Source of the DNA: Glutamicibacter soli
Lineage (GTDB): Bacteria > Actinomycetota > Actinomycetes > Actinomycetales > Micrococcaceae
Length of the DNA: 64,000 nucleotides
Assembly (NCBI RefSeq): GCF_003309065.1
Contig: NZ_POAF01000011.1
Coordinates: forward strand, 1 to 64,000
Direction of reading: 5' to 3'
The notes beneath the pieces were generated by a model, which saw only the letters and a list, made by a program, of their open reading frames with translations, was not told the origin of the DNA and did not search any database. This document shows, piece by piece, positions 1-64,000 of the stretch (its first letter is position 1; every line of letters starts with the position of its first letter). The translations under genes and the position numbers were made by a program.

Positions 1-655
1 ACCGTGCACAAGGTCCTCTCCCGGTACGGGTGCTCCCGCCTGTCCTTCCAGGACCGGGCTACCGGCCGGTGCATCCGCCGCTACGAGCACATGGCACCCG
101 GAGACATGATCCACGTGGACATCAAGAAACTCGGGCGGATCCCGACGGCTGCGGCCACCAAGCACTGGGCCGGGCGGCCGGGAACCGGAACAAAACCCGA
201 ACAATCGCCAATCGGAGGCCCGGCTACGCCTACCTGCACAACGCGGTGGATGACCACTCATGCCTGGCCTATACCGAAATCCTGACCGATGAGAAGAAGG
301 AAACCGCGGCCGGGTTCTGGGAACGGGCCAACGCCTACTTCGCGTCGCTGGGCATCACGGTGCGTCAGGCGCTCACCGATAACGGGGCGTGTTACCGGTC
401 CCACGCGTTCAGGGACGCGCTGGGGTCGCGGTGAAGCACCGGCGGACGCGCCCCTATCGGCCGCAGACCAACGGGAAGGTGGAGCGGTTCAACCGGACGA
501 TGTTGGAGGAATGGGCGTATGCCAGGCCGTACCGCACGGAGGCCGAGCGGGTTGCCGCGTTCCAGGGGTGGTTAGACTATTACAACTATCGTCGAGGACA
601 TACCGCACTGACGGGTCTGGCGCCGGCTGATCGTGTTCTTAACCTCCGTGGGTAA
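1..655 (+). pseudogene. IS481-family transposase, frameshifted and 5'-truncated by the window
   Basis: This is the remnant of an IS481-type DDE transposase, which would catalyse cut-and-paste DNA transposition. The reading has to change frame twice. HVDIKKLGRIP is read in frame 1 up to about 145, YAYLHNAVDDHS and LTDNGACYRSH are read in frame 3 to about 430, and RPYRPQTNGKVERFNRT continues in frame 2 to the stop near 655. All three pieces are collinear with one integrase-core (rve) domain: DVKK / VDDHS / TDNG / NGKVERFNRT are classic IS481 motifs holding the first two catalytic aspartates and the final glutamate. IS481 elements are normally translated as one ORF, so the two shifts indicate decay. 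The N-terminal HTH lies outside the window. Confidence 0.88.
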
Positions 656-736
656 TACAGCTAGTCATAGGTTTCATTGTCCTTGGTGTGGCGGTGCTGG
701 GGATAGGGCTTGGTTGCCCCTCACTTAGCTGGTTAT

Positions 737-1141
737 TTACTTATCGGGTGTGCTAGCCGATTTCGGTAGCTTCCCGCTGGTGAACAGTCGCCGTTGCAAG
801 TGCGAGAGACGGTGCTCCGGGTCAAGTGCTAGTGCCTGGTCCAAGAACTTCATCGCCCCGGTGCCCTGTCCGGCCATCCAGCGCGCCCATCCCAGCGCTG
901 CCAAGACGTTCGAGCGGTCCTCGCCGGCCAGGAACTCTAGCGCTTCGTAGAGCATGGCTGCCCCGGCATCGAAGATCTTCCGATCAGCGATCAGCGTATC
1001 TCCCATCAGCAGCTCGGCCAGTTCCTGCTTGGTGTGGGATTTCAGGCGTGCAACACTCGGGCATCGGGGCCTATAGGCCCAATTTCCACTGGAACATGCA
1101 TACGACTTAATTTCTGGAAGATCGATAACATATATACTCAA
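737..1141 (-). pseudogene. DUF4192-type protein, C-terminal remnant
   Basis: The last ~95 residues (LAALGWARWMAGQGTGAMKFLDQALALDPEHRLSHL) resemble the end of actinobacterial DUF4192 proteins, where alternating alanine-rich helices finish with an LDxALxxDPxxxLA pattern. Family members are usually around 300-400 residues and begin with a conserved segment that is absent here. The first ~35 residues of the open frame do not look like protein coding sequence, so only a 3' piece survives. DUF4192 has no established biochemical role. It sits between an IS481 remnant and anonymous DNA, consistent with truncation by rearrangement. An intact but unusually short protein is less likely. Confidence 0.5.
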
Positions 1142-1617
1142 AATCGTTTGTGCCTCCCGCTTCCGCGGGTCTAGCGAGCAGCATCCCCCAAGTGCTGCTC
1201 CCTGAATAAACCCTTTGCAATCCCCCAGAGGCTAGGGATTCGATGCGAACTGAGGCGGGGCGTATTTGCGAGAGCACGCCCCGCCCCTGAGGGGTGCGTG
1301 CTGCTGAGACCGTCGAAATTCGAATATGCCAGAGGAAGCTGGGTCCGTATAGGTGGCGTCTCACGCCGACCGGCCATCCATCCCTGCTGCCCGAGGGGAA
1401 ACGGATCCACTTACAGCGGAAGCATAGTGGCGTAAACCGCAGAGCTTTTCACTCCGCGCCGAAGGTCGCCGTGGGAAAAGAACAGCAACGGGGATATGCT
1501 CAAAGAAGACCCTCATGACGCGAGAGCGCCACGGAGCAGCCATTCATACCATGGCCCATCCTGGGGTATGGCGACGTTGAGGAACAATTCTTAGCGCGTC
1601 CGGTTCTTGGGGGCATC
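1142..1617. other. No gene seen
   Basis: Open frames on both strands here are short, lack ribosome binding sites and have arginine/serine/proline-rich compositions typical of non-coding frames. I see no convincing promoter, repeat or RNA. Confidence 0.5.
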
Positions 1618-2058
1618 TTGGATTCAGCAGCACGGCGCATATGGGCCACCCAACAGTTCGCCCAGTTACTCGCTAATGAGGAGGCGCAACGCCACCTGAT
1701 GACCTACGGCTGGGTTGAAGGAATGCCGGTCATCTTCGCTGATCTCCAAGACCAGGTCGAAGAAATCATGGGTTTCGTCTCCGTCCACGGACGTGCAGTA
1801 CTTCTGGCCGTCGGCATCCAGGAATACCACGAGCTGCAGCTATGGCACATCACAATTCCTAGTCCAATCTTCGCCCGCGTCCCACCCTTGCCCTCTGGCA
1901 CCATTCTCGAACAGCTATGCACCAAACAGGCGCAGAACCGGCTTCGCCCCTTCCGCGTCTCCTTTTGGGCTCACAGCGCCGTGATCCACGAAATCCCCTG
2001 TTTCGTCCGGAACGATATGCGCCGTGTCGATCAATTAACCGCAACAAGTGATTCGTGA
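1618..2058 (+). CDS. Unrecognised protein family, paralogue A
   Basis: A 146-residue protein with a probable TTG start, since no early in-frame ATG exists. It aligns along its whole length with the proteins at 2427-2861 and 4462-4950. All three share a helical N-terminus ending in (G/A)xxHLxxxGW, then (G/E)xPVxxA, then a D-xVMGxVSxHxR block (EIMGFVSVHGR here), then P(N/S)PxxxxV, and finally (T/P)FRxxxWaxSxxxxeIPxFxR. The alternating hydrophobic pattern suggests a compact alpha/beta domain. There are no transmembrane segments, signal peptide or recognisable catalytic motif. I cannot name the family. The tandem paralogues suggest recent local duplication. Confidence 0.7.
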   Translation: MDSAARRIWATQQFAQLLANEEAQRHLMTYGWVEGMPVIFADLQDQVEEIMGFVSVHGRAVLLAVGIQEYHELQLWHITIPSPIFARVPPLPSGTILEQLCTKQAQNRLRPFRVSFWAHSAVIHEIPCFVRNDMRRVDQLTATSDS

Positions 2059-2426
2059 CGATCCGCGACGCCCTATGACTGCCTGAAAAAAACCTGAGAA
2101 CATTTTGCCAAGCTAAGCATGTACTTCACTAAACTTCACCCCATACAGACAAAATGGATGTGAAAGGCTTTTGACTAGGTATTATCTCGACTAACCTCTA
2201 GCCATATAGGGGATGCAGAATTGAGCTCTCTGCGCTCGAATCTGCTTCGTAAACGCACAGAAACACGCCCTGAGTAGAGCTTTCGTGCACACCTGTTCTT
2301 CCTGTGGGTAATCTCTTAGGGTGGAAATCACACACTAGGAGCCGCTGACCCGTGTGGGAAAGTGACTTGTTCCAAGTTGATGGGGATCACTCGGAAAACT
2401 CAAGAACACAGTGGGAGGTAGTACCA
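2059..2426. other. Intergenic, probable promoter region of paralogue B
   Basis: AT-richer than its surroundings and without a supported ORF. It probably holds the promoter for the gene at 2427, but no clean -35/-10 pair stands out. Confidence 0.35.
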
Positions 2427-2861
2427 ATGCCAGGACGTATCGCACGCACCAAAACGGCTGAACGTGTATCTGAACTACTCGGATCGCGAGAGGGCCGTAA
2501 GCATCTTAGGGCTCACGGGTGGGAACAAGGCATGCCCGTTGTTATGGCGGTACCTAGCGAGCCGCTTAATGATGTGATGGGGCTGGTTTCCATGCACAAT
2601 CGTTCCGTCCTGGTCGCAATGCTCGACGCATACTCCGACACCTTGAAGTTCCTGCATCTGTGCGCACCGAACCCGGCATTACGTTGCGTCGATGCCGAGA
2701 ACGATACTACCCAGATCAGTGATCTCTTCGCCCGCGCCGAGCGCGAAGGCTTGGTGACTTTCCGTTCAAAGTACTGGGACGCGAGCTCCGTCGCCCATCC
2801 CATCCCGGTCTTTGAGCCAGCCCCAGAAACTAGAACCTACGCACAGCGCTTCTACGCCTGA
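2427..2861 (+). CDS. Unrecognised protein family, paralogue B
   Basis: A 144-residue paralogue of the 1618 and 4462 genes. I chose ATG 2427 because GGAGG lies at 2414-2418, a suitable distance upstream, and because it aligns with the start of the 4462 gene; the longer GTG start at 2352 has no such signal. Conserved blocks are HLRAHGWEQGMPVV, NDVMGLVSMHNRS, APNPALRCV and FRSKYWDASSVAHPIPVF. The tryptophan in HGWEQG is the residue replaced by a stop codon in the third copy. It is soluble by composition, and its function is unknown. Confidence 0.75.
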   Translation: MPGRIARTKTAERVSELLGSREGRKHLRAHGWEQGMPVVMAVPSEPLNDVMGLVSMHNRSVLVAMLDAYSDTLKFLHLCAPNPALRCVDAENDTTQISDLFARAEREGLVTFRSKYWDASSVAHPIPVFEPAPETRTYAQRFYA

Positions 2862-3169
2862 GCCCCCATATACGGTGTTAAGCCCTCTTTGAGCTGATCA
2901 CGATCCAAGGCCAGTAATCGGTCAGGTCGTTCCGGGACGGGAGATGGCCTTGCAACCCATTTCCCCTCCCTGCTCAATTTGGCTCAATTTTGTTACTCCG
3001 AAGCGTAAGCTACCGCGGCCTAAAAGCTTGATCAGTCCTATGGGCGCTTTCGATACCTAGGACGAGTCCTAGGCGACATGCGGAGATATTTGAGTGCCTT
3101 AGGGTCTTCCCCTGCAGCGAGCAGATGCACAGAGCCTAAAGGGGTTACTTCCGTGATCGGACTCGGATT
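2862..3169. other. Intergenic
   Basis: No gene seen. A short palindrome, CCTAGGA-CGAG-TCCTAGG, lies at 3056-3073; its role is unclear. Confidence 0.4.
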
Positions 3170-3475
3170 TTAAGCCTCTGGGCCGACTTCCGTGCCAGCC
3201 TCTGGACGCGCTTCATTGTTTGCAACGTCCTGAGCCTCCTGCTTCACGGCTTCCGGACTGTCGCCTCGAGCCAGCCGATGCACTGTATCGATCAAGTGCT
3301 GAACTTCAGTGACTCGCTGGGTCCAATACTCGGTATCAAGGTATCCAAACCCATTACTTGCTTCAGAGGCCAGGTCCTGGAAACTATTGCGATGGGTTTC
3401 CAAAGCGCTGGCCAGATCGTCGTACTGGTCACCGGTAAGGGAGAGATGAATGTCTTTTCGCGGGATAGTCGTCAT
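3170..3475 (-). CDS. Small acidic helical protein, unknown function
   Basis: A 101-residue, strongly acidic, predicted all-helical protein. It begins MTTIPRKDIHLSLTGDQYDDLASAL and ends in a low-complexity Glu/Ala/Pro tail. The pattern YDDL...W...V...L..A/V...L resembles the small protein at 11209-11454, so the two may be distant relatives or simply similar helical hairpins. No enzymatic motif, membrane segment or HTH is visible. The start codon ATG at 3475 has only a weak upstream ribosome binding site. The gene lies alone between plus-strand genes. Confidence 0.55.
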   Translation of the reverse strand: MTTIPRKDIHLSLTGDQYDDLASALETHRNSFQDLASEASNGFGYLDTEYWTQRVTEVQHLIDTVHRLARGDSPEAVKQEAQDVANNEARPEAGTEVGPEA

Positions 3476-3855
3476 AAATTCCGGGATTGTTCACTAATAA
3501 CTGGTTCCTTGACCCTACGAGACAGTAACAGGGATACGTCAAGAGCACAGAGATTTACCTAGCAACATCCCAAAAAGCAAGTGGGCCATTACATAGTCTA
3601 GAGAAATCTCCGTCAGTTTTCTTCTCCCCTACTGGACCTTGAGGATCAGGAAGAGTATCCAGAGCGGCAACGCTCTGACAGGTACTTTTTAGATCCACAA
3701 TTCCTTGTCGTTAGCTGGCAGAGACCCTTTTCTTCTTACTAGCATCATGGCGATCAAGACCCTCCACTATGTGAAGCCTCTGCAAGAGCTTAAACATACA
3801 ACTACATCGCAATAGCCTATAGAAACTATAACGAGGAAACGAAGGATGCAGACTC
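3476..3855. other. Intergenic, no gene seen
   Basis: A moderate-GC stretch between divergent genes. It presumably holds promoters for both, but none can be assigned with confidence. Confidence 0.4.
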
Positions 3856-4080
3856 ATGGCTAAAGCAAGCATTGAAACATACTACGAAGATGGCCAGTGG
3901 AAGAGCCGCCGGCAAGGAAGCGGAAGAGCATTCAATGTCGGTGGAACGAAAGCTGAACAACAAGCCATAGGTCGCACAGCCGCACAAAACGACGGGGTTG
4001 AGCACATCATTAAGAACCAAGACGGAACCATCAGCGCCCGCAACTCCTACGGCAACGATCCCTACCCACCTAAAGGTTAA
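3856..4080 (+). CDS. DUF2188 domain protein
   Basis: A 74-residue protein that is essentially one DUF2188 domain: an N-terminal strand pair around the GQWKSRRQGSGRA segment, a central helix rich in Ala/Gln, and the terminal strand-turn IIKNQDGTISARNSYGNDPYPPKG. The final GxIxxxxSYGxDPxPPKG signature is very characteristic of the family. The family is small, soluble and functionally uncharacterised; many bacteria carry several copies. GAAGGA upstream of the ATG supports the start. A second, divergent member lies at 56489-56722. Confidence 0.85.
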   Translation: MAKASIETYYEDGQWKSRRQGSGRAFNVGGTKAEQQAIGRTAAQNDGVEHIIKNQDGTISARNSYGNDPYPPKG

Positions 4081-4107
4081 GCCCGAAGACGATAGGGGTA
4101 CTAAACA

Positions 4108-4123
4108 CCCCTTTGGAAAGGGG
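4108..4123 (+). terminator. Hairpin after the DUF2188 gene
   Basis: CCCCTTT-GG-AAAGGGG forms a 7-bp stem with a 2-nt loop. It lies 28 nt after the stop codon and lacks a T-run, so it is a weak terminator or an RNA 3' end. Confidence 0.5.
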
Positions 4124-4461
4124 AGCCCAGAAAACAAGGCCCAAATGTCCTTCTGACACACGGGCATGTAATCGGACAGCATGATGGATTCCCGTTCTTA
4201 CGGCCTCTGTCCGCTGTAAATCTTGGCACTCCCTACAGATCTTTTGCGATACCTAGCGCGGTATATGGCTACACACCTGATTCGTCTCGACATGGTGTCT
4301 TCCAGTGTCGCCAGGGTATCTATTAAAGTGAAATACGCGTACCGTCGAAAGAACATTCCGCGATAATATCCGTGGCCTGCCGGCACCAGGACAACCCACT
4401 GTGACTCATTGCGGTGTGACTTCCAGAAAATCTTTGGAAGTTGCTAGAGCGGAGGTACACG
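4124..4461. other. Intergenic, no gene seen
   Basis: No supported ORF. A clear GGAGG at 4451-4455 belongs to the downstream gene. Confidence 0.45.
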
Positions 4462-4950
4462 ATGTCCACCCATGAACTACGATCCCACACAGCTGGACAC
4501 GTCAAACACATCCTCGGTTCTCGCCAAGCGCGCATCCACCTGGCCTCGTACGGCTGAAGGGAAGGGACGCCCATCGTCCTGGCCGAACCACACGATCTAC
4601 TCGATGACGTCATGGGACTAGTTTCAGTCCATGGACGTTCCGCGGTGGTCGCGTTCTATGATGAGCTCGCTGATCATCTGAGCTTCTGGTTCGTCTCGGT
4701 TCCGAACCCGGCATTAGAAAACGTACCAATCGAACCTAAAGGCCAGCTCTTGCGCGAATTCATCGCCAAAGCTCCAAATGGGACAAGAACATTCCGCGTT
4801 AGATATTGGGCATACAGTGCGATAACCTTTGAAATCCCTTGCTACGTCCGCAGCGACAGAGAACATCGAACTTCCTACACCACCCGTCCGGGCACAGGAG
4901 GTGAATCAGAATCTGAAGATTCCCTGGATAATCCGGAACCTATGGACTGA
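4462..4950 (+). pseudogene. Paralogue C of the unknown family, interrupted by TGA
   Basis: Reading from ATG 4462 (GGAGG at 4451-4455, 6-nt spacing) gives MSTHELRSHTAGHVKHILG... in the same frame as the open frame that ends at 4950. A single TGA at 4555-4557 interrupts it. The TGA falls exactly where paralogues A and B have tryptophan (YGW / HGW versus YG-stop), so a TGG-to-TGA transition explains it. Everything downstream is intact and conserved: DDVMGLVSVHGRS, VPNPALENV, FRVRYWAYSAITFEIPCYVR. Translation would stop after 31 residues unless there is readthrough or internal initiation. The frame has not decayed otherwise, so the mutation appears recent. Confidence 0.85.
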
Positions 4951-5007
4951 CCTCTAGCGTCGAGAGTTAAGCTGGTCTTGTTTATAACTGAAAAATTAGC
5001 TTTTTCG

Positions 5008-5046
5008 CACTGAAGCATCCCACGGTCATCGCGGGATGCTTCAGTG
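5008..5046 (+). terminator. Strong hairpin terminator
   Basis: CACTGAAGCATCCC pairs perfectly with GGGATGCTTCAGTG (14 bp, 11-nt loop) and is followed by TTTA. It lies about 60 nt after the paralogue C stop codon. Confidence 0.75.
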
Positions 5047-5224
5047 TTTAATGCCCCCGAGGAAGCGGCGCCAACCAATGAAGGGTCACCACGGAGCACA
5101 AGGCACAGTCTCCGCGCACAGGAACGCTAGTCCCAAGTCGCACTGTGCCTAGGCAAGGGCCGACCGACATCCTACCGTGGTGCGTAGACCTTCAAAGTCT
5201 TGATATAGGGAAGGACGCCAGCAC

Positions 5225-6064
5225 ATGAGCCTGAACCCAACAGCAAAACCAGCCAATGAGTCTGCGGGATTTAACCCGCACTTCCTCACCACCATCATTG
5301 GTCTCCCCACGCCCAACGCCGAGCTTGCCGACGATCTAGTACAGCTCGACGGCTCTCCCGTCATCGATTACACCCACTTCTCCCTGGCCTTGAGTCGGTC
5401 GCGCAAGTTCGCTCGGTGGGTGGGTTGGAACATCGACGGCGCCCAGATGCAGCTGCTCCCCCGTACCGGTATCAACTTCTCCAAGGATCGTCGCATCCCG
5501 GCCGAAGACCAAGCCGGCGATGACCTCTACACAGAGAATCGGCTTGATCGGGGCCATCTGGCCCGCCGCGCCGACCTCACCTGGGGACCCAACGCCGAAG
5601 CTCAGCAAGCGAACAGGGATTCCTTCTACTTCACCAACATCACCCCACAGATGGAGGACTTCAACCAATCCCGACAAGCCGGCATCTGGGGTCGGCTAGA
5701 AAATGCCCTTTACGAGGACGTGGAGCTCGATGACCTGCGCTGCAGCGTCTTCGCCGGCCCCGTCCTGCGAGATGAAGATCAGCCCTACCGGGGTTACCAG
5801 CTGCCTGCCGAGTACTGGAAGATCATCCTCTTTGAACAGGCAGGGCGGTTCACCGCCCGGGCGTTCCTCCTCACCCAGAACCTTGACCGGTTGCAGGTGC
5901 TGATGGCCTTGGACGAGTTCCGGGTCTACCAAATCACCGTCAGTGAAGTGGAAGAACGCACCGGACTAGTTTTCCCAACTCCGGTGCATGACGCTGATGA
6001 TCTAACACTGACCCATTCCAGCTCACGGAACCCGCTCAGTGATACCTCAGATATCACTTGGTGA
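5225..6064 (+). CDS. DNA/RNA non-specific endonuclease (NUC1/betabetaalpha-metal type)
   Basis: A 279-residue protein with the family's active-site signature DRGHLARRADLTWG at about residues 109-122 (the histidine is the expected general base), followed by DSFYFTNITPQMEDFNQ, which supplies the metal-binding asparagine region. Such Serratia-nuclease-like enzymes hydrolyse DNA and RNA with a single divalent metal. There is no signal peptide at the N-terminus, so an intracellular role or delivery by another route is more likely than classical secretion. Start ATG 5225 follows GGAAGG. It stands alone near the RM gene and has no recognisable immunity partner next to it. Confidence 0.85.
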   Translation: MSLNPTAKPANESAGFNPHFLTTIIGLPTPNAELADDLVQLDGSPVIDYTHFSLALSRSRKFARWVGWNIDGAQMQLLPRTGINFSKDRRIPAEDQAGDDLYTENRLDRGHLARRADLTWGPNAEAQQANRDSFYFTNITPQMEDFNQSRQAGIWGRLENALYEDVELDDLRCSVFAGPVLRDEDQPYRGYQLPAEYWKIILFEQAGRFTARAFLLTQNLDRLQVLMALDEFRVYQITVSEVEERTGLVFPTPVHDADDLTLTHSSSRNPLSDTSDITW

Positions 6065-6133
6065 ACTCGCCATCAGATGGCCTCAAGTACTGAGAGCGGA
6101 AGTTCGAAGGTCGATTGAATGATCGTTACTTAG

Positions 6134-6760
6134 TCAGCACCGGCTACGCCATCCCGGCACTGCCTCGTTCAGCGCAGCTAACCGCCAGGAGGGTAAGGTG
6201 CTTTCGGCGCGAGCTTGATGCTGACGATGCAACCACACCCCAAGCCGGTGTTCAGGCTCAGAGGCGTAGGTCTTGTAGCGGGGCATCTGCCCGGTAGAGA
6301 CGACATAAGCGCTCACCGCGTTCAGCATGCTTCTCCAGTGCTCATCGCGGCTCTGCTGTGGCACATCCACGTTCCAACCATCCAGTTGATCGAGAAGAAC
6401 GATCTTCGCCGCCGACATGCCACCCTTTCGATAGGCATTGCGTTGCAGAGCCACCCACTGCGCCAAAGAGCGTTCTATCCCTTCGGCAGTACTATTGGGC
6501 AGCCGGTGGTGGGTTTGTTGGAATGCCAGCACTTCGGTGAGGCGTTGCCGCCACCGCGTGGACGGTCGATCGGGATCACGCTCGGCCAGGGCCTCGGCAT
6601 GGATAGCGTGAAGCCCCGGGTCATACTTCTCTCTAACGCGTAGATGCAGGTGGATGGTGGCCACGTTGGCATGGCATCGGTCCGCGATTTCACGCACCGT
6701 CAACCCGGCGACATACATCATGTCCCATTCCGGGTGCCGCGAGACGTCCCAACCTGTCAT
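6134..6760 (-). CDS. Helicase-associated (HA) domain protein with N-terminal HTH, intact copy
   Basis: A 208-residue protein. Residues ~1-70 (MYVAGLTVREIADRC...ATIHLHL) read as a helix-turn-helix of the resolvase/sigma-4 type. Residues ~70-130 and ~138-205 are two helicase-associated repeats with the usual W-x2-RL...F...LP...L..WV..QR...L...LD.L.GW pattern. HA domains are nucleic-acid-binding modules normally attached to helicases; here there is no helicase. The paralogue at 10555-11181 has exactly the same length, is on the same strand, and the two copies bracket the RM gene. A DNA-binding regulatory role is plausible but inferred. Confidence 0.7.
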   Translation of the reverse strand: MTGWDVSRHPEWDMMYVAGLTVREIADRCHANVATIHLHLRVREKYDPGLHAIHAEALAERDPDRPSTRWRQRLTEVLAFQQTHHRLPNSTAEGIERSLAQWVALQRNAYRKGGMSAAKIVLLDQLDGWNVDVPQQSRDEHWRSMLNAVSAYVVSTGQMPRYKTYASEPEHRLGVWLHRQHQARAESTLPSWRLAALNEAVPGWRSRC

Positions 6761-6864
6761 GGCACTAAGCTACGCCACACTGTGAAACCTTTGAATAGAA
6801 CCGTGTAGGAACCGTGTAGGAGGTCCACGAGCACTCCGCATATGAAAGGCGTTTCTGAAACGAA

Positions 6865-6887
6865 AACCCCGGCGTGTCGCCGGGGTT
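6865..6887. terminator. GC-rich hairpin
   Basis: AACCCCGGCG-TGT-CGCCGGGGTT is a perfect 10-bp stem with a 3-nt loop, between the HA gene's upstream side and the RM gene. It has no T-run. It probably insulates the RM gene from upstream transcription. Confidence 0.55.
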
Positions 6888-7007
6888 CGCTGATCATTTC
6901 AAAAACGACCGTTTATGCGCTGCAAACACAGAGCCGAAAATGACATCCAATCACTAACCAATTGAACTCACGCGATAGGCTTCTAACAAAGCGTTTTAGG
7001 AGTAGAA

Positions 7008-10000
7008 GTGACCAATTCCCCGCAGTGGCTGATAGATGCAGCTGTCGTTTTCGGTGATAGTTGCGCAGCTAAGCTTGCTGGCCCCGGGGATAAGGAAGCT
7101 GCTATCCGTTCTCCACTGGAAACTTTTCTCGGGAGCTTTGGCACCTCGATCGGTGTAAAAGCTGTCTTCCATGATGAGGTTCGTGACTCGGAACGTAGAG
7201 TTCGCCCCGATTACGGTGTCTCTATCAATGGCGCAATTTCTGGCTATGTTGAGGTGAAGGCACCGCAGAAGTCGGTCGATCCAGATACTTTTCGAGGACA
7301 CGATAGAACGCAGTGGGAGCGGCAGAAAGACTTACCCAATCTGATCTACACCAACGGCACAGAATGGCGGCTGTACAGGAATGGCGAACTCTGCGGTCAA
7401 CCGGAATATCTAAATGGTGGTGCCCTAGACGATCCTTCAAAGGTCTTAGTTCCTTCCCAAGGACTCGAAGCTTTGCTTCTTGATTTCCTAAAATGGCACC
7501 CTTCGGCCATTACAAGTGTTGGTTCACTTGTTCGTGCAGTAGCACCTCTAACTCGACTGCTTCGCGGAGAAGTTCTAGATCAGATAAAACATGAGGAAAA
7601 ACAAATCAAGGCTGGGAAAGATCCTGATATTCAGCCTTTCCTAGGACTGGCACAGGACTGGCGCGCTTTACTTTTTCCAAGTGCTGATAACGCAACTTTT
7701 GCGGATGGATATGCTCAGACAGTTACGTTCGGCTTACTTTTGGCCCGAACGGAAAACATTGACATTCAATCTCGTTCGCTACATTCAGTAGGTTCTTCCC
7801 TAGGTGCTGAGCACTCTCTGATGGGCAAAGCTCTTCAGCTTCTAACTGATGACGTGGCAAAGGATTTCAAAGTCACCCTTGATTTGTTAGTCCGAGTTAT
7901 CGGTGCTGTTAACTGGGAAAAAGTTCGTAAGGGTCGAAGAGACACCTATCTCCACCTCTACGAAAATTTCCTTGACCTATATGACAACGAGCTTCGCAAA
8001 AAATCGGGTTCCTACTACACGCCTCGTGAGGTCGTTGAGGAAATGACGAGGCTAACTGAGGACGTACTGGTGACGCAGCTTGGCAAGAGCCAAGGGTTCC
8101 GTGACCAGCAAGTACTCACTATCGATCCTGCTATGGGAACGGGGACTTTCCTCCACACAATTCTTGAACGTGTCGCCGCGTCGGCCGAGCACGCTGATGG
8201 TCCTGGAGCAGTTGCTGGCGCTGTTACCCAAGCCGCTGAACGTCTGATTGGGTTTGAACTTCAAATGGGCCCTTACGCTGTCGCAGAACTGCGCGCCCAC
8301 GATCTTCTTGCTCTTCACGGAGCAAAGGCACCAAGCGGTGGAATGAAGCTTTTCGTGACTGACACGCTGGATGACCCTCATGCGGAAGAGACGCAACTTG
8401 GATCCGGTTTGAAGCTGTTAGCTAAGGCACGCAAGGATGCCAACAAGGTCAAGGCGGAAGAGAACGTTACTGTTGTTATCGGCAACCCTCCCTACAAGGA
8501 ATTAGCCACCTCCCAGGGTGGATGGGTTGCGAACGGAAGCCCCTCACAGGACAGTAAAAAGAAGCGTACTCGCGCGATTTTAGAAGATTTCTTCTCACCT
8601 GCAATGCGCCAATACAAGGCCAAACTAAAAAATCTGTACATCTATTTTTGGCGTTGGGCGACTTGGAAGACTTGGGAATCGACCACCAATCAACCCGATA
8701 GCGACGCTGGAGTCGTTTGCTTTATTTCCACTTCCGGATACGTCACCGGACGTCCTTTTGTGGCTATGCGGGAGTATCTGCGGCGTGAATCTTCCGACGC
8801 GTGGATCATTGATCTGACCCCCGAAGGCCAGACGCCAGATGTCCCGACGCGAATTTTCCCGATGGTTCGCCAACCATTGAGTATCGGGATCTTTGTACGT
8901 AAATCAGGAACGGACACAAACCTGCCAGCAAGAATCCGTTATGTGTCTCTGCATGGTAGACAAAAGGAGAAATTCGATCAGCTCGCGAAACTGACACTTA
9001 ATGGGCCGGAATGGAAAGAAGCTCGAACGGGTTGGACTGCTCCTTTTACCCCGGCTTCGTTAAACGGCTGGGATGATAATCCTGCGCTTGATGATTTGTT
9101 GCCTTGGTACGCGCCTGGAATCTTTGCTACTCGTACATGGATCTATTCACCATCGCCAGAGTTGTTAAATGAGCGTTGGGCACGTTTGATCGCGGCCCCA
9201 GAAGCTGAGAAGCCTGAACTGTTCAAGGAAGGTAGTGAACCACGGCTTCACAAGAGTTTCCCTGTCTTACCAGGAGCTGATACGTCGAAAGCAATCACTC
9301 CGCTTGCTAAAGAAACGAATCCTGTACCCACGAAACCGCTGCAAATTGGATATCGTTCCTTTGACCGTCAATGGATCATCCCTGATAGTCGTGCAATTCA
9401 CCGAGCAGCAGCTCCACTATGGGCCGCACGTCAGGAGAATCAGGTCTATACCGTTGAGCTTCATACCCAAGTGCTTAAACCGGGGCCTGGCATCGTGTTC
9501 TCCTCGCTTATCCCTGACTATCATCACTTCAAAGGCTCAGAAGGTGGTCGGGTTCTGCCTGCACTACATCCCGACGGATCTGCCAATCTTGCACCCAAAC
9601 TCGTTTCCTCGCTGGAGGCTAGGCTTGGACTCACCATCGCTGAGCAGGACGTATTGGCGTATGTTGCGGCTGTTGTTTCCCATGCAGGTTACACGTCAAG
9701 ATTCGCCGAAGATCTTCAAACACCGGGTGTTCGCGTACCTATCACAACAAATGCGACCCTATGGACTCAGGCGGTTGAGCTTGGACGTGAAGTCCTCTGG
9801 GCGCAAACGTATGGAAGTGCCTACAGCGAGGGTACGCAACGTCCAAAAGACAACATCAGATTCGCAAATCAAGATCCACGCCGAGTCGTTTCCCTCAGCC
9901 CTGTAACTGCGCTACCGGAGCAGATCATTTACGATGCTGAAGCTGAAGAAGTGCATATTGGTGACGGTCGCTTCGGGCCTATACCTGTAGAAGCCTGGGA

Positions 10001-10364
10001 ATACCAAGTAGGTGGCAAATCAGTAATCAAATCTTGGTTTAGTTCGCGTAACCTTCGACCTGGCGGTTTGAAATCTTCACCTCTAGATCACATGCATGTA
10101 TCGGACTGGCAGTCTGACTGGACTAGTGAGTTCATTGACCTTGCTTCATTGCTAAGAAGACTGTCTGAACACGCAGTCGAACAACAACGAATTCTCGATC
10201 AAATCATGGGATTACCTCTAATCTCCATGGAAGATCTAGAAGTATCAGGAACAGTCTGGCCGGAGGCAGGTAAACGCGCCAAGCCCATTTACCCCACCGT
10301 TCTAGGATCGAATGCTGCTGGCGATCAGCAGGGCGAGTTCGATCTAACTATTGAGGAAGACTAG
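7008..10364 (+). CDS. Single-chain restriction-modification enzyme (type ISP/IIG-like N6-adenine methylase with nuclease domain)
   Basis: An 1118-residue polypeptide that appears to combine restriction and modification. Near the N-terminus D68...E82-V-K84 (RPDYG...YVEVK) is a PD-(D/E)xK-type nuclease motif. A helical linker leads to the methylase: YYTPREVVEEM, the SAM-binding motif DPAMGTGTFL (~residue 371) and catalytic NPPY (~residue 492). The C-terminal ~500 residues would be the target-recognition region. No SF2 helicase motifs are visible, so it is closer to type IIG/IIL than to LlaGI-type ISP enzymes. The GTG start at 7008 follows AGGAG by 5 nt. Base composition is lower in GC than the plasmid core, suggesting recent acquisition. 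Confidence 0.88.
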   Translation: MTNSPQWLIDAAVVFGDSCAAKLAGPGDKEAAIRSPLETFLGSFGTSIGVKAVFHDEVRDSERRVRPDYGVSINGAISGYVEVKAPQKSVDPDTFRGHDRTQWERQKDLPNLIYTNGTEWRLYRNGELCGQPEYLNGGALDDPSKVLVPSQGLEALLLDFLKWHPSAITSVGSLVRAVAPLTRLLRGEVLDQIKHEEKQIKAGKDPDIQPFLGLAQDWRALLFPSADNATFADGYAQTVTFGLLLARTENIDIQSRSLHSVGSSLGAEHSLMGKALQLLTDDVAKDFKVTLDLLVRVIGAVNWEKVRKGRRDTYLHLYENFLDLYDNELRKKSGSYYTPREVVEEMTRLTEDVLVTQLGKSQGFRDQQVLTIDPAMGTGTFLHTILERVAASAEHADGPGAVAGAVTQAAERLIGFELQMGPYAVAELRAHDLLALHGAKAPSGGMKLFVTDTLDDPHAEETQLGSGLKLLAKARKDANKVKAEENVTVVIGNPPYKELATSQGGWVANGSPSQDSKKKRTRAILEDFFSPAMRQYKAKLKNLYIYFWRWATWKTWESTTNQPDSDAGVVCFISTSGYVTGRPFVAMREYLRRESSDAWIIDLTPEGQTPDVPTRIFPMVRQPLSIGIFVRKSGTDTNLPARIRYVSLHGRQKEKFDQLAKLTLNGPEWKEARTGWTAPFTPASLNGWDDNPALDDLLPWYAPGIFATRTWIYSPSPELLNERWARLIAAPEAEKPELFKEGSEPRLHKSFPVLPGADTSKAITPLAKETNPVPTKPLQIGYRSFDRQWIIPDSRAIHRAAAPLWAARQENQVYTVELHTQVLKPGPGIVFSSLIPDYHHFKGSEGGRVLPALHPDGSANLAPKLVSSLEARLGLTIAEQDVLAYVAAVVSHAGYTSRFAEDLQTPGVRVPITTNATLWTQAVELGREVLWAQTYGSAYSEGTQRPKDNIRFANQDPRRVVSLSPVTALPEQIIYDAEAEEVHIGDGRFGPIPVEAWEYQVGGKSVIKSWFSSRNLRPGGLKSSPLDHMHVSDWQSDWTSEFIDLASLLRRLSEHAVEQQRILDQIMGLPLISMEDLEVSGTVWPEAGKRAKPIYPTVLGSNAAGDQQGEFDLTIEED

Positions 10365-10512
10365 ACTCTGCTCAGTCTTGCTGCACTCCTTTTCAACATG
10401 ATGTTTAACACGATAGGTGTTGAGGTTCGCCCGTTAGATGGTGTACCTTCCAGAATCCCCGAACGGGCCAAGGATCGGCTGACTGGCCATTTGTTCTAGC
10501 CCTGTTCTACGT

Positions 10513-10535
10513 AGGCCGCTGAAACTCAGCGGCCT
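10513..10535. terminator. Hairpin downstream of the RM gene
   Basis: AGGCCGCTGA-AAC-TCAGCGGCCT is a perfect 10-bp stem. It lies between the converging RM gene and the HA-domain pseudogene, so it may terminate both. Confidence 0.6.
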
Positions 10536-10554
10536 GCGCTGCCTAAGCGCTTGT

Positions 10555-11181
10555 TCAGCCGCGTCTATGCCAGGATGGCACAGCATCATCTAGTGCGGTC
10601 TTGCGCCATTCGATTAGGGTTCCTTTGGTGCGCTTCTGGTGTTGATTATGCAGCCACACGCCCAAACTACGTTCATACTCGGTGGCATAGTTCCTGTATC
10701 TAGGCAGGCTTCCAGCGACTTTTACGTAATCAACTACAGCGGCTAGTTTGGCTTTCCATGTCTCGTCTAAGCGTTGCTGGTGCAGGTTAACGTTTCAGTT
10801 GGGTAGCTGGTCCAGCAAGATGATCTTCGCTGCTGCCATCTTGCCCTGTTGGTAGGCGGTACGTTGGCTGGCTACCCACTGCGCCAGTGACCGTTCCTGG
10901 ACTTCGCCCTGGCTGCTAGGCAGCCGCTGGTTGATGGCATGGAACGTCAGGACTTCATCGAGTCGCCTGCGCCACGACGTGGTGGGGCGGTCGGGGTCGC
11001 GACGTGCTAGCGCTGCTTCGTGGGTTGCCCGTAGTCCTGGTGAATATTTTTCTCTCACCTGTAGGTGTAGGTGGACGGTAGCCACTATTTGGTGGCACCG
11101 GTCAGCGATTTCTCGCACGGTCAGACCAGCCGCGTACATCATGTCCCATTCTGGGTGTCGTGATACGTGCCAGCCCGTCAT
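10555..11181 (-). pseudogene. HA-domain protein, second copy, interrupted by TGA
   Basis: The open frame 10795-11181 is only the first 128 residues. Reading through the TGA at 10795-10797 in the same frame continues NVNLHQQRLDETW...YERSLGVWLHNQHQ...VPSWHRRG to a stop at 10555-10557, giving a total of 208 codons, the same length as the intact copy at 6134-6760. The intact copy has GGTTGGAACGTG where this one has AACTGAAACGTT, so the stop again replaces a conserved tryptophan through TGG to TGA. The N-terminal HTH and first HA repeat could still be made as a truncated protein. The C-terminal half remains uncorrupted, so inactivation looks recent. Confidence 0.85.
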
Positions 11182-11208
11182 TTCTCCAACCTACATGGTT
11201 TGTTTCTT

Positions 11209-11454
11209 TTAGTGGGTTCCCTGGTCTGGTTCTTTTCCGGTAGGTATTGGCGAGGGCAGGGTTTCCATCCAGCAGGTAGCGTTGATCGCTTGTTGCAGCG
11301 CGGCCAGGGCTTGAGCGACGGCCTGTTTCGTGTCGCGGTGGTCTTGGTTCCATGAATCGGTGCTCATGGTGATACGCCCACTAGCTGCGAGGTCTTCCAG
11401 CTCGTTAGCCAAGGCTTTGAGGTCATCGTAGATTTCCGAAGCATTGCGGGTCAT
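11209..11454 (-). CDS. Small helical protein, unknown function
   Basis: An 81-residue, mostly helical protein beginning MTRNASEIYDDLKALANELEDLAASG, with an amphipathic second helix (AVAQALAALQQAI). AGGAG precedes the ATG at 11454 by a suitable distance. It starts 27 nt downstream of the HA pseudogene's start side and is read in the same direction, so it may be co-transcribed with it. It shares a YDDL...W...helix pattern with the 3170-3475 protein. No recognised domain. Confidence 0.6.
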   Translation of the reverse strand: MTRNASEIYDDLKALANELEDLAASGRITMSTDSWNQDHRDTKQAVAQALAALQQAINATCWMETLPSPIPTGKEPDQGTH

Positions 11455-11534
11455 TGGTTTTCTCCTGATTTTCAGTTAGTTAAAGGTCGGGCATCGGAGG
11501 GTAGGAAACAAGCCTCGAGATACCGAGTTATGCG

Positions 11535-11701
11535 TGTAGCCTCCTGCCCACATGGGCGCGAAAAAAGCCCTCCCGCTCCGCTGCTTTTCTCACACACATG
11601 ATGGACAGCAGGAACCAATCGACCGACCGCACACAGCCCAAAAGTTGCGGTATCTGAGTTCTCTCGCGCTATGTGATCTTGGGTTGTGCACGGATCTCTG
11701 A
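11535..11701 (+). repeat. Dispersed ~165-bp structured element, copy 1
   Basis: Begins GTAGCCTCCTGCCCACATG and ends TGCACGGATCTCTGA. Two further copies lie at 16521-16684 (minus) and 53841-54004 (plus). Conserved internal features are an AAAAGC...GCTTTT hairpin, and an outer pairing between the CTCCTGCCCACATG start and the CATGATGGACAGCAGG segment. The open frame through it (11472-11783 minus) is not conserved as protein between copies, so the element is non-coding. It could be a structured RNA or an origin/transfer-type DNA site. Confidence 0.75.
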
Positions 11702-11716
11702 GGCCATGCGCGCGAG

Positions 11717-11890
11717 TTACAACCAGGCATAAACAGCTGATGCCAGGCAAGTGATTGCACCGGCAAGCATCACGTACACCCAACGTTTATCGTGCGTTTC
11801 CGGCTTTAGTTGCTTACTAGCCAAGGCGACAACGGCAGCCCCGAGAACGAAAAATAGAATCGGCAATAGTGGCAAGTCGCTTAGGCGCAT
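11717..11890 (-). CDS. 57-residue two-helix membrane protein
   Basis: ATG at 11888-11890, stop TAA at 11717-11719. The product starts MRLSDLPLLPILFFVLGAA and has two hydrophobic segments (about residues 7-24 and 38-56) separated by a charged loop KQLKPETHDKRW, so a helical hairpin in the membrane is predicted. AGAAAG 8-13 nt upstream is a plausible ribosome binding site. It lies 33 nt downstream of parB on the same strand and may be the last gene of the par operon. Function unknown. Confidence 0.6.
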   Translation of the reverse strand: MRLSDLPLLPILFFVLGAAVVALASKQLKPETHDKRWVYVMLAGAITCLASAVYAWL

Positions 11891-11923
11891 GAACGTTCTT
11901 TCTATCGCACTACGGTTTGCGCA

Positions 11924-12331
11924 TTAGTCTTCCTTTTCTCCGTGGGCTGCTGCGCCCTTGGGCATGTCGTTGGCTTTCACAGCTGGCCAGGGCTGGCCAC
12001 CGTTGTATTCGGCTTCCAGGCGCTCTACTTCCTTCATCACTGCCTTGTGAATGAACTGCGAGAGATTGCGGTTGCCCTCTGAAATCATCGTGTGCAAGAT
12101 GGCTCCGCGTACCCGGTCCGTATCACTCATGTCCTGATAGAACGACACTTTATGCGGGTACTTACGCTTTTTTACCAATTCTTCGGCGGCTGGCTTCGAC
12201 ACTGCGGGGGCAGCCTTGACGGCCTTTTTAGGTTCGTCCTGCCGTGGCGCGGCGGCTGGCGCGGCTGGCACAGGATTTACCGGGCTAGTTCCTGCCAGAT
12301 TCGATTTTCGGGCTGCTGGTCGGCCTGCCAT
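11924..12331 (-). CDS. parB: ParB-like centromere-binding protein (small, RHH-type)
   Basis: A 135-residue protein directly after parA (2-nt gap). The first ~55 residues are a flexible Ala/Pro/Lys-rich arm. The folded part, KVSFYQDMSDTDRVRGAILHT...LSQFIHKAVMKEVERLE, has the beta-strand plus two-helix layout of ribbon-helix-helix partition proteins and matches the actinobacterial plasmid ParB type. Such proteins bind centromere repeats, stimulate the ParA ATPase through the basic arm, and usually repress the par promoter. Clustered 14-bp palindromes at 13149-15513 are the natural candidate binding sites. The binding itself is inferred. Confidence 0.75.
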   Translation of the reverse strand: MAGRPAARKSNLAGTSPVNPVPAAPAAAPRQDEPKKAVKAAPAVSKPAAEELVKKRKYPHKVSFYQDMSDTDRVRGAILHTMISEGNRNLSQFIHKAVMKEVERLEAEYNGGQPWPAVKANDMPKGAAAHGEKED

Positions 12332-12333
12332 AG

Positions 12334-13128
12334 CTACTTAGCTCCTTGGATAGTGGTGAGGTGATCGGCGTACATCTCGCTTAGCTCCATCGCTTCGGCG
12401 CTCCCCCATTCATCGAGGGCTACTGATGCTTCGGTAGCATCTGCGATGACTACGCGCTTTGGAACTGGCGGGGTAAGCACCCTAAAGTTTCGGGCTTCGG
12501 CGGCCGCGTGCAGCTCGTCAAGCCAGGTTTGCCCTGCAATAGTGCGGCCTTCGTGCTGGTTCACCAGGACACCGGCCACTTGCAAGCCCTGGTTATAGTG
12601 CTCCCGCACGCTCTCAATGGTGCGAAGGAGCTTGGCCAGCCCGTCTAGGCTCCACTTCTTGGATTGCGTAACGATCAGCACCTTATGGGCTGCTGTCAGG
12701 CCGTTGATGGTGAGCTGATCCAAGCTAGGGGCACAGTCCACCAAAATGAGGTCGTACCGGTCGGCCACTTCTGCCAGTGCTTTGCGCAGCTTCGATTCCC
12801 GGCCGGCTCCCGTGGTGATCAGTTCCTCGCCTACGGATGCCAGGGTGTCGCCTGCGGTGGGCGCAATGTCCACGCCTGGCCAGATCGACGGCACGATAAC
12901 ATCTGAGAGTACTTCGTCGGCTCGGGCGCTCAGTACGTCCGCTAGGCCCACCTGGTCATCTGATACCGGCTCGGCGGCCAGCGCATCGGTTAGATTTCCC
13001 TGGGGGTCCAGGTCAACAACCAGGACACGCAATCCCCGCCGAACAGCGGCGCGCGCCAGGTTAACCGTTGTGGTTGATTTCCCGACGCCGCCCTTTTGGT
13101 TCGCCAGGGCGATGATCTCTGCGTTCAC
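12334..13128 (-). CDS. parA: ParA partition ATPase
   Basis: A 264-residue protein with deviant Walker A KGGVGKST at residues 12-19, Walker A' VVDLDPQGN and Walker B LILVDCAPS, which is the complete ParA/MinD ATPase core. There is no N-terminal HTH, so it is a type Ib-style ParA whose partner acts as repressor. Start is GTG 13128 behind GGAGG. ParA ATPases position plasmid copies by forming gradients on nucleoid DNA with ParB-bound centromeres. The promoter region (13149-13206) carries three AGTACT palindromes. Confidence 0.92.
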   Translation of the reverse strand: MNAEIIALANQKGGVGKSTTTVNLARAAVRRGLRVLVVDLDPQGNLTDALAAEPVSDDQVGLADVLSARADEVLSDVIVPSIWPGVDIAPTAGDTLASVGEELITTGAGRESKLRKALAEVADRYDLILVDCAPSLDQLTINGLTAAHKVLIVTQSKKWSLDGLAKLLRTIESVREHYNQGLQVAGVLVNQHEGRTIAGQTWLDELHAAAEARNFRVLTPPVPKRVVIADATEASVALDEWGSAEAMELSEMYADHLTTIQGAK

Positions 13129-13148
13129 GTTCTTACCTCCAATAGTGG

Positions 13149-13206
13149 TAACAGTACTAACAACTCTAAAAGTACTGTTAGGGGTATGTTTCTTATAGTA
13201 CTACCA
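13149..13206 (-). promoter_or_regulatory. parA promoter region with three AGTACT palindromes
   Basis: Three near-palindromes with an AGTACT core at 13149-13162, 13167-13180 and 13193-13206, packed 18-26 bp apart just upstream of parA. They are divergent members of the TAATAGTACTATTA set, consistent with autoregulation and/or a centromere. Confidence 0.7.
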
Positions 13207-13209
13207 AAG

Positions 13210-13434
13210 CTAGAGAGATTCGATCTTATCCGGCCTAAAGCCCGACCAGTGATCATTGGCTGTCACCACTACGGGTGCTTTCATGTAGCCCAGGCTGCGC
13301 ACGTAGTCCAACGCTTTCGCATCGGTAGATATGTCCACCTTTCGGTACTTGATCCCTTTCTTGTCCAGCGCTCGGTAGGTGGCGTTGCACTGCACGCATG
13401 AGGGCTTGGTGTAAACCGTGATTTCGGAGTCCAT
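13210..13434 (-). CDS. nrdH: NrdH-type glutaredoxin-like redoxin
   Basis: A 74-residue thioredoxin-fold protein with the redox pair C-V-Q-C at residues 12-15 (TKPSCVQCNAT), the cis-Pro motif APVV and the NrdH C-terminal signature W-S-G-F-R-P-D-K. NrdH carries electrons from thioredoxin reductase to the class Ib ribonucleotide reductase NrdEF, which is not encoded here. AAGGAG precedes ATG 13434. The gene lies right upstream of parA and has its own palindrome-pair promoter. Carriage on a plasmid maintenance block is unusual and could help dNTP supply during transfer, but that is speculation. Confidence 0.9.
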   Translation of the reverse strand: MDSEITVYTKPSCVQCNATYRALDKKGIKYRKVDISTDAKALDYVRSLGYMKAPVVVTANDHWSGFRPDKIESL

Positions 13435-13456
13435 GACTTCTCCTTCCTTCTAACTC

Positions 13457-13504
13457 TAATAGTACTGTTACCGGTGGCGTAATGCAACGGTAACAGTACT
13501 ATTG
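13457..13504 (-). promoter_or_regulatory. nrdH promoter with paired palindromes
   Basis: Palindromes at 13457-13470 and 13491-13504, centres 34 bp apart. On the minus strand TTGCAT-N17-TACTAT reads as a good vegetative promoter whose -10 lies inside the downstream palindrome, so binding there would block RNA polymerase. Confidence 0.7.
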
Positions 13505-13510
13505 GTGCCG

Positions 13511-13693
13511 TCATTTCGTCGCGTAGCGTCGAGCTGTTGCAATGTTCTGCATGAGGTCGATTACTGCCGCTGCATCGTCGGCGGGGCCGTGGTAGCGCTT
13601 GCGCGTTTCCTTGGCCAGCTCGGCGCGACACTCTGGCGCGATCCCTTGGATGGTCTCGGCGGCCATGCCCTTGATCTGTTCAATGGTGAGCAT
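13511..13693 (-). CDS. Small helical protein, unknown function
   Basis: A 60-residue protein, MLTIEQIKGMAAETIQGIAPE..., predicted to be helical with a charged centre. AGGAG lies upstream of the ATG, and a palindrome-pair promoter lies immediately beyond. It is not a recognised family. The strong ribosome binding site and dedicated promoter support it as a real gene. Confidence 0.6.
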   Translation of the reverse strand: MLTIEQIKGMAAETIQGIAPECRAELAKETRKRYHGPADDAAAVIDLMQNIATARRYATK

Positions 13694-13713
13694 TGGTCAA
13701 TCTCCTGTAACTC

Positions 13714-13754
13714 TTACAGTACTATTACCGCCGGTGTCGGTAATAGTACTTTTG
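13714..13754 (-). promoter_or_regulatory. Promoter with paired palindromes
   Basis: Palindromes at 13714-13727 and 13741-13754, centres 27 bp apart (the other pairs are 34). The shorter spacing removes less than one helical turn and keeps both sites upstream of the 13693 start. Confidence 0.65.
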
Positions 13755-13757
13755 GTG

Positions 13758-14168
13758 TTAGTTCGTCCTGTAGCGCGGGTTCAGCACTTCGGGGCCGTCG
13801 TAGTCGATGGCCAGCGCTGCGCGCTGTAGCTGCTCGATGCCGATCCCCTCGATTTTTGCGTGCTCTGTGCCGCGTGCGATTTCTCGGGCTTCAATCTCGA
13901 TTTCATCAGCGGGGGTCAGGCTGACCATGATGCCCATATTGCGGGGCCGCGTGCCGCGCGTTCCTCGCGTGGTCATCGGCAGGACTCTGGCGGTGAACAG
14001 CAGGCCGCCGCGCTGGTGCGCTCCTGGCACTGCGGTGAGGTCGCTAGCGCCGAGCGATCCCAGCACACCTAAGCCGAGTGCCTGCCGGAACTGCATTGCA
14101 TTGGCGCGATGCTCTTCGCTAGGGCCGCACACTGCCTGCTGGTCGTAGATGAAAATTGCCTTGTTCAT
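13758..14168 (-). CDS. Hypothetical protein in the AGTACT regulon
   Basis: A 136-residue protein. I used ATG 14168 (MNKAIFIYDQQAVCGPSEEH) because GGAAGG lies upstream; the longer reading from 14240 would run through the promoter palindromes. A central Arg/Gly-rich stretch (TTRGTRGTRPRN) is followed by an acidic helix. There are no transmembrane segments and no recognised domain. It is probably an accessory gene of the plasmid backbone. Confidence 0.6.
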   Translation of the reverse strand: MNKAIFIYDQQAVCGPSEEHRANAMQFRQALGLGVLGSLGASDLTAVPGAHQRGGLLFTARVLPMTTRGTRGTRPRNMGIMVSLTPADEIEIEAREIARGTEHAKIEGIGIEQLQRAALAIDYDGPEVLNPRYRTN

Positions 14169-14203
14169 GGGGTTTCCTTCCTTCTCGTTTTCTCTTCTAA
14201 CTC

Positions 14204-14251
14204 TAATAGTACTATTACCGCTACTGAAACGCAACGGCAATAGTACTATTC
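14204..14251 (-). promoter_or_regulatory. Promoter with paired palindromes
   Basis: A perfect TAATAGTACTATTA at 14204-14217 and a one-mismatch copy at 14238-14251. On the minus strand TTGCGT-N17-TACTAT spans the pair. Confidence 0.75.
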
Positions 14252-14277
14252 TTCACGCTTCCTGCTCGTCAGCGTTC

Positions 14278-14499
14278 TTATTCGCCGTCGGCTGCGGGGT
14301 GGTGCACCAAAGCTTTCTGGAACTTCTTGAACTCGATGCGTGAAACAAGCATGCAGGCCAGGAAAATTGACCACATGCTCAGCCGTGAAATCATTTCATA
14401 ATGGCGTGCCACGGCTGCACCCAATGCCACTGGCATGCAAAGCAGGGAAATAACCAAGTGGAGCTTCCCGGCTAGTGATACCTTCTTGTTGCGATTCAT
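14278..14499 (-). CDS. Small two-helix membrane protein
   Basis: A 73-residue protein with two hydrophobic helices, LHLVISLLCMPVALGAAVA (about residues 13-31) and MWSIFLACMLVS (about residues 42-53), and basic ends, so it is an inner-membrane hairpin. AGAAGGGGG precedes ATG 14499. It has its own palindrome-pair promoter. Function unknown; entry exclusion or mating accessory roles are possible but unsupported. Confidence 0.6.
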   Translation of the reverse strand: MNRNKKVSLAGKLHLVISLLCMPVALGAAVARHYEMISRLSMWSIFLACMLVSRIEFKKFQKALVHHPAADGE

Positions 14500-14540
14500 G
14501 TCGAACCCCCTTCTATTTGCTTTCCTTTACTCCTTAACTC

Positions 14541-14588
14541 TAATAGTACTATTACCGCTACTGGAAAGCAACGGTAATAGTACTATTA
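14541..14588 (-). promoter_or_regulatory. Promoter with two perfect palindromes
   Basis: Two perfect TAATAGTACTATTA copies at 14541-14554 and 14575-14588, centres 34 bp apart. On the minus strand TTGCTT-N17-TACTAT forms the promoter core. This is the cleanest member of the set. Confidence 0.8.
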
Positions 14589-14596
14589 GTTGAGGT

Positions 14597-15487
14597 TTAG
14601 GCGGCTTCTTGGGTTTCTTCCGGCTCAGTGATGGCTTCGGCTAGTTGGTGTGCTGCTTTGAGGACTCGGGCTGCGGTGTCCTTGATCATTTCGGTGTCTC
14701 CTTGGCTCCATCCGGCGACGTAGCCGATGCTGTAGGCGCTGGTGTCCAGTCCGAGGATTCCGGCGACGATGTAGGCCACGCTCTCGGCTTCGGTTTCCTT
14801 GATGCCCCGGTGCTCGATGTATTCGGCGGCTTCTTCTTCGGTGCTGTGTAGGATCACGTGGGCGGCTTCGTGTAGTGCGGTTTTGGCTGCCTGTGCTGGT
14901 GCTAGTGCGGTGTCGATGACTACCTGGCGGCTGCCGTCCGTGGTGGTGTAGCCGTTGGTGCTGCCGCTGATCGGCTCGCGGGTGACAGTCCAGCCATGGC
15001 CGGTGAGATAGTCGGTCACTGCCTGGGTGATGCCCTGGGGGTCGTCGCCGGTGAGCTTGTGGGCGATGGTGCTGGGGTCTTCGGCTTCGGGGTCGATTAG
15101 ATCGGTCTGGGCCATGTCGAACACGCTCACGGGGAAGAATCGCACCGCGCTGTGCTCCTTTTCTTCTCCGGTCTGCTCGTCTTCTGCCGTCCATTTGACG
15201 TTGCGGCCGCCGAAAATGCGGATGCCGGTTTCTCCCTTGCGTACCTGGCGGCCGAGGTTCTGCCAGGTGCGGTATCCGGCGACGTGGGTAGCGCCTGGGC
15301 ACTGGGCCATGATCAGCAGTAGGTTTCCTACGCTGTAGCGGTGGAAGGCCTGGGCGAAATTCAGGTAGTTAATCCATGCGTCGCTGTTGCGCAGCTGCTC
15401 GACCTGTTCAGCGATTTTTGTCTGCATTGCTTCGGCTTCGGCGCGGCGCTGGTCGGCGGTCTTGGTGTTCTTGATCTTGCGTGCCAT
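14597..15487 (-). CDS. ArdC-like antirestriction protein with metallopeptidase domain
   Basis: A 296-residue protein. The N-terminal domain (SDAWINYLNFAQAFHRYSVGNLLLIMAQ...TWQNLGRQVRKGETGIRIF) is the ArdC ssDNA-binding domain, and the C-terminal part has H-E-A-A-H (zinc-binding HExxH of the ImmA/IrrE type) with a downstream glutamate region (ETEAESVAYIVAGILGLDTSAYS). ArdC-type proteins protect incoming single-stranded plasmid DNA from host restriction. ATG 15487 is chosen because GGAGG lies 8 nt upstream, trimming ~70 residues from the longest frame. One AGTACT palindrome precedes it. Confidence 0.82.
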   Translation of the reverse strand: MARKIKNTKTADQRRAEAEAMQTKIAEQVEQLRNSDAWINYLNFAQAFHRYSVGNLLLIMAQCPGATHVAGYRTWQNLGRQVRKGETGIRIFGGRNVKWTAEDEQTGEEKEHSAVRFFPVSVFDMAQTDLIDPEAEDPSTIAHKLTGDDPQGITQAVTDYLTGHGWTVTREPISGSTNGYTTTDGSRQVVIDTALAPAQAAKTALHEAAHVILHSTEEEAAEYIEHRGIKETEAESVAYIVAGILGLDTSAYSIGYVAGWSQGDTEMIKDTAARVLKAAHQLAEAITEPEETQEAA

Positions 15488-15499
15488 GAGATGTACCTC

Positions 15500-15513
15500 C
15501 AAAAGTACTATTA
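15500..15513 (-). promoter_or_regulatory. Single AGTACT palindrome upstream of the ardC-like gene
   Basis: CAAAAGTACTATTA, a half-degenerate copy of the palindrome, immediately upstream of the GGAGG of the ardC-like gene. Unlike the other genes there is no partner site 34 bp away. Confidence 0.55.
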
Positions 15514-15807
15514 GGGCTAAATGAGATGCTCGGTTGATCACCTCGTTCCTGATAAGCGGAGCATTCCTGGCATAAGGTCGCGTAGCGCAACCCGCAGGGC
15601 GGTGGGGGAGAGAATTTCTGGGCGGGATAAGGGAGCTTGCGACCGCGCCCGGAAAATCTCGGAGGAGCCGGGGCGTAGCCCTTGCGCGCAGCGGCCGGCC
15701 AGGCATGATGGAGCGCCAGGAACGAGGTACGAAAGAGTGGGGTAGGGGATAGGTCGGCCGCGTGCGGCCGTCCTTTTGTCTGTGCCAGGGCGTAGCCTTG
15801 GCTCGTT
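15514..15807. other. Intergenic between divergent genes
   Basis: GC-rich, with no supported ORF. CGGCCGC-GT-GCGGCCG at 15755-15770, followed by TCCTTTT, can form a terminator-like hairpin on the plus strand. CATGATGGAGCGCCAGGAAC at 15703-15722 loosely resembles a segment of the dispersed 165-bp element, but the rest does not match. Confidence 0.4.
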
Positions 15808-16098
15808 ATGTCTGACGAATTTGTTGAGGTGCGTTTTACGGCGGCTGGTGTGCCGTGGAAGATTCGGCGCGGCGGCCGTGTCTGGCAGGCCGCGGTCGAG
15901 CCGAGCCGTCATTTTGAGCGGGTGAACTGGTGGGAAGACCACTCGTTCAAAATCAAGAAGGGGGCTGCTGATCCTATTGATTTTGCGGTGTGGCGGGTGC
16001 AGGTGAGGTTAGGGGCTAATCCCCGTTCGGATCTGCTGACATGGGATCTGGTAGAGCATCCTCGGGATGGTTCCTGGACTGTGCGAGACGTGGCGTAG
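15808..16098 (+). CDS. DUF6504-like small protein
   Basis: A 96-residue, probably all-beta protein with regularly spaced tryptophans (VPWKIRRGGRVWQ...NWWED...FAVWRVQV...LLTWDL...GSWTVRDV). This layout recalls DUF6504 proteins, in which a W-rich strand pattern ends in a W-xL/V motif. The similarity is weak. The start ATG 15808 has no good ribosome binding site, and no promoter is obvious. It is followed by a textbook terminator, which supports the gene. Function unknown. Confidence 0.55.
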   Translation: MSDEFVEVRFTAAGVPWKIRRGGRVWQAAVEPSRHFERVNWWEDHSFKIKKGAADPIDFAVWRVQVRLGANPRSDLLTWDLVEHPRDGSWTVRDVA

Positions 16099-16110
16099 AT
16101 GCGCGAAAAA

Positions 16111-16139
16111 GGGCCGGCTAATGTAGCCGGCCCTTTTTT
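16111..16139 (+). terminator. Rho-independent terminator
   Basis: GGGCCGGCTA-ATG-TAGCCGGCCC followed by TTTTTT: a 10-bp GC-rich stem and a clean T-run, 13 nt after the stop codon of the 15808 gene. Confidence 0.92.
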
Positions 16140-16149
16140 GGTGAGCTGA

Positions 16150-16455
16150 TTAGATGAAAATATTAAGTATGAGCGCAATAAGCACGATGGGAACTGCGCT
16201 GTATCCCAGGATTGTGAGTGCTCGGTTTTCGGTCGTGTTCTTGTAGCCCTGGAAGTGCGCTGTCTGCCAGATAATACGCATCAAGCAGGCTACAGCCATG
16301 GTCACTGCTGCTAGTGCGATTCCAAAAAGTACTGTGAGTGATCCTGAGATGATCACGCCCAGGATCAGCAGGATGGGGATCAGCGGCGCTGCGAAAAAGA
16401 GGGGGCGTTGTTCGCGCATTTTTAGCGCCGCTTCGATTGCTTCTCCTTCGGGCAT
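16150..16455 (-). CDS. Small membrane protein, three helices
   Basis: A 101-residue protein with a short charged N-terminus (MPEGEAIEAALKMREQRP) followed by three hydrophobic segments (about residues 19-50, 51-60 and 80-101). No Shine-Dalgarno is visible before ATG 16455. It lies between copy 2 of the dispersed element and the terminator at 16111. No family recognised. Confidence 0.55.
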   Translation of the reverse strand: MPEGEAIEAALKMREQRPLFFAAPLIPILLILGVIISGSLTVLFGIALAAVTMAVACLMRIIWQTAHFQGYKNTTENRALTILGYSAVPIVLIALILNIFI

Positions 16456-16520
16456 ATGGCAAGTCTAGGTGTATCGTCGGACAGTTTGGGCTTCGCTGTT
16501 CTTTGGTGAGTGGTGCCTGG

Positions 16521-16684
16521 TCAGAGATCCGTGCACATGTCATGCTCGCGTGTCGTGTGCTAACTCGAGTACTAAACGTGTGGCTTGTGTGCGGTCGGTC
16601 GTTTGGTTCCTGCTGTCCATCATGTGTGCGAGAAAAGCCGCTTGCGGTTGAGCTTTTGTCGTGCCCATGTGGGCAGGAGGCTAG
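16521..16684 (-). repeat. Dispersed ~165-bp structured element, copy 2
   Basis: On the minus strand it starts TAGCCTCCTGCCCACATG, with the TAG being the stop codon of the replication gene (16681-16683), and ends TGCACGGATCTCTGA. The hairpin is kept as AAAAGC TCAACCGCAAGCG GCTTTT although the loop differs from copies 1 and 3. Here the element is the immediate 3' region of the replication-protein transcript. Confidence 0.75.
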
Positions 16685-18114
16685 GAGCATGCCCCGGTTC
16701 GGCGTGCGGCTGCCAGGGCGGCGCGTGCGGCTGCGGCACCTCGGGAAACGGTGCTGCGCAGTTGCGGGCGCTGCGCGGCTTGCTGGGCGCGGCGTTCGGC
16801 TGCTGCTCGTGCGGCGGCGCGCGCGTGGCTACTGGCGGCTGCTGCTCGCTGGGATCGGCTGGTCATGACTTCGCCGGTCGGGGTCATCCACTGACGGAGC
16901 CGGTAGAGGATCGCTGCCCGCAGGATGCGGCAGTAGTCGATGTAGGACTGAGTGTCACGATCATGCTGGGGGAGTGCCCCCCAAGCTTCCTTGCCGTGCA
17001 AACCGGGGGTGGTACGCCAATCCAGGGCGTGGTGAACATCTGAGATGGTCCAGCCCGCGTCAAAAAATGGTTTGACCATGTTTAGCACGTTTTTCTTGGA
17101 AAAACGTGCTAAATCTGGCATCAAACGCAAGATTTCAGCGGCAGCCGAGAGCCCCTGGCTTCTTGAGCTGATGCGTCGGTTGGCCGGCCACAGGGTGACT
17201 TGTCGCTGATCGCGGTGGCGAGTTTGCACGGCGCAGCCGTGCCCATGATTTTCAGTGCCGCGTAGCGGCTCATTGTGGGTGTTTTTCTCGCGCGTGCGCG
17301 TGTAGGAACTTACTTCGTAAGTGGTTAACCCCCCTACGGGGAGGGGTTCTAAGTTATTTCCACAGGTACCAGTGGCGCCCTTTTCTGTGGTGCTGGTACT
17401 GGTTGGTGCATCAGATGTGTCCTGGGGGCGTAGGCCGCGGCCGATGGGGCGGGTGATGACGTAGACGGGGGCTTCGTTGGTGGCTGGTTGGCCGGCTTTG
17501 GCGGCGTAGGTGGCGCTGCGGCCTGAGGCGACGATGCCGAGTAGGCCGTGGGTGCGCAGGAATTTGAGGGCGTTGCCGACGGTGGCGCGGCTGACGCGGG
17601 CTTTGGTGGCGATGGTGTCCCAGGTGATGCGCACGGTCATGGTGTTGTGGTCGGTGTAGCGCAGGAGTACCCAGAGCACGGCCATGATGTTGCGCTGGCA
17701 GTCTTTGCGGCGGCACAGCAGCTCGTCCAGGGACCGGGCCGCACGCCAGGCTTGTGCGGTGTGATCGACTTTGCGGCTGCCAGAGGGGATGGCCCAGGCA
17801 ATCGCGCGGGGGGAGGTTTCCTGCGCGCGGGAGACCCGCTTGATATGCAGCGGGGCAGGGGTATGTGCGTGTTTGGTGGCCAGGGATTCTTTGGCCGCGT
17901 TGAACTGCCGTTTGCCTTTGGCGGTGAAGTTTTCGGGGGTTTGGGCTTTGGTGAAGGGGCGGTGTCCTTGGGCGGTGTGGGCGAGGATCGCGGCCACACG
18001 GCCGTCACGTGGCCGGGTGCACCAACGTGCTTTTGTGGGCTGGATCGCGGTGTTTTGCGGCGTTTCGGGGGTGCTGGTGCTTGATTGGGCGCGCGGAGAC
18101 GCTACTATAGACAT
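16681..18114 (-). CDS. Putative plasmid replication initiator with winged-helix domain
   Basis: A 477-residue protein. The middle (IMAVLWVLLRYTDHNTMTVRITWDTIATKARVSRATVGNALKFLRTHGLL) is a clear winged helix-turn-helix of the type used by actinobacterial plasmid Rep proteins. A second conserved region follows at about residues 330-400 (RLMPDLARFSKKNVLNMVKPFFDAGWT...DVHHALDW). The C-terminus is a long Ala/Arg-rich helix. Its position near parAB and a small RHH protein supports a replication role. A transcription factor is the alternative. Start ATG 18114 has AGGA about 10 nt upstream. Confidence 0.62.
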   Translation of the reverse strand: MSIVASPRAQSSTSTPETPQNTAIQPTKARWCTRPRDGRVAAILAHTAQGHRPFTKAQTPENFTAKGKRQFNAAKESLATKHAHTPAPLHIKRVSRAQETSPRAIAWAIPSGSRKVDHTAQAWRAARSLDELLCRRKDCQRNIMAVLWVLLRYTDHNTMTVRITWDTIATKARVSRATVGNALKFLRTHGLLGIVASGRSATYAAKAGQPATNEAPVYVITRPIGRGLRPQDTSDAPTSTSTTEKGATGTCGNNLEPLPVGGLTTYEVSSYTRTREKNTHNEPLRGTENHGHGCAVQTRHRDQRQVTLWPANRRISSRSQGLSAAAEILRLMPDLARFSKKNVLNMVKPFFDAGWTISDVHHALDWRTTPGLHGKEAWGALPQHDRDTQSYIDYCRILRAAILYRLRQWMTPTGEVMTSRSQRAAAASSHARAAARAAAERRAQQAAQRPQLRSTVSRGAAAARAALAAARRTGACS

Positions 18115-18237
18115 ACAACGTCTTTCCTGTAAGAGGGTAAAGAAGGGGGAGCGTCCGGTGTGGTAACCGGAAGCTTCTGGTCAATCTGGTCTGTCTAGGT
18201 CGGCAAACTCATGCAGATCAGATTCGAATTCTTAGGT

Positions 18238-18260
18238 AAGTCCGCGCAGTGCGCGGACTT
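18238..18260. terminator. Hairpin with downstream T-rich tract
   Basis: AAGTCCGCGC-AGT-GCGCGGACTT is a perfect 10-bp stem, then TTCCTTTT on the plus strand. On the minus strand it lies just after the 18267 gene. Upstream of the replication gene it could also act as an attenuator or insulator. Confidence 0.65.
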
Positions 18261-18266
18261 TTCCTT

Positions 18267-18497
18267 TTAAGGCTTGTCGATAGGCAGTTTTCCTTCGTCA
18301 TCCTTTGTCGGAGCCCAAGCAGGTAGGCCCCGTTCATCAAGTTCAAGGTTTTCGATCATAAGATCGAACATGGCTGCACCTGACAGCCCAGCTTTGGATG
18401 CCAGGTCGGTGAAGAAATCCTTATTCTTCCGCTGGACCTTCCACCCTAAAGCGATGGGGTCGTTTACGGACCCTCGGGGTCGTCGTGGTGATGTCAT
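18267..18497 (-). CDS. Small ribbon-helix-helix-like protein
   Basis: A 76-residue protein. ALGWKVQRKNKDFFTDLASKAGLSGAAMFDLMIENL has the strand (basic) then helix-turn-helix arrangement of RHH/CopG-like repressors, including the xxGxS turn. Placed directly upstream of the replication gene, it may control copy number. ATG 18497 follows TAGGA. DNA binding is inferred from pattern only. Confidence 0.6.
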   Translation of the reverse strand: MTSPRRPRGSVNDPIALGWKVQRKNKDFFTDLASKAGLSGAAMFDLMIENLELDERGLPAWAPTKDDEGKLPIDKP

Positions 18498-18607
18498 AGT
18501 CCTACAATACGAGATAGCGACATCATTAAGAACCCTACGACACGCTTAGCTTGTATGTTCGAAACTTATTTTTTTCGACTGTGCTGTTGTTATCGTGCCC
18601 GCGAAAA

Positions 18608-18752
18608 TGTCTTACAACCAATGCTGCTCACTTCTTTGGGAGCCATAGGTTGCGACACATAGTTATAAGAATTTTGAACTGTTGAGTTTCCGCGGATTTT
18701 TCGGTTGGGGAGTGGTATCCATTGAGACGTCCCGCAACCCTAAGTTGTGAGA
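18608..18752 (-). repeat. Resolvase res-like site, copy without a resolvase gene
   Basis: The minus strand of this region aligns with the res region upstream of the resolvase at 58825. Both contain GACGTCTC, then AAAAATCCGCGGAAA(C/T)TCAAC, then CTATGTGTCGCAACC, in the same order and spacing, with scattered substitutions. The dyad that is perfect at 58661-58692 is imperfect here (18724-18752). No recombinase gene is adjacent. It is oriented opposite to the 58.7-kb site. Confidence 0.75.
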
Positions 18753-19207
18753 TGAGCGAACGTTTTCGCCTGTCGACAAAATCGCTATCAACCCACAATA
18801 TGCGGGGTGGTGATTTCAAAGCCAGGACTGAGCATTCGGAGAATCGGGTCGAGCCAAGGGCTCTTGATCCTCAGTTGCGCATCAATCGAGAGGGTATCCC
18901 TGAGAATACAGTGACCGGGTCCCGCTACCCAGGCAACGTCTATTTCGCGGTACTGCTGATGGAATCTGCGCGAGCGGAGCAGAGTCTGGTCTACATCGGA
19001 AGCAACCGCAGCCGCAGCAGGAACGGAAGAACGAAGGAGTCGGCTATTAGAACGATGGCGAGGGTGGTGCCCCCAGCTCCGAGGGAGCAGGGGACACCAC
19101 CCTTATATGCCCACTCTTGCTAAGTGTAGCGAGTAGAAGCTGTGCGCATCGTCTGGTGGAAAGGCAGTGGGGTTAGCCAGGATTAGTGAACGCTCAAACG
19201 GACGGTA
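18753..19207. other. No gene seen
   Basis: An open frame at 18722-19123 crosses the res-like site and has no family resemblance or ribosome binding site. I regard this stretch as non-coding or decayed DNA next to the IS5 insertion. Confidence 0.45.
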
Positions 19208-19211
19208 CTAG

Positions 19212-20163
19212 GGCATGTCTCTTTATTGACTCAAAGCTCCGCTCCACACCATCACAGCGTGCATGACAACTGCTGCCCGGTACGCGACCGCGAGCTTGTC
19301 ATAGCGGGTGGCCAGTGACCTCCACTGCTTCAAGGAATTGAAGCTGCACTCCACGACATGACGACGCCTATACGCCTTCTTGTCGTAGGACACTGGCCGC
19401 CCACCAGCTGACCCTTTGCGCTTGCGGTTGGCTTTCTGATCATCCTTTTCCGGGATGACGCACTGGATCCCGCGGTCGCGCAAGTACTTGCGGATTGCCT
19501 TGGAAGAATAAGCCTTGTCGGCCATAGCCCGCATCGGACGGGTCCGCGCGGCGCCAGGCCCGAGCTTCTCCACTCGGATCGCGTTCATGAGGTTCTCGAA
19601 CATGGGCGCGTCCCCAGCCTGACCGGGCCCCAGCAAGAGCACCAGAGGGCGCCGGTTGCCATCCACCAAGGCATGGATCTTCGTGCTCAACCCACCTCGG
19701 GAGCGCCCGAGGGCATGGTCAACCGGCTCGATCAGCAGATTCTTGTGATTCGATAGGTCCCCCTGTGTGGCGGGTGATGTTGGTGCCATGCTGGTGAGCA
19801 CGATTGATCGTGGAGTCCACCGACATCTCCCAATTGATCAGCTCTCGGGCATCAGCCTGGGAAAGCAGAACGCCAAGGATCGTGTCCCAGGTACCATCGG
19901 CACTGAAACGGCGGTGGCGTTTCCAGACGGATTGCCAAGGCCCGAAATGCTCCGCAAGGTCACGCCATGGAATCCCCGCACGGTACCGGTAGATGATTCC
20001 TTCAACTGTCCGTCGGTGTTCGTTGAAGGGGCGGCCGGGTCTACCGGTGGAATCTGGCATGAACGGGGACAGTAAATCCCATTGGGTATCGGTCAAAACG
20101 CGATAGCGGGATTTCACCTATCTATCGTGGCAAGAACGACCCTGATGATTTAGGAGACACGCC
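19212..20163 (-). mobile_element. IS5-family insertion sequence (IS427-like)
   Basis: The ends GGCATGTCTC... (19212) and ...GAGACACGCC (20163) are inverted repeats with one mismatch in the outer 10 bp. CTAG at 19208-19211 and 20164-20167 flanks the element as a target duplication, usual for this IS5 subgroup. It contains one transposase gene in two overlapping frames. The intact ends and matching CTAG suggest simple transposition with no later rearrangement. Confidence 0.85.
19223..20117 (-). CDS. IS5-family transposase, two-frame (OrfA/OrfB)
   Basis: The first frame (19719-20117, GTG start) encodes the N-terminal DUF4096-type domain (LLSPFMPDSTGRPGRPFNEHRR...IPWRDLAEHFGPWQSVWKRHRRF). The second (19223-19801) encodes the DDE core with ALGRSRGGLSTKIHALVDGNRRPL, MADKAYSS and ECSFNSLKQWRSLATRYDK. 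The frames overlap by ~80 bp, and a run of five G's (19759-19763 on the complement) in the overlap is a plausible slippage point. IS427-type elements commonly make the full transposase by programmed frameshifting, so it may be functional. Confidence 0.85.
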
Positions 20164-20251
20164 CTAGCAGGAAATCTTCGTGCGCATTGAAACAACATAT
20201 TCCAGCCCGTTGCTCTTTACGAGAACCCGTGGCAACGTTGCGTCGGCACTG

Positions 20252-20914
20252 TTATTGGCGGGTGGGCAGTGCTTCCTCAACGATGTCGCCGGGATCGTGG
20301 CAACGGCCCAAAGCACGGATGATGGACTCTATTTTCCCGGAGGTCAGGCCAGCCAAGATATTGCGGTGCTCGCTGGCGACTGCAGCTTGGTGTGCAGGGC
20401 CCAGTGAGTAAGCTCGGGTGATACGGCGCTGTATCGGGTGATCCCAGATGCCGGCCAGCGTCTCGCGGAGGTAGGCATTCGGGCAAGCCTCAATGAGCTT
20501 GATGTGGAATTCCTTGCCAAGCCGGAATTGCTCCTCGGCGTCACTTGCATCGACTGTCTCGAATTCATCGATGAGGGCCTTGAGGCGGACCAGCTGCGCA
20601 GGGGTGTGATTGCCGATGGCTTGGGTCAGTGCCAGCTGTTCCAAGTGGTAGCGGACCTGGAAAACATCGCTCACGTCCTGGGTGGTGAGGTCGTTGACTA
20701 CATAGCCCCGGCCGGGCACCAGGGTTGCCAGGCCCTCCATGGCGACTTGGGCCAGGGCATCGCGCACGGGCGTGCGGGAGACGCCGTATTGGGCAGCCAC
20801 CTGTTCTTGCACGAGGGCAGCGCCGGGCCTGAGCGTGCCATCCACGATTTCAGTGGCAATCCGCTCATGGACCCTTACGGCCAGCGGCCGTGCATCGTGG
20901 GCTCCTGTGGCCAT
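20252..20914 (-). CDS. GntR-family (FCD) transcriptional regulator
   Basis: A 220-residue protein. The N-terminal winged HTH (VHERIATEIVDGTLRPGAALVQEQVAAQYGVSRTPVRDALAQVAMEGL) is followed by an all-helical FCD domain with the metal/ligand residues spread over RYHLEQLALTQAI, EFHIKLIEACPN and ASEHRNIL. FCD regulators usually sense a carboxylate or amino-acid-like ligand and derepress an adjacent pathway. AGGAG precedes ATG 20914. It is divergent from the Rieske operon and almost certainly controls it through the dyad at 21018-21041. Confidence 0.9.
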   Translation of the reverse strand: MATGAHDARPLAVRVHERIATEIVDGTLRPGAALVQEQVAAQYGVSRTPVRDALAQVAMEGLATLVPGRGYVVNDLTTQDVSDVFQVRYHLEQLALTQAIGNHTPAQLVRLKALIDEFETVDASDAEEQFRLGKEFHIKLIEACPNAYLRETLAGIWDHPIQRRITRAYSLGPAHQAAVASEHRNILAGLTSGKIESIIRALGRCHDPGDIVEEALPTRQ

Positions 20915-21017
20915 TGTTACTCCTGGGTACGTTTCGCGTCGTCCTTCTGATTCTAACCTTGTGACCTGTGATTCCCGAGAAGCGGCAAATATAGGCGGGA
21001 AAGCTCTTGACCGCAAT

Positions 21018-21041
21018 GTATCCACTGTATACGGTGAATAC
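21018..21041. promoter_or_regulatory. Candidate operator for the GntR regulator
   Basis: GTATCCAC - CTGTATAC - GTGAATAC: imperfect inverted repeat around a TGTATAC core, in the divergent promoter region. GTATAC-centred dyads are typical FCD/GntR operators. Binding is inferred. Confidence 0.6.
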
Positions 21042-21076
21042 AATTCATGTGCCATAGATCACACAAAGGAATGAAA

Positions 21077-22114
21077 ATGTACGTTTTGAACACCTGGTAT
21101 GTGGCGGCCTGGAGCAGCGAGGTTACCCGCAAGCCGGTCAAGCGAACCATCTGCGAACAGCCGATCGTCCTGTTCCGCACCCAGGACGGCACCGCCGTAG
21201 CGCTGGCCGACCGCTGCGCGCACCGCGCCTTCCCGCTCTCCGAGGGGCGCACCATCGGGGACTCCATCGAGTGCGGCTACCACGGTTTCACCTACGGTGC
21301 CGACGGCATGTGCACCAAGGTCCCGGCGCAGAGCACCATTCCCGAGCGGGCCAAGGTCCGCAAGTACCCGCTGGTGGAAAAGGACGGCTGGATCTGGGCC
21401 TGGACGGGGGACCCGGAGCTGGCCGATCCGGCTGACGTGCCGGACACTCACTGGATGAACGACCCCGAGTGGGCCACCGTCACGCATTCGGTGCATTTCG
21501 CCTGCCGCGCCGATCTCATCCACGACAACCTGCTGGATTTGACCCACGAGTCCTTCCTGCACAAGACCACCGTGGGCGATGACTACATCTATGAACACGG
21601 CATCACCGTGGAAGTCCAGGGCTCGGTGGTCAGCGTCGACCGCCTGATGCCCTCGGTGGCAGCGCCGCCGCTGTACGCCGAGACCATGGATGCCCGCGGG
21701 TTGTTCGACCGCTTCCACTGCACCGAATTCTTCGTCCCGAACCTACACGTGTTGCACTCGGGGATCACCGGGGAAGGCAAGCCGCGCGCAGAGGGCTACC
21801 TGATCAAGGTGCTCAACGGCATCACCCCCATCGACGAGCACAATTCTTGGTACTACTACGCCTTCAGCCGTAACTTCGCGTTGGACGATGCGCAGGCCAC
21901 CAAGGACCTGCACGTGGGGCTGGAAACGGTGCTGCGCGAGGACGCGGACGCCCTCCAAGCGCAGGAGCTGGGCATGCAGTCCCGCCCGGCTGGCGAGTTC
22001 GACGTGCTCATCGCCCAGGACGGCGGGGTGGCCAAGGCCCGCCGCATCCTGGCCACGCTCATCAAGCGCGAGCAGGCGGCGGCAGCCCAGCCTGTCGCCG
22101 GGGCCAAGGCGTAG
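21077..22114 (+). CDS. Rieske non-heme iron oxygenase, oxygenase component (VanA-like)
   Basis: A 345-residue oxygenase. The Rieske [2Fe-2S] ligands are C-A-H in DRCAHRAFPLSEG and C-G-Y-H in ECGYHGFTYG. The catalytic iron site is NLLDLTHESFLH, which contributes two histidines, with the bridging aspartate in DNLLD. Overall length and layout match vanillate/aryl-ether or N-methyl demethylase-type oxygenases, which insert O2 to release a one-carbon group. ATG 21077 has AAAGGA 6 nt upstream; ATG 21071 is too close to it. The matching reductase is the last gene of the operon (26376). The substrate is unknown. Confidence 0.9.
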   Translation: MYVLNTWYVAAWSSEVTRKPVKRTICEQPIVLFRTQDGTAVALADRCAHRAFPLSEGRTIGDSIECGYHGFTYGADGMCTKVPAQSTIPERAKVRKYPLVEKDGWIWAWTGDPELADPADVPDTHWMNDPEWATVTHSVHFACRADLIHDNLLDLTHESFLHKTTVGDDYIYEHGITVEVQGSVVSVDRLMPSVAAPPLYAETMDARGLFDRFHCTEFFVPNLHVLHSGITGEGKPRAEGYLIKVLNGITPIDEHNSWYYYAFSRNFALDDAQATKDLHVGLETVLREDADALQAQELGMQSRPAGEFDVLIAQDGGVAKARRILATLIKREQAAAAQPVAGAKA

Positions 22115-22119
22115 CCGCC

Positions 22120-22569
22120 ATGTGGTTGCTGGTACGCGCCGATTCGCTCGATGACTACTGGGGCGCCAACGCGCCCGCTCGTACCCTGGCGGCCTGCCCG
22201 GATACCGACGAGCGCGGGGACCCCTGGCGCTGGACCGCCACGCTGGCCGAGCATGAGCACGGAGCGGAAGTGCTCATCGACGCCGATCCGGACTACATCG
22301 GGGTGCAGACCACCGTGTACTCCGACGGGCATTCGGGGATCATCCGTAGGGCGGCAGGGCAGCAGCTGGTGCTGACCTCGCTGCGGGGGCAGGTGCTGGT
22401 GGCCGCGGTCGACGGCCCGTGGGAGCGCTGGCTGAATCCCGGAGATGTCTTCATCGTGGAAGGCGAAGAGGATGAGGAGCTGCGCATTTCGCTGGACGCA
22501 GCGGAGTCCAAGGCCTCGGCCACGCTGCTAGCCCCGCGCCGCGCGGCCGCCCTGAGGTGGGTACCATGA
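22120..22569 (+). CDS. HutD/cupin-like protein
   Basis: A 149-residue, all-beta-looking protein starting 5 nt after the oxygenase stop. WRWTATLAEHEHGAEV...DYIGVQTTVYSDGHSGIIRRAAGQQLVLTSLRGQVLVAAVDGPWERWLNPGDVFIVEGEEDEELRI resembles the HutD/Ves cupin pattern, in which a short N-terminal segment precedes a double-stranded beta-helix. HutD proteins accompany amino-acid catabolic operons and may limit intermediate build-up; no enzymatic residues stand out. The assignment is tentative, but operon membership is firm: ATGA overlap with the next gene. Confidence 0.5.
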   Translation: MWLLVRADSLDDYWGANAPARTLAACPDTDERGDPWRWTATLAEHEHGAEVLIDADPDYIGVQTTVYSDGHSGIIRRAAGQQLVLTSLRGQVLVAAVDGPWERWLNPGDVFIVEGEEDEELRISLDAAESKASATLLAPRRAAALRWVP

Positions 22570-23600
22570 GCGCCGCGGCCACCGCGAACTTCACCGGGAT
22601 CGATTTCTCTGCCACCGGCAAGCAGTTGGGCTACGGGCATGTGGTGCATTCGGACAACGTGCATGACGGGTCGGTGATCCCGGTGCCGCTGGCCCGGATC
22701 TCTTCGGGCCCCGGCCCGGTGGCCTTGATCGTGGCCGGTACCCACGGAGATGAATACGAGGGACAGATCCTGGCCCACGAGCTGATCCGCGAGCTGGAAC
22801 CCGGGCAACTGCAGGGCACCGTGCTGGTGGTACCCGCGGCGAATTCCCCGGCGGTGCGCGCCGGGACCCGGGTCTCGCCGATCGATGCGGGAAATTTGAA
22901 CCGCAGCTACCCGGGCGACGCCTCGGGCAACCCCACCGACCAGGTCGCCGCCTTGATCCGCGACCACCTGCTGCCGCAGGCGGACTTCGTGATCGACCTG
23001 CATTCGGGCGGGTCGAATGCGACCTATTTGCCCTCGACCTTCATCTACCGTGGCCCGGACGAGCAGTCCTGGCAGCGCAAGCTGAAAGCGGTGCGGGCTT
23101 TGGGGCTGCCCTATGCGATGGTCGTCCCCGAGCTGCTGGAACCCGGATCACTGTCCAGCGCCGGGGACCGGGCTGGGGTGCTGACCATCTCCACCGAGCT
23201 GTGCGGGGCGGGCACCGTGGACCGGCAGGCCCTGGAGACCATGCGCCGCGGCATGCCGCGGCTGCTGGCTGGACTCGGGATTCTCGCAGCGGCCCCCGAA
23301 GCTGCGGCCCAGGAGGCAGCCGGGGCGCCGGAAGACCCCCAATGGCTGGAGCTGCTTCCCGAATCCTCGGTGACCTCCACCGTGGGCGGCCTTTTCGAAC
23401 CGCTGGTGGATCTGGGCCAACGGGTCCTTGCCGGACAGGAAGTGGCCCGCGTGCATTTCATCGATGAACTGGACCGGCCGCCGCGCACCTTCACCGCCCG
23501 TACCGATGGGATGGTGGCCATCCTGCGGCGCCCGACCCTGGTGCGGCCCGGCACCCATCTGGTGCAGATCGCACCGGAACTCGATATCCAGAACACCTGA
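22566..23600 (+). CDS. Succinylglutamate desuccinylase/aspartoacylase-family deacylase (AstE/DoeB-like)
   Basis: A 344-residue zinc-dependent M14-like hydrolase. The metal site is H and E in GTHGDEYEG and H in DLHSGGS; NLNRSYPG supplies the substrate-binding Asn-Arg pair. Family members remove acyl groups from N-acylated amino acids (AstE, aspartoacylase, ectoine-pathway DoeB). In an operon with an oxygenase and a polar amino-acid transporter it probably deacylates an imported N-acyl or betaine-like compound. ATG 22566 overlaps the previous stop as ATGA. Confidence 0.85.
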   Translation: MSAAATANFTGIDFSATGKQLGYGHVVHSDNVHDGSVIPVPLARISSGPGPVALIVAGTHGDEYEGQILAHELIRELEPGQLQGTVLVVPAANSPAVRAGTRVSPIDAGNLNRSYPGDASGNPTDQVAALIRDHLLPQADFVIDLHSGGSNATYLPSTFIYRGPDEQSWQRKLKAVRALGLPYAMVVPELLEPGSLSSAGDRAGVLTISTELCGAGTVDRQALETMRRGMPRLLAGLGILAAAPEAAAQEAAGAPEDPQWLELLPESSVTSTVGGLFEPLVDLGQRVLAGQEVARVHFIDELDRPPRTFTARTDGMVAILRRPTLVRPGTHLVQIAPELDIQNT

Positions 23601-23658
23601 TCATTCCCTGACGTCCCTGGCACGGGCCACGGACCACCACACAAAGGAATTATTCGCC

Positions 23659-24603
23659 ATGTTGACCAAGAAAAAAGCCGGCTTGATCGTCGGAACCTTG
23701 TTGCTGTCCCTGGCCGCAACCGGTTGTACCACGGTTTCCGAAGCTGAATCGCCGCAGGGCGGCGACGCCTCGGCCTCCGGTTCCGCTGCCAGCGGCGCAC
23801 AGGCCACAGAGCTGGGCGTGGATGAGGCCGCCCGGGCGCTGCTGCCCGAGGAAATCCGCGAGGCCGGGGTACTGACCGTGGCCTCGGATCCAACCTACCC
23901 GCCCTTCGAGTACTACGACACCGACAACAAGACCTTGATCGGCTGGGATATCGACATGGGAGATGCCCTGGGTCAGGTGCTGGGCCTGGAGGTCAAGCAT
24001 GTCCCGGCGACCTTCGACACGATTCTGCCCGGCCTGACCTCGGGCAAATACGACTTGGGCATGTCCACCTTCAGCGTCACAGAGGAACGGCGCAAAGCGG
24101 TGGACTTCGTGCCCTACCTGCAGGGCGGCACCGGGCTGGCGGTAGCTCCGGGCAACCCGGAGCAGCTGGCGGTCGAAGCGTCGACCCTGTGCGGCTCCTC
24201 CATCGCCGCGCAGAAGGGGTCCATCCAGTCCCTGGACATCCTGCCGAAGTTCTCCAAGGAATGCACCAAGGCCGGGGAGCCGGCAATCGACATGCAATTC
24301 TTCCCGACGCAAAATGACGCCAACCTGGCCCTGACCTCCGGCCGCGTCCAAGGTGTCATCGCCGACTCGGCGTCCCTGGCGTACCAGGGACAGCTCGCCG
24401 GCGGGAAGTTCGAGCTGGCCGACGGCCCGGACTATGAGCCGGAGCTGACCGGCACCGCCCTGGACAAGGGCAGCGAGCTGCTGCCGGCCATCCAAGCGGC
24501 CACCGCCGTGGTGCTGGAGTCCGAGGCCTATGGCCAGATCAACAGCAAGTGGGGGCTTCCCGAGAGCACCGAAATCACCGTCTCCGACGTCGTGCTGAAC
24601 TAG
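23659..24603 (+). CDS. ABC transporter substrate-binding lipoprotein, polar amino-acid type
   Basis: A 314-residue protein with a lipoprotein signal: basic MLTKKKAG, a hydrophobic helix and lipobox LAATGC at about residues 18-23. The mature part begins with a flexible Ser/Ala linker, then the family 3 solute-binding fold (LTVASDPTYPPFEYYD...LIGWDIDMGDALGQVLG...YDLGMSTFSVTEERRKAVDFVPYL). It captures a small polar, amino-acid-like ligand outside the cell for the 24620/25552 transporter. A 58-nt gap separates it from the deacylase; AAAGGA lies upstream of ATG 23659. Confidence 0.92.
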   Translation: MLTKKKAGLIVGTLLLSLAATGCTTVSEAESPQGGDASASGSAASGAQATELGVDEAARALLPEEIREAGVLTVASDPTYPPFEYYDTDNKTLIGWDIDMGDALGQVLGLEVKHVPATFDTILPGLTSGKYDLGMSTFSVTEERRKAVDFVPYLQGGTGLAVAPGNPEQLAVEASTLCGSSIAAQKGSIQSLDILPKFSKECTKAGEPAIDMQFFPTQNDANLALTSGRVQGVIADSASLAYQGQLAGGKFELADGPDYEPELTGTALDKGSELLPAIQAATAVVLESEAYGQINSKWGLPESTEITVSDVVLN

Positions 24604-24619
24604 CTGAGGTGGACAAGGA

Positions 24620-25555
24620 ATGTCTGTGTTAACCGAACCTCGGGAGACCGCCGTGGCCCCGGATGATTACACCATCGTCAAGGCCAAGCATCCGGGCCGC
24701 TGGATATCCGCGGCAGTGATCGTTTTCGTCGCGATCTTGCTGCTGCGCTCGGTGATGACCAATCCGAACTTCGGATGGGGCACCGTCGGTATGTACCTGC
24801 GCGATGTGTCCATCGTGCGGGGCATCGGTATCACCCTGGAACTGACGGTCATCTGCATGGCGATCGGCATCGTGCTGGGAGTCGTCCTGGCTGTCATGCG
24901 GATCGCCGCGAACCCGGTGGTACGCACCGCGGCCTTCGCCTACGTGAACTTCTTCCGTGGCACCCCGGTGCTGGTGCAGCTGCTGTTCTGGTACAACCTG
25001 GCGGCGCTGTACCCCTCCATCAGCTTCGGCATCCCCGGGCTGGACCTGGACGCGAACCGGATCATCACCCCGATGACCGCCGCGATCCTGGGCCTGGGTT
25101 TGAATCAGGCGGCGTACATGTCGGAGATCGTCCGCGCCGGGATCCTCTCGGTGGAGCACGGGCAGTCCGAAGCGGCCGGCGCGCTGGGCATCAACCGGCT
25201 GCAGACCATGCGTCGGATCATCCTGCCGCAGGCCATGCGGGTGATCATCCCGCCTACCGGCAACGAGACCATCGGGATGCTTAAGACCACAGCGCTGGTG
25301 TCGGTCATCTCGGTGCCCGAGCTGCTGTACTCCTCGCAGATCATTTATGCGCGGAACTTCGAAACGATCCCGCTGCTGATGGTGGCCAGCATCTGGTACA
25401 TCGTGGTGACTTCGATTTTGAGTATCGGCCAGTACTATCTGGAACGCCACTATGCCAAGGGCGGTCAACGCAGCCTGCCGCCGACCCCGTGGCAGCAACT
25501 CAAGCGCATCGTGCGGGTCCATGCCCCGCTGACTTCCAAGGGAGCAATCAAATGA
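24620..25555 (+). CDS. Amino-acid ABC transporter permease (HisM/GlnP type)
   Basis: A 311-residue membrane protein with about six hydrophobic helices and the EAA loop ([35 protein letters not shown]) that docks to the ATPase. It is a single permease, so it presumably forms a homodimer. [16 protein letters not shown] is the standard polar amino-acid permease signature. The stop overlaps the start of the ATPase gene (ATGA at 25552-25555). Confidence 0.93.
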
Positions 25556-26331
25556 GTGCCGTCGCCGCGATTGAACCGATGATCAAAGCCGATGCGATTC
25601 GCAAGAACTACGGGCGACTTGAGGTGCTCAAGGGCATCGACCTGCAGGTGCAGCAAGGAGAAGTTGTTTGCCTGATAGGACCGTCCGGGTCGGGCAAGTC
25701 AACGCTGCTGCGCTGCATCAACCACCTGGAGACCCTCGACGCCGGGCGCATGTGGGTGGACGGAGCGGTCATGGGATATGACCTCAAGGGCAGCAAGCTG
25801 CATGAGCAATCCCATGCCCGGATCTGCCGCAGCAGGGTGGAGATCGGCATGGTGTTCCAGCACTTCAACCTCTTCCCGCACATGACTGTGCTGGAAAACT
25901 TGATAGAGGCGCCGCGGCTGGTGCTCAGGGAAAAACGCTCCGTGGCGACCCAGCGGGCGCTGAAACTGCTCGAATCGGTCGGGTTGGGCGACAAGGCCAA
26001 GGCCTACCCGCGTCAGCTGTCCGGAGGCCAGCAGCAGCGCGTGGCGATCGCCCGGGCGCTGTGCATGAAACCTAAGGTGATGCTATTCGACGAGCCGACC
26101 TCCGCATTGGATCCGGAACTGGTGGGTGAAGTCCTGAAGGTGATGAAGGATCTGGCAGCTACCGGCATGACAATGGTCGTGGTGACCCACGAAATGAATT
26201 TCGCCCGCGACGTCGCAGACCGGGTGGTGTTCATGGACGACGGCCATGTGGTGGAACAGGGTCCAGCAGCGGAAGTTATCGGTAACCCGCAGCATGAACG
26301 CACGCGGGCCTTCCTGGCCTCCGTGCTTTGA
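25552..26331 (+). CDS. Amino-acid ABC transporter ATP-binding protein (GlnQ/HisP type)
   Basis: A 259-residue ATPase with Walker [11 protein letters not shown]-loop FQHFNLFPH, signature LSGGQQQR, Walker [16 protein letters not shown] and H-loop VTHEM. This is a complete, normal-length subunit of a polar amino-acid importer. Start ATG 25552 is set by the 4-nt overlap with the permease. Confidence 0.95.
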
Positions 26332-26375
26332 GCGCGAGCGAAAATCCGCTGAACGATCCGGAAAGGAGACAAAAG

Positions 26376-27347
26376 ATGTCGACCCTGGAATTCTTTGAAA
26401 CCGAAGTGCACCGCTTGACCGCCGAGTCCGACGGTGTGCTGTCCATGGACCTGCGCCACCCGCAGGGACACCAGCTGCCCGAATGGAGCGCCGGTGCGCA
26501 TCTGGACCTGCGGCTGCCCAATGGCTTGGTGCGCCAATATTCGTTGTGCTCGGACCCTGGACGCCGGGACATCTGGCGGTTGGCGGTCCTGCGCGAACCG
26601 GCTGGCCGCGGAGGCTCGGCCTTTGTGCACGATCAACTGCGGCCCGGGGCGAAAATCGAGGTCCGCGGCCCGAAGAACAACTTCGCCCTGGCCCCGGCCA
26701 AGGAGTATCTGTTCCTGGCCGGAGGGATCGGGATCACCCCGATCATGCCAATGTTGCGGGCTGCCGCGGCCGGGGATACCCCCTGGCGCCTGGTCTACTT
26801 GGGGCGCAGCCGAAGGAGTATGGCCTTCCTCGATGAGTTGGCTGGTTACGGGGAGAACGTGCAGATCCATGCCGATGACGAACACGGACGGTTCGCCTTG
26901 GATGAGCTGCTGGCCGACCCCGCCGGAACCTTCGACCTTTACACTTGTGGTCCGGGGCCGTTGCTGACGGTCATCGAGGGACTCGCCGCGCAGTGGGCCG
27001 ACCCTTCGCGACTGCATTTCGAACGATTTGTCGTGGATCCCGAAAAAGCCGCGGAGGCGGTTGCGCCGCATGACGGCGATCATGAGTTCATGGTTGAAAG
27101 TACCGATGGCAGTGAAGTGCTGGTGCCCGTGGGCACCAGCATCTTGCAGGCGCTGGAAAATGCAGGAAAGACACCGCTGAACTCCTGCCGCGAGGGGATC
27201 TGCGGCACCTGCGAGACTGCGGTGGTGTCGGGGGAGATCGATCACCGCGACTCGTTGCTCTCGGAGGAGGAACAGGAAGCCGGCGACACCATGATGATCT
27301 GCGTTTCACGGTGCAAGGGCAAGCGGCTGGTGCTGGACTTGGAATGA
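26376..27347 (+). CDS. Oxygenase reductase: PDR/VanB-type FMN/[2Fe-2S] oxidoreductase
   Basis: A 323-residue electron-transfer partner. Domains in order: flavin-binding beta-barrel (VRQYSLCSDPGRRD), NAD(P)-binding fold (LAGGIGITPIMPM and CGPGPLLTVIE), and a C-terminal plant-type ferredoxin with C-REGI-C-GT-C and a fourth cysteine in MMICVSRC. This order is that of phthalate-dioxygenase reductase and VanB. It passes electrons from NAD(P)H to the Rieske oxygenase at 21077. ATG 26376 behind AAGGAG is preferred to the TTG at 26328 that overlaps the ATPase stop. Confidence 0.9.
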   Translation: MSTLEFFETEVHRLTAESDGVLSMDLRHPQGHQLPEWSAGAHLDLRLPNGLVRQYSLCSDPGRRDIWRLAVLREPAGRGGSAFVHDQLRPGAKIEVRGPKNNFALAPAKEYLFLAGGIGITPIMPMLRAAAAGDTPWRLVYLGRSRRSMAFLDELAGYGENVQIHADDEHGRFALDELLADPAGTFDLYTCGPGPLLTVIEGLAAQWADPSRLHFERFVVDPEKAAEAVAPHDGDHEFMVESTDGSEVLVPVGTSILQALENAGKTPLNSCREGICGTCETAVVSGEIDHRDSLLSEEEQEAGDTMMICVSRCKGKRLVLDLE

Positions 27348-27462
27348 TGCTGGCGTCGGGGGCCAAGGCTATGCCAGCCATGAGCACTGGAAGCTAGCAT
27401 AGGAGGGCTTCGTCATGCAAGGCCAAAGCCTCACTCTATACAAAAAATTTCGAGACTTATCT

Positions 27463-27795
27463 TTAGCTAGTCTGGACTGGCTGACAGGATAGAAGCCGAC
27501 CGGTCCACCTGTAGTGCTCTGCACCTGCCATCCGAGTCATAAAACGTTCGAGTGATTCCAAGAACTGCTCGGCCATGTCGTTCAAACGAATGGACGCAGG
27601 TTGCTTCAGGCCTTCATCATTCCCCTTCTTATCGGCTTTTAGGTACTGGACAGAACGACGCTCGTGGCGACATAGCAGATCGTCAGCCACAAAGTCGAAG
27701 AACCCTTCGACCTGAGCGATCCTCAATGAATAGACGGGAGTGAAATACATGAATCTCAGATGGCGCACGAAGAACGTCTCTTTCAAGGAGCACAC
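27463..27795 (-). CDS. Hypothetical protein, doubtful
   Basis: Read from GTG 27795 (GGAGGGG a few nt upstream) it gives ~110 residues, with hydrophobic FMYFTPVYSLRIAQVEGFFDFVADDLL and a C-terminal amphipathic helix. It converges with the oxygenase operon. Composition is plausible for a soluble protein, but no family is recognised and it could be a remnant. Confidence 0.4.
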   Translation of the reverse strand: MCSLKETFFVRHLRFMYFTPVYSLRIAQVEGFFDFVADDLLCRHERRSVQYLKADKKGNDEGLKQPASIRLNDMAEQFLESLERFMTRMAGAEHYRWTGRLLSCQPVQTS

Positions 27796-27937
27796 AATCC
27801 CCTCCAAAGGAGTATCTGTGCGCTCAGTGAAGTTCAGAACTAGTTTCTTGAGTCAAAAGTTCATAAATACAATCCAGATGTTCCCCAATACGTAGAATGG
27901 GGAATTCTGGAAGAATTATCTTAAGGAAGAACCACAA

Positions 27938-28660
27938 GTGGACAACGATCAGTTCCCAGCAGCTGCCGTGCCCAAGACGCGGATACATCTTGTCGATGCC
28001 GATGCGTTTTCCAGAAGCGCGATTATCAGCCAACTTGGCGAGACCAGCGATCTGATCGTTGAAAGCCACTATGACACCGTCGCCGAGGCTCTTTCTCAAA
28101 AAGAATTCCAAACACCGGACATGCTCCTGATTAACTCTGAAAACAATGATCCTATGAGCAATCAGGGTATAAACGCAGCAGTGCGGGATCTTTCACGCTG
28201 TAAGGTCGCGCTCTTGACACTAGGCAGCTCGATGCAGACGTTGAATGATGCCTATGAGTCTGGAATCGCCGGGGTCATTTCAAAACGCATGGTTAGCGCC
28301 GGCCTGGCTACCTATGTCCGAGCAATCGCTGAGGGATACTGGGTTTTCATGCGGCCAGAAGCCGGTGGGCCCACTGGTGGCTATCCCTTGCGTGAAGGAA
28401 TATATAAGAGTTACATTCGCAATCTCAGTCCACTTTCGTATGACATTCTCAGACACGTAGCTTTGGGCTTGACCAATGCGCAGATCGCAAGAAGAGTCCT
28501 CGTCAGTGAAGGCACTGTTAAAAAGCGTCTTACAGATATGTGCTTCGAACTGGGTATCTCAAAGCGAGTCCATTTAACGGTGATTGCCTGTGATGCGGGC
28601 GTAGTTAGGGCAAAAGATCTACTGAGTTTGAACCCTGAGGAGTCAGGGAGTACGGTGTAG
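27938..28660 (+). CDS. Orphan LuxR-type response regulator with atypical receiver
   Basis: A 240-residue protein. Residues ~14-130 have the receiver fold: HLVDADAFSR supplies the acidic pair, and TLGSS and ISKRM the conserved Thr/Ser and Lys positions. The expected phospho-acceptor Asp is replaced, because the beta3 strand reads DMLLINSEN. The C-terminus (LSPLSYDILRHVALGLTNAQIARRVLVSEGTVKKRLTDMCFELGI) is a LuxR/NarL HTH. No histidine kinase is nearby. A phosphorylation-independent regulator is likely. GTG 27938 follows AAGGA. Confidence 0.78.
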   Translation: MDNDQFPAAAVPKTRIHLVDADAFSRSAIISQLGETSDLIVESHYDTVAEALSQKEFQTPDMLLINSENNDPMSNQGINAAVRDLSRCKVALLTLGSSMQTLNDAYESGIAGVISKRMVSAGLATYVRAIAEGYWVFMRPEAGGPTGGYPLREGIYKSYIRNLSPLSYDILRHVALGLTNAQIARRVLVSEGTVKKRLTDMCFELGISKRVHLTVIACDAGVVRAKDLLSLNPEESGSTV

Positions 28661-28879
28661 ATTCCGCTAGGCCCGGCTGCAAGATTGGCTCCTTGTTGAC
28701 GAAGCCTCTGGAAATTGCCGGGTGCGAGAGATACCCGGATATTCAATGAATCATTGTCCCTCAAGTCCGTATGGTCCTACAAAACAATAGCCTTTACTTT
28801 ACATAAGATAGGTTATCGGCGAGACGAATTCACTCAGGGGAGTGGGCCCCAGGGGGACCAAGAACGCCAAAAGGCGGTG

Positions 28880-29146
28880 TCAGTAGTGGTATTTCGCTTG
28901 AAGAATCGTCACTGCACGGTCATCAGCGATATACACCAATCGGTTGACGTCATCGATGCGTCGCGACCAGGCGCCAGCTAATGCATGCTTCAACGGTTCA
29001 GGCTTTCCGATACCTTCAAAAGGATCATCACGGAGCACGTCCTCGATCAGCACGTTGATTCGTTTGAGTGTTTTACGATCCTGGGTCTGCCAATAGACGT
29101 AGTCTTCCCATCCACCGGCGGTCCAGGTCAGAAGCCTATCGCTCAC
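28880..29146 (-). CDS. yoeB: Txe/YoeB-family mRNA interferase toxin
   Basis: An 88-residue toxin with the full family pattern: LTWTAGGWEDYVYWQTQDRKTLKRIN, then DPFEGIGKPEPLKHALAGAWSRRIDDVNRLVY and the terminal QAKYHY. The E in FEGIGKPEPL, the R in AWSRRI and the C-terminal His-Tyr are the active-site positions known for YoeB, which cleaves mRNA in the ribosomal A site. GTG 29146 overlaps the antitoxin stop by 4 nt. Confidence 0.93.
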   Translation of the reverse strand: MSDRLLTWTAGGWEDYVYWQTQDRKTLKRINVLIEDVLRDDPFEGIGKPEPLKHALAGAWSRRIDDVNRLVYIADDRAVTILQAKYHY

Positions 29147-29391
29147 GGTTCGATGAGCCCGTGTTCTGCAGTCTGGTCATTGCGTGCCGCTTCCAAGGCT
29201 GCGAGCAGACGTACTGCGTTTTTGGGTGAGCGCAGTAGGTGGCTGGTTTCGACGAGGGAGTCGTACTCGTCTTTCGACATGAGCACTGCGGACCCACGCT
29301 TGGACATGATTTCAACCTCGGTGTGGTCCAGGTTCACTCGTTCGATAAGACCAAACAAGTCGCGTCGCGCTTCGCTGGTGGTGATTGCCAT
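29143..29391 (-). CDS. yefM: Phd/YefM-family antitoxin
   Basis: An 82-residue antitoxin. The N-terminal MAITTSEARRDLFGLIERVN...VEIMSKRGSAVLMSKDEYDSLVET is the Phd/YefM DNA-binding fold, and the C-terminal helix would wrap around YoeB. ATG 29391 is set by GGAGG 4-8 nt upstream; the longer frame to 29451 would overlap the operator. The antitoxin precedes the toxin with translational coupling. Confidence 0.92.
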   Translation of the reverse strand: MAITTSEARRDLFGLIERVNLDHTEVEIMSKRGSAVLMSKDEYDSLVETSHLLRSPKNAVRLLAALEAARNDQTAEHGLIEP

Positions 29392-29401
29392 GCCGCCTCC
29401 T

Positions 29402-29425
29402 AGTGGTACTAGATATGGTACCACT
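29402..29425. promoter_or_regulatory. Operator of the toxin-antitoxin operon
   Basis: AGTGGTAC-TAGATATG-GTACCACT: an 8-bp perfect inverted repeat just upstream of the antitoxin ribosome binding site. YefM-type antitoxins bind TGTACA/GTAC-containing dyads to autoregulate. Confidence 0.8.
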
Positions 29426-29533
29426 CTAGTTATCTTCTCAGGCAACTTCAAGAATAAAACGGCAAACTCGGCAAAGCTGGAGACACCCTGAATGAGGGAC
29501 TTACGCTTTTTCTACAGTACGTAAAATTCAGGC

Positions 29534-30670
29534 ATGGAAAGCAGCAATCTAACCCCCTTCGACGCAGTCATCCTCATGTCCTTCGGCGGACCGGAGAAAG
29601 ATGAAGATGTTCTTCCGTTTCTGCAGAATGTCACTGCGGGGCGAGGCATCCCGGATGAGCGACTAGTCCAAGTAGGTGAACACTATTACGGGTTCGGCGG
29701 GAAGTCCCCCATCAACGACCAGAACCGCCAGCTACTAGAAGCCCTGCGTCAAGAGTTCGAACAACGTGGAATCACGACGCCAGTATTGTGGGGCAACCGC
29801 AACTGGGATCCTTACCTCACTGACACCGTACGCGACTTCGCCAAAAGGACGGGAGGATCGCGATTCCTTGCCATCGATACCTCCGCGTATTCTTGCTATT
29901 CCTCGTGCCGGCAGTATCGCGAAGATTTCGCCCAGACCCAAAATGTCCTGGCCCAAGAAGGTATCGAGGTATCTTTCGAGAAGATCCGACAGTACTATAA
30001 CCATCCCGGCTTTGCCTACGCGGAATTGGATTGCGTGCATCGCGGACTCACCGAATTGATCCAGAAAGTCGGGGCTTTAGACCCGCAGAAGCACCGTTTG
30101 CTCTATGTCACTCATTCGATCCCTCTAGCAATGCAAGAAGCCTCAGAGCGGCGCACTGCTGGGTATCGTGAACAGCATCTGCAGCTGATCGAATGGATCA
30201 ATCGAGAACTGGGAGACAAGCAGCCGTTAAATGCTGAGCTTGTCTTCTGTTCTCGTTCTGGTTCACCCCGGACTCCGTGGTTGGAGCCTGATATCAATGA
30301 TCGACTCGAGGAGCTCGCCAGCTCGGGCGTGGAAGGTGTAGTCGTTGTTCCGCTGGGATTCGTGTCCGATCATATGGAAGTGAAATACGATCTTGATACT
30401 GAGGCAGCGCAGACTGCCAAGGATCTTGGACTGGATTATGTGCGGGCAGCGACTGTTGGGGTTGATCCAGTGTTTGTGTCGGGGCTTGTTGATGCCGCCC
30501 TGGAGCGGGCGGCTCAGTATCGCGGGGAACCGGTCGATTCTCCTGCGGTGACTCCCGAAGGCCCGTTGAGCCCAGGTAGCGGATCCTGTTCGACGACCTG
30601 CTGCATGGGAAGGGATCAGAAGCCGACAACACCTAACTGGGATTCCCTAACGTCGAGTAACCGACCCTAA
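29534..30670 (+). CDS. hemH: Ferrochelatase (coproporphyrin type)
   Basis: A 378-residue enzyme of normal actinobacterial length. Signatures are ILMSFGGPEKDEDVLPFL, YYGFGGKSPIN, the catalytic histidine in VTHSIPLAM, and GFVSDHMEVKYDLD. The C-terminal GSCSTTCC cluster fits the [2Fe-2S]-binding tail seen in actinobacterial HemH. It inserts Fe(II) into coproporphyrin III (or protoporphyrin) near the end of haem synthesis. No other haem gene is adjacent. The ribosome binding site before ATG 29534 is poor. A second chromosomal copy would be expected, which I cannot check. Confidence 0.93.
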   Translation: MESSNLTPFDAVILMSFGGPEKDEDVLPFLQNVTAGRGIPDERLVQVGEHYYGFGGKSPINDQNRQLLEALRQEFEQRGITTPVLWGNRNWDPYLTDTVRDFAKRTGGSRFLAIDTSAYSCYSSCRQYREDFAQTQNVLAQEGIEVSFEKIRQYYNHPGFAYAELDCVHRGLTELIQKVGALDPQKHRLLYVTHSIPLAMQEASERRTAGYREQHLQLIEWINRELGDKQPLNAELVFCSRSGSPRTPWLEPDINDRLEELASSGVEGVVVVPLGFVSDHMEVKYDLDTEAAQTAKDLGLDYVRAATVGVDPVFVSGLVDAALERAAQYRGEPVDSPAVTPEGPLSPGSGSCSTTCCMGRDQKPTTPNWDSLTSSNRP

Positions 30671-30793
30671 CAATCCAAAGAGTATCTGCGGGTATGAGGG
30701 CTACTAAGAAGTGAAGACACTGCGGTTCTTGAATCTTGATGGCTTGGCCGGTTGCTTCATCGAAGAAAGAGCTTAACGAGTTACTCAAATAAA

Positions 30794-30830
30794 GAGGGGC
30801 GAGATGGGCCGTACACCCATCTCGCCCCTC
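30794..30830. terminator. Strong hairpin terminator
   Basis: GAGGGGCGAGATGGG pairs perfectly with CCCATCTCGCCCCTC (15 bp, 7-nt loop), followed by TTC. It lies between hemH and the cold-shock remnant and could serve both. Confidence 0.8.
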
Positions 30831-30852
30831 TTCATAGAATTACTAGGTGCGT

Positions 30853-31004
30853 TTAGCGCACCTGAATTTCGGTAGCCTGGGGACCCTTAGCGCCCGCTTC
30901 AAGCTTGTATTCAACGGTTTGGCCTTCTTCAAAGTTCTTGAAACCGAAGCCCTTTTCGGAGTTGAATAGAGTGGATGGTTCAAGGTCTTGACGGCTTGCC
31001 AGTT
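30853..31004 (-). pseudogene. Cold-shock protein (CspA-like) with internal deletion
   Basis: Read from the TAA at 30853-30855 backwards, the minus strand encodes FNSEKGFGF directly joined to KNFEEGQTVEYKLEAGAKGPQATEIQVR. Intact proteins have about 22-25 residues between GFGF and GF-KNF, including the RNP2 motif VFVH. The two flanking GGCTTC/GGTTTC copies explain the loss by slippage or short-repeat recombination. Upstream, an in-frame TAG and a disordered repeat of the GTCAAG start region show there is no usable start. RNA binding would be lost. Confidence 0.8.
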
Positions 31005-31022
31005 CCTAGCGCATGGTTTCTG

Positions 31023-32582
31023 CTATTCGACACTGAATTGCAGCCGGTGCCAGCCGGAGGAACCGTTTGGAACAGGCGCTGCGGTGTCTTCTGTCTGCAG
31101 TTCGCCCTGGGCATTGGTCATGCGGACAGTTGCAGAGTGATTGCCTGCAGTAGCATCACTCCATTCGAACCGCCACTGACGCCAGGTGTCTGCGGAGAGT
31201 TCGGTGGCGAGTTCGACCTCTTGCCACGGCCCGTTATCAATACGGATCTCTACTTTGGAAACTCCCGTGGTTTGAGCCCAGGCGGTGCCACCGAAGACAA
31301 CTTTTCCGGCGGGCAGCTTTGCGAAGGACCGTGGGGTGTCAATCCTGGAAGACATCTTGATTGGTCCTCGTTCCGACCAACCTCTAGTCGTCCAGTAGGC
31401 TGCTTTGTCTTGGAATCTTGTCACTTCCAGATCAACCACCCATTTGGTGGCCGAAACGTACCCGTAAAGTCCAGGAACCACCATGCGCACCGGAAAACCG
31501 TGTTCGAGTGGCAGCGGTTCGTTGTTCATTCCGATGGCCAGCAGGGCTTCGCGACTATCGGTGAGCGCTTCTAGCGGCGTAGAGGCACTGAAGCCGTCGA
31601 TGGAGGTGGAAAGGACCATATCGGCACCCGGTAATGGTTTGGCTTGGGCTAGCAGTTCTCGTAGTGGGTAGCCAAGCCATTTGGCGTTACCAACGAGGTC
31701 GCCACCTACTGGGTTGGAAACACAGGTCAAGGTGAGGTAGTGCTCGACAAGGTCCATATCTAAGAGTTCATTGAATGTGAGTGTGAATTCCTTCTCGACC
31801 ATTCCGTGAATTCTTAATGACCAGTCTTGGGGGTCGATCTGCGGCACGGACAGGGCTGTGTCGATCCGATAGAAGTCCTGGTTCGGTGTGACGAATCGGG
31901 CGGCGCCGGGGACGTCCAGTTCAGCGCCTGGGGGCGGGGCTTGAGCTTTCACTTTCGCGGGGGGAAGACCAAGGGCTGCGCGGGCTGACTCGGCGGTATT
32001 CCTAAGGGTCCGCAGGGCGTGGGTTGCGCCAACGGCGAGCAATCCAAGTGCCACGGTGCCGGCTGATCCGAGGAGAAATTTTCTTCGGGATGTTGTGTTT
32101 TCGGCCTGGGGCTGGTCCGTTGGTGCAGCGGCACCGGTAGCCATATTGGTAAGAAGTGTGAGTGTTCCCAGGCCTAATACGGTGCCAACGATCGTCGGTA
32201 TTAGATCCAGGAAGTTTGTTGCTGAGCGGCTCAGCACCGAGGCACCTAGTAGTACTGATAGCCCCAAAACCAAGATCATTCCGAGTGCGAGGCTCCGCGC
32301 TGCGGCAAGTCCGACGGCGGCGGCTAAGAGGGCGGCGGTGATCGATAGGGTGATGAATAGAAAAAGCTTGTCGTTGGTGCCGAATAAGCCGATGGCAAGA
32401 TCTTTGAGCCATGGCGGGGTGAAGTCAATGATTGTTGACCCGAGGGCGACGAATGGTGCTGAAGCAGTCCCGAAAAATGTGGACACTGCTTGAGCGGTCG
32501 TGAAAAGGACAATGGCTGAGCAGATGCCAGCTATTGGATAGCGCCAGATATGACGCTTGTTTGTTCTTTGGCTTTGCTCCAT
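31023..32582 (-). CDS. Membrane-anchored molybdopterin-dependent oxidoreductase (sulfite-oxidase fold)
   Basis: A 519-residue protein. Four to five hydrophobic helices occupy residues ~20-190, followed by a twin-Arg-like SRRKFLLGSAG before a further helix. The extracytoplasmic catalytic domain has the molybdenum-ligating cysteine in LTLTCVSNPVGGDLVGNAKW and the pterin-binding region GFPVRMVVPGLYGY, then an Ig-like dimerisation domain. The family reduces or oxidises small substrates such as methionine sulfoxide or sulfite; the substrate here is unknown. ATG 32582 is used; a GTG at 32597 is possible. It is preceded by a SigK-like promoter. Confidence 0.88.
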   Translation of the reverse strand: MEQSQRTNKRHIWRYPIAGICSAIVLFTTAQAVSTFFGTASAPFVALGSTIIDFTPPWLKDLAIGLFGTNDKLFLFITLSITAALLAAAVGLAAARSLALGMILVLGLSVLLGASVLSRSATNFLDLIPTIVGTVLGLGTLTLLTNMATGAAAPTDQPQAENTTSRRKFLLGSAGTVALGLLAVGATHALRTLRNTAESARAALGLPPAKVKAQAPPPGAELDVPGAARFVTPNQDFYRIDTALSVPQIDPQDWSLRIHGMVEKEFTLTFNELLDMDLVEHYLTLTCVSNPVGGDLVGNAKWLGYPLRELLAQAKPLPGADMVLSTSIDGFSASTPLEALTDSREALLAIGMNNEPLPLEHGFPVRMVVPGLYGYVSATKWVVDLEVTRFQDKAAYWTTRGWSERGPIKMSSRIDTPRSFAKLPAGKVVFGGTAWAQTTGVSKVEIRIDNGPWQEVELATELSADTWRQWRFEWSDATAGNHSATVRMTNAQGELQTEDTAAPVPNGSSGWHRLQFSVE

Positions 32583-32647
32583 GTCACTGAACCCCACACT
32601 TCGTTGCGGTGTGTTCGGATGCGTTACTCGAACACCGGATAAGTCCT

Positions 32648-32675
32648 ATTCGGAGTCATCCTGCGTCTGGATTGG
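32648..32675 (-). promoter_or_regulatory. Putative SigK promoter of the oxidoreductase gene
   Basis: Minus strand: CCAATCC-N15-CCGAAT. The mycobacterial SigK consensus is CCATCC at -35 and CCGAAT at -10. The same motif with identical N15 spacing lies upstream of the fasciclin gene (35021-35048). Confidence 0.78.
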
Positions 32676-32721
32676 ATTTCACGGAATTGTCCCGTGGGCG
32701 CTGTATGGTTGGCGGTCGTTT

Positions 32722-33528
32722 CTATAGGCTTTGCAAGAGGATTGGTTCGGTGGTCGGAGCAGGTGATCCCGTTGCGGGTTCCACTGTGATCCCGAAGTGG
32801 GTGATTCCTTCCATTGAACCGGTAATCATTGCTGTTGCTGAAGCGTTTGAAAGGTCTAGCATGCCGGCAGGGGTGGCTTTCTCAGCGGAGATGAGCCACA
32901 GTTCATAGCCTTTCCCTTCTGGAAGTTTGGGCATTGAGTGGGTTGACACGGCCATGGCGCCAGACTCTGCGGAGTAGGAAAGTTTAATTGTTGCACCGTC
33001 ATCTAGCGTCTGGGATTTGGACTGCATGTCTGGGGCGCTCAAGATCTGCATCATGGTGTCCCGCTCGCTCTTGGTAGCCTGAATCAGGGTATTCATCTGC
33101 TGCTGCTGAGTATTCAGGTTCCATACCATCGCGCCAAGTGCACCAGAAGCGACAAGTAAGATCCCCGCGGCCAGCGCAAAGAACTTCTGCGACTTTTTGC
33201 GAGCCTTCCGCATGCTTTCGGCAGGTGCATTAGCAGGATATGGCAGAGCTTTTGCCTCCGTTGCGAAACGCACGGCCTGGGTTTCAGGGACGCTGGCAGG
33301 GATCTGTTCCACGGTGCGAATCGCATCCATGACGTTCGTCTTAATTCTCGGTGGCGGCTGGATCGCAGGAACAGTAAGACCGAGGTAGGCAGCAGTCTGT
33401 TGCAGCGAGTCAAGTTCTTGACTGGCCGTATCGGAGGTGGCCGCGTGCTGCAGTACCTCATCTCGTTCAGTTTGGTTCAGCGCGTTCAGTGCGAAGCCGC
33501 TGAACAGCTCACTCTTGTGCTTGTCCAT
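32722..33528 (-). CDS. rskA: RskA-type anti-sigma factor
   Basis: A 268-residue single-pass protein. The N-terminal anti-sigma domain (FSGFALNALNQTERDEVLQHA) is followed by a transmembrane helix at about residues 116-137 (FFALAAGILLVASGALGAMVW) and an extracytoplasmic RskA domain (SMPKLPEGKGYELWLISAEKATPAGMLDL). It would hold SigK inactive until regulated proteolysis. The ATG at 33528 overlaps the sigma factor TGA (TGATG), so the two are coupled. Confidence 0.92.
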   Translation of the reverse strand: MDKHKSELFSGFALNALNQTERDEVLQHAATSDTASQELDSLQQTAAYLGLTVPAIQPPPRIKTNVMDAIRTVEQIPASVPETQAVRFATEAKALPYPANAPAESMRKARKKSQKFFALAAGILLVASGALGAMVWNLNTQQQQMNTLIQATKSERDTMMQILSAPDMQSKSQTLDDGATIKLSYSAESGAMAVSTHSMPKLPEGKGYELWLISAEKATPAGMLDLSNASATAMITGSMEGITHFGITVEPATGSPAPTTEPILLQSL

Positions 33529-34106
33529 CACGCGACTCCCATCAAATCTCGTAGTTTCTTCATTCCGTCTCGTATGCCGGATTGAACCGTGCCCACTGGT
33601 AGTTGGAGATGCTCGGCGATCTCACAGTGCGTTAGACCTCCGAAATAGGCCAGTTGGATCGCCTCTCGCTGCGCTTTAGTCAGCTGGCGGAGGGCCGTAG
33701 TCATGCGTTCGCCCTCATTCTGGAATGCCGTCCCATCTTCCAAACGGTGATCGCTTTCTTGAGGGGTTCTAGCATCGATTATCAGGTCAGGTTCAGGGCA
33801 CTGTGGTGTCGAGTGGATCTGATCCACGGCGCAGCGGTGGGCGATCGTCAACAGCCACGTTAGCGCGGTAGTTCGCCGGGGGTCGAAGCTAGCGGCATGC
33901 TGCCAAGCATCGACAAAGATTTTTTGGGTGACTTCCTCATTATGAGCCTCATCGCGCATCAGACGGCTAACTAGACCGAAGACTTGAGGGGCAAATCGAT
34001 CATAGAGCTGCTCAAAAGCTGCTTCGTTTCCTCGCGCTACCTGAAGCACGAGAGCTTCATCCGGAGTAGACCCGCCGGAAGGTTCGCTTGATCGTTTCGG
34101 AATCAT
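33528..34106 (-). CDS. sigK: ECF sigma factor SigK
   Basis: A 192-residue sigma factor. Region 2 (AAFEQLYDRFAPQVFGLVSRLMRDEAHNEEVTQKIFVDAW) and region 4 (LRQLTKAQREAIQLAYFGGLTHCEIAEHLQLPVGTVQSGIRDGMKKLRDLM) are complete; region 3 is absent, as in ECF factors. With rskA downstream and a fasciclin gene upstream, this is the SigK group known from mycobacteria, where SigK drives mpt70/mpt83. No clear SigK motif precedes sigK itself. Confidence 0.93.
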   Translation of the reverse strand: MIPKRSSEPSGGSTPDEALVLQVARGNEAAFEQLYDRFAPQVFGLVSRLMRDEAHNEEVTQKIFVDAWQHAASFDPRRTTALTWLLTIAHRCAVDQIHSTPQCPEPDLIIDARTPQESDHRLEDGTAFQNEGERMTTALRQLTKAQREAIQLAYFGGLTHCEIAEHLQLPVGTVQSGIRDGMKKLRDLMGVA

Positions 34107-34254
34107 GGATTCAAGGATCTCACACTGCTAAGGATCATTTGTCTCACCCCCTGACATGCGTGCAGGCCGGGCGGTGGGTAGACAGAAGCCAGAGAACGAA
34201 CAGTAGCTAGATTCCAACCGCTCATTCCCTGGCTTCTTCAGGGGTGGTCTTGTG

Positions 34255-34947
34255 TTACTTCTTTGCTGGCGGCATCAGCACCGAATCCACGAGGTAAACG
34301 GTGGCGTTGGCAGTCTGGACTCCGCCGCAGATGACCTTGGCGTCGTTGACCATCAGATCATCGCCGCTGCCGCTGACCTTGACCGTGTCGCCTTCCACAG
34401 TTTTCAGGTCGCCGGAGAGTTCATCGGGGGTCATCTGCCCGGGCACCACGTGGTAAGTCAGTACCTTGGTGAGCATGTCAGCATCTTCGGTAACAGCCTT
34501 CAAATCTTTTTCCGGAATAGCCTTGAATGCATCGTCTACTGGGGCGAAGACCGTGAATTCATCGCCGTTGAGGGTATCGACGAGGTCAACGTCCTTGTTG
34601 AGTTCTCCTGAGACAGCCTTGGTCAGGGTGGTCAGCAAGGGGTTATTGGATGCGGCAACGGCTACCGGGTCTTTAGCCATGCCCGCAACTGAACCGTCGC
34701 CCTCGGGCACTGCTTCAGCGTATGCGGCACATCCTGGGCCGACCAGGTTTGCTGCTGGATCCATCGCGGACTCGCTCGACATTTCAGTATCTTCCGGCAT
34801 TGAGCTGCTTGGCGCCATGCTTGATGCCGTGGCCTCACTGCTTGGAGCGGATTCGGAGGCGTTGTCCATCGAGCAGGCACTGAGCCCAAATGCGGCCAAT
34901 GCGGCAATCGAGAGCAGTCCAACCGTCTTGCGCTGCATGCTTTTCAT
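34255..34947 (-). CDS. Fasciclin-domain lipoprotein (MPT70/MPT83-like)
   Basis: A 230-residue exported protein. ATG 34947 (MKSMQRKTVGLLSIAALAAFGLSACS) follows AAGGAG, and the lipobox is LSAC at about residues 22-25. After a Ser/Ala/Glu-rich linker there is one fasciclin/FAS1 domain (NPLLTTLTKAVSGELNKDVDLVDTLNGDEFTVFAPVDDAFKAI...LTYHVVPGQMTPDEL...VNDAKVICGGVQTANATVYLVDSVLMPP). FAS1 proteins mediate adhesion. MPT70/83 are the main SigK targets in mycobacteria. The start codon lies ~70 nt after a matching SigK promoter. Confidence 0.92.
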   Translation of the reverse strand: MKSMQRKTVGLLSIAALAAFGLSACSMDNASESAPSSEATASSMAPSSSMPEDTEMSSESAMDPAANLVGPGCAAYAEAVPEGDGSVAGMAKDPVAVAASNNPLLTTLTKAVSGELNKDVDLVDTLNGDEFTVFAPVDDAFKAIPEKDLKAVTEDADMLTKVLTYHVVPGQMTPDELSGDLKTVEGDTVKVSGSGDDLMVNDAKVICGGVQTANATVYLVDSVLMPPAKK

Positions 34948-35020
34948 GTCGTTCTCCTTGACTGGTGACCCGCGAGGGGTCAGTCGGTTTCCAAACCACG
35001 GGTTTGGTTTGTCATGAGGC

Positions 35021-35048
35021 ATTCGACGCCATAGGCAGTACGGATTGG
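35021..35048 (-). promoter_or_regulatory. Putative SigK promoter of the fasciclin gene
   Basis: Minus strand: CCAATCC-N15-TCGAAT, preceded by AAAT as at the other site. One -10 mismatch to CCGAAT. Confidence 0.78.
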
Positions 35049-35184
35049 ATTTCTCTGAAAAAAGTTTTCGTTCAGTGACACTGTCTTGCAAACGACCGCA
35101 AGTTTCTCCAAAGAGTTAGCTCAAGAGAAGTTTGCAGCCTGGCCCTGTCGCAAAGGCAGGAGGAACTCAACGCACATCTCATTT

Positions 35185-36699
35185 TCATAGTCCCCTTGCG
35201 ACTGCTGCACCGGCTGCCAGCCATGCCCGCTGCGTAGCTGGTCGTAGCGCGTCATAGCGAAGAATGCCGTCCACCATCGCTGGATCAAATGGGATCGTTG
35301 CCACATCGCGAGCCAAGGTCTTGTAGCCGTCCGCGACGCGCTGCACGTCGGCGCCGGTGGCTTTGGAATCAGCTTGGGTTACCACGGCTACGGCGTTCTG
35401 TGCCAGGGCGTGGGCCTTGTCGTTCTGCTGCGCGAGCGCTTCCAGCAGCAGCGCGCCGGCTTCGGCGTGGTCATCCCGGGTCGTGGTGGCCACGACGAGC
35501 TGATCGGTGTGGTCGATCATGCGCCGCCACATCGGATCTGACTCGTCATTGCCCGAGTCAATGAAGATCAGCCGGTAATACTTCGAGGCCACCCGGTGGA
35601 TCGCGTCCACGTCGGCTGCGTCTACGCGTTGGGCGCTGGCCAGCTCCATCGGCTTGGAGCGCAGCACGTCGAACCGATCGCGGGTCTGGTGGTGCACGAA
35701 ATGGGCGAGGTCTGCCGATTGCGCCCCAGTGCCTAAGAGTTTTTCGGATTCGGGCAGCAGCTCCAACAAGGTCGCTTCGTGCGGGCCTTGTTCGGTGCGC
35801 CAGCCCAGGGTGCCTCGGGTCTGGTTGTTATCCCAAGCCAGCACCCCGGCTCCGCCGTAGCGGGCGAAGATCGCACTGAGCAGCACGGTGGTGGGGGTTT
35901 TCCCGGCTCCGCCTTTGCCGTTCACGATGGCGATGGTACGTGGCCCTGGCCAGTGCTGGCTCACGGCTTGCACATCGGCGCGTTCGGCGCGTTCGTTCTC
36001 GCTGGGGGCCATGCGGATGCCGAGGCGGGTCATGGTGCCGCGCCAGCCTTGGGTGGCGGGTTCTTCGACTTGTTCCTGGGTGAGGAAGCTTTGGCGGGCT
36101 TCGCGCCGGGTTGCAGGTGCCTCGTCTGGTGCGGGAACGGTGTGGGATTGGGTTTTCTGGGCGAACGGGTTCGACTGCTGGGCTTTGGGCGCTGCAGCAT
36201 CAGGGGCCGGGGTGGCGCTCTGGCGCGTGTCGGCAACTTGGGCGGGTTCCATCGCTGGTTTCTCCGGTTCGGGTGTAGTTTCTGCGGTGGCTGGCGGCTC
36301 GGGCGCTGCGGCGGTGGCTTCTTCACTCATTGCTGGTTCTGCGGTGGCTGCTGGTTCTTCGATGACAGCCGTTTCAGCGTTGGCCACGTGCGTGACCGGA
36401 CTATCGACACGGCGGCGGCGCGCGGCAGGCTTGTCACTGCTAGCCGGCGGCGTGGTGGTGTCTGGTTCCACGGTGCCATCGGGGTGGACTTTGACCGGCC
36501 AGGAGCCTTGGGCATCGTGCATCACTGCGCGCACGGCGGCACCGCGTTGCTTGGCGTGTTTGCTGACCAGTTCCACGGTTTCTACCCGGGCGGCAGATTC
36601 GCTGTCTGCGGCGAACTCGTGGATGATGCCTTGGATGTTCACGGTGGCGGTGCCGTCTTTGTTGACGGTCGCTTCGATGAGTTCTTCGGTGGTGCTCAT
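35185..36699 (-). CDS. ParA/MinD-like ATPase of the conjugation module
   Basis: A 504-residue protein. An N-terminal ~60-residue domain (VNKDGTATVNIQGIIHEF...) is followed by a ~150-residue Ala/Pro/Glu-rich disordered linker. The C-terminal ~270 residues are a ParA/MinD fold with Walker A GKGGAGKT, GVLAWDNNQTRGTLGWR and LIFIDSGNDESDP. It is unlike the plasmid ParA at 12334. Homologous layouts are seen beside SCO6880-type transfer genes and in type VII-like loci, so a role in positioning the transfer apparatus is plausible. It is the last gene of a minus-strand run that diverges from the transfer operon. Confidence 0.75.
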   Translation of the reverse strand: MSTTEELIEATVNKDGTATVNIQGIIHEFAADSESAARVETVELVSKHAKQRGAAVRAVMHDAQGSWPVKVHPDGTVEPDTTTPPASSDKPAARRRRVDSPVTHVANAETAVIEEPAATAEPAMSEEATAAAPEPPATAETTPEPEKPAMEPAQVADTRQSATPAPDAAAPKAQQSNPFAQKTQSHTVPAPDEAPATRREARQSFLTQEQVEEPATQGWRGTMTRLGIRMAPSENERAERADVQAVSQHWPGPRTIAIVNGKGGAGKTPTTVLLSAIFARYGGAGVLAWDNNQTRGTLGWRTEQGPHEATLLELLPESEKLLGTGAQSADLAHFVHHQTRDRFDVLRSKPMELASAQRVDAADVDAIHRVASKYYRLIFIDSGNDESDPMWRRMIDHTDQLVVATTTRDDHAEAGALLLEALAQQNDKAHALAQNAVAVVTQADSKATGADVQRVADGYKTLARDVATIPFDPAMVDGILRYDALRPATQRAWLAAGAAVARGL

Positions 36700-36764
36700 G
36701 ATGTACTCGCTTTCTTCACACTGGGATAGCTCTGTAGGCGATACGACTCAGGCGGTGGGGCTGG

Positions 36765-37337
36765 TTAGCGGACGGAGGAAACATAGTCGCGGATCTTGTA
36801 CGGCTCGGTGTCGGTGAAGGTGAAGAAGAACGTTTGCTTCCCTTCCCCGGCCCAGGATTCCCCGTCCTTGGTGACCCATTGCCACGTGGCGGTGACGGCG
36901 ATGGTGTCTTGCTCGTGATGCTCTGTCATCAGCTTCACCGTGGGTTTACTAGTGGCCTTCTTTTCGGCGGCGGTCAGCCATTCAACGCCGGTCGCGGGCC
37001 GTTCGGGGGCAATGACTTCCTTAGCTCGTTCGGGGGTCATGAGTGTGCGGGCGCGCAGCTCGGCGGCGGTGCGGTTGAAGTCCTTGGTCGGGTTCCAGGT
37101 GGTCATGATCGTGGCCGCTTGCTTGGCCAGCTCGACCTTGGCCGGATCTTCGGTGGCTTGGCCCTGGGAATGACTGCTCCCGCTGCTGCTGGGGGCTGGC
37201 GCGGTGGGGCTGGCCGTGGTTGGGGCGACGGTCGGTGCGCTGCTGGTTTCCGTCTCGGTGCCGGCCGGCGTGCAGCCGGTCACTCCTGTGACGAGTCCTG
37301 CGGCCAGGGTGAGGGTGAGGATTTTGGGGTGTTTCAT
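36765..37337 (-). CDS. Transfer-region lipoprotein
   Basis: A 190-residue protein with a lipoprotein signal MKHPKILTLTLAAGLVTGVTGC (lipobox VTGC), a Thr/Ser/Pro linker and a C-terminal NTF2-like domain (AATIMTTWNPTKDFNRTAAELRARTLMTPERA...VTATWQWVTKDGESWAGEGKQTFFFTFT). VirB8/TcpC-like extracellular domains have this fold, so it may scaffold the transfer channel outside the membrane; that is inference. ATG 37337 overlaps the upstream stop (ATGA). Confidence 0.7.
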   Translation of the reverse strand: MKHPKILTLTLAAGLVTGVTGCTPAGTETETSSAPTVAPTTASPTAPAPSSSGSSHSQGQATEDPAKVELAKQAATIMTTWNPTKDFNRTAAELRARTLMTPERAKEVIAPERPATGVEWLTAAEKKATSKPTVKLMTEHHEQDTIAVTATWQWVTKDGESWAGEGKQTFFFTFTDTEPYKIRDYVSSVR

Positions 37338-38470
37338 TGGATGTTCACCTTTTGCTGTCGAAGGATCGGGATCGGGTCATAGGTTTTGCCGTTGTTGATC
37401 GCCGGGCGGTCGAACACACTGGTTTTCGGGTTGTTGATCTGAAAATGCACGTGGATGCCACTGGAATTCCCGGTCGCCCCGGGCTTGCCTAGTGGGGTGC
37501 CTTTCTCTACCACGTCGCCGGTTTTCACCAGTAGCGAGTGATCTTGTGCTTCGTGGAATTCAAAGACCAGATAGGGGGCTTCGGTCATCTGCCCGAAGAT
37601 GTAGTTGCCATAGGAGCCATACAGCTGATCTGGCGATCCCACAGAGACATAGGTGATTTTCATATCCGTGGGAGCGTAAAAGTAAGGTTCAGATCCAGCC
37701 AGGTCGATGCCTTCGTGCTTCAACAAGAACGGCTTGCCAACGCAGCTAGTCAGCGGGCAGGCACGTGGCCCGAAGCCTGAGGTCAGTCGCGCGTTCGGCA
37801 TGGGGTGCGCCCATTCATCCGCTGTCAGGTCGCCAAAGTCGAAGCCACCGGGCGCTTCACAGGTGGAGGAATAGTCCATTTGGGCGTTGTCCATGATGAT
37901 TTCGACGTAGTGCTCGGTTTCGTCAAAAGGCGGGATGCCCCCGTATTTTTGGACGTTGCCCGCTCCGGCGTTGTAGGCGGCGAGGGTGAGCTGGATCTTT
38001 TCCTGCTCATTACTCGCCAGCTTGGCGACTTGTCCGGCGAGATGCTTCATGTAGCGGCCTTGGGCATCCAGTCCGGCGAACGGATCAAAAGGATCTTTCC
38101 CGTGGCCCCATTCGCCCCAGGTTCCGGGCATGAACTGTGCGATGCCTCGTGCCCCGACCGGGGACACGGCCTTGGCGTTCCACCCGGATTCTTGTTGGAT
38201 CTGTGCGGCAATGATCCCTACCGGCAGTCCTGCGCTCTGCGCGGATTGCTCCACGGCTGCCCGGTACTGTTCCGGGATTTTGACCTTGGGTTTGCCGTCC
38301 TTGTCGGCATCTGCGATAGGGGTTCCCTCGATGACGCACGGCGCATTTGGATCGACTTCGTCATTGCTCCCGGCACCCAGGAACAGGATGATCGGGGTGA
38401 TGACCAGCAGGAGCAGAATTCCCAGGACAGCCAGGATGATTTTGGCGCCGCCGCCTTGTTCTTCGCCCAT
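37334..38470 (-). CDS. Bifunctional cell-wall hydrolase: lytic transglycosylase plus M23 peptidase
   Basis: A 378-residue protein anchored by one N-terminal helix (IILAVLGILLLLVITPIILFL). Residues ~75-200 are an SLT/lysozyme-like domain with the catalytic glutamate in QIQQESGWNAKAVSP, then GARGIAQFMPGTW and AAYNAGAGNVQKYGG. Residues ~235-370 are an M23/LytM domain with HEGIDLAGS and HVHFQI zinc ligands. It opens peptidoglycan for the mating channel, as VirB1 does in other type IV systems. GGAAGG precedes ATG 38470. Confidence 0.88.
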   Translation of the reverse strand: MGEEQGGGAKIILAVLGILLLLVITPIILFLGAGSNDEVDPNAPCVIEGTPIADADKDGKPKVKIPEQYRAAVEQSAQSAGLPVGIIAAQIQQESGWNAKAVSPVGARGIAQFMPGTWGEWGHGKDPFDPFAGLDAQGRYMKHLAGQVAKLASNEQEKIQLTLAAYNAGAGNVQKYGGIPPFDETEHYVEIIMDNAQMDYSSTCEAPGGFDFGDLTADEWAHPMPNARLTSGFGPRACPLTSCVGKPFLLKHEGIDLAGSEPYFYAPTDMKITYVSVGSPDQLYGSYGNYIFGQMTEAPYLVFEFHEAQDHSLLVKTGDVVEKGTPLGKPGATGNSSGIHVHFQINNPKTSVFDRPAINNGKTYDPIPILRQQKVNIQ

Positions 38471-38483
38471 AGCTTTGCCTTCC

Positions 38484-39947
38484 CTACTGGATTTTGTTGG
38501 AGCGGTAGATGGTGGTGTTCTCCAACTGGGTGGCCACCACATATACCGCGTCATCGGTGACCAGTACCGGGGCGGGGTCTTCGGCCCGGTAGTTCGCCCA
38601 GGACTGCGGTTCGGCCTCCGGGGCGGCGAGGTTCACGGTGGCTGGCCCGTTGGTGGTGTTCGCGTAGATCAGGGTGCCGTGGATCGCGGACAGATCTGCC
38701 GAGGGTAGATCCACTAGCGCGCTATTGGCTCCATAGCGGATGCCGACCGTTCCGAGGGCGGCGGTTTTCGCGTCCCTGTCCACGAGCAGGGGTTCGGTGG
38801 CGGTGGGGATGGTGCGTGGCGTGCCGCTGAACAGCAGACTTCCGGTGGTGGTGTCCAGAACGCCCATGATGCGTTCGGTGTCATCCCAGGCCAGCAGGGC
38901 GTGGGTGTCATCTAGCAGCCACACTCGCATCGGGTATTTCGTGGTGCCTTCGGGGGCGGTGAAATGCTGCTCGGTCAGGATCGTGCCGGTGTTGTCCAGG
39001 GTGTAGATGGTGGTGGCGCTGATCGTGGTGATCGTTCCATCGGCGGCTACGTCCAGCACGGTGGAGCCGGGTGGGATCATCACCTCATGCAGCGTGCCGG
39101 CCGGATCAGGTACCCGGATATACCAGTCCCCGAGGTCGATGTAGGGGGCGTGGGTGTCGGTGCGCGCGGTTTGCCCTGGTTCCAAAGCGATGCTGGTTGG
39201 TGCCACGCTCGGGGTGTCGTAGGGCATGTCTACCGGCCAGAGGCGCAGCTCGTTGCGCTCTGCGGCGGCATAGACGGGCTTGCCGGCCCAGATGCCTTGG
39301 TGCATGGAGGCGAGGTTTTCCGGGGCTTTGTCCCCGCGCCAGACCGGCTGGCCCGTGGCCGGGGTTCGACCGGTGACGGTGCCCTCAGGATCAGCGGTCA
39401 GCAATCGGTCGGGGCTGATCAGGTTGACGGTGGACCCAGCCCGGGTGGCGTGGCTCCACGCGGCCGTGGCCGAATGCTGTGGTGGTGGTGCGGCTGGCAG
39501 CGTCGCCCCGACCCCTTGCGGAGTGTAGGCCGGGGCGGTCGCGGCAGGTTGGTTCGCGACGACCACGGCGGTGCCGATGCCGCCGAGGGTGAGCACCGCG
39601 AGGGTGCTCACCCCGGCGATCATCAGGCGCTTGGTGCGTCGTTGCCGGCGGGCTGTGGCCGCAAGTTCAGCTTCTTGCTGTTCGGTGAGGTCAAGGACTT
39701 CGCCGGTGGCAGCGACAATCATGTCCCAGGTTTGACCGGTTGACGCGTCGATAGCGCGTGCCCGCACCACACCGAGGTGGTGGTTGGTGAGTTTGGTGAT
39801 AATCGCATTTTTGCCCGCCTCGATGAAATCTTCCTCATCGAGTACGGGAACCTGCGCCCCGTCTAAGGTCAGCGTCTGGCGGTCTTCGCTGATTTGCAGC
39901 GTATAGACCGGGAACGCGGGAACTTTCTGGGGATCGATTATCGTCAT
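38484..39947 (-). CDS. Membrane-anchored beta-propeller-like protein
   Basis: A 487-residue protein. A cytoplasmic N-terminal domain of ~135 residues (FPVYTLQISEDRQTLTLDGAQVPVLDEEDF...) precedes a basic RRQRRTKR and one transmembrane helix (about residues 140-160). The extracellular ~320 residues are strand-rich with repeated PQQ-type motifs (LLTADPEGTVTGRTPATGQPVWRGD, IMGVLDTTTGSLLFSG), suggesting a beta-propeller. It is encoded between the cell-wall hydrolase and the HTH gene. A structural role in the mating pore or surface recognition is possible. Family not named. Confidence 0.65.
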   Translation of the reverse strand: MTIIDPQKVPAFPVYTLQISEDRQTLTLDGAQVPVLDEEDFIEAGKNAIITKLTNHHLGVVRARAIDASTGQTWDMIVAATGEVLDLTEQQEAELAATARRQRRTKRLMIAGVSTLAVLTLGGIGTAVVVANQPAATAPAYTPQGVGATLPAAPPPQHSATAAWSHATRAGSTVNLISPDRLLTADPEGTVTGRTPATGQPVWRGDKAPENLASMHQGIWAGKPVYAAAERNELRLWPVDMPYDTPSVAPTSIALEPGQTARTDTHAPYIDLGDWYIRVPDPAGTLHEVMIPPGSTVLDVAADGTITTISATTIYTLDNTGTILTEQHFTAPEGTTKYPMRVWLLDDTHALLAWDDTERIMGVLDTTTGSLLFSGTPRTIPTATEPLLVDRDAKTAALGTVGIRYGANSALVDLPSADLSAIHGTLIYANTTNGPATVNLAAPEAEPQSWANYRAEDPAPVLVTDDAVYVVATQLENTTIYRSNKIQ

Positions 39948-39974
39948 TTAACTCACTACCCGTAACTTCCTGGG

Positions 39975-40193
39975 TTAGTCGGCGGCTTCATCACTTTTCA
40001 GCAAGAAATCTCGAATGTCTTTTTTCCGGTACCTACGCACGCGGGAGCCAATGGATACCGATTTGAGTCCATACTCTCGGTTCCATTTCAGAACGGTCTG
40101 CGCTTTCACACGCATCACGTCTGCGATCTCTTCGGTCGTTGCCCATTCCGGCAAATCTGCGATGAGATCCTCAACGGCTTCTGGATCGTTCAT
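39975..40193 (-). CDS. Excisionase/MerR-like HTH protein
   Basis: A 72-residue protein: WATTEEIADVMRVKAQTVLKWNREYGLKSVSIGSRVRRYRKKDIRDFL is a complete winged HTH of the excisionase (helix_turn_helix_17) type. ATG 40193 is supported by TTGGAG upstream. It sits at the divergent junction of the two transfer operons (39.9/40.4 kb), so it is the natural candidate regulator of conjugation. Confidence 0.8.
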   Translation of the reverse strand: MNDPEAVEDLIADLPEWATTEEIADVMRVKAQTVLKWNREYGLKSVSIGSRVRRYRKKDIRDFLLKSDEAAD

Positions 40194-40385
40194 GGTCACA
40201 CTCCAAATGTGTATGAATGTGAAATCCATGTCAACCATATTACCCAAATTAACCATACAAAGCGCTAAGTTTGAAATACACCAATAATATTTAGGTAACA
40301 CTATTGACAGTGACTTCACTGCGAGTTTATACTAAATGATAGATCAACCCTTTCGCGCTGATCACTCTACTAAGGAGAGCGCACT

Positions 40386-41003
40386 ATGTCAGCCGTGTCG
40401 AATCCTTTTGCCCCTTCTAAAAAGAAGGTGACGCAAAATGACGCTTTCGACATCCGAGACGAGCTTATGGGCGATGACCTGCTAGTTAGCGGCCCAATGA
40501 AACCTGGCTTGTCTCCAATGCTTGAGGCTCCAGGTGAAGCTTGGGCTGTTAGCGACGTTGGCCCATTTAAGGGTCTTGCCGTCATGGGCCTACACGGTGG
40601 AGCTGGCGCCACCACAGTGGCCGCGCTCTTAGGTGATGACGCATCTGAGGTGGGCCAAGCTTGGCCTATCTCGCAGAACGCCTGGACTGGCAGCCCGTGG
40701 CCTATCCCAGTGATTGCGGTAGCTCGCACCGACCATCACGGGTTGGCCGCTGCGGATCGGTTCATCCGTTCCTGGGCCAACGGACAACTGACCGGTTCCC
40801 AGCTTTCGGCCTTGGTGCTGATCGAGGCAGGGCCACGCACCAGTGATGCCCGGAAGAAAGCCACCAAACGCTTATTGCGGATGGTGCCCCGGGGCACGCA
40901 TATCCCGTGGATGGATTCCTGGTTGGATGCCCCACCCGATCCTGCCCGGCTCCCTGGGCGGATCAAACGAATCATCAAACTTCTCAACACTCCCACCCCA
41001 TAG
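40386..41003 (+). CDS. DUF6668-family P-loop-like protein
   Basis: A 205-residue protein. GLAVMGLHGGAGATTVAALLG is a Walker-A-like loop (GGAGATT), followed by VIAVARTDHHGLAAADRFIRSWA. This pattern is that of the DUF6668 proteins encoded beside SCO6880-type transfer genes in actinobacteria. Nucleotide binding is likely but the loop is degenerate. ORF starts the plus-strand transfer operon; AAGGAG lies before ATG 40386. Confidence 0.72.
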   Translation: MSAVSNPFAPSKKKVTQNDAFDIRDELMGDDLLVSGPMKPGLSPMLEAPGEAWAVSDVGPFKGLAVMGLHGGAGATTVAALLGDDASEVGQAWPISQNAWTGSPWPIPVIAVARTDHHGLAAADRFIRSWANGQLTGSQLSALVLIEAGPRTSDARKKATKRLLRMVPRGTHIPWMDSWLDAPPDPARLPGRIKRIIKLLNTPTP

Positions 41004-41015
41004 AAAGGCACACCC

Positions 41016-41297
41016 ATGTTGTTGCAAGCTCTGGCTTTCGGTATCGACCTCGCCGCCACTATCCCTAACCCCACTCCGGAGCAGCCTCCGGGCACCCAAG
41101 GGTTCACCACGATCTTGAACTGGATCGCGTGGGCGGTGATCCTGCTCGGTGTGGCAGGGTTCCTTGCCTCGGCCGGGTTCTTGGCGTTCGCGTCCTTCAC
41201 TGGACGGGAAATTAACGGCTTCAAGGGACTGATCATCTCGTTGATCGTCTGCATTCTGGCCATTAGCGCGGGAACGATCATCAACGTCTTCGTCTAA
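41016..41297 (+). CDS. Small two-helix transfer membrane protein (VirB2-like position)
   Basis: A 93-residue protein with a short N-terminal segment and two long hydrophobic helices (about residues 33-60 and 70-93) joined by FTGREINGFKG. Size, topology and position directly ahead of the membrane-channel genes match the pilin-like/VirB2-position proteins of Gram-positive type IV systems. No pilin-specific motif can be named. 12 nt separate it from the DUF6668 gene; GAAAGG precedes the ATG. Confidence 0.65.
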   Translation: MLLQALAFGIDLAATIPNPTPEQPPGTQGFTTILNWIAWAVILLGVAGFLASAGFLAFASFTGREINGFKGLIISLIVCILAISAGTIINVFV

Positions 41298-41340
41298 GAC
41301 ACGCTTGTGAACCGTCAAAGAGAAAAGAGAGAAGATCCTC

Positions 41341-42051
41341 ATGGCCGAAACTGACCCATTAGGTAAAAACTGGAAACTCTGGGGCGGCATCCTCGCCTTC
41401 ATCGCTGCGGTAGTGATCCTCGGGCTCATTTTCTTCCCCCGCACCCCACCGCAGCCAGAAGCCACACCGACCGCGCCGGCTCCTTCGGTGCCGGTCGACA
41501 CTGCGCCACCTTCGGCTTCCCCTTCGGCCTCGGCTTCTAAGCCGGCCTCTGGGGATTGCCCTGCGTTAAGCACTGATACCTCGTTCCCGAACGATGCCCC
41601 GGCTACGGAGTGGAAGCGCCACCCTGCTGGGATGCTGCTACCGGTATCGGCGGAGCATGGTCCAGCGAAGATGGACGGGGATTTCTGGCGCTGCTTTAGC
41701 CACACCCCCACCGGCGCAGTAGTGGCGGGATTTACCCTCGTCATTGATTTCTCAGAAGGTCGAGAAATTGATGCTGCGGCTGAATCTATGAATCGTGAAC
41801 GACTCTTCCAGGAACAGGGTTCCGGCACCAGCGATGAGGGATTTCCTCCCATGCTCGGATACCGCGTCATGAATAGCAGCGATGACAGCGCCATTGTTGA
41901 ATACCTTTCCAAGACCGGCGAGCAGTACGCGGCAATGAGCGCCAATCTTGTGTGGAGCGAAAAAGCGCACGATTGGCGCTTAGATCTAAGTGCTAGCCCA
42001 CCCACATGGAACACAGTTAACGACCCAACTTCCTTCACAGAGTTCAAGTAG
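41341..42051 (+). CDS. Single-pass transfer protein, extracellular domain
   Basis: A 236-residue protein: short cytoplasmic MAETDPLGKNWK, a transmembrane helix (LWGGILAFIAAVVILGLIFF), a Pro/Ala/Ser linker and an exported domain with a W-KRHPAGMLLPVS...DGDFWRCFSHTPTGAVVAGF pattern and a single conserved-looking Cys pair (C-P-A and C-F-S). No recognised family. It is probably a channel-associated protein of the operon. Confidence 0.65.
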   Translation: MAETDPLGKNWKLWGGILAFIAAVVILGLIFFPRTPPQPEATPTAPAPSVPVDTAPPSASPSASASKPASGDCPALSTDTSFPNDAPATEWKRHPAGMLLPVSAEHGPAKMDGDFWRCFSHTPTGAVVAGFTLVIDFSEGREIDAAAESMNRERLFQEQGSGTSDEGFPPMLGYRVMNSSDDSAIVEYLSKTGEQYAAMSANLVWSEKAHDWRLDLSASPPTWNTVNDPTSFTEFK

Positions 42052-42060
42052 GCGATTGTT

Positions 42061-43581
42061 GTGGCAAATCAGGGTGGATGCGAGTGGTGGCAAGTAGGCT
42101 GCAACATTGGTGACGGTCTAAAAAACCTTGCGGATAGTGCGATCACTGATTTCGTGAAGTCGCTCTATGACGGTGCGGTGGCGTTCGTGGCGCAGGTGTC
42201 CACCTTCTGGATGGATACCGCCAGCCCGGATGTGAACAACGCGGCCGTCACGAGCCTTCGTGCAGACATGTCCTGGTACGTCGCAGGGTTCGCCATTCTG
42301 GGGTTCTTTATTGGGCTAATCAAGCTGGTCACTTCCCAAGACGTGAAGAACAGCCTGATCGGCTTGGCCACCCCGATTGTGAACCTGATTCTGGCCACAA
42401 CCGCCTACGCCGTAGGCATTGGCGTGCTGCTCAAAGCCTCGGATGAGTTCTCCCGGTGGATCGTGGAACGTTCCACTGGTGGGGATGTGGATCTGACCCA
42501 GATGCTCACCTCGGGCACCGCGCTGCTAGCGAGCCCTGGCACGGCTTTTTTGCTGTTCATCCTGTTGCTGCTCGGTGCGGTCATCAATCTGCTGTTCATG
42601 TATTTCCGTGACGTGATGTTCCTGATCCTCTCAGCCTTCATCGTCGTGCTGGCGGCAGGCAGCGGATCGGAGCAGGGTCGGCAAGCGTGGCGTAAAGCCA
42701 ATGGCTGGCTGGTGGCCCTGTTGCTGTTTAAACCGGTCGCAGCGGGAATCTACTCGTTGGGGTTCCGCATGTTGGTGCAAGGCAGTGCCCCGGAAGGGGA
42801 GGAAGCCACGGTGACTGAGGCGATGCATTCCACGCTGATTGCGTTGTTGATCCTGTTGTTGGCGGCGTTGGCGTTGCCCGCGTTGATCAAGTTCATCGTT
42901 CCTGCGGCCGGGGTCGGCGCTGGCGCGTTCTCCGGTGGCGCGGCCTTGGGTGCTGGTGTCACGCTCGCGGCGGGTGCCGCCGTCCTGGCGGGCACTGGTG
43001 GTGCAGCGGCTGCGGCCGGTGGTGCTGGTGCTGCTGCGGGTAGCGGTAGTGGCGCGGCGGCGGCTGGCGGCGGGTCTACCGCTGCGGGTGCTGCCGGCGG
43101 CGGTGCCGGGGCCAGCGGCGGTGCCGGGGCCGGTACTGGCGGGGGTGCCGGTGGCGCTTCTGCGTCGACCAGTGCTGCTGGGTCCGGTTCTTCACCCTCG
43201 GGTGATAGTGGTTCCGGGGCTGGATCTAGTTCGGGCAGCTCATCCGCAGGTGGCAGCACCGGTTCGACGGGTTCAGGATCTTCCGGTACCGGTTCCGGTT
43301 CAGCTTCGTCCAGCGCCAGTGCGGGCGCTGCTGGGGCCAATAGTTCTGGTGGCTCTGCTTCCTCTGGTTCCGGTGCTTCACCCTCGGGGGCTGGTGCTGG
43401 CGGCTCTGGGAACACAACCCAATCCTCAAGTTCACCTCAAGAACATGCTCCGTCTGCCGGTGGCCCGTCCGGCGCGAAAGCACCGAACAAGGCTACGGAA
43501 GCCATGCAGAAAATGGGTGACGTGAAAGGCCTCGCTAACGGGGCGAATCCCAGCAAGCTCGTAGATGAGGACGGCGAATAA
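42061..43581 (+). CDS. VirB6/TrbL-like polytopic channel protein with Gly/Ser-rich tail
   Basis: A 506-residue protein from GTG 42061. Residues ~20-300 contain about six to seven transmembrane helices in the arrangement of VirB6/TrbL inner-membrane channel proteins (WYVAGFAILGFFIGLIKLVTSQDVKNSLIGL, AFLLFILLLLGAVINLLFMYFRD, ALIKFIVPAAGVGAGAF). Residues ~300-470 are almost entirely Gly, Ser, Ala and Thr, a low-complexity tail that would be flexible, before a short charged end. The tail is in frame and uninterrupted. Opposite-strand Pro/Ala frames across it are shadows. Confidence 0.82.
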   Translation: MANQGGCEWWQVGCNIGDGLKNLADSAITDFVKSLYDGAVAFVAQVSTFWMDTASPDVNNAAVTSLRADMSWYVAGFAILGFFIGLIKLVTSQDVKNSLIGLATPIVNLILATTAYAVGIGVLLKASDEFSRWIVERSTGGDVDLTQMLTSGTALLASPGTAFLLFILLLLGAVINLLFMYFRDVMFLILSAFIVVLAAGSGSEQGRQAWRKANGWLVALLLFKPVAAGIYSLGFRMLVQGSAPEGEEATVTEAMHSTLIALLILLLAALALPALIKFIVPAAGVGAGAFSGGAALGAGVTLAAGAAVLAGTGGAAAAAGGAGAAAGSGSGAAAAGGGSTAAGAAGGGAGASGGAGAGTGGGAGGASASTSAAGSGSSPSGDSGSGAGSSSGSSSAGGSTGSTGSGSSGTGSGSASSSASAGAAGANSSGGSASSGSGASPSGAGAGGSGNTTQSSSSPQEHAPSAGGPSGAKAPNKATEAMQKMGDVKGLANGANPSKLVDEDGE

Positions 43582-43583
43582 TC

Positions 43584-45095
43584 ATGGCCACCAGTGATGT
43601 GCGAATTGAACCGAACACCTTCGGCAACCTGACCGTGCCGCGCCGCTCAGGCTTGCTGGGTTTGTCCATGGGCCAGAGCCTCATGCTGGTGCCCATCGTC
43701 CTCATCGTCATTGTCACCGCAGCACGCGGCTGGATCATGGCCGCAGTGATCATCGCCCTGGCCACCATTCTGGGAGCCGTGCTGCTGCTGGTCACGAAAA
43801 AGCAAGGCCGTTCAATCTATGGGAGACTCATGCTTCGTCTAGCGCAGCGGCAGAAAGTCGCATCCAAAAAACACGTTTACCTCTCCGGCCCCACCGGATT
43901 CACCCCCGACGGACAAGTACGCCTTCCGGGCCTCATGGCCAAGTCGCAGTTGACCGAATCCATGGACTCCTACGGCAACCCCTTCGGACTGATCCGTTTG
44001 TCCTCACGTGGCCACCACAACTACTCCGTCGTACTCGAATGCTTCCCCAACGGCGATAACCTCATCGACCAAGCCGACGTGGACAACCAAGTCGCGCACT
44101 GGGCGAACTGGCTGACCCAACGCGGCCTGGACGAGGGAATCCGCGGCGCTTCGGTCACCATCGAATCCTCCCAAGACTCCGGCCTTCGATTGCAAAAACT
44201 GTTGGCCGATAACCACCGCGAGGATGCGCCCGAGTTCGCCCAACGCGTCGTGGAACGCATCGCACAGACCGATAATTCCACCGCACCTGAGGTCGTGGCA
44301 CGCATTACCCTGACCTTTGACGGTCGCCGCCTCGACGGAAAAGCCGGGGATCGGGGCATGGAAGAAATGGCCGAGGAAATCGGCAACAAGCTCCCCGGCA
44401 TCATTTCCGGGCTGGCGAACACCGGGGCCGGCGCAGTACGCCCGAACACCGCCCAGGAAATCATTGATTTCACCCGCGTCGCCTATGACCCGACCACCGC
44501 TGTGGCCGTGGAGGAAGCCCAAGCCGCTGGCGGCACCGGGCTGGCGTGGGAGGATGCTGGCCCGTCGTTCGCGCTGGACGCGTTCGATCACTACCGGCAC
44601 GACCGGGCCGTATCGAAGTCATGGACGATGTATGAAGGCCCGCGCGGCGCATTCATGTCCAACTCACTGGCCCGTCTCACCGCACCCAGTGAAGGTGCAC
44701 TGCGTAAGCGGGTGACCTTGTTGTATCGTCCGATCCCAGCGGATCAGACCTCCACGGTGGTGGAGAACGAGCAGAAGGATGCGATGTTCTCCGGCTCGCA
44801 GCAGCGCGTGTCCGTGCGTGCCCGCCAGCGGCTCGCCGCCGCGCAGAAAACAGCCCAGGAAGAAGCCCTCGGTTCGGGTTTGACCCGGTTCGGGCTGATC
44901 ATCACCATCAGCGTCAAGGATGAGGCTGAGTTGAAGAAGTTTGATCGCACCGTTCCTGGCATGGTGTCCCACGCCAAGCTGCGCGTCCGTGAGGCGTTGG
45001 CGAACCAAGCAGTCACCTTCCAGGCAGGTTTGCCGTTAGGTCTCGTGGTGCCTGATCACATGATGATCCCCGACGAGCTGAAGGTGTGGTTCTAA
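43584..45095 (+). CDS. SCO6880-family transfer protein
   Basis: A 503-residue protein. An N-terminal beta-strand segment (NTFGNLTVPRRSGLLGLSMGQS) precedes two transmembrane helices (about residues 30-75), followed by a large cytoplasmic domain (SYGNPFGLIRLSSRGHHNYSVVLECFPNGDNLIDQADVDNQVAHWANWL). This is the characteristic architecture of SCO6880 proteins, the signature membrane protein of actinobacterial type IV-like transfer modules, related to the N-terminal part of VirB4/TrsE partners. It lies 2 nt after the VirB6-like gene and overlaps the ATPase gene by TAATG. Confidence 0.85.
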   Translation: MATSDVRIEPNTFGNLTVPRRSGLLGLSMGQSLMLVPIVLIVIVTAARGWIMAAVIIALATILGAVLLLVTKKQGRSIYGRLMLRLAQRQKVASKKHVYLSGPTGFTPDGQVRLPGLMAKSQLTESMDSYGNPFGLIRLSSRGHHNYSVVLECFPNGDNLIDQADVDNQVAHWANWLTQRGLDEGIRGASVTIESSQDSGLRLQKLLADNHREDAPEFAQRVVERIAQTDNSTAPEVVARITLTFDGRRLDGKAGDRGMEEMAEEIGNKLPGIISGLANTGAGAVRPNTAQEIIDFTRVAYDPTTAVAVEEAQAAGGTGLAWEDAGPSFALDAFDHYRHDRAVSKSWTMYEGPRGAFMSNSLARLTAPSEGALRKRVTLLYRPIPADQTSTVVENEQKDAMFSGSQQRVSVRARQRLAAAQKTAQEEALGSGLTRFGLIITISVKDEAELKKFDRTVPGMVSHAKLRVREALANQAVTFQAGLPLGLVVPDHMMIPDELKVWF

Positions 45096-46726
45096 TGATT
45101 CCCCTGAAACTCTCGAAGAAACGCCACCAGCCCAGCCCCGCAGAACGGGCACAAGCTGAACTGGCTCATCCGCAGAGCCTCACGCTGTCCAAGCGCGACG
45201 TGGCCCGCCTCGAACGTGCAGCGAAGAAGGCCGCACCTAAGCCGGCCAAGGAACCGGGCTTGCTCTCCCGGCTGTTGGCCGAGGGCGCCCAGTCCAGGTA
45301 CTCCCCGTCGGATGCGGGGTGGAATCGACCTGGTGGCGGGCCGGTGAACTACATCGAAAACCCGGTGGAGATTCAAGGCTCCTGCGTGCAAGTGTGCGGG
45401 TTCTGGCCCTTCGTCAACGGGGCCGGCTTGCCAACGATTGGCGCACCGTTGGGTCGGCACCTGCTGCGGGGCACCCTGGTGACCGGTGATCCGATTTCGT
45501 GGTTCCTCAACGGCATCATTTCCAACCCGTCCGCGTTCATTCTTGGCCAGCCCGGGTTGGGCAAGACCTCGCTGGTGCACCGTCTCTTGGCAGTGCTTTC
45601 CGCCTGGGGTGTGGTGCCGATGATCCTGGCCGACTCCCGGCCCGACTATGTGCCCCACATCCGCGCCCTGGGCGGTCAAGTCATCACGTTCTCTCCTGGC
45701 CAGGGACACCTCAACCCGCTGGATCTTGGCCCCCTGGTGGCCAGCCTGAACGAGATTGAGAACGAGAAGGCCCGCGACATTGCGATTCAGGAGATGATCA
45801 GCCGCCGCCGCTCCCTCATGGAAGGCATCGCCTCGATGATGTTGGGCCGTCCGTTGAAGCCGCACGAGTCCACCTGCCTGTCGGTGGCGATCAACGAACT
45901 CGACCCCGAGCTGCGTCACGCGCCGTTGATTGGTGAGCTGGTGGACTTCATCCGCTCCCGCCCCGAAGTGCTGCGCCAGAACGTGCTCGCCTACGATGAT
46001 GACCACGAATACGACCAACGCCTCCAAGCCCTGCTGGATGCGTTGATCAACCTCGGCCCCTCCGGTGCCTATGGGGATATGTTCGCCAAGCCCTCCGACG
46101 CGCACATCACTCCCGGGGTACCGGTGGTGTTCGATATTTCCGGGGTCAACGAAAACGACTCCGTACTGGTCGCGGCCGTGCAGTCCTTGTGCTGGAACCT
46201 CGGATCAGCCACCGTATCGGCTGAGCAGCATTTAGCAGCAGCGGGCAAGCGCAAACGGCGCACCTACTTCCTAGTCATGGACGAGCTATGGCGCATCCTG
46301 CGAGCATCAGATGACATGGTGCACTTCATCGACACGATCACCCGCCTAAATCGTGGGCGCGGCATCGGGCAGGTCATGATCACCCACACCATGAACGACC
46401 TCCGCCTATCAAAAGAACACCTGACCGCCACCGCGTGGGGGTTCGTGGAACGCTCCGCCCTGGTGTTCCTGGGCGGGTTGGCGCCTTCGGAGATGGGCAA
46501 CCTGGAAGAAGTGTTCGCCCTGTCTTCCAAGGAGAAAGCGTTGATGACTGACTGGACCGGTGAAGCCGTGGTTGATCCGAAAACCAACAAGGCTTCCCGC
46601 CGGCCCGGGGCCGGACATTTCATCATGAAGGTCGGCAAGAACCCGGGCACTCCGTTCGTCACGCAGCTCACCGATCTGGAATTTGAGATCTCGGATACCA
46701 ACCGGGCTTGGGAGATGGTCAAGTAA
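45095..46726 (+). CDS. VirB4/TraC-like conjugation ATPase
   Basis: A 543-residue ATPase. Walker A GQPGLGKTSLVHRL and Walker B VMDELWRIL, then the arginine-finger/motif region MITHTMNDLRLS, belong to the VirB4/TraE-type HerA-FtsK superfamily. It would power assembly or substrate passage through the channel. ATG 45095 overlaps the preceding TAA. Length is short for VirB4 because the N-terminal domain is supplied by the separate SCO6880 protein; that split is inferred. Confidence 0.87.
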   Translation: MIPLKLSKKRHQPSPAERAQAELAHPQSLTLSKRDVARLERAAKKAAPKPAKEPGLLSRLLAEGAQSRYSPSDAGWNRPGGGPVNYIENPVEIQGSCVQVCGFWPFVNGAGLPTIGAPLGRHLLRGTLVTGDPISWFLNGIISNPSAFILGQPGLGKTSLVHRLLAVLSAWGVVPMILADSRPDYVPHIRALGGQVITFSPGQGHLNPLDLGPLVASLNEIENEKARDIAIQEMISRRRSLMEGIASMMLGRPLKPHESTCLSVAINELDPELRHAPLIGELVDFIRSRPEVLRQNVLAYDDDHEYDQRLQALLDALINLGPSGAYGDMFAKPSDAHITPGVPVVFDISGVNENDSVLVAAVQSLCWNLGSATVSAEQHLAAAGKRKRRTYFLVMDELWRILRASDDMVHFIDTITRLNRGRGIGQVMITHTMNDLRLSKEHLTATAWGFVERSALVFLGGLAPSEMGNLEEVFALSSKEKALMTDWTGEAVVDPKTNKASRRPGAGHFIMKVGKNPGTPFVTQLTDLEFEISDTNRAWEMVK

Positions 46727-48459
46727 TGTTCAACGCTGATCCGCGCTCCGGGCGCAAAAACCAGCCAGCCAACGACGAAACCCTATGGATCATCGGCGGC
46801 GGCATCCTCACCCTCGGCATCATGGGGGTACTGTTGTGGACACTCGGCGCGATCCTCGACCCGAACGTACCGCAGGCCTCGAATAATCCGGTGCAAATCC
46901 TCATGGATCAGTCCCGCGGCTTCCTGCCCGTCGGCGGCGTCCAAATCGCCGTGTTCGCCCTCGGGCTGCTGCTCCTGTTGGCGGTCATCGTGATGCTGGT
47001 TGTGGTGTGGCGGCGCAGCCGAGGCACCAGCTCCCGCATTGATCATCTGGCCAAGGAGATGAGCCATGCCAAAGACTTCAAGGCCATGGAAGAACCAGCA
47101 GCCCGGGCGGATGCTGAACGCCTCGGAGCGACCAAGGCCGGCATCGGCTCACCCTTGGCGAAGCTAGTAAACAACAAAGCTAGCTTGTTTGCTTCCTATG
47201 AGTGGGTGCAGATCTGGTTGATGGGGCCACGCGCCGGCAAAACCTCCTGCGTGTGCGTCCCCCAGATCCTGGAAACCGGCGGGCCGGTACTGGCCACCTC
47301 GAACAAGCGCGACATCGTAGACATGACCCGTGGCCCCCGCGCCCGCGTCGGCGCGGTCTGGGTGCACGACGTGCAAGGCATCATCGGAGAAGAACCCTCC
47401 TGGTGGTGGAATCCCCTCTCCTTCGTCACCGATATGGAAACTGCTGAAAAGCTCGCGGACGTGTTCTTAGCTTCCGCCACCGACGCGGGCGCCAAGCAGG
47501 ACGCGTATTTCGAGTCTGACGGTAAGCGGTTGCTCTCGCACCTGTTCTTTGCTGCCGCCGTGGGCCGGCGTCCGATCACTGACGTGTTCGCGTGGGCGCA
47601 AGATCCCGAGGATTTCACGGCCCGCGACCTGCTCAAAGACCACGGCCACCTGCCTCTAGCGAACTCCTTGGAGCAGATCCAGAAGCTCACCCCGAAGCAG
47701 CGTGACGGGGTGTATGGCACGATGCGCCCCTGGGTGAATGTGCTGTCTTATGACAAGGTGATCCCGTGGGTTCGGGATATGGGGATTAATCGTCCCGAGT
47801 TTGATCATCGCAAGCTGGCCACCGGCACCGACACTCTGTATCTCATTTCCAAGGAAGGCGGAGGATCGGCCCGCGCGATTACCGCTGCTCTGGTCATGGC
47901 GGTCATGACCGAAGCGGAGAAAACCGCTGCCAGCCAGCCCGGTGGCCGGCTGAAAACGCCGCTGACTGCTGTGCTGGATGAGGCGGCGAACGTGGTGCGT
48001 TGGCGCGAACTGCCGGACGTGTATTCCCACTATGGTTCGCGGGGCATTGTGGTGTCCACGTTCTTCCAGTCCTACAGCCAAGGTGTGGAAGCCTACGGCG
48101 AGAAGGGCATGAACAAGCTCTGGGGTGCCGCCAACATCCGCGTTGCCGGCTCAGGGCTTTCGGATGACAAGTTCTTACCGTTCCTTGCTCAGCTCGTCGG
48201 GGAACGCGACGTGCTTAAACGCTCCTCCAGTACCAGTGGCCGCACCGGACGCTCCGTCTCTAGCTCGATGCAGCGCGAGCGGATCTTGGACGTGGCCGAT
48301 TTGGCAGCACTTCCACGGGGTCGGGCGATCTTGACCAGCTCGGGCCTGCCGGCTGGCCTGATCGAGCTACAGCACTACTCCACCAAGCCCTACGGGGAAG
48401 ATGTGCGAGACTCACAAGAATACTACGAAGATGTTAGCTCAAAATTACGCTGTAACTAG
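46726..48459 (+). CDS. VirD4/TraG-type coupling protein
   Basis: A 577-residue type IV coupling protein: two transmembrane helices (about residues 22-45 and 70-95), Walker A GPRAGKTS, the VirD4 motif VLATSNKRDIVDMT, Walker B TAVLDEAANVVRW and the Gln/Phe-rich VVSTFFQSYSQG region. It recruits the relaxase-DNA complex to the channel. ATG 46726 overlaps the preceding TAA (TAATG). It is the last gene of the plus-strand transfer operon. Confidence 0.92.
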   Translation: MFNADPRSGRKNQPANDETLWIIGGGILTLGIMGVLLWTLGAILDPNVPQASNNPVQILMDQSRGFLPVGGVQIAVFALGLLLLLAVIVMLVVVWRRSRGTSSRIDHLAKEMSHAKDFKAMEEPAARADAERLGATKAGIGSPLAKLVNNKASLFASYEWVQIWLMGPRAGKTSCVCVPQILETGGPVLATSNKRDIVDMTRGPRARVGAVWVHDVQGIIGEEPSWWWNPLSFVTDMETAEKLADVFLASATDAGAKQDAYFESDGKRLLSHLFFAAAVGRRPITDVFAWAQDPEDFTARDLLKDHGHLPLANSLEQIQKLTPKQRDGVYGTMRPWVNVLSYDKVIPWVRDMGINRPEFDHRKLATGTDTLYLISKEGGGSARAITAALVMAVMTEAEKTAASQPGGRLKTPLTAVLDEAANVVRWRELPDVYSHYGSRGIVVSTFFQSYSQGVEAYGEKGMNKLWGAANIRVAGSGLSDDKFLPFLAQLVGERDVLKRSSSTSGRTGRSVSSSMQRERILDVADLAALPRGRAILTSSGLPAGLIELQHYSTKPYGEDVRDSQEYYEDVSSKLRCN

Positions 48460-48627
48460 TGGGGGCGATCAGATAGATATCGACCTTCTATGGGTAGCTT
48501 TTCCCCTCTTCCTCCTCTTCAACAGAACCCTTGGAAGAGCACTTCGGGTCACTACCTAGGTGATTAACGCTCCGTCACTTCAGTAAACCGCATGAATTTC
48601 TGTCTAGCTATCGATTACCTTACGAGA

Positions 48628-48665
48628 GACCCCGGGCACCTAAAATTACTTAGAGGCCCGGGGTC
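48628..48665. terminator. Bidirectional terminator
   Basis: GACCCCGGGC pairs perfectly with GCCCGGGGTC (10 bp, 18-nt loop), followed by GTTTC. It lies between the convergent coupling protein gene and the 48682 gene. Confidence 0.72.
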
Positions 48666-48681
48666 GTTTCAATACGCAAAA

Positions 48682-48921
48682 CTAATGAAGGTATAAAGAT
48701 TTTTCTGCTTCATGGGTTCTACGTGACCTATACCGAGCGAAAAGCCACGCCGCAGGCCCGATGACAGGCACAAAAAGAATAGCGAGCAACTGCAGCAAGA
48801 AATTTGCACGACGAACTCTTGAAACGAGTAACAACACTAATGCGATCAATGCCAGAACAACATGAACACTGACTAAACTCGCCAGTAATAGATCGCCAGC
48901 GGTGGGAATCAATGGATTCAT
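48682..48921 (-). CDS. Small PLDc_N-like membrane protein
   Basis: A 79-residue protein with two helices (VSVHVVLALIALVLLLV and FLLQLLAILFVPVIGPAAWLF) and the P-V-x-G-P turn in the second, typical of the PLDc_N (phospholipase D-nuclease N-terminal) module that occurs alone in many actinobacteria. GGAGGT 11 nt upstream of ATG 48921 sets the start. Basic C-terminus. It follows the secreted protein gene by 8 nt. Confidence 0.65.
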   Translation of the reverse strand: MNPLIPTAGDLLLASLVSVHVVLALIALVLLLVSRVRRANFLLQLLAILFVPVIGPAAWLFARYRSRRTHEAEKSLYLH

Positions 48922-48929
48922 CCTAGTAA

Positions 48930-49616
48930 CTACCTCCAACCATGACTAGTTACGCTACCACGCCCATTGCCAGTAACATACTGCACATTGGATTTCGTGC
49001 TCCAAGTAATCTGGCCCCATGGTGTTGGAGTTCCGCGCTTGACCTTAACCAAGCACTCGGCAGTGGCCTTACCCCCAGAGACCCAAGAGCCATCCTTAGA
49101 CGTATGAACCTCTGAAAAAGGGTCATAATTAGCATTCACTACACAGGAGTAGCTGGAAACTTTTTTCGCAGATCCGCTCGAGACCGTATAGTTCATGCGA
49201 ACAGTGGTTTTTGAAATGGTGACTCCAGCAAAAGTGAAAGACTGCCAAGCGGAAACAGTCTTTGTGGTGCTGGCAGCTCGGGCCGCGGTCCCAAGTTGAT
49301 TTTTGGACAGGACCGGAGCCGTTACAACCTCATCACTTACGACCTCAAACTGCCCCTTGGGCTCGCCACCTGTTTTTTCTGCTTCTTCAAATGGATCAAT
49401 CTCACCGAGCAAGTACGAAGCAAGCTCATTTTTTTGCTCGCTATTCAACGCTTCAAACGCTCGCAAATCCTCAGGATTATCCAGATTCGCCTTGAAGGCT
49501 GTCAATGCATGTTGTTCCGTAGATATAGGCTCAGCAGCGACGGCGCTGAGGCTGGATACTGCACACAGCGACACTGCGGCAAGAGCTACCGAGATAGCCT
49601 TGACATATTTTTTCAA
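48930..49616 (-). CDS. Secreted protein with TTG start, unknown function
   Basis: A 228-residue exported protein. TTG 49616 is chosen because AGGAGG sits 4 nt upstream and because it begins KKYVKAISVALAAVSLCAVSSLSAVAA, a good signal peptide with an AxA cleavage site. The mature N-terminal half is acidic and helical. The C-terminal ~110 residues (SAWQSFTFAGVTISKTTVRMNYTVSSGSAKKVSSYSCVVN...GKATAECLVKV) are strand-rich with two cysteines that could form a disulfide. It resembles no family I can name; a surface or mating-pair role is possible. Confidence 0.7.
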   Translation of the reverse strand: MKKYVKAISVALAAVSLCAVSSLSAVAAEPISTEQHALTAFKANLDNPEDLRAFEALNSEQKNELASYLLGEIDPFEEAEKTGGEPKGQFEVVSDEVVTAPVLSKNQLGTAARAASTTKTVSAWQSFTFAGVTISKTTVRMNYTVSSGSAKKVSSYSCVVNANYDPFSEVHTSKDGSWVSGGKATAECLVKVKRGTPTPWGQITWSTKSNVQYVTGNGRGSVTSHGWR

Positions 49617-49833
49617 ACTTCCTCCTGAAACGAATGCATATTTACTCCAAACACTATAATAGTGATCGGGGCACAATTATCAACACCTTGTATAAATGAA
49701 GATTCAACGTATCAAGAGTTCATTCGTCGATTTCACGCCAAACCAAACCACAAGTCGAGAGCCACTCGAAAGACGAATCTTCAGCAGCTTCCCTAATCTC
49801 AGAGAACGCGCGCGGAATTAGACCTGCCAAGTC

Positions 49834-50268
49834 CTACGGTTGCGGAAAATGTCCCTTGGGCGCGTTATACACCGGGAACGGTTCGGGCAGTTCTGGGCGC
49901 ATCACCTTGTCATACGCATGGAATGGGCCGTCCTCGCTGGTGAGCACATTCATCAGCGGGTAGAAGTAGTCCCGGAAATACACCAACATCGCCTGAACGC
50001 CATCGAGCCGCGATTGCTCCCAGTACTCCCACAACAACTGGATCAGGGTGTCGGCCTCGGGGTAATCGAACCAGTTCGGTGCCCAGCGGTGGCCAGCTCC
50101 GCCCAGCTTGCGCAGGTAGTGCGGTAGCGCCAGCTCCTGCAACCAGTGCTCAGCATCCCGATACACAAACTCCGGCTGCGGATCAGATGCGGGCGCCTCG
50201 GTGGCTGGTGCCGGCGGTTCTTCGTTCAGTGCACCAAAATCATCGGCGTGATCATCAGGTAGTTTCAT
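49834..50268 (-). CDS. DUF4913 domain protein
   Basis: A 144-residue, acidic, tryptophan-rich protein. RDAEHWLQELALPHYLRKLGGAGHRWAPNWFDYPEADTLIQLLWEYWEQSRLD...MNVLTSEDGPFHAYD matches the DUF4913 pattern (W in regular positions, a final GPF). Such proteins are common on actinobacterial conjugative elements, usually with the relaxase. Function unknown. ATG 50268 overlaps the upstream stop by ATGA. Confidence 0.82.
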   Translation of the reverse strand: MKLPDDHADDFGALNEEPPAPATEAPASDPQPEFVYRDAEHWLQELALPHYLRKLGGAGHRWAPNWFDYPEADTLIQLLWEYWEQSRLDGVQAMLVYFRDYFYPLMNVLTSEDGPFHAYDKVMRPELPEPFPVYNAPKGHFPQP

Positions 50269-51356
50269 CGCGACAGACCCTGTTCCTTGCCTCGACCTTG
50301 GGTTTGCCCGACCAGGATTTTCGGGCGCTTCGCTGAGGTGGCGGACTTGGAATGTTCCAGCGTGGGCGCTTGGGCTAGCGAGGGGTTATTCGCTCCCCCG
50401 GATTTCTCCCGCCACACCGACAGGATGCGTTGGGACGCATCACTGTGCTGGTTTAACGGCACGGGGCTCGCGTCCTCCGGGCCGGCCCCAGCCTGTGGTG
50501 GGGTGCGTACTTCCTTAGCTTCGGCAGTCTCCGCGTTCGCCCGGTCAAGGTGCTCTTCGCCCTCGGCTCTTTCAGCTTGGCCCAGATGCGTGGCTTCGTC
50601 TTTCTGGGCTTCTGCCGCCTCGGCAGTAGTGCGTTCCGGTGGTAGCTTTGCGCCTTCGGGCACCAGGTGTGGGAATTTCTCGGCAATCGCCCGGTCTACG
50701 TCATCGTCATGCCCGTACCAGGACGGAACAAAACTGATCGTGTCGCGCCCGCCAATAGATGGGTCACGCACCGTATCCGCCGGCATCAGCTCCAAGCGCC
50801 GTAGCGCTTCCTCTTTGCTGATCTCCACATGGCGTTCTAGACCATCGTTGTAGTCATAATCCCGGAACGTTCCCTGCGGCTGCGCGAACCAAGGCTCCTG
50901 GCCCATGGGTGGTTGCTCGGCCGTGGCTCGCTGGCCGGCCAAATAGTCGTCCAGGGCATCACGCAACGCGTGGTGGCGGTCGGTGGCTGCCGTGGGATGA
51001 TCCCGGTTCAGATCCTCCACATTGATGCCGAACTGGTTGCGGATACGATCAGCACCGGTCATGAACGCACGAGCTGCTTCACTGCTCGCACCGTGCTTGG
51101 TGGCCAGCTCCAAGGAAAGCGTCATGCGGTCGGCAATAGCTTCGGAACCGGCAGAACGCCAGAACTTGTCGGAGGCAAAATCTTTGCCGATCATCTGAGC
51201 GACGCCGCGTTCCTTGGCTTCGTTCATCGCTTGCTCTTGGGCGCGCATCGCAGCTCGACGCTGTGCCTGTTCAACAGCTTGCAAGCCCGAACCCATGACC
51301 GTTCGCAGCATCTGTCCGAAGTCCTGCATGATTTCAGATTCTTCATTGTCGTTCAT
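50265..51356 (-). CDS. Relaxase-operon accessory protein, unknown function
   Basis: A 363-residue, highly charged protein. The N-terminal half is helical (MRTVMGSGLQAVEQAQRRAAMRAQEQAMNEAKERG...DRMTLSLELATKHGASSEAARAFMTGADRIRNQF), with a middle segment (FVPSWYGHDDDVDRAIAEKFPHL) and a Glu/Ala-rich disordered C-terminus. No catalytic motif. ATG 51356 is preferred to GTG 51365 on ribosome binding site spacing (GGAGA). It lies 15 nt after the relaxase gene and is ATGA-coupled to DUF4913. Confidence 0.7.
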   Translation of the reverse strand: MNDNEESEIMQDFGQMLRTVMGSGLQAVEQAQRRAAMRAQEQAMNEAKERGVAQMIGKDFASDKFWRSAGSEAIADRMTLSLELATKHGASSEAARAFMTGADRIRNQFGINVEDLNRDHPTAATDRHHALRDALDDYLAGQRATAEQPPMGQEPWFAQPQGTFRDYDYNDGLERHVEISKEEALRRLELMPADTVRDPSIGGRDTISFVPSWYGHDDDVDRAIAEKFPHLVPEGAKLPPERTTAEAAEAQKDEATHLGQAERAEGEEHLDRANAETAEAKEVRTPPQAGAGPEDASPVPLNQHSDASQRILSVWREKSGGANNPSLAQAPTLEHSKSATSAKRPKILVGQTQGRGKEQGLSR

Positions 51357-51371
51357 GGTGCTCACTCTCCT

Positions 51372-52850
51372 TTAGCGTTCGTACCCTGTATCTCGTGGTG
51401 TCGTACCCTGCCCGGTGCCAGCCAACCCGCGAGCTGGCGCCGTGTGAGACTGTTCTTGTTCGATCTTGCGCATCTCAGCGCGCACAATACTCTCGGCATC
51501 GTTGATCAACCGATCCACACCGGCGGTGAACCGTGGTCTATCGGTACGCAAGCTGTTCTCCAACATCAGCCGGCCCAAACGTCCTGCCTGCTTGGCAACT
51601 GCCACCCAACCGCGACCGTTGCCCGCCGCGAACCTCTGATTCAACCGGGCAGCATACCGGGCGTTACCCATCCCCTGGGTAGCGCGGGCATAAGACATAG
51701 ACAGTTGATGCAACGTTCCAGGATGATTGCGTTCCCATTGCAACGACAACCGCGCGTAAATGTTCGCCAACGTGTCCGGGCCAGTCTTATGGCTCATCAT
51801 GCGTTCCAGCTGCGCCACCGACAACGCGTGACCCTTCGTGCGAGTTTTCATCGCCGGGCTATTCGCCGAATGCAACGAGACAAGGTACGCGTCAGCAGCC
51901 GCTTTACCCTGTGCCCCGAACCGCTGGTTAATGTCAGGCCAACCTAGCGTGCGGTCAATCTTTGACGGTGCGTACCACACAGCCTTTCCGTCCGTGGCGC
52001 TATGGCCAAAGCTCACCCGGTAGCCACGCACTTCTGTGTTTGATCCTGGTTTGAAGCTGGGCGCAATATGCACCCCGTGATCTTGAGCATGGCGTAAGTA
52101 TTCTTCGGCCGAATTCGCGGTCGCCAATGCTGCTCTGAGGCGGCGTTGCAACTCGAACTTATCCGACAAGGCCATGTGGTTTCGGTCGGCCCTGGCACGT
52201 TCTGCCGGCTTCTCTCCTGCCAGTCCCTGTCCGTGTTCCTGGGATTCCAACCGTGGTAACCCGTACTCAACTTCTAGTTCACGGCACGCCACCTGGGCGC
52301 GATGAAAATCATTATGCGTGTGAGCTTTGGTGCCGTCCTCACGAACCATCGAGACCACTAAGTGAATATGGTCATTCCCGTTCTTCGACGCCCCGTGATG
52401 CACCGCAACCCAGCGCGAAGATTTCGCGCCATCCGGGTCAATGAACCCCATCTTCTCCACGAACGATCCGGCGATCTTCGCCCACTGCTCATCCGGTACC
52501 GAACCGTACCCGGCCTCAACAGCCAGGGAACAATGCCACACGTGCGCATCCTTCGACCCGGTACGGATTTTCTTACCGTTCTGGTCCTTCAAAAATGCGC
52601 CGGTTTCTTCGTCCTTCGCATACACCGGCTTGACCACCGACGTGCCGTGCAGCTTGCGCGGCGCATCCAAGATTTCGGCAATTTCAAACGCATCATACTT
52701 CGACAACTCCACACCCGGAGCGTAAGCAAAAGTCACTCGGTCATCGCCCGCGATCAGCCGCTGGTTCTCATGCTCGTTCGCACGTCCAGGCCCGACCAAG
52801 TAGTTCATCAAACCAGCCATACGACCACCGCGCACCACGTTCGGGATCAT
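51372..52850 (-). CDS. MobA/VirD2-like relaxase
   Basis: A 492-residue relaxase/mobilization nuclease. The N-terminus MIPNVVRGGRMAGLMNYLVGPGRANEHENQRLIAGD is the relaxase domain entry, and the metal-binding histidine motif is VHHGASKNGNDHIHLVVSMVR. The catalytic tyrosine is probably Y17 (MNYLVGPG) and/or the tyrosines near residue 43. It would nick oriT and pilot the strand to the recipient. The C-terminal half is helical with no primase motif. ATG 52850 overlaps the MobC-like stop (ATGA). Confidence 0.9.
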   Translation of the reverse strand: MIPNVVRGGRMAGLMNYLVGPGRANEHENQRLIAGDDRVTFAYAPGVELSKYDAFEIAEILDAPRKLHGTSVVKPVYAKDEETGAFLKDQNGKKIRTGSKDAHVWHCSLAVEAGYGSVPDEQWAKIAGSFVEKMGFIDPDGAKSSRWVAVHHGASKNGNDHIHLVVSMVREDGTKAHTHNDFHRAQVACRELEVEYGLPRLESQEHGQGLAGEKPAERARADRNHMALSDKFELQRRLRAALATANSAEEYLRHAQDHGVHIAPSFKPGSNTEVRGYRVSFGHSATDGKAVWYAPSKIDRTLGWPDINQRFGAQGKAAADAYLVSLHSANSPAMKTRTKGHALSVAQLERMMSHKTGPDTLANIYARLSLQWERNHPGTLHQLSMSYARATQGMGNARYAARLNQRFAAGNGRGWVAVAKQAGRLGRLMLENSLRTDRPRFTAGVDRLINDAESIVRAEMRKIEQEQSHTAPARGLAGTGQGTTPRDTGYER

Positions 52851-53239
52851 GCCGGCTCCCCCACGATCTTCAACGACTCCAAAACGTCATCAATGCGCCC
52901 CACCGTCGCGCGCAGATGCTCCAACGAATCGTGCAGCTCGCCCTTGATTTCACCACTTGTGTTCGCCACCCTGGCGATCTGGTTGATGTTATTCCCGACA
53001 GCGGCAAGGCCACGCTGCAACAAGAACAATGAGGTAATCAGCTCGTGACGCTCGGCAGCAGTCTCGCCACGAGACTGCGACAACGTGGACTCCACCAAGA
53101 GGCGAGCAACTGACACGCCAACTTCGTCTGCCATGACCTGCAACGCGAGGTTCTGCTCAACGGTCAGCTTCACTACGCGACGCACCGAACGGCCACCGGT
53201 CGCGTTCGGCTGACGCTTGCGTGAATCGAAGCGAGCCAT
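52847..53239 (-). CDS. MobC-like relaxosome accessory protein
   Basis: A 130-residue protein. The N-terminal basic segment plus VVKLTVEQNLALQVMADEVGVSVARLLVESTL is an RHH-like DNA-binding fold, and LQRGLAAVGNNINQIARVANTSGEI is the classic MobC motif (LxxxGxNxNQIA). MobC helps melt oriT and load the relaxase. ATG 53239 follows GGGAGG; the longer frame is rejected. Confidence 0.88.
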   Translation of the reverse strand: MARFDSRKRQPNATGGRSVRRVVKLTVEQNLALQVMADEVGVSVARLLVESTLSQSRGETAAERHELITSLFLLQRGLAAVGNNINQIARVANTSGEIKGELHDSLEHLRATVGRIDDVLESLKIVGEPA

Positions 53240-53269
53240 GCGAATCAACCTCCCAGCCCAGTGCAACAC

Positions 53270-53372
53270 CAATCGACCTAATAGGTCGATTGTCCCATCC
53301 GCAGAATCGAAGATCAAGGACACAAGCAACTTAGGGCACCTAAGTTTATAGCTTGCTCCGCCTCAAAGGCGG
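53270..53372. other. Candidate oriT
   Basis: Upstream of mobC, three inverted repeats lie within 103 bp. CAATCGACCTA-A-TAGGTCGATTG (53270-53292, perfect 11-bp arms), ACTTAGG-GCA-CCTAAGT (53329-53345) and CCGCCT-CAA-AGGCGG (53358-53372). The middle one reads TTAGGTGCCCTAAG on the other strand, loosely like the TAAGTGCGCCCT nic region of RSF1010-type plasmids. Nicking is inferred from position. Confidence 0.6.
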
Positions 53373-53499
53373 GGCACTGCACCTCACCGGAGTGCAACAT
53401 CCGTTGGCTTCGCAGCGTGACCGCGCTACGCTGGAAGCAGCAGACCTTCGCCGGATCGGCCCCGTCGAGCCGGCGCGACCCTACCGGAAGGCGCCAGTC

Positions 53500-53766
53500 A
53501 TGAGTGACGCAGCAAACCGCATTCTCGAACAGCTCCAAGCGCAAAACGACCTGCGCATGCAAGCCGCCACCGACATTGCCCAAGCCGTGGCCGCTCGCGT
53601 GGAAGCCGAGCAGCAACTAGACCAAGCGAAGGCAACCGAAAAGCAAGCTTTCACCGCTGCATTGAAGAAGGGCTGGACGCAATCCGAGCTGAATAAGATC
53701 GGCTCCCCATCCCGTCGCCGGCCTCGCAAAAAGGCCGACGAAACGACCTCCGCAGCCGAAAGTTAA
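53500..53766 (+). CDS. Small helical protein next to oriT
   Basis: An 88-residue protein from ATG 53500 (MSDAANRILEQLQAQNDLRMQAATDIAQAVAARVEAEQQLDQAKATEKQAF). Residues 5-60 form a long coiled-coil-like helix, then KKGWTQSELNKIG and a basic Arg/Lys tail, suggesting DNA association. It points away from mobC and ends at a strong terminator, consistent with a real single-gene transcript. Confidence 0.6.
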   Translation: MSDAANRILEQLQAQNDLRMQAATDIAQAVAARVEAEQQLDQAKATEKQAFTAALKKGWTQSELNKIGSPSRRRPRKKADETTSAAES

Positions 53767-53776
53767 ACAAGCGCAC

Positions 53777-53822
53777 AACAATGGGCCGGAACTCACCTCA
53801 CGGTGAGTGCCAGCCCATTGTT
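53777..53822 (+). terminator. Nested hairpin terminator
   Basis: AACAATGGGC pairs with GCCCATTGTT, and inside it ACTCACC pairs with GGTGAGT; T follows. It ends the 53500 transcript. Confidence 0.85.
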
Positions 53823-53840
53823 TAATCCTGATTGCGTTGG

Positions 53841-54004
53841 GTAGCCTCCTGCCCACATGTGCACAGCAAAAGCCCAATCGCTGCGCTGCTTTTCCTGCAC
53901 ACACGTGGACAGCAGGAACCAATCGACCGCCCGCACACAAGCCACAAGCTGCGGTACCTGAGTTCGCTTACGACGGGAGATCGTGGCCCATGCACGGCCT
54001 CTGA
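53841..54004 (+). repeat. Dispersed ~165-bp structured element, copy 3
   Basis: Starts GTAGCCTCCTGCCCACATG like copies 1 and 2. The hairpin is AAAAGC CCAATCGCTGCGCT GCTTTT, the CAGCAGGAACCAATCGACCG segment is preserved, and the end is TGCACGGCCTCTGA. It lies between the 53500 terminator and the inverted repeat at 54053. Confidence 0.75.
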
Positions 54005-54052
54005 TAGAGATGGAACGCTGGGGTAAATTTTTCCGTACATCTTGCGCACTAT

Positions 54053-54187
54053 CCCCGGTCCCCGATGCCCGAGTGTGACATGCCCCGGCCCCCTGTCAAG
54101 GGCGCTGCGCGTCGCTGCGCGATGGGCTGCGCCCACCCTGGACAGGGGGCCGGGGCATGTAGTTCGGCATTTATCGGGGGACGGGGA
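54053..54187. repeat. Very strong extended inverted repeat
   Basis: A 20-bp perfect inverted repeat (ACATGCCCCGGCCCCCTGTC at 54078-54097 and its complement at 54141-54160) flanks a 43-nt loop that is itself GC-rich and partly self-complementary. Outer arms CCCCGGTCCCCGATGCC (54053-54069) and GGCAT...CGGGGGACGGGG (54166-54186) extend the pairing imperfectly. It is far larger than a terminator. It could be a cruciform-forming origin or transfer site, or a double hairpin downstream of the zeta gene. Confidence 0.85.
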
Positions 54188-54197
54188 GGGTGTGCCG

Positions 54198-55196
54198 TTA
54201 GTATCCGATCCCGGTTCCCCGATCTGCTCCAGGACGGTTCATTTGTCGGAGAGTTTTCGGCACCTCATGCGCCTTGGGAAATGTCTGCCGTGCAGTCGCC
54301 GCGCGACGTGCTATGAGTTTGCCGTCATGTTTCACTTGGTCAATTTCCGGCGTTGCAGAACCCCGCCGGTATTGTCTAAAACTCACTACTCCTTCGCCAT
54401 GCTCTGACAGCCACTTCGCGGATTCTTCCGTCGCTGATTTACCATCCGGTGTGATCAGATTATTCGCAAAATCTGACGGCACCGGACGGCCTCCAAGCTG
54501 GCTCTCACCACGCTCAAATGCTGCACGGCCCTCTAGCCAGCGACCATAGATCCCGGCCTTTGATTCCTCGAACGTCGCTTGCACACTCACCACGTCATAG
54601 GTGTATCCACGCTTATCCAAACTCGCCGCCACTTCGCGCGCAGACGCTTGAGATTTCAACACCGTGTCAATGACGTAGTTCGTCCCGTCCTTGCGCAGAT
54701 CCCGTTGCAGCTTCGCACTCAACATGGACGATTCTTCATGCACTAACGCAGCAAACTCCATTGGTGCGAACTTGTGGCCCTGGGTCTCAAGTTCTTTCAC
54801 CAATGGAGTTTTCAACCGATCCAGATTCCCGCTCTCCAACTCGTGAGCGATAATCTTCTCTTTGAACATGTCCGGATCGCACTGCACATAACCAGGAACG
54901 TCATTCAGACACTCCCGCTGCACCGTCCCCTTCCCAGCTCCGGGCGGGCCGGCCATCACGATAGCGCGCTGTTCGTGCTTGATTTCCCCACGCTCAGAAG
55001 ACTTGTCCATGACTTCTTGCAGCCACTTCTTATGCAATAGTTCGCGCTCCGCAGTAGCACGTGGACGTGCACCAGTCTGCGCGAAATAGTCCGCTTGACG
55101 GATCGTGGAATATGGCCCTCGCGGGTTCATATCAGGATCAGCCAGCACCTGCCTGAGCGCTGCATAATGTCGTTCAATCGATTCGTCGTGAGCCAA
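54198..55196 (-). CDS. Zeta-toxin-family kinase
   Basis: A 332-residue protein with an N-terminal helical extension (residues 1-75), the P-loop GPPGAGKGT at about residues 82-90 and the zeta domain around VQCDPDMFKEKI, FAALVHEESSML and NYVIDTVLKSQ. Zeta toxins phosphorylate UDP-N-acetylglucosamine and block wall synthesis. A TTG start at 55196 with GAAGGG upstream is used. The partner is the 55223 gene, 26 nt upstream. Confidence 0.85.
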   Translation of the reverse strand: MAHDESIERHYAALRQVLADPDMNPRGPYSTIRQADYFAQTGARPRATAERELLHKKWLQEVMDKSSERGEIKHEQRAIVMAGPPGAGKGTVQRECLNDVPGYVQCDPDMFKEKIIAHELESGNLDRLKTPLVKELETQGHKFAPMEFAALVHEESSMLSAKLQRDLRKDGTNYVIDTVLKSQASAREVAASLDKRGYTYDVVSVQATFEESKAGIYGRWLEGRAAFERGESQLGGRPVPSDFANNLITPDGKSATEESAKWLSEHGEGVVSFRQYRRGSATPEIDQVKHDGKLIARRAATARQTFPKAHEVPKTLRQMNRPGADRGTGIGY

Positions 55197-55222
55197 CGAT
55201 TCACCCTTCGGTTGCTCGCCTC

Positions 55223-55681
55223 TTAGCCGGCCGTCTTTCTCAGAACTTCATCGTACGTGGCAGCATCAATCAGCTCATGCCTCAGCGCATCGCCAACCTC
55301 TTCCCACGTCCCCTCCAAGCTCTCTTCATATTCCCCGTACTCATTCGCCCAGGGAGTCGGCTTATAAGGCCACGCAACCAGTTGGCGCACCAACTCATCG
55401 CGGTCAATGAACCCGGCCGCGTACCGCTGGCACACCTCATAAGGGCTAGCCGCATTGAACTCCCCCACCACCGCCGGCACACTCTGCGCACGCTGCAAAG
55501 CCTTCGCCACCGCTGGCTGAGACATACCCAGCAACGCCGCCATCTCACGCTGGCTCATCCCATCAGCAGCAGCCTTCAAAGTGCGCTTATAGTCCAGCGC
55601 ATCAACCTCCATACGCTGCCGCGCCTTCAACAGCCGCGCACGCATCTCATCATGACGCGGACGTTCCATGAGCTGGCTCAT
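55223..55681 (-). CDS. HTH antitoxin/regulator upstream of zeta
   Basis: A 152-residue protein. ADGMSQREMAALLGMSQPAVAKALQRAQ is a helix-turn-helix at about residues 40-66, followed by an acidic C-terminal domain (YEVCQRYAAGFIDRDELVRQLVAWPYKP...EEVGDALRHELIDAATYDEVLRK). In many actinobacterial zeta loci a protein of this size and layout takes the place of epsilon as antitoxin. ATG 55681 is preferred because GGGGG lies 5 nt upstream. The antitoxin role is inferred from position. Confidence 0.75.
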   Translation of the reverse strand: MSQLMERPRHDEMRARLLKARQRMEVDALDYKRTLKAAADGMSQREMAALLGMSQPAVAKALQRAQSVPAVVGEFNAASPYEVCQRYAAGFIDRDELVRQLVAWPYKPTPWANEYGEYEESLEGTWEEVGDALRHELIDAATYDEVLRKTAG

Positions 55682-55913
55682 CACAACCCCCTAAACCTCG
55701 AAAATAAAAACTTCTTCACCCCATATATAACATGTGTTATCACCCTGTTTCAATGGCTCTCCCACAAAGGAGACGGCAGATCCCCGCGGGCTAACTTCAG
55801 AACCAACGCTCGCAGGAAAAGAAGTCAAAAATGCTGGTCATGCGTCGTTCAAATGTAGGTACAAGCATTTCTATCCAGGTGCAAGCCGACGTAAGTGAAA
55901 CACGCCCAGAAAC
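55682..55913. other. Upstream region of the zeta module
   Basis: No supported gene. Presumably holds the promoter of the toxin-antitoxin operon; AACATGTGTTAT near 55729-55740 is a candidate operator dyad but unconfirmed. Confidence 0.4.
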
Positions 55914-56107
55914 TTTTCACAACAAGTATTTTTAACCCACACACTCAAGATTCCAGGCTGTGGACAAGCCGACCCATACCGCAAGAAACCAGGGGCTATT
56001 CAGGGGTCATTATCCACAATTCCTGTGGGCTCCATTGCGTAGGGGTGGAGTCGCTGTAATACATCATCTTGTGGCCGCTTGACCAGAAAGACACAAGATG
56101 TAGTATT
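55914..56107. other. Candidate replication origin: DnaA-box-like sequences and inverted repeat
   Basis: A perfect DnaA box TTATCCACA lies at 56010-56018. TGTGGACAA (complement TTGTCCACA) at 55959-55967 and TTTTCACAA at 55914-55922 are near matches. Downstream, AATACATCATCTTGTG and CACAAGATGTAGTATT (56057-56107) form an imperfect 16-bp inverted repeat around a 20-nt loop. This could be a vegetative origin or a promoter with an operator; no iterons are seen. Confidence 0.5.
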
Positions 56108-56146
56108 GGATCCGTCAAGTCATAAAAGACTTATCACCCATAAGAA

Positions 56147-56177
56147 AAGGCAAGAGCGCTACCAACACTCTTGCCTT
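56147..56177. terminator. Hairpin in the intergenic region
   Basis: AAGGCAAGAG-11 nt-CTCTTGCCTT, a perfect 10-bp stem without a T-run. No gene precedes it on either strand, so its function is uncertain. Confidence 0.5.
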
Positions 56178-56488
56178 CGAGTCCGAAACTACGAGCTGGA
56201 ACGCACATTGCTCCGGAGATGATTCATTTGGAATTTGAATTCGTCTCACAAGCCTAGGAGTGAACGGTAGGGCTGTCAATCGACCAGCCCGGGAGCGGTG
56301 TCCCCAGCTCGGGAAAGGCATATGCGGTACGGCGACGCGTCGTATTCGCATCCGTGTTCAGGTCAAGCCTGCCACGATCCGCATCAATCCAGTATGCCGA
56401 CAGCAGGCGCTGCCTATCTATTTGGTGAGTGCACTGCACTTAGTGAACTCATCAAACACTTCATTCCTACGCACGAGAGGTGAAGCAA
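56178..56488. other. Intergenic, no gene seen
   Basis: Open frames overlap on both strands but none has a ribosome binding site. GAGAGG at 56475-56480 belongs to the next gene. Confidence 0.4.
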
Positions 56489-56722
56489 TTGGCTTCCAAC
56501 GACTACAACGTCTATCAAACCAACAACGGCTGGGCTATCAAGGGTCAGAACAATTCACGGGTTTCCGGGTACATGGACACCCAGGCCCAGGCTTATGATC
56601 GGGCCCGAAAAATTGTTGCAAACAATGGTGGCGGCGACATTAGCATCCACGGACGCAATGGCCAGATTCGAGAGAAAAACACCATCCCCAACGGAAACGA
56701 CCCTCGCAATATTAAAGGCTAA
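56489..56722 (+). CDS. DUF2188 domain protein, second member
   Basis: A 77-residue protein from TTG 56489, chosen because GAGAGG lies 8 nt upstream; the GTG at 56480 overlaps that site. NVYQTNNGWAIKGQNNSRVSGYMDTQAQAYDRARKIVANNGGGDISIHGRNGQIREKNT is the full domain: paired strands, a helix, then the characteristic HGRNGxI strand. The tail GNDPRNIKG corresponds to GNDPYPPKG in the 3856 protein. Confidence 0.85.
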   Translation: MASNDYNVYQTNNGWAIKGQNNSRVSGYMDTQAQAYDRARKIVANNGGGDISIHGRNGQIREKNTIPNGNDPRNIKG

Positions 56723-56735
56723 ACAATGAGAACGT

Positions 56736-56767
56736 AGTGGGCGTTGGGAGCTTACCCAGCACCCACT
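56736..56767 (+). terminator. Hairpin after the second DUF2188 gene
   Basis: AGTGGGCGTTGGG pairs with CCCAGCACCCACT allowing two G-U pairs, 6-nt loop, 13 nt after the stop. No T-run. Confidence 0.5.
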
Positions 56768-57196
56768 ACCCCCCTCTAAATCATCGTTATTGCTTAGATT
56801 CACCGGGAAAGTTCAATTTATCCTGAGCCTCGTTGCCGGTAAGTCGTTGCTTCAAAGAGTTGGAGCTAGATACTCGACCGGGCACTTCACTTTCACGAAC
56901 GCTCTCATGCTGAGCAACATTTAATAAGATGAACGTCAGACTTTTGATCGACTATTCGCTCAGTGCACGACTCGAACTTCTCGAACGAATGTCGAACCGC
57001 GTAGCCAGACTGGATTCGAAGCGCCCCTTTTCAATGCCAGTAGAGCGCTCTTCGATAGGCTGCTTGAATCATCTCAGATGCAAAGATGAACGGAGCAATG
57101 GGCCGCAGCCTTGAGATGAAAGTTCTAAAGTTTCAAACGCTCCCATCGCTTCTCTAAATTTATGTGCTACCATTAAGAGAGTAGAGAGGGGACTAA
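56768..57196. other. Probable decayed minus-strand coding remnant
   Basis: Minus-strand frames here read like protein for short runs (for example ESVRESEVPGRVSSSN...LNFPGESKQ ending near 56796, and RPIAPFIFASEMIQAAYRRAL near 57090) but are broken by TGA and TAG and by frame changes. I cannot identify the parent gene. Confidence 0.3.
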
Positions 57197-57586
57197 ATGG
57201 GATTCGAAGTTTTCGATCGCACGTCTGCACCATCCACGAAAACACCATTCGTGACGGTTCAAAAGTCAGGGGTACTATCTCTGAATGCGGCAGCGCACCA
57301 CATGATCAACAAAGCCGAAACGGTCGAGCTACTATTCGACCGCGATGCCCGCATCATCGGTTTAAAGCCAGCTGAACGCTCTGCACGTTCGTATGAGTTC
57401 CGCAAAACGGGAAAGTCGGGACAGGTGGTAGTAGCAGCGATGGCTTTCACGCAACACTATGAAATCGACACCACGGTAAGTCGTCGATGGACTCCGTACG
57501 TGGAAGATGGGATTCTATGCATTGACTTGAATCGCCCCCACACCGAAATCCAAGGGAATCGCACGAAGACTCAATCTACTCAATAA
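57197..57586 (+). CDS. Hypothetical protein, AbrB-like strand pattern
   Basis: A 129-residue protein with a central repeat of strands (PFVTVQKSGVLSLNAAAHHMINKAETVELLFDRDARIIGLKPA) that resembles a swapped-hairpin/AbrB-type domain, followed by YEFRKTGKSGQVVVAAMAFTQHYEID. Such proteins often bind DNA, but the resemblance is loose. AGAGGGG precedes ATG 57197, and a good terminator follows. Confidence 0.6.
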   Translation: MGFEVFDRTSAPSTKTPFVTVQKSGVLSLNAAAHHMINKAETVELLFDRDARIIGLKPAERSARSYEFRKTGKSGQVVVAAMAFTQHYEIDTTVSRRWTPYVEDGILCIDLNRPHTEIQGNRTKTQSTQ

Positions 57587-57588
57587 GA

Positions 57589-57622
57589 AAAACCCGGAAC
57601 CACGCCAATGGTCCCGGGTTTT
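57589..57622 (+). terminator. Terminator of the 57197 gene
   Basis: AAAACCCGG...CCGGGTTTT, a 9-bp stem with a 16-nt loop, the right arm ending in TTTT; 3 nt after the stop codon. Confidence 0.8.
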
Positions 57623-57732
57623 AAACATCCGCACGAGGAAGCGCTAGATGTCATATTGTATCCATGACACCATAGAACAATTTCGTCGTTCTTGTCTAAC
57701 GCTGCCTGTGCCTACACAGGAAGAGGTCAATA

Positions 57733-58623
57733 ATGACTTCAATTTCAGATGCCTACGGCATCACCGGACAGGTTCCCTTTGAAGACCTGGATATCGACTC
57801 AGATAACAGGCGGTTCTTAGATCCAAGAGTTATCCGAATCAACGCATCTACCTGCCCACATGCCGACGCGGCGGTGAAGTTGATTGATTCATTCTTCAAC
57901 GAAGTCACTGCGTCTGCACTTAGCCTAAATACGAGTACTAGAACACGCGGCCGTGAACTACTGACTAGGTTTGAAGAACCTTGGGAAACTCGTCTAGGTT
58001 ACGCAAGTAAGGGTTTTCAGGGACATGGTGCAGCCCAGTCTATCGGCGGGGACATCTGGGATGAGTTGAGCACTAATCTTCAGCCCTTACTCGAAATCGG
58101 TTTCCTAAAACATCTCGAGGCACTGCCCCTGTTTATCGAAAATGTTGGCGCCGATCGAACCTCGGACATTTCCACGCGAATCGTTTACGATGCCCTGTGC
58201 AATTTCACCCATCAAATGGCTGCCCGATATCCAACCTTCGCCACCCAGGGGGATGGAATCAAACCAGTCATGCGGCAGTTCTGGGATCCCGTAAGCAGCG
58301 ATTGGGTCCTGCGCATCGTTGAACTGCCACACTGGAATGGCAAGCCACTCGTACTAGTGCCGAAAAACTGGACACGACGCAATCTGCTAATGACCCATGG
58401 GCGTTACTACGAAACATCCCTGCTTACCTTCGTGCAGGACAGCCAGTCATATTTCAAACCCGACGGAAAAGTTCTCAAACCTACCAAGGGTCTTCTGAAG
58501 ACCAATCCATTGTTTCAGCGTAGCCGCGAAACAACTCTAAGGGTCACACTGGACGCTGCTTCGAACGGCACGAACCTTTATGAGCGTTTTGAAACTTTCG
58601 TAAACGACAAGTACGCCGCTTAA
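57733..58623 (+). CDS. Unrecognised 296-residue protein of possible defence-associated type
   Basis: A single gene with AGAGGT before ATG 57733. N-terminal block GQVPFEDLDIDSDNRRFLDPRVIRI, then a helical part with GYASKGFQGHGAAQSIGG, then LPLFIENVGADRTSDISTRIVYDALCNFTHQMA, then VELPHWNGKPLVLVPKNW, and a C-terminal basic domain. I recognise the motif order (D-x-D-x-D-N-xxFLDP, G-x-G-x-G, DRxSDxxxxxxxxxL, LVPK) as recurring in uncharacterised bacterial proteins but cannot name the family or function. Its isolated position beside a resolvase suggests an accessory cargo gene. Confidence 0.6.
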   Translation: MTSISDAYGITGQVPFEDLDIDSDNRRFLDPRVIRINASTCPHADAAVKLIDSFFNEVTASALSLNTSTRTRGRELLTRFEEPWETRLGYASKGFQGHGAAQSIGGDIWDELSTNLQPLLEIGFLKHLEALPLFIENVGADRTSDISTRIVYDALCNFTHQMAARYPTFATQGDGIKPVMRQFWDPVSSDWVLRIVELPHWNGKPLVLVPKNWTRRNLLMTHGRYYETSLLTFVQDSQSYFKPDGKVLKPTKGLLKTNPLFQRSRETTLRVTLDAASNGTNLYERFETFVNDKYAA

Positions 58624-58660
58624 TACAACCTTCGGAACCACCCGTCACGGAGTTCGGCGA

Positions 58661-58812
58661 GACGTCTTGCAACCCATAGGTTGCAAGACGTCTCATGGAG
58701 CCCCGATCCCCCGGCGAAAAATCCGCGGAAATTCAACGGTCCAAAATTCTCACAACTATGTGTCGCAACCAATGCCGTAGAATTATGTCTACACCGTTAG
58801 TTGCGAGACACT
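58661..58812 (+). promoter_or_regulatory. Res site and promoter region of the resolvase
   Basis: A perfect dyad GACGTCTTGCAACC-CATA-GGTTGCAAGACGTC (58661-58692) is followed ~70 bp later by opposed half-sites TGTCGCAACC (58761-58770) and TTGCGAGACA (58801-58810). Repeated (T)GTCxxGCAAC half-sites in this arrangement fit subsites of a serine resolvase placed just upstream of its gene. Confidence 0.82.
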
Positions 58813-58824
58813 TCCGAGGGACCG

Positions 58825-59403
58825 ATGGCCAAACTGATCGGATACGCCCGCGTATCCACCAAAGCCCAAGACGCCGACCGACAAATCCAGGACCTCCTCG
58901 CCGCGGGCGTCCGCCGCGATGACCTCTATATCGACCACGGCCAATCCGGAGCACTCGCCAAACGCCCCGGGCTGGATAAAGCACTCAACGCCCTGCATCC
59001 AGATGACACCCTCGTCATCACTACCCTGGACCGGCTCGGACGCTCCACCCAAAAAATGCTCGACCTCGCACAGGAACTACGCGAACGCAATATCGGGCTG
59101 CGGGTGCTGAACCTCGGCGGCGGCGATGTCGACACGAAAACGCCCATGGGAGCCATGGTCTTCACCGTCATGGCCGCCTTGGCTCAAATGGAATTAGAGA
59201 TCAAACGCGAACGGATCACCGACTCCGTCACCAAACGCCGCACCACCGGCGGCGACCTCGGAGGTCGTCGACCGACCTTCACCGAATCGCAGATCCGTAC
59301 TGCCGCCAAACTGGTCCAGTCCGGCGAACCAGCAACCCAAGTCGCCAAAGACATGGGCATGTCCCGTGCGACGCTCTACCGACGGATCAAAGAACTTCCC
59401 TAA
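58825..59403 (+). CDS. Serine recombinase (resolvase/TnpR family)
   Basis: A 192-residue recombinase. The catalytic serine is S11 in GYARVSTKAQD; the arginine motif is TLDRLGRST, and LAQMELEIKRERI marks the E helix. The C-terminal HTH is GGRRPTFTESQIRTAAKLVQSGEPATQVAKDMGMSRATLYRRIKEL. This is full length for a TnpR-like resolvase, acting at the adjacent res site. ATG 58825 follows GAGGG. No Tn3 transposase is in the window, so it may serve plasmid multimer resolution. Confidence 0.93.
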   Translation: MAKLIGYARVSTKAQDADRQIQDLLAAGVRRDDLYIDHGQSGALAKRPGLDKALNALHPDDTLVITTLDRLGRSTQKMLDLAQELRERNIGLRVLNLGGGDVDTKTPMGAMVFTVMAALAQMELEIKRERITDSVTKRRTTGGDLGGRRPTFTESQIRTAAKLVQSGEPATQVAKDMGMSRATLYRRIKELP

Positions 59404-59481
59404 CCAAACATTGCTCAGTAAGGGTTACAGCACTTCCTGCCCTTGCTGACCGTTCTAAAGCTTGGGCAACTCGTCGGAGCA

Positions 59482-60225
59482 ATGGACTACGCTGAGCAAC
59501 ATACGACGCAACTTTTCCACGACTGGAGCTGGATCTTGGCCAGAACAAGAAACACCACCGCCGAAATTGCAGACCTCCTACGCAACAGCCAGGGGATACC
59601 CACTGTCTCAGAGGTCGAGAACCACGCTATCCTGTTCTACCCTCGACACTGGTTGAACCGGTGGAACGAAAACATGCCGAACATTCCTTCCATCCTCCAA
59701 AGCGGAGAAAAGGACAGCAAAGGGCGACTTACCCTCAGCCGAGGCGACCTATTCACTCTGGGTACCAAGGTGGAAACTGCACAAGATGCGGTCAACTTCT
59801 ACGTCGCGGTCTGTTCATGGGGCGCCGGTGCCAAAGCCCGGGATATCTACCGTCGAATTCCAACATTGAGCGAACCTGACGTTGGAGAAAAACTCCTCGG
59901 CGGAATCATGCTCGCCAAAGACTCGAACGTCGAATCGGAGGATGCCTACCGATCCTTCTGGACACGTGAGCAGTACAGACTCAAAGGTCTCGGCCCAGCC
60001 TTCTTCACCAAGCTTTTGTACTTCGCCGCTGGCCCCGCGGATAGCAAGAAAATGCGCCATCTCATTCTGGACAAGAAGGTTGCAGCTTCCATTGGCTGGC
60101 CTGACAAAGCCTGGTGGACTCCATCGGAGTATGGAGACTACCTGAAACTCATCAACAACGTCATGGAATACCTGCCCGAAGCAGAACGCTCCGACTGCCT
60201 CGAAATGCGTCTGTTCAATCCATAG
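59482..60225 (+). CDS. OGG-fold (8-oxoguanine glycosylase-like) protein
   Basis: About 247 residues from ATG 59482; a TTG at 59443 would add 13 residues and neither start has a clear ribosome binding site. The core YRLKGLGPAFFTKLLYFAAG (the HhH-like segment) with FYVAVCSWGAGAKARDIYRR and ILDKKVAASIGW is that of the 8-oxoguanine DNA glycosylase OGG-fold family found near mobile elements in actinobacteria. The catalytic lysine/aspartate pair of true OGG cannot be assigned with confidence, so it may be a divergent DNA-binding or glycosylase protein. Confidence 0.65.
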   Translation: MDYAEQHTTQLFHDWSWILARTRNTTAEIADLLRNSQGIPTVSEVENHAILFYPRHWLNRWNENMPNIPSILQSGEKDSKGRLTLSRGDLFTLGTKVETAQDAVNFYVAVCSWGAGAKARDIYRRIPTLSEPDVGEKLLGGIMLAKDSNVESEDAYRSFWTREQYRLKGLGPAFFTKLLYFAAGPADSKKMRHLILDKKVAASIGWPDKAWWTPSEYGDYLKLINNVMEYLPEAERSDCLEMRLFNP

Positions 60226-60317
60226 TGCACCTCAAAGGATCTTCCCGAAAACGCTACGATCCCAGTTCTGGGCCACGACCTTTCGGTTCTGAGTTTCGGG
60301 AAACCGGGAACGTTGAG

Positions 60318-60358
60318 AAACCGCCGTTCGAGCGATTGCTCGAACGACGGTTTTCTTC
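60318..60358 (+). terminator. Strong terminator between convergent genes
   Basis: AAACCGCCGTTCGAGC-GATT-GCTCGAACGACGGTTT (16-bp arms, one mismatch) followed by TCTTC. It lies between the OGG-fold gene and the hydrolase gene. Confidence 0.82.
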
Positions 60359-60456
60359 ATCCCAAAAACGATCGTTATTGGCGCCTGCACGAAGCGGACT
60401 GTTCCGCCACCAACGGCCTGCTCCCGGATTTTGTGTTGCGATTCTTCGCTCAGGTG

Positions 60457-61416
60457 CTATTTCAAGGCATCTTTCAGGACCGCCACAGCCTGCGCGATAG
60501 CCCCCTGAGCCGCGTAGGTGTCGTGGAGACTATTGACCATGACGAAGTCGTGGATGATGCCCAGATAACGTGTGGCTGTAACGGGGACCCCGGCGGCCCG
60601 CAGTTTAGCGGCGTAGGCCTCTCCTTCATCGCGTAGCACATCGGCTTCGGCCGTAATGATCAGAGCCGGTGGCAGCCCTACAAGTTGTTCGGTAGTGGCA
60701 CGCAAGGGGGAGGCAGTAATTTCGTTGCGCTCTGCTGCGCTGGTGGTGTACTGGTCCCAGAACCACTTCATGCCCTCGCGGGCCAGAAAGTACCCTTCAG
60801 CGAATTTGTGGTAGCTATCAGTCTCGAAGGATGCATCCGTGACGGGATAAAACAGCACCTGGGATACGAAGGAGACATCCTGGCGCTCTTTGGCCATCAA
60901 CGTCAGCGCAGCGCTCATGTTGCCACCCACCGAGTCGCCAGCCACAGCCATACGACGTGAATCCAGCTTTTCATCCTGGCCCTGCCGAGTGATCCATTGC
61001 GCGGTAGCGTAGGCCTGCTCGATCGCGTGGGGGTAGCGAACGTCGGGGGAACGGTCGTATTCGGGGAAGACTACTGCGGCGCGGGCACCTACTGCCAGAT
61101 CTCGCACCAGTCGGTCGTGGGTGTGTGCGTTGCCAAAGACCCACCCGGCACCGTGCAGGTACAGAATGACCGGAAGGAGCCCGGTGGCATCGGCCGGCTT
61201 GACGATACGAACCTTCACAGTCCCGGCCGGCCCGCCGGGGATCTCCATCCATTTCTCCTGCACTTCTGGCTTTTCAATGGGATCGTCCTGCACCCCATCG
61301 ACTGCGGCTCGTCCATCTTCAGGGGCAAGCTGGTAGAGGAATGGAGGTTGGGAAGTGGCTTCCACAAAGGCTTGGGCGGCAGGCTCAAGAGAAATGTTCA
61401 ACGGGTTGGCGGTCAT
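60457..61416 (-). CDS. Alpha/beta hydrolase (HSL-type esterase)
   Basis: A 319-residue hydrolase of the hormone-sensitive-lipase class. HGAGW forms the oxyanion hole, the nucleophile is S in GDSVGGN, the acid is D in EADVLRDEG, and the histidine is in GIIHDFVM. GGAAGG precedes ATG 61416, trimming a longer frame that overlaps the operators. Carboxylesterase activity on acyl esters is expected; the substrate is unknown. Regulated by the divergent TetR protein. Confidence 0.9.
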   Translation of the reverse strand: MTANPLNISLEPAAQAFVEATSQPPFLYQLAPEDGRAAVDGVQDDPIEKPEVQEKWMEIPGGPAGTVKVRIVKPADATGLLPVILYLHGAGWVFGNAHTHDRLVRDLAVGARAAVVFPEYDRSPDVRYPHAIEQAYATAQWITRQGQDEKLDSRRMAVAGDSVGGNMSAALTLMAKERQDVSFVSQVLFYPVTDASFETDSYHKFAEGYFLAREGMKWFWDQYTTSAAERNEITASPLRATTEQLVGLPPALIITAEADVLRDEGEAYAAKLRAAGVPVTATRYLGIIHDFVMVNSLHDTYAAQGAIAQAVAVLKDALK

Positions 61417-61436
61417 TGGGTTTCCTTCCCTAAATT

Positions 61437-61548
61437 GAGAACGATCGTTCTCACTCAGAAAACAACTATAGAGAACGGTCGTTCTCTTCGCAACTTGCTG
61501 ATTCCCATTGGAACTACCCAATGCCCGCGGCAGAGAACGATCGTTATC
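61437..61548. promoter_or_regulatory. Three operators of the divergent TetR regulator
   Basis: GAGAACGATCGTTCTC at 61437-61452 and GAGAACGGTCGTTCTC at 61471-61486 are a perfect and a near-perfect 16-bp palindrome; GAGAACGATCGTTATC at 61533-61548 is a third copy with one change. They flank both promoters of the hydrolase/TetR divergon. Confidence 0.88.
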
Positions 61549-61568
61549 CTGCGGTGTAAGCTGAGGAG

Positions 61569-62147
61569 ATGCAGAAGGAAGAGCTTCGAAAACGCATCAT
61601 TCAGGCTGCGGACGGTTTGTTCTACTCACGCGGGATGTCCAATGTGGGCATGGATGCCGTGCGCGCGGAAGCAGGAGCCTCGCTTAAAGCGATTTACAAG
61701 GAATTCTCTTCCAAGGAAGAACTCATCTTGGCCGTTCTGGAATATCGGCATGAGTTATGGATTCGCGGTCTGGCGAACGAAACCGCCGACACAGGATCTG
61801 CCCACGACAAGGTCCTGGCAATCTACGATTATTTGGCCCAGTGGTTCACGCAAGACGATTTTCGCGGGTGCGGTTTCATCAACGCGTTCGGCGAGCTAGG
61901 CTCGATGAGTCCCCGGATCGCCGAAGCGGTCAAGCTTCACAAGAAGTCTTTCCAGGACTACGTCAGGCAACTGGTGATCGAAGCTCAATGGCCTGTGGAA
62001 CTAGCAACCCAACTAGCAATTCTGGCGGAAGGAGCGCAGACCACTGCTGCCATTTCCGGGGATCCGGAGGCGGCTGCGGCGGCCAGACAAGCAGCTCAAG
62101 CACTGATCAGTGTTGCCGAATCACGTCGCGCTAAATCAACCTCCTGA
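61569..62147 (+). CDS. TetR/AcrR-family repressor
   Basis: A 192-residue protein. The N-terminal HTH (RIIQAADGLFYSRGMSNVGMDAVRAEAGASLKAIYKEFSSKEELI) is standard TetR, and the C-terminal domain (CGFINAFGELGSMSPRIAEAVKLHKKSFQDYVRQLV) belongs to the TetR_C group that often binds aromatic or electrophilic ligands. Divergent from the hydrolase with three palindromes between, so it almost certainly represses both. GAGGAG directly before ATG 61569 is too close, so initiation may be inefficient. Confidence 0.9.
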   Translation: MQKEELRKRIIQAADGLFYSRGMSNVGMDAVRAEAGASLKAIYKEFSSKEELILAVLEYRHELWIRGLANETADTGSAHDKVLAIYDYLAQWFTQDDFRGCGFINAFGELGSMSPRIAEAVKLHKKSFQDYVRQLVIEAQWPVELATQLAILAEGAQTTAAISGDPEAAAAARQAAQALISVAESRRAKSTS

Positions 62148-62241
62148 CGCGCACCCAACAAACATGGCACAGAAGGGCTAGACCCAGGCAGCTACGTAGC
62201 GCCCGGACGCAGCCCTTCCCGTGCATGTCTAAAACAACGTT

Positions 62242-62442
62242 TCAGTCTCCACGCTCTTGCCGATGACGCACTGCGCGGGTGGCGGCGAGCAAGTCGAGTC
62301 CGGTGTGCTCACGAACCACGCGAACAGCCTGGACCACATCTTCGCGGGCCAACAGTTCATCAACCGTGGTGGCCAGCGGTTCAGGGATCAAAACCGGCAC
62401 AGGCTCGGGACGCTCACTTCGTCGCGAGAAAGGATTACGCAT
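62242..62442 (-). CDS. Small protein resembling ribosomal L7/L12 C-terminal domain
   Basis: 66 residues from ATG 62442. VVQAVRVVREHTGLDLLAATRAVRHRQE carries the xKxIRxVRxxTGLxLxxAxxxV pattern of the L7/L12 C-terminal domain, a module that also occurs alone in actinobacteria. Preceded by a Pro/Arg-rich linker. Function of solo copies is unknown. The ribosome binding site is weak. Confidence 0.65.
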   Translation of the reverse strand: MRNPFSRRSERPEPVPVLIPEPLATTVDELLAREDVVQAVRVVREHTGLDLLAATRAVRHRQERGD

Positions 62443-63020
62443 AATATCTAACTTTCTTTTGTTGCAGGGTTCACCTGGTGGCATCCAACGCCAACCGCGG
62501 AACAGTGTCTAAGAGGCAAGGGATTGCGCTTTTTACCAAACGGCTCTCTTTTGAGGAAATGGCATCTACCGTCAGGAACGCTCCATGACCATCTCCGTAA
62601 TCTGCCTAGTTCAAGAACAACCCACTGTAGCTCAGTGCGGCGGGACGCTTACATCGCTATGCGCGTCAAGAGCGGTGGTGTATCGGAGCCCCTTTCGACC
62701 TCGTGGATGTCACGACGGACCTGAGGCCAATCCGTGGGCGGATCCCCACCCCAAGTAAGGACCGCCAAGCGCCCGAGACGAACTCCCGGGGTACGCCATA
62801 GCTCGACCGGCGGCCACTTGGGGCACGCCCGCGCAAACGAACCTATGCACACCGCGCCAGGTGCTGGCCCGAGATTGACGCCAGCACTCCGGCGCGGCGA
62901 GGCCAGGAACGGACGCGCTGACGCACTGGCCCACCCCTGCGGTGGTGCTCCCGTTCGAGACCACCACCGCGCCCGACGGTTTACCCATGGCGAACTGCAA
63001 GTTATCGGGAACTACGACTC
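62443..63020. other. No intact gene; possible coding remnant
   Basis: GC-rich frames on both strands at 62650-63000 (for example ELWRTPGVRLGRLAVLTWGGDPPTDWPQVRRDIHEVERG on the minus strand) look protein-like but have no start or family. Probably a decayed gene next to the following operon. Confidence 0.35.
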
Positions 63021-63425
63021 TTACTGCGTGAACGCGGCCGCCACGGCAGCGGTGTCCTCGAACAGATGCATACGCGTGATCGCGCCGTCGATCACAGTCA
63101 GACGCAGCGCGACCTCCGTGTGGAACGGGCGACCCGTGGTGGCGACGACGTGGTCGAACTCTCCGAAGACCACCGCCTCATTTCCGTCGACCACGACGGA
63201 ATCAATCTTGACAACACTCTGGCCCGGCACAAGCGCATTCCAAAGTGCGTGGAAGTAGTCCGGCACCTCGCTCTTGCGCGAGCGGGGACCCGCCCAGGAA
63301 GCCAGCTTGGGATCGCCGCGCACGATCCAGTCAATCTCCTCGGCGAACAGCGCGCCGATCCCGTCAGCGTCCTGCGCTCCAAGCCGCTGAAGGAAGGTAT
63401 TAGTAATCTCTGCGGTGCTACTCAA
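63021..63425 (-). CDS. SnoaL/NTF2-like ketosteroid-isomerase-fold protein
   Basis: A 134-residue protein from TTG 63425, preferred because AAGGAG sits 6 nt upstream and the folded domain begins immediately. FLQRLGAQDADGIGALFAEEIDWIVRGDP...VPDYFHALWNALVPGQSVVKIDSVVVDGNEAVVFGEFDHVVATTGRPFHTEVALRLTVIDGAITRMHLFEDTAAVAAAF is a complete SnoaL-type cone fold. Members may be hydratases, isomerases or ligand carriers. Divergent from the TetR gene at 63524. Confidence 0.85.
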   Translation of the reverse strand: MSSTAEITNTFLQRLGAQDADGIGALFAEEIDWIVRGDPKLASWAGPRSRKSEVPDYFHALWNALVPGQSVVKIDSVVVDGNEAVVFGEFDHVVATTGRPFHTEVALRLTVIDGAITRMHLFEDTAAVAAAFTQ

Positions 63426-63466
63426 CAGGGTCTCCTTAAATCGATGAGGTGAAACGATCACCATTT

Positions 63467-63511
63467 TGTAGTGATTGATACAGAACTGTAGCAGATATGT
63501 AGCGGTTGATA
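63467..63511. promoter_or_regulatory. Divergent promoter region with 14-bp direct repeat
   Basis: TGTAGTGATTGATA (63467-63480) and TGTAGCGGTTGATA (63498-63511) repeat with centres 31 bp apart between the divergent genes, suggesting two binding sites for the neighbouring TetR protein. Confidence 0.5.
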
Positions 63512-63523
63512 TAAAATCGGCGT

Positions 63524-64000
63524 ATGGGACGACCGCGAGCATTCGACCGAGACACCGCACTGGACAAGGCCCTCCACCTGTTCTGGGCCCGCGGATACGA
63601 GCAGACCTCGATTAGCGATCTCACCGAGGAACTCGGCATTGCGCCACCGAGCCTTTATGCCGCGTTCGGGGATAAACGAACCCTGTTCGAAGAGGCCGTT
63701 GCGCGATACGAAGCCGACCCGCGATCGGTAACCACAGCCGGACTTGCCAAGACGAACCAGTCGGACGTGCTGCGAACCATGTTTGAGCGCGCAGTGCAGG
63801 AATACGCCAGCAAGGACCACCCGCATGGCTGCCTGGTCAACAGCGCGCCGGAACTAGCCGCCAACCGCGCTCACAACCGAAATCTCACCGCGGCCCGATT
63901 GCGGGAAGTGACAGAAGATGCCGAATCCAGCGACACTGCCGAGAACCTCGCCGCCTTCGCCCATGTAATGCTGGTGGGACTCTCCTCATACGCCAGAGAT
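63524..64000 (+). CDS. TetR-family repressor, truncated by the window
   Basis: ATG 63524 opens MGRPRAFDRDTALDKALHLFWARGYEQTSISDLTEELGIAPPSLYAAFGDKRTLFEEAV, a complete TetR HTH. The C-terminal domain (AVQEYASKDHPHGCLVNSAPELAA) belongs to the TetR group with a conserved Gly-Cys-Leu loop. About 159 residues are visible before the window ends. It probably represses the divergent NTF2-like gene. Confidence 0.9.
   Translation, partial: MGRPRAFDRDTALDKALHLFWARGYEQTSISDLTEELGIAPPSLYAAFGDKRTLFEEAVARYEADPRSVTTAGLAKTNQSDVLRTMFERAVQEYASKDHPHGCLVNSAPELAANRAHNRNLTAARLREVTEDAESSDTAENLAAFAHVMLVGLSSYARD

What the first reader, a model, noticed from the sequence alone, without database searches (positions are those of the whole stretch)
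13149..15513. A shared operator-promoter set (TAATAGTACTATTA) for six plasmid genes
Twelve near-copies of a 14-bp palindrome lie in six intergenic regions. Four of the sets are pairs, three of them with centres 34 bp apart, and on the coding strand TTGC(A/T/G)T-N17-TACTAT fits a promoter whose -10 is inside the site. A single regulator bound across three helical turns would repress all six genes, including parA, nrdH and the ardC-like gene. ParB (RHH) is the prime candidate, so the same sites may double as the centromere.
Basis: partly seen in the sequence, partly recalled or inferred. Interest (0 to 1): 0.78.

Follow-up and report, generated by a model that had tools for sequence, protein, structure and literature searches.

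The report
Plasmid segregation protein's shared gene switch
A bacterial plasmid repeats one short DNA signal in front of its segregation genes and several genes that may help it settle in a new cell, and the pattern suggests that the plasmid's own segregation protein, ParB, binds these signals and keeps the genes quiet once the plasmid is established.

Summary
In detail: 12 near-copies of TAATAGTACTATTA lie in six intergenic regions of a likely circular 64.6-kb actinobacterial plasmid (0.17 expected in the window). Eleven stand out against a matrix built only from other plasmids; the twelfth (13193) is doubtful.

The palindrome is the strong centre of a 9-bp-phased array of AGNNCT boxes. It recurs before parA, ssb, glutaredoxin, ardC and small genes on related plasmids: 54 of 58 sites in nine loci lie within 150 bp upstream of a gene start.

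ParB is by far the best candidate. It belongs to PF18064, the family of pCXC100 ParB. Only parA and parB are found in all 11 site-bearing stretches compared. All 11 actinobacterial records matching the paired site encode ParB. On pTZC1 the 9-bp repeat before parA is spelled differently, and that spelling recurs before ardC. Some ParB relatives lack the sites.

Best reading: ParB represses parAB and an establishment regulon, giving a burst in new recipients, like StbA (R388), omega (pSM19035) and Reg (p576). Binding, repression and burst are untested. The 'three helical turns' geometry is not supported; the 9-bp register is.

The parts
11924..12331 (-). parB: 135-aa centromere-binding protein, PF18064 CB_ParB_C; proposed repressor
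   Evidence: E 5.6e-23, 81 bits, cut-off 27; profile hit to 3no7 E 5.3e-9; Foldseek best hit 3no7
12334..13128 (-). parA: Walker-type ATPase (AAA_31); first regulated operon (parAB)
   Evidence: start codon GTG at 13128
13149..13180 (.). operator/centromere array before parA: sites 13149-13162 and 13167-13180, centres 18 bp apart; 5 contiguous AGNNCT-like boxes at 9-bp steps
13193..13206 (.). third copy before parA; doubtful (10.5 bits, below the best shuffle)
13210..13434 (-). nrdH/glutaredoxin gene, target
   Evidence: PF00462 E 6.7e-15
13457..13504 (-). double operator with TTGCAT-N17-TACTAT promoter for nrdH (sites 13457-13470, 13491-13504; 34 bp)
13511..13693 (-). 60-aa ORF, target; no Pfam family above its cut-off
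13714..13754 (-). double operator before the 60-aa ORF (sites 13714-13727, 13741-13754; centres 27 bp = 3 x 9)
13758..14168 (-). 136-aa ORF, target, no Pfam family
14204..14251 (-). double operator with TTGCGT-N17-TACTAT promoter (sites 14204-14217, 14238-14251; 34 bp)
14278..14499 (-). 73-aa ORF, target, probable membrane protein by eye
14541..14588 (-). double operator with TTGCTT-N17-TACTAT promoter (sites 14541-14554, 14575-14588; 34 bp)
14597..15487 (-). ardC-like gene, target (ArdcN plus M78 peptidase domain)
   Evidence: PF08401 E 1.4e-13, PF06114 E 8.4e-7; start ATG at 15487
15500..15513 (.). single operator adjoining the ardC ribosome-binding site
   Evidence: 27.9 bits
15538..15615 (-). 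second conserved upstream element before ardC, not the palindrome; also on plasmid stretches without this ParB
   Evidence: E 2.7e-4
51375..53329 (-). relaxase (51375-52850) and MobC (52850-53329); place oriT near 53.3-53.6 kb by inference, so that, if the plasmid is circular, the regulon lies on the leading side (about 23 kb from oriT) and is transcribed towards oriT
   Evidence: PF03432, PF05713; contig ends overlap by 65 bp

Best explanation
The sites are operators for ParB, the centromere-binding protein of a type Ib (pCXC100-like) partition system. Shown by sequence: each operator is a strong palindromic box (TAATAGTACTATTA), in many cases with weaker AGNNCT-like boxes at 9-bp steps. Operators sit just before start codons, mostly 12-52 bp away. 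The array before parA is of the same kind, and on pTZC1, where the parA array is spelled differently, that spelling recurs before ardC. Inferred: ParB dimers bind the boxes side by side and block RNA polymerase at parAB and at five further promoters (glutaredoxin, ardC, three small genes). When the plasmid enters a cell without ParB, these establishment genes fire at once, and as parAB is expressed ParB shuts the whole set, itself included. The parA-proximal array, with most contiguous boxes, is the best candidate for the partition centromere.
For: PF18064 and 3no7 assignment. The 9-bp register: around 103 sites in 12 loci, AGNNCT (at least 3 of 4) recurs at -9 in 49 and at +9 in 49; at +-18 in 18 and 20; at +-34 (the pairs) in 14 and 17; at nearly all other offsets in 0-10 (16 at -43); overlapping sites add to this. 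Seeds taken only from parA-upstream repeats, scanned over about 14-25 kb per locus, retrieve dispersed sites: W 4 of 4 non-seed hits are sites of this finding; L016 2 of 3, before ardC and between ardC and parA, the third inside a coding region; L017 6 of 6 on the genes' strand, five of them just upstream of a gene. Only parA and parB of the window's ORFs (45 aa or more, E up to 1e-4) match all 11 site-bearing stretches compared, several of which are parts of plasmids. All 11 actinobacterial records matching the pair encode ParB (some are near-duplicates). Of five actinobacterial-looking loci kept from a scan by DNA pattern alone, three (L087, L112, L117) encode it within 8 kb. 54 of 58 sites lie within 150 bp before a start (17.1% of the DNA, binomial P 8.6e-37, relatedness ignored). 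A matrix from other plasmids ranks 11 of the window's 12 sites on top. On L187 the palindrome sits in the 17-bp spacer of TTGCAT-N17-TAGAAT and similar.
Against: No binding or expression data. The strict promoter scan finds none of these promoters, and TTGC is at -35 in only 10 of 16 pairs with 32/34-bp spacing. ParB relatives without the sites: L010 and L012 (69% identity) have 0 and 1 sites at up to 3 mismatches; L176 (61% in the domain, a 3.3-kb locus that includes the parA start) has 1; L184/L191 (KVTFYQ), L185 (KVSFEQ), L186 (KISYYQ), L188, L189 and L190 have 0-1 each. The cross-seed test is not clean: the L017 seed finds 5 clusters in the window and 6 in L187, about as many as on its own plasmid; the L016 seed finds none in the window or L187 but 3 in L004, 2 in L017 and 1 in each control stretch without ParB. 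No model shows the RHH dimer: the single-sequence model was poor, and the better one shows two helices and no strand.
Confidence: 0.74

Rival explanations
1. Another regulator, plasmid- or host-encoded, binds the sites; ParB uses only the array before parA, or none.
For: The window carries other small proteins that look DNA-binding by eye (18267-18497, 6134-6760). Several plasmids with a related ParB lack the sites.
Against: Only ParA and ParB match all 11 site-bearing stretches compared. Good sites are confined to the par-to-ardC block in the window. The parA array and dispersed sites share a spelling, clearest on pTZC1. Two stretches (19 and 15.5 kb) with ArdC relatives and no ParB match have no site.
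Confidence: 0.13
2. The dispersed sites are mainly an extended centromere (many parS sites for loading, pairing or incompatibility); their place at promoters is incidental.
For: Same boxes as the parA array; pSM19035 has six parS sites at the promoters of three genes (PMC9499535, passages).
Against: 54 of 58 sites lie just before gene starts, mostly at a narrow distance. Most window operators have only 2-3 contiguous boxes, and four contiguous repeats were needed for full ParA activation in pSM19035. In R388 the dispersed sites did not suffice for stability.
Confidence: 0.12
3. The 34-bp double sites work as hairpins: single-stranded-DNA promoters used while the plasmid enters (Frpo-like), or RNA structures.
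For: The pairs form long inverted repeats; in 16 pairs the arms match each other better than shuffled partners (26 mismatches against 35.8, P 0.0012, relatedness not corrected). The genes appear to lie on the leading side, read towards oriT; leading-region genes can be expressed from the incoming strand (PMC11541004, passages).
Against: In the folded hairpin -10 and -35 fall on opposite arms, so no linear promoter forms (reasoning from sequence). Single sites, 27-bp pairs and the L187 architecture keep the box but not the hairpin geometry. Symmetric 9-bp boxes would give this symmetry too.
Confidence: 0.06

Closest known systems
pCXC100 ParB, type Ib partition (PF18064; PDB 3no7)
   Same: Homologous C-terminal domain; parA-parB order; repeat array before parA; repeats in a 9-bp register (the 9-nt repeats of pCXC100 are recalled from Huang et al. 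2011, which is not held here).
   Different: Here the boxes also stand at five other promoters. A review passage (PMC5016525) reports only direct repeats at the pCXC100 centromere; here inverted arrangements prevail.
StbA of R388 (Gram-negative)
   Same: Repeats of 9 bp at its own operon, with fewer copies at other establishment promoters; needed for segregation; represses PardC and others (PMC3098194, PMC3937220, passages).
   Different: Repeat TTGCATCAT spaced by 2 bp; the ParA-like partner StbB is not needed for stability.
Reg of p576 (pLS20 family clade II)
   Same: RHH repressor of establishment genes including ardC; operators flank promoters; self-repression (PMC8708921, section 3.7 and passages).
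   Different: Heptamer pairs TTATCCCnnTTATCCC; in the passages seen a dedicated regulator, not a partition protein.
Omega (ParB) of pSM19035
   Same: RHH partition protein whose parS repeats overlap several promoters and control expression (PMC9499535, passages).
   Different: Heptads WATCACW; the promoters named are those of copS, delta and omega, not establishment genes.

Membership tests
pCXC100-type (type Ib) ParABS | ParB C-terminal domain homologous to CB_ParB_C / 3no7 | tested here: met
pCXC100-type (type Ib) ParABS | Walker ParA encoded directly upstream of a small ParB | tested here: met
   parA 12334-13128, parB 11924-12331
pCXC100-type (type Ib) ParABS | repeat array upstream of parA in a 9-bp register | tested here: met
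   5 contiguous boxes at 3 of 4 or better; register; seven 9-bp repeats on pTZC1. The 9-nt rule for pCXC100 itself is recalled
pCXC100-type (type Ib) ParABS | dimeric ribbon-helix-helix fold | tested here: inconclusive
   sequence homology yes; monomer models show no strand; Foldseek best hit 3no7 with probability 1.00 but E 0.013
pCXC100-type (type Ib) ParABS | ParB binds the repeats, stimulates ParA, stabilises the plasmid | not testable with these tools
   needs bench work
Omega / pSM19035 regulators | 7-bp WATCACW heptads | tested here: not met
   register is 9 bp, box AGNNCT; works alike, not a member
p576 Reg (EGeRS2) | dual heptamers TTATCCCnnTTATCCC at establishment promoters | tested here: not met
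   operator consensus differs; works alike, not a member
R388 StbA | 9-bp TTGCATCAT repeats spaced by 2 bp | tested here: not met
   uninterrupted 9-bp register, different sequence; StbA protein homology was not searched
Frpo/ssi single-stranded-DNA promoters | hairpin that rebuilds a double-stranded -35/-10 promoter | tested here: inconclusive
   arm matching P 0.0012, but -10 and -35 fall on opposite arms

The most novel reading that the evidence does not exclude
Across actinobacterial plasmids, from Corynebacterium and Cutibacterium to Arthrobacter relatives, the partition protein is also the plasmid-presence sensor. One set of centromere boxes, whose spelling shifts with the plasmid's ParB, couples segregation to a self-limiting burst of anti-restriction and single-strand-binding genes in every new host. 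ParB bound at all these promoters at once also forms one extended partition complex over the block, so that establishment genes switch off exactly when the centromere is filled.
Probability: 0.33. Interest if true: 0.74.

Novelty: new variant of a known kind. Interest (0 to 1): 0.6.

Why it matters
I found no description of how plasmids of this actinobacterial kind time their establishment genes in the searches made (capped listings of an open-licence library), and these backbones carry resistance genes (tet(Z) on pAG1, tet(W) and erm(50) on pTZC1). A ParB with a solved relative, a candidate 9-bp code and at least one plasmid with a different spelling make the link between partition and establishment directly testable. 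They may also give a natural series for how RHH proteins change DNA specificity.

Tried and rejected
Frpo-like hairpin promoter: considered seriously because of gene orientation and arm complementarity; set aside because -10 and -35 do not share an arm.

'Three helical turns': 34 bp is about 3.2 turns and not a multiple of the 9-bp register; other pairs are at 27 and 32 bp.

By GC content and site count I kept L031, L087, L092, L112 and L117; ParB was found in L087, L112 and L117. L020, L038 and L059 have a different palindrome pair. The viral-contig scan with the same pattern gave 40 stretches; screened only by GC and site count, none looked related. The ParB scan of viral contigs found no relative. 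ParB in 394 genomes of the class: 6 matches including the own one; the five others' loci of about 3 kb have no site at up to 2 mismatches and 0-1 at up to 3.

Single-sequence structure prediction gave one long helix at low confidence and was not used. Rfam: no match in five sources. The second element: RNAalifold found no compensatory pair on the MAFFT alignment, although hand-registered hairpins all fold; left as a lead. Its model found nothing in the own genome at E up to 0.001, although the window copy scored E 2.7e-4 over 0.6 Mb.

Rows dropped: one search used only sites at up to 2 mismatches of 11 loci; L005 and L006 were left out as near-duplicates of L002 and L007. In one search identical pairs were merged and L092 was taken in an unchecked orientation. 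One search counted nine annotated loci. One search compared seven loci (window cut to 8001-28000, L004 to 10001-30000) and five seeds chosen by eye, with single-base shuffles as threshold.

Full report
Observation. A scan for TAATAGTACTATTA with up to 3 mismatches gives 13 matches in the 64-kb window, 12 of them at 13149-15513; shuffles give 0.17 on average and at most 3. In the whole 3.84-Mb genome 10 of the 12 matches at up to 2 mismatches, and 12 of 22 at up to 3, are in this block; the pattern read backwards gives 27, so the clustering and not the total is unusual. The sets are: three copies before parA, pairs before nrdH (34 bp between centres), a 60-aa ORF (27), a 136-aa ORF (34) and a 73-aa ORF (34), and one copy before ardC. 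All six target genes are on the minus strand. The contig is 64,634 bp and its first 65 bases equal its last 65, which suggests a circular plasmid of about 64.6 kb; the overlap lies in what looks by eye like an IS transposase, so this is not proof.

Conservation. Distant BLAST of the block found 196 plasmid records. I fetched annotated stretches of 25 plasmid records (one further piece of one of them). The same palindromes stand in the corresponding intergenic regions of Miniimonas pS16-2, Cryobacterium pA10BH1, Glutamicibacter pR912B, Corynebacterium pAG1 and others. A 26-bp matrix made only from 58 sites of ten other plasmids, scanned over the window, ranks 11 of the 12 sites first; the copy at 13193 falls below the best shuffle. 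In nine annotated loci, 54 of 58 sites at up to 2 mismatches lie within 150 bp upstream of a gene start, a zone that covers 17.1% of the DNA; the site nearest a start is 12-52 bp away in all cases but one (117 bp, parA of L015). The genes include parA, ssb, glutaredoxin/nrdH, ardC, DUF3560, DUF6349 and small unknown genes.

Anatomy. Around 103 sites in 12 loci the box AGNNCT (at least 3 of 4 bases) recurs at exactly -9 in 49 and at +9 in 49, with smaller peaks at +-18 (18 and 20) and at +-34 (14 and 17, the pairs). Overlapping sites add to this count. The extended consensus in coding orientation, from 72 sites of 11 loci, is about TANCNCTAATAGTACTATTAGNGNTA. Before the window's parA there are five contiguous boxes matching at 3 of 4 or better; the other operators have at most two or three. 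At the 34-bp pairs, TTGCNT-N17-TACTAT puts the -10 in the downstream palindrome; TTGC is at that place in 10 of 16 pairs with 32/34-bp spacing, while TACTAT is nearly forced by the way sites were chosen. On Arthrobacter YC-RL1 plasmid 2 (L187) the palindrome lies in the 17-bp spacer between TTGCAT and TAGAAT or TACAAT, the classical place for a repressor. The strict sigma-70 scan finds none of the window promoters.

Which protein. ParB (135 aa) matches PF18064, centromere-binding protein ParB C-terminal, with E 5.6e-23. A four-sequence profile finds one PDB sequence, 3no7, with E 5.3e-9. A model of the domain, moderate at pLDDT 73.5, has two helices after an extended segment, and its best Foldseek hits are the two chains of 3no7, ParB of pCXC100 (probability 1.00, E 0.013), followed by far weaker hits (E 2.3 and more) that include Arc and NikR (RHH proteins, recalled). 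The first single-sequence model was poor. Of the window's ORFs of 45 aa or more, only parA and parB have relatives in all 11 site-bearing stretches compared; most of these stretches are parts of plasmids, so genes outside them were not seen. A 63-bp pair query against 72,556 plasmids gave 15 records: four E. coli matches of 23 bp taken as chance, and 11 actinobacterial records, all 11 of which are among the ParB hits; some of the 11 are near-duplicates. Conversely, of 12 fetched loci with a ParB of 58-77% identity (17 such records were listed), ten have at least four sites at up to 3 mismatches. The exceptions, L010 (0) and L012 (1), are Cutibacterium plasmids whose tables show no full-length parA directly before parB (these tables omit pseudogenes). 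Further relatives: L014, L015 and L187 (58, 47 and 46%) have 10, 6 and 11 sites; L176, L184/L191, L185, L186, L188, L189 and L190 have 0 or 1. Two stretches with ArdC relatives and no ParB match, L182 and L183, have none.

Spelling. On C. acnes pTZC1 (L016; beta-strand RTSFKH) parA is preceded by seven 9-bp repeats of the type CNAAYNNNA, and on Gulosibacter pARLON1 (L017; KMGYYA) by repeats of the type YAWTAGNNN, closer to the window's. Matrices made from those parA arrays alone pick out, in the same locus, the region just before ardC (7937) and one between ardC and parA (8859) on L016, plus one hit inside a coding region; and six places on the genes' strand on L017, four of them directly upstream of an annotated gene by coordinates, one about 44 bp before ssb, and one at the end of ardC. 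The window's parA seed finds four non-seed clusters, all of them sites of this finding. Control stretches without this ParB give 0 hits for four of five seeds and one hit each for the L016 seed. The seeds are not fully specific: the L017 seed finds 5 clusters in the window and 6 in L187, and the L016 seed finds 3 in L004 and 2 in L017 but none in the window or L187. So the parA array and the dispersed sites share a spelling on each plasmid tested, which is what a common ligand predicts; a clear change of spelling is seen only on L016.

Mechanism. Most likely ParB dimers line up on 9-bp boxes and shut the promoters. RHH partition proteins are known as repressors (PMC5016525, passages), and those of the pSM19035 kind control genes whose promoters overlap parS (PMC9499535, passages). 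The regulon makes biological sense as an establishment set: ArdC of R388 is needed in the recipient, not in the donor (PMC7213743, abstract). StbA of R388 binds 9-bp repeats at its own operon, the same motif stands at other establishment promoters, it represses PardC and serves segregation (PMC3098194 and PMC3937220, passages), and genes under such negative loops, ardC and ssb among them, rose right after conjugation. Reg of p576, an RHH protein, represses establishment genes of Bacillus plasmids (PMC8708921, passages and section 3.7). In the window the relaxase and MobC put oriT near 53.3-53.6 kb by inference; relaxase genes usually enter last (PMC11541004, passages), so the block, about 23 kb away across the contig ends, lies on the leading side, read towards oriT. 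By coordinates the gene block has the same orientation on L002, L004, L008, L188 and L184/L191. oriT itself was not located. Binding, repression and burst are inferred, not shown.

Literature. A search for AATAGTACTATT anywhere in 5.39 million papers found one unrelated paper. Searches on partition proteins as regulators, zygotic induction and pAG1/pTET3 (listings only, 12 of 25 shown, except for the papers named) showed no description of this site set. In PMC6794481 (passages) I saw nothing on such sites. The primary papers on pCXC100 and p576 that I asked for are not held, so prior description cannot be excluded; the nine 9-nt repeats of pCXC100 are recalled.

Verdict. It is a new variant of a known kind: the partition family is known, and the use of its centromere boxes as operators of an establishment regulon in Actinobacteria appears new within the searches named.

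Noticed in passing
window 15538-15615 (-); L003 11556-11642 (-), L013 3014-3100 (+), L183 9331-9417 (-): A second conserved upstream element of about 90 nt (CTCTCTCCCCCACCGCCCTNCGGGTTGCACT, then a variable hairpin and GGCAAAAAAACG) stands before ardC, glutaredoxin, a large ParB-N gene and others, also on two stretches without this ParB: 28 hits at E up to 0.05 in 34 sources (which includes its training sequences and near-duplicate loci). No Rfam match in five sources. It may be a structured promoter or leader of leading-region genes.
   Followed up: partly
L191 6637-8073 (Brachybacterium pCBA3105-1): Before three genes an AATAACTCTATT- or AATCACTCTATT-like motif replaces AATAGTACTATT, on a plasmid whose ParB has KVTFYQ for KVSFYQ; a possible small specificity change (read by eye, not tested).
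   Followed up: no
L020 6976-7024, L038 4889-4937, L059 3736-3784: A different conserved pair, AAATAGTACTATGA and TCATAGTACTATT(T/G), with centres 35 bp apart, in three actinobacterial MAG contigs of about 50% GC; origin and regulator unknown.
   Followed up: no
window 1-65 and contig C2 64570-64634: The first and last 65 bases of the contig are identical, as expected for a circular plasmid of about 64.6 kb, though the overlap lies in a possible IS element.
   Followed up: partly
window 6134-6760 and 10795-11181 (-): Two closely similar genes (by eye) that flank a large ORF (7008-10364); the first has a helicase-associated domain (PF03457). They look like a duplication; the large ORF was not searched.
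   Followed up: no
window 54201-55196 (-): A zeta-toxin-like gene (PF06414, E 1.1e-16) beside the presumed oriT; none of the 22 best-scoring ParB-box places lies before it.
   Followed up: no
window 13129-13434: The window lacks the ssb gene that lies between parA and glutaredoxin on relatives such as L002, L003 and L004; nrdH follows parA directly.
   Followed up: no
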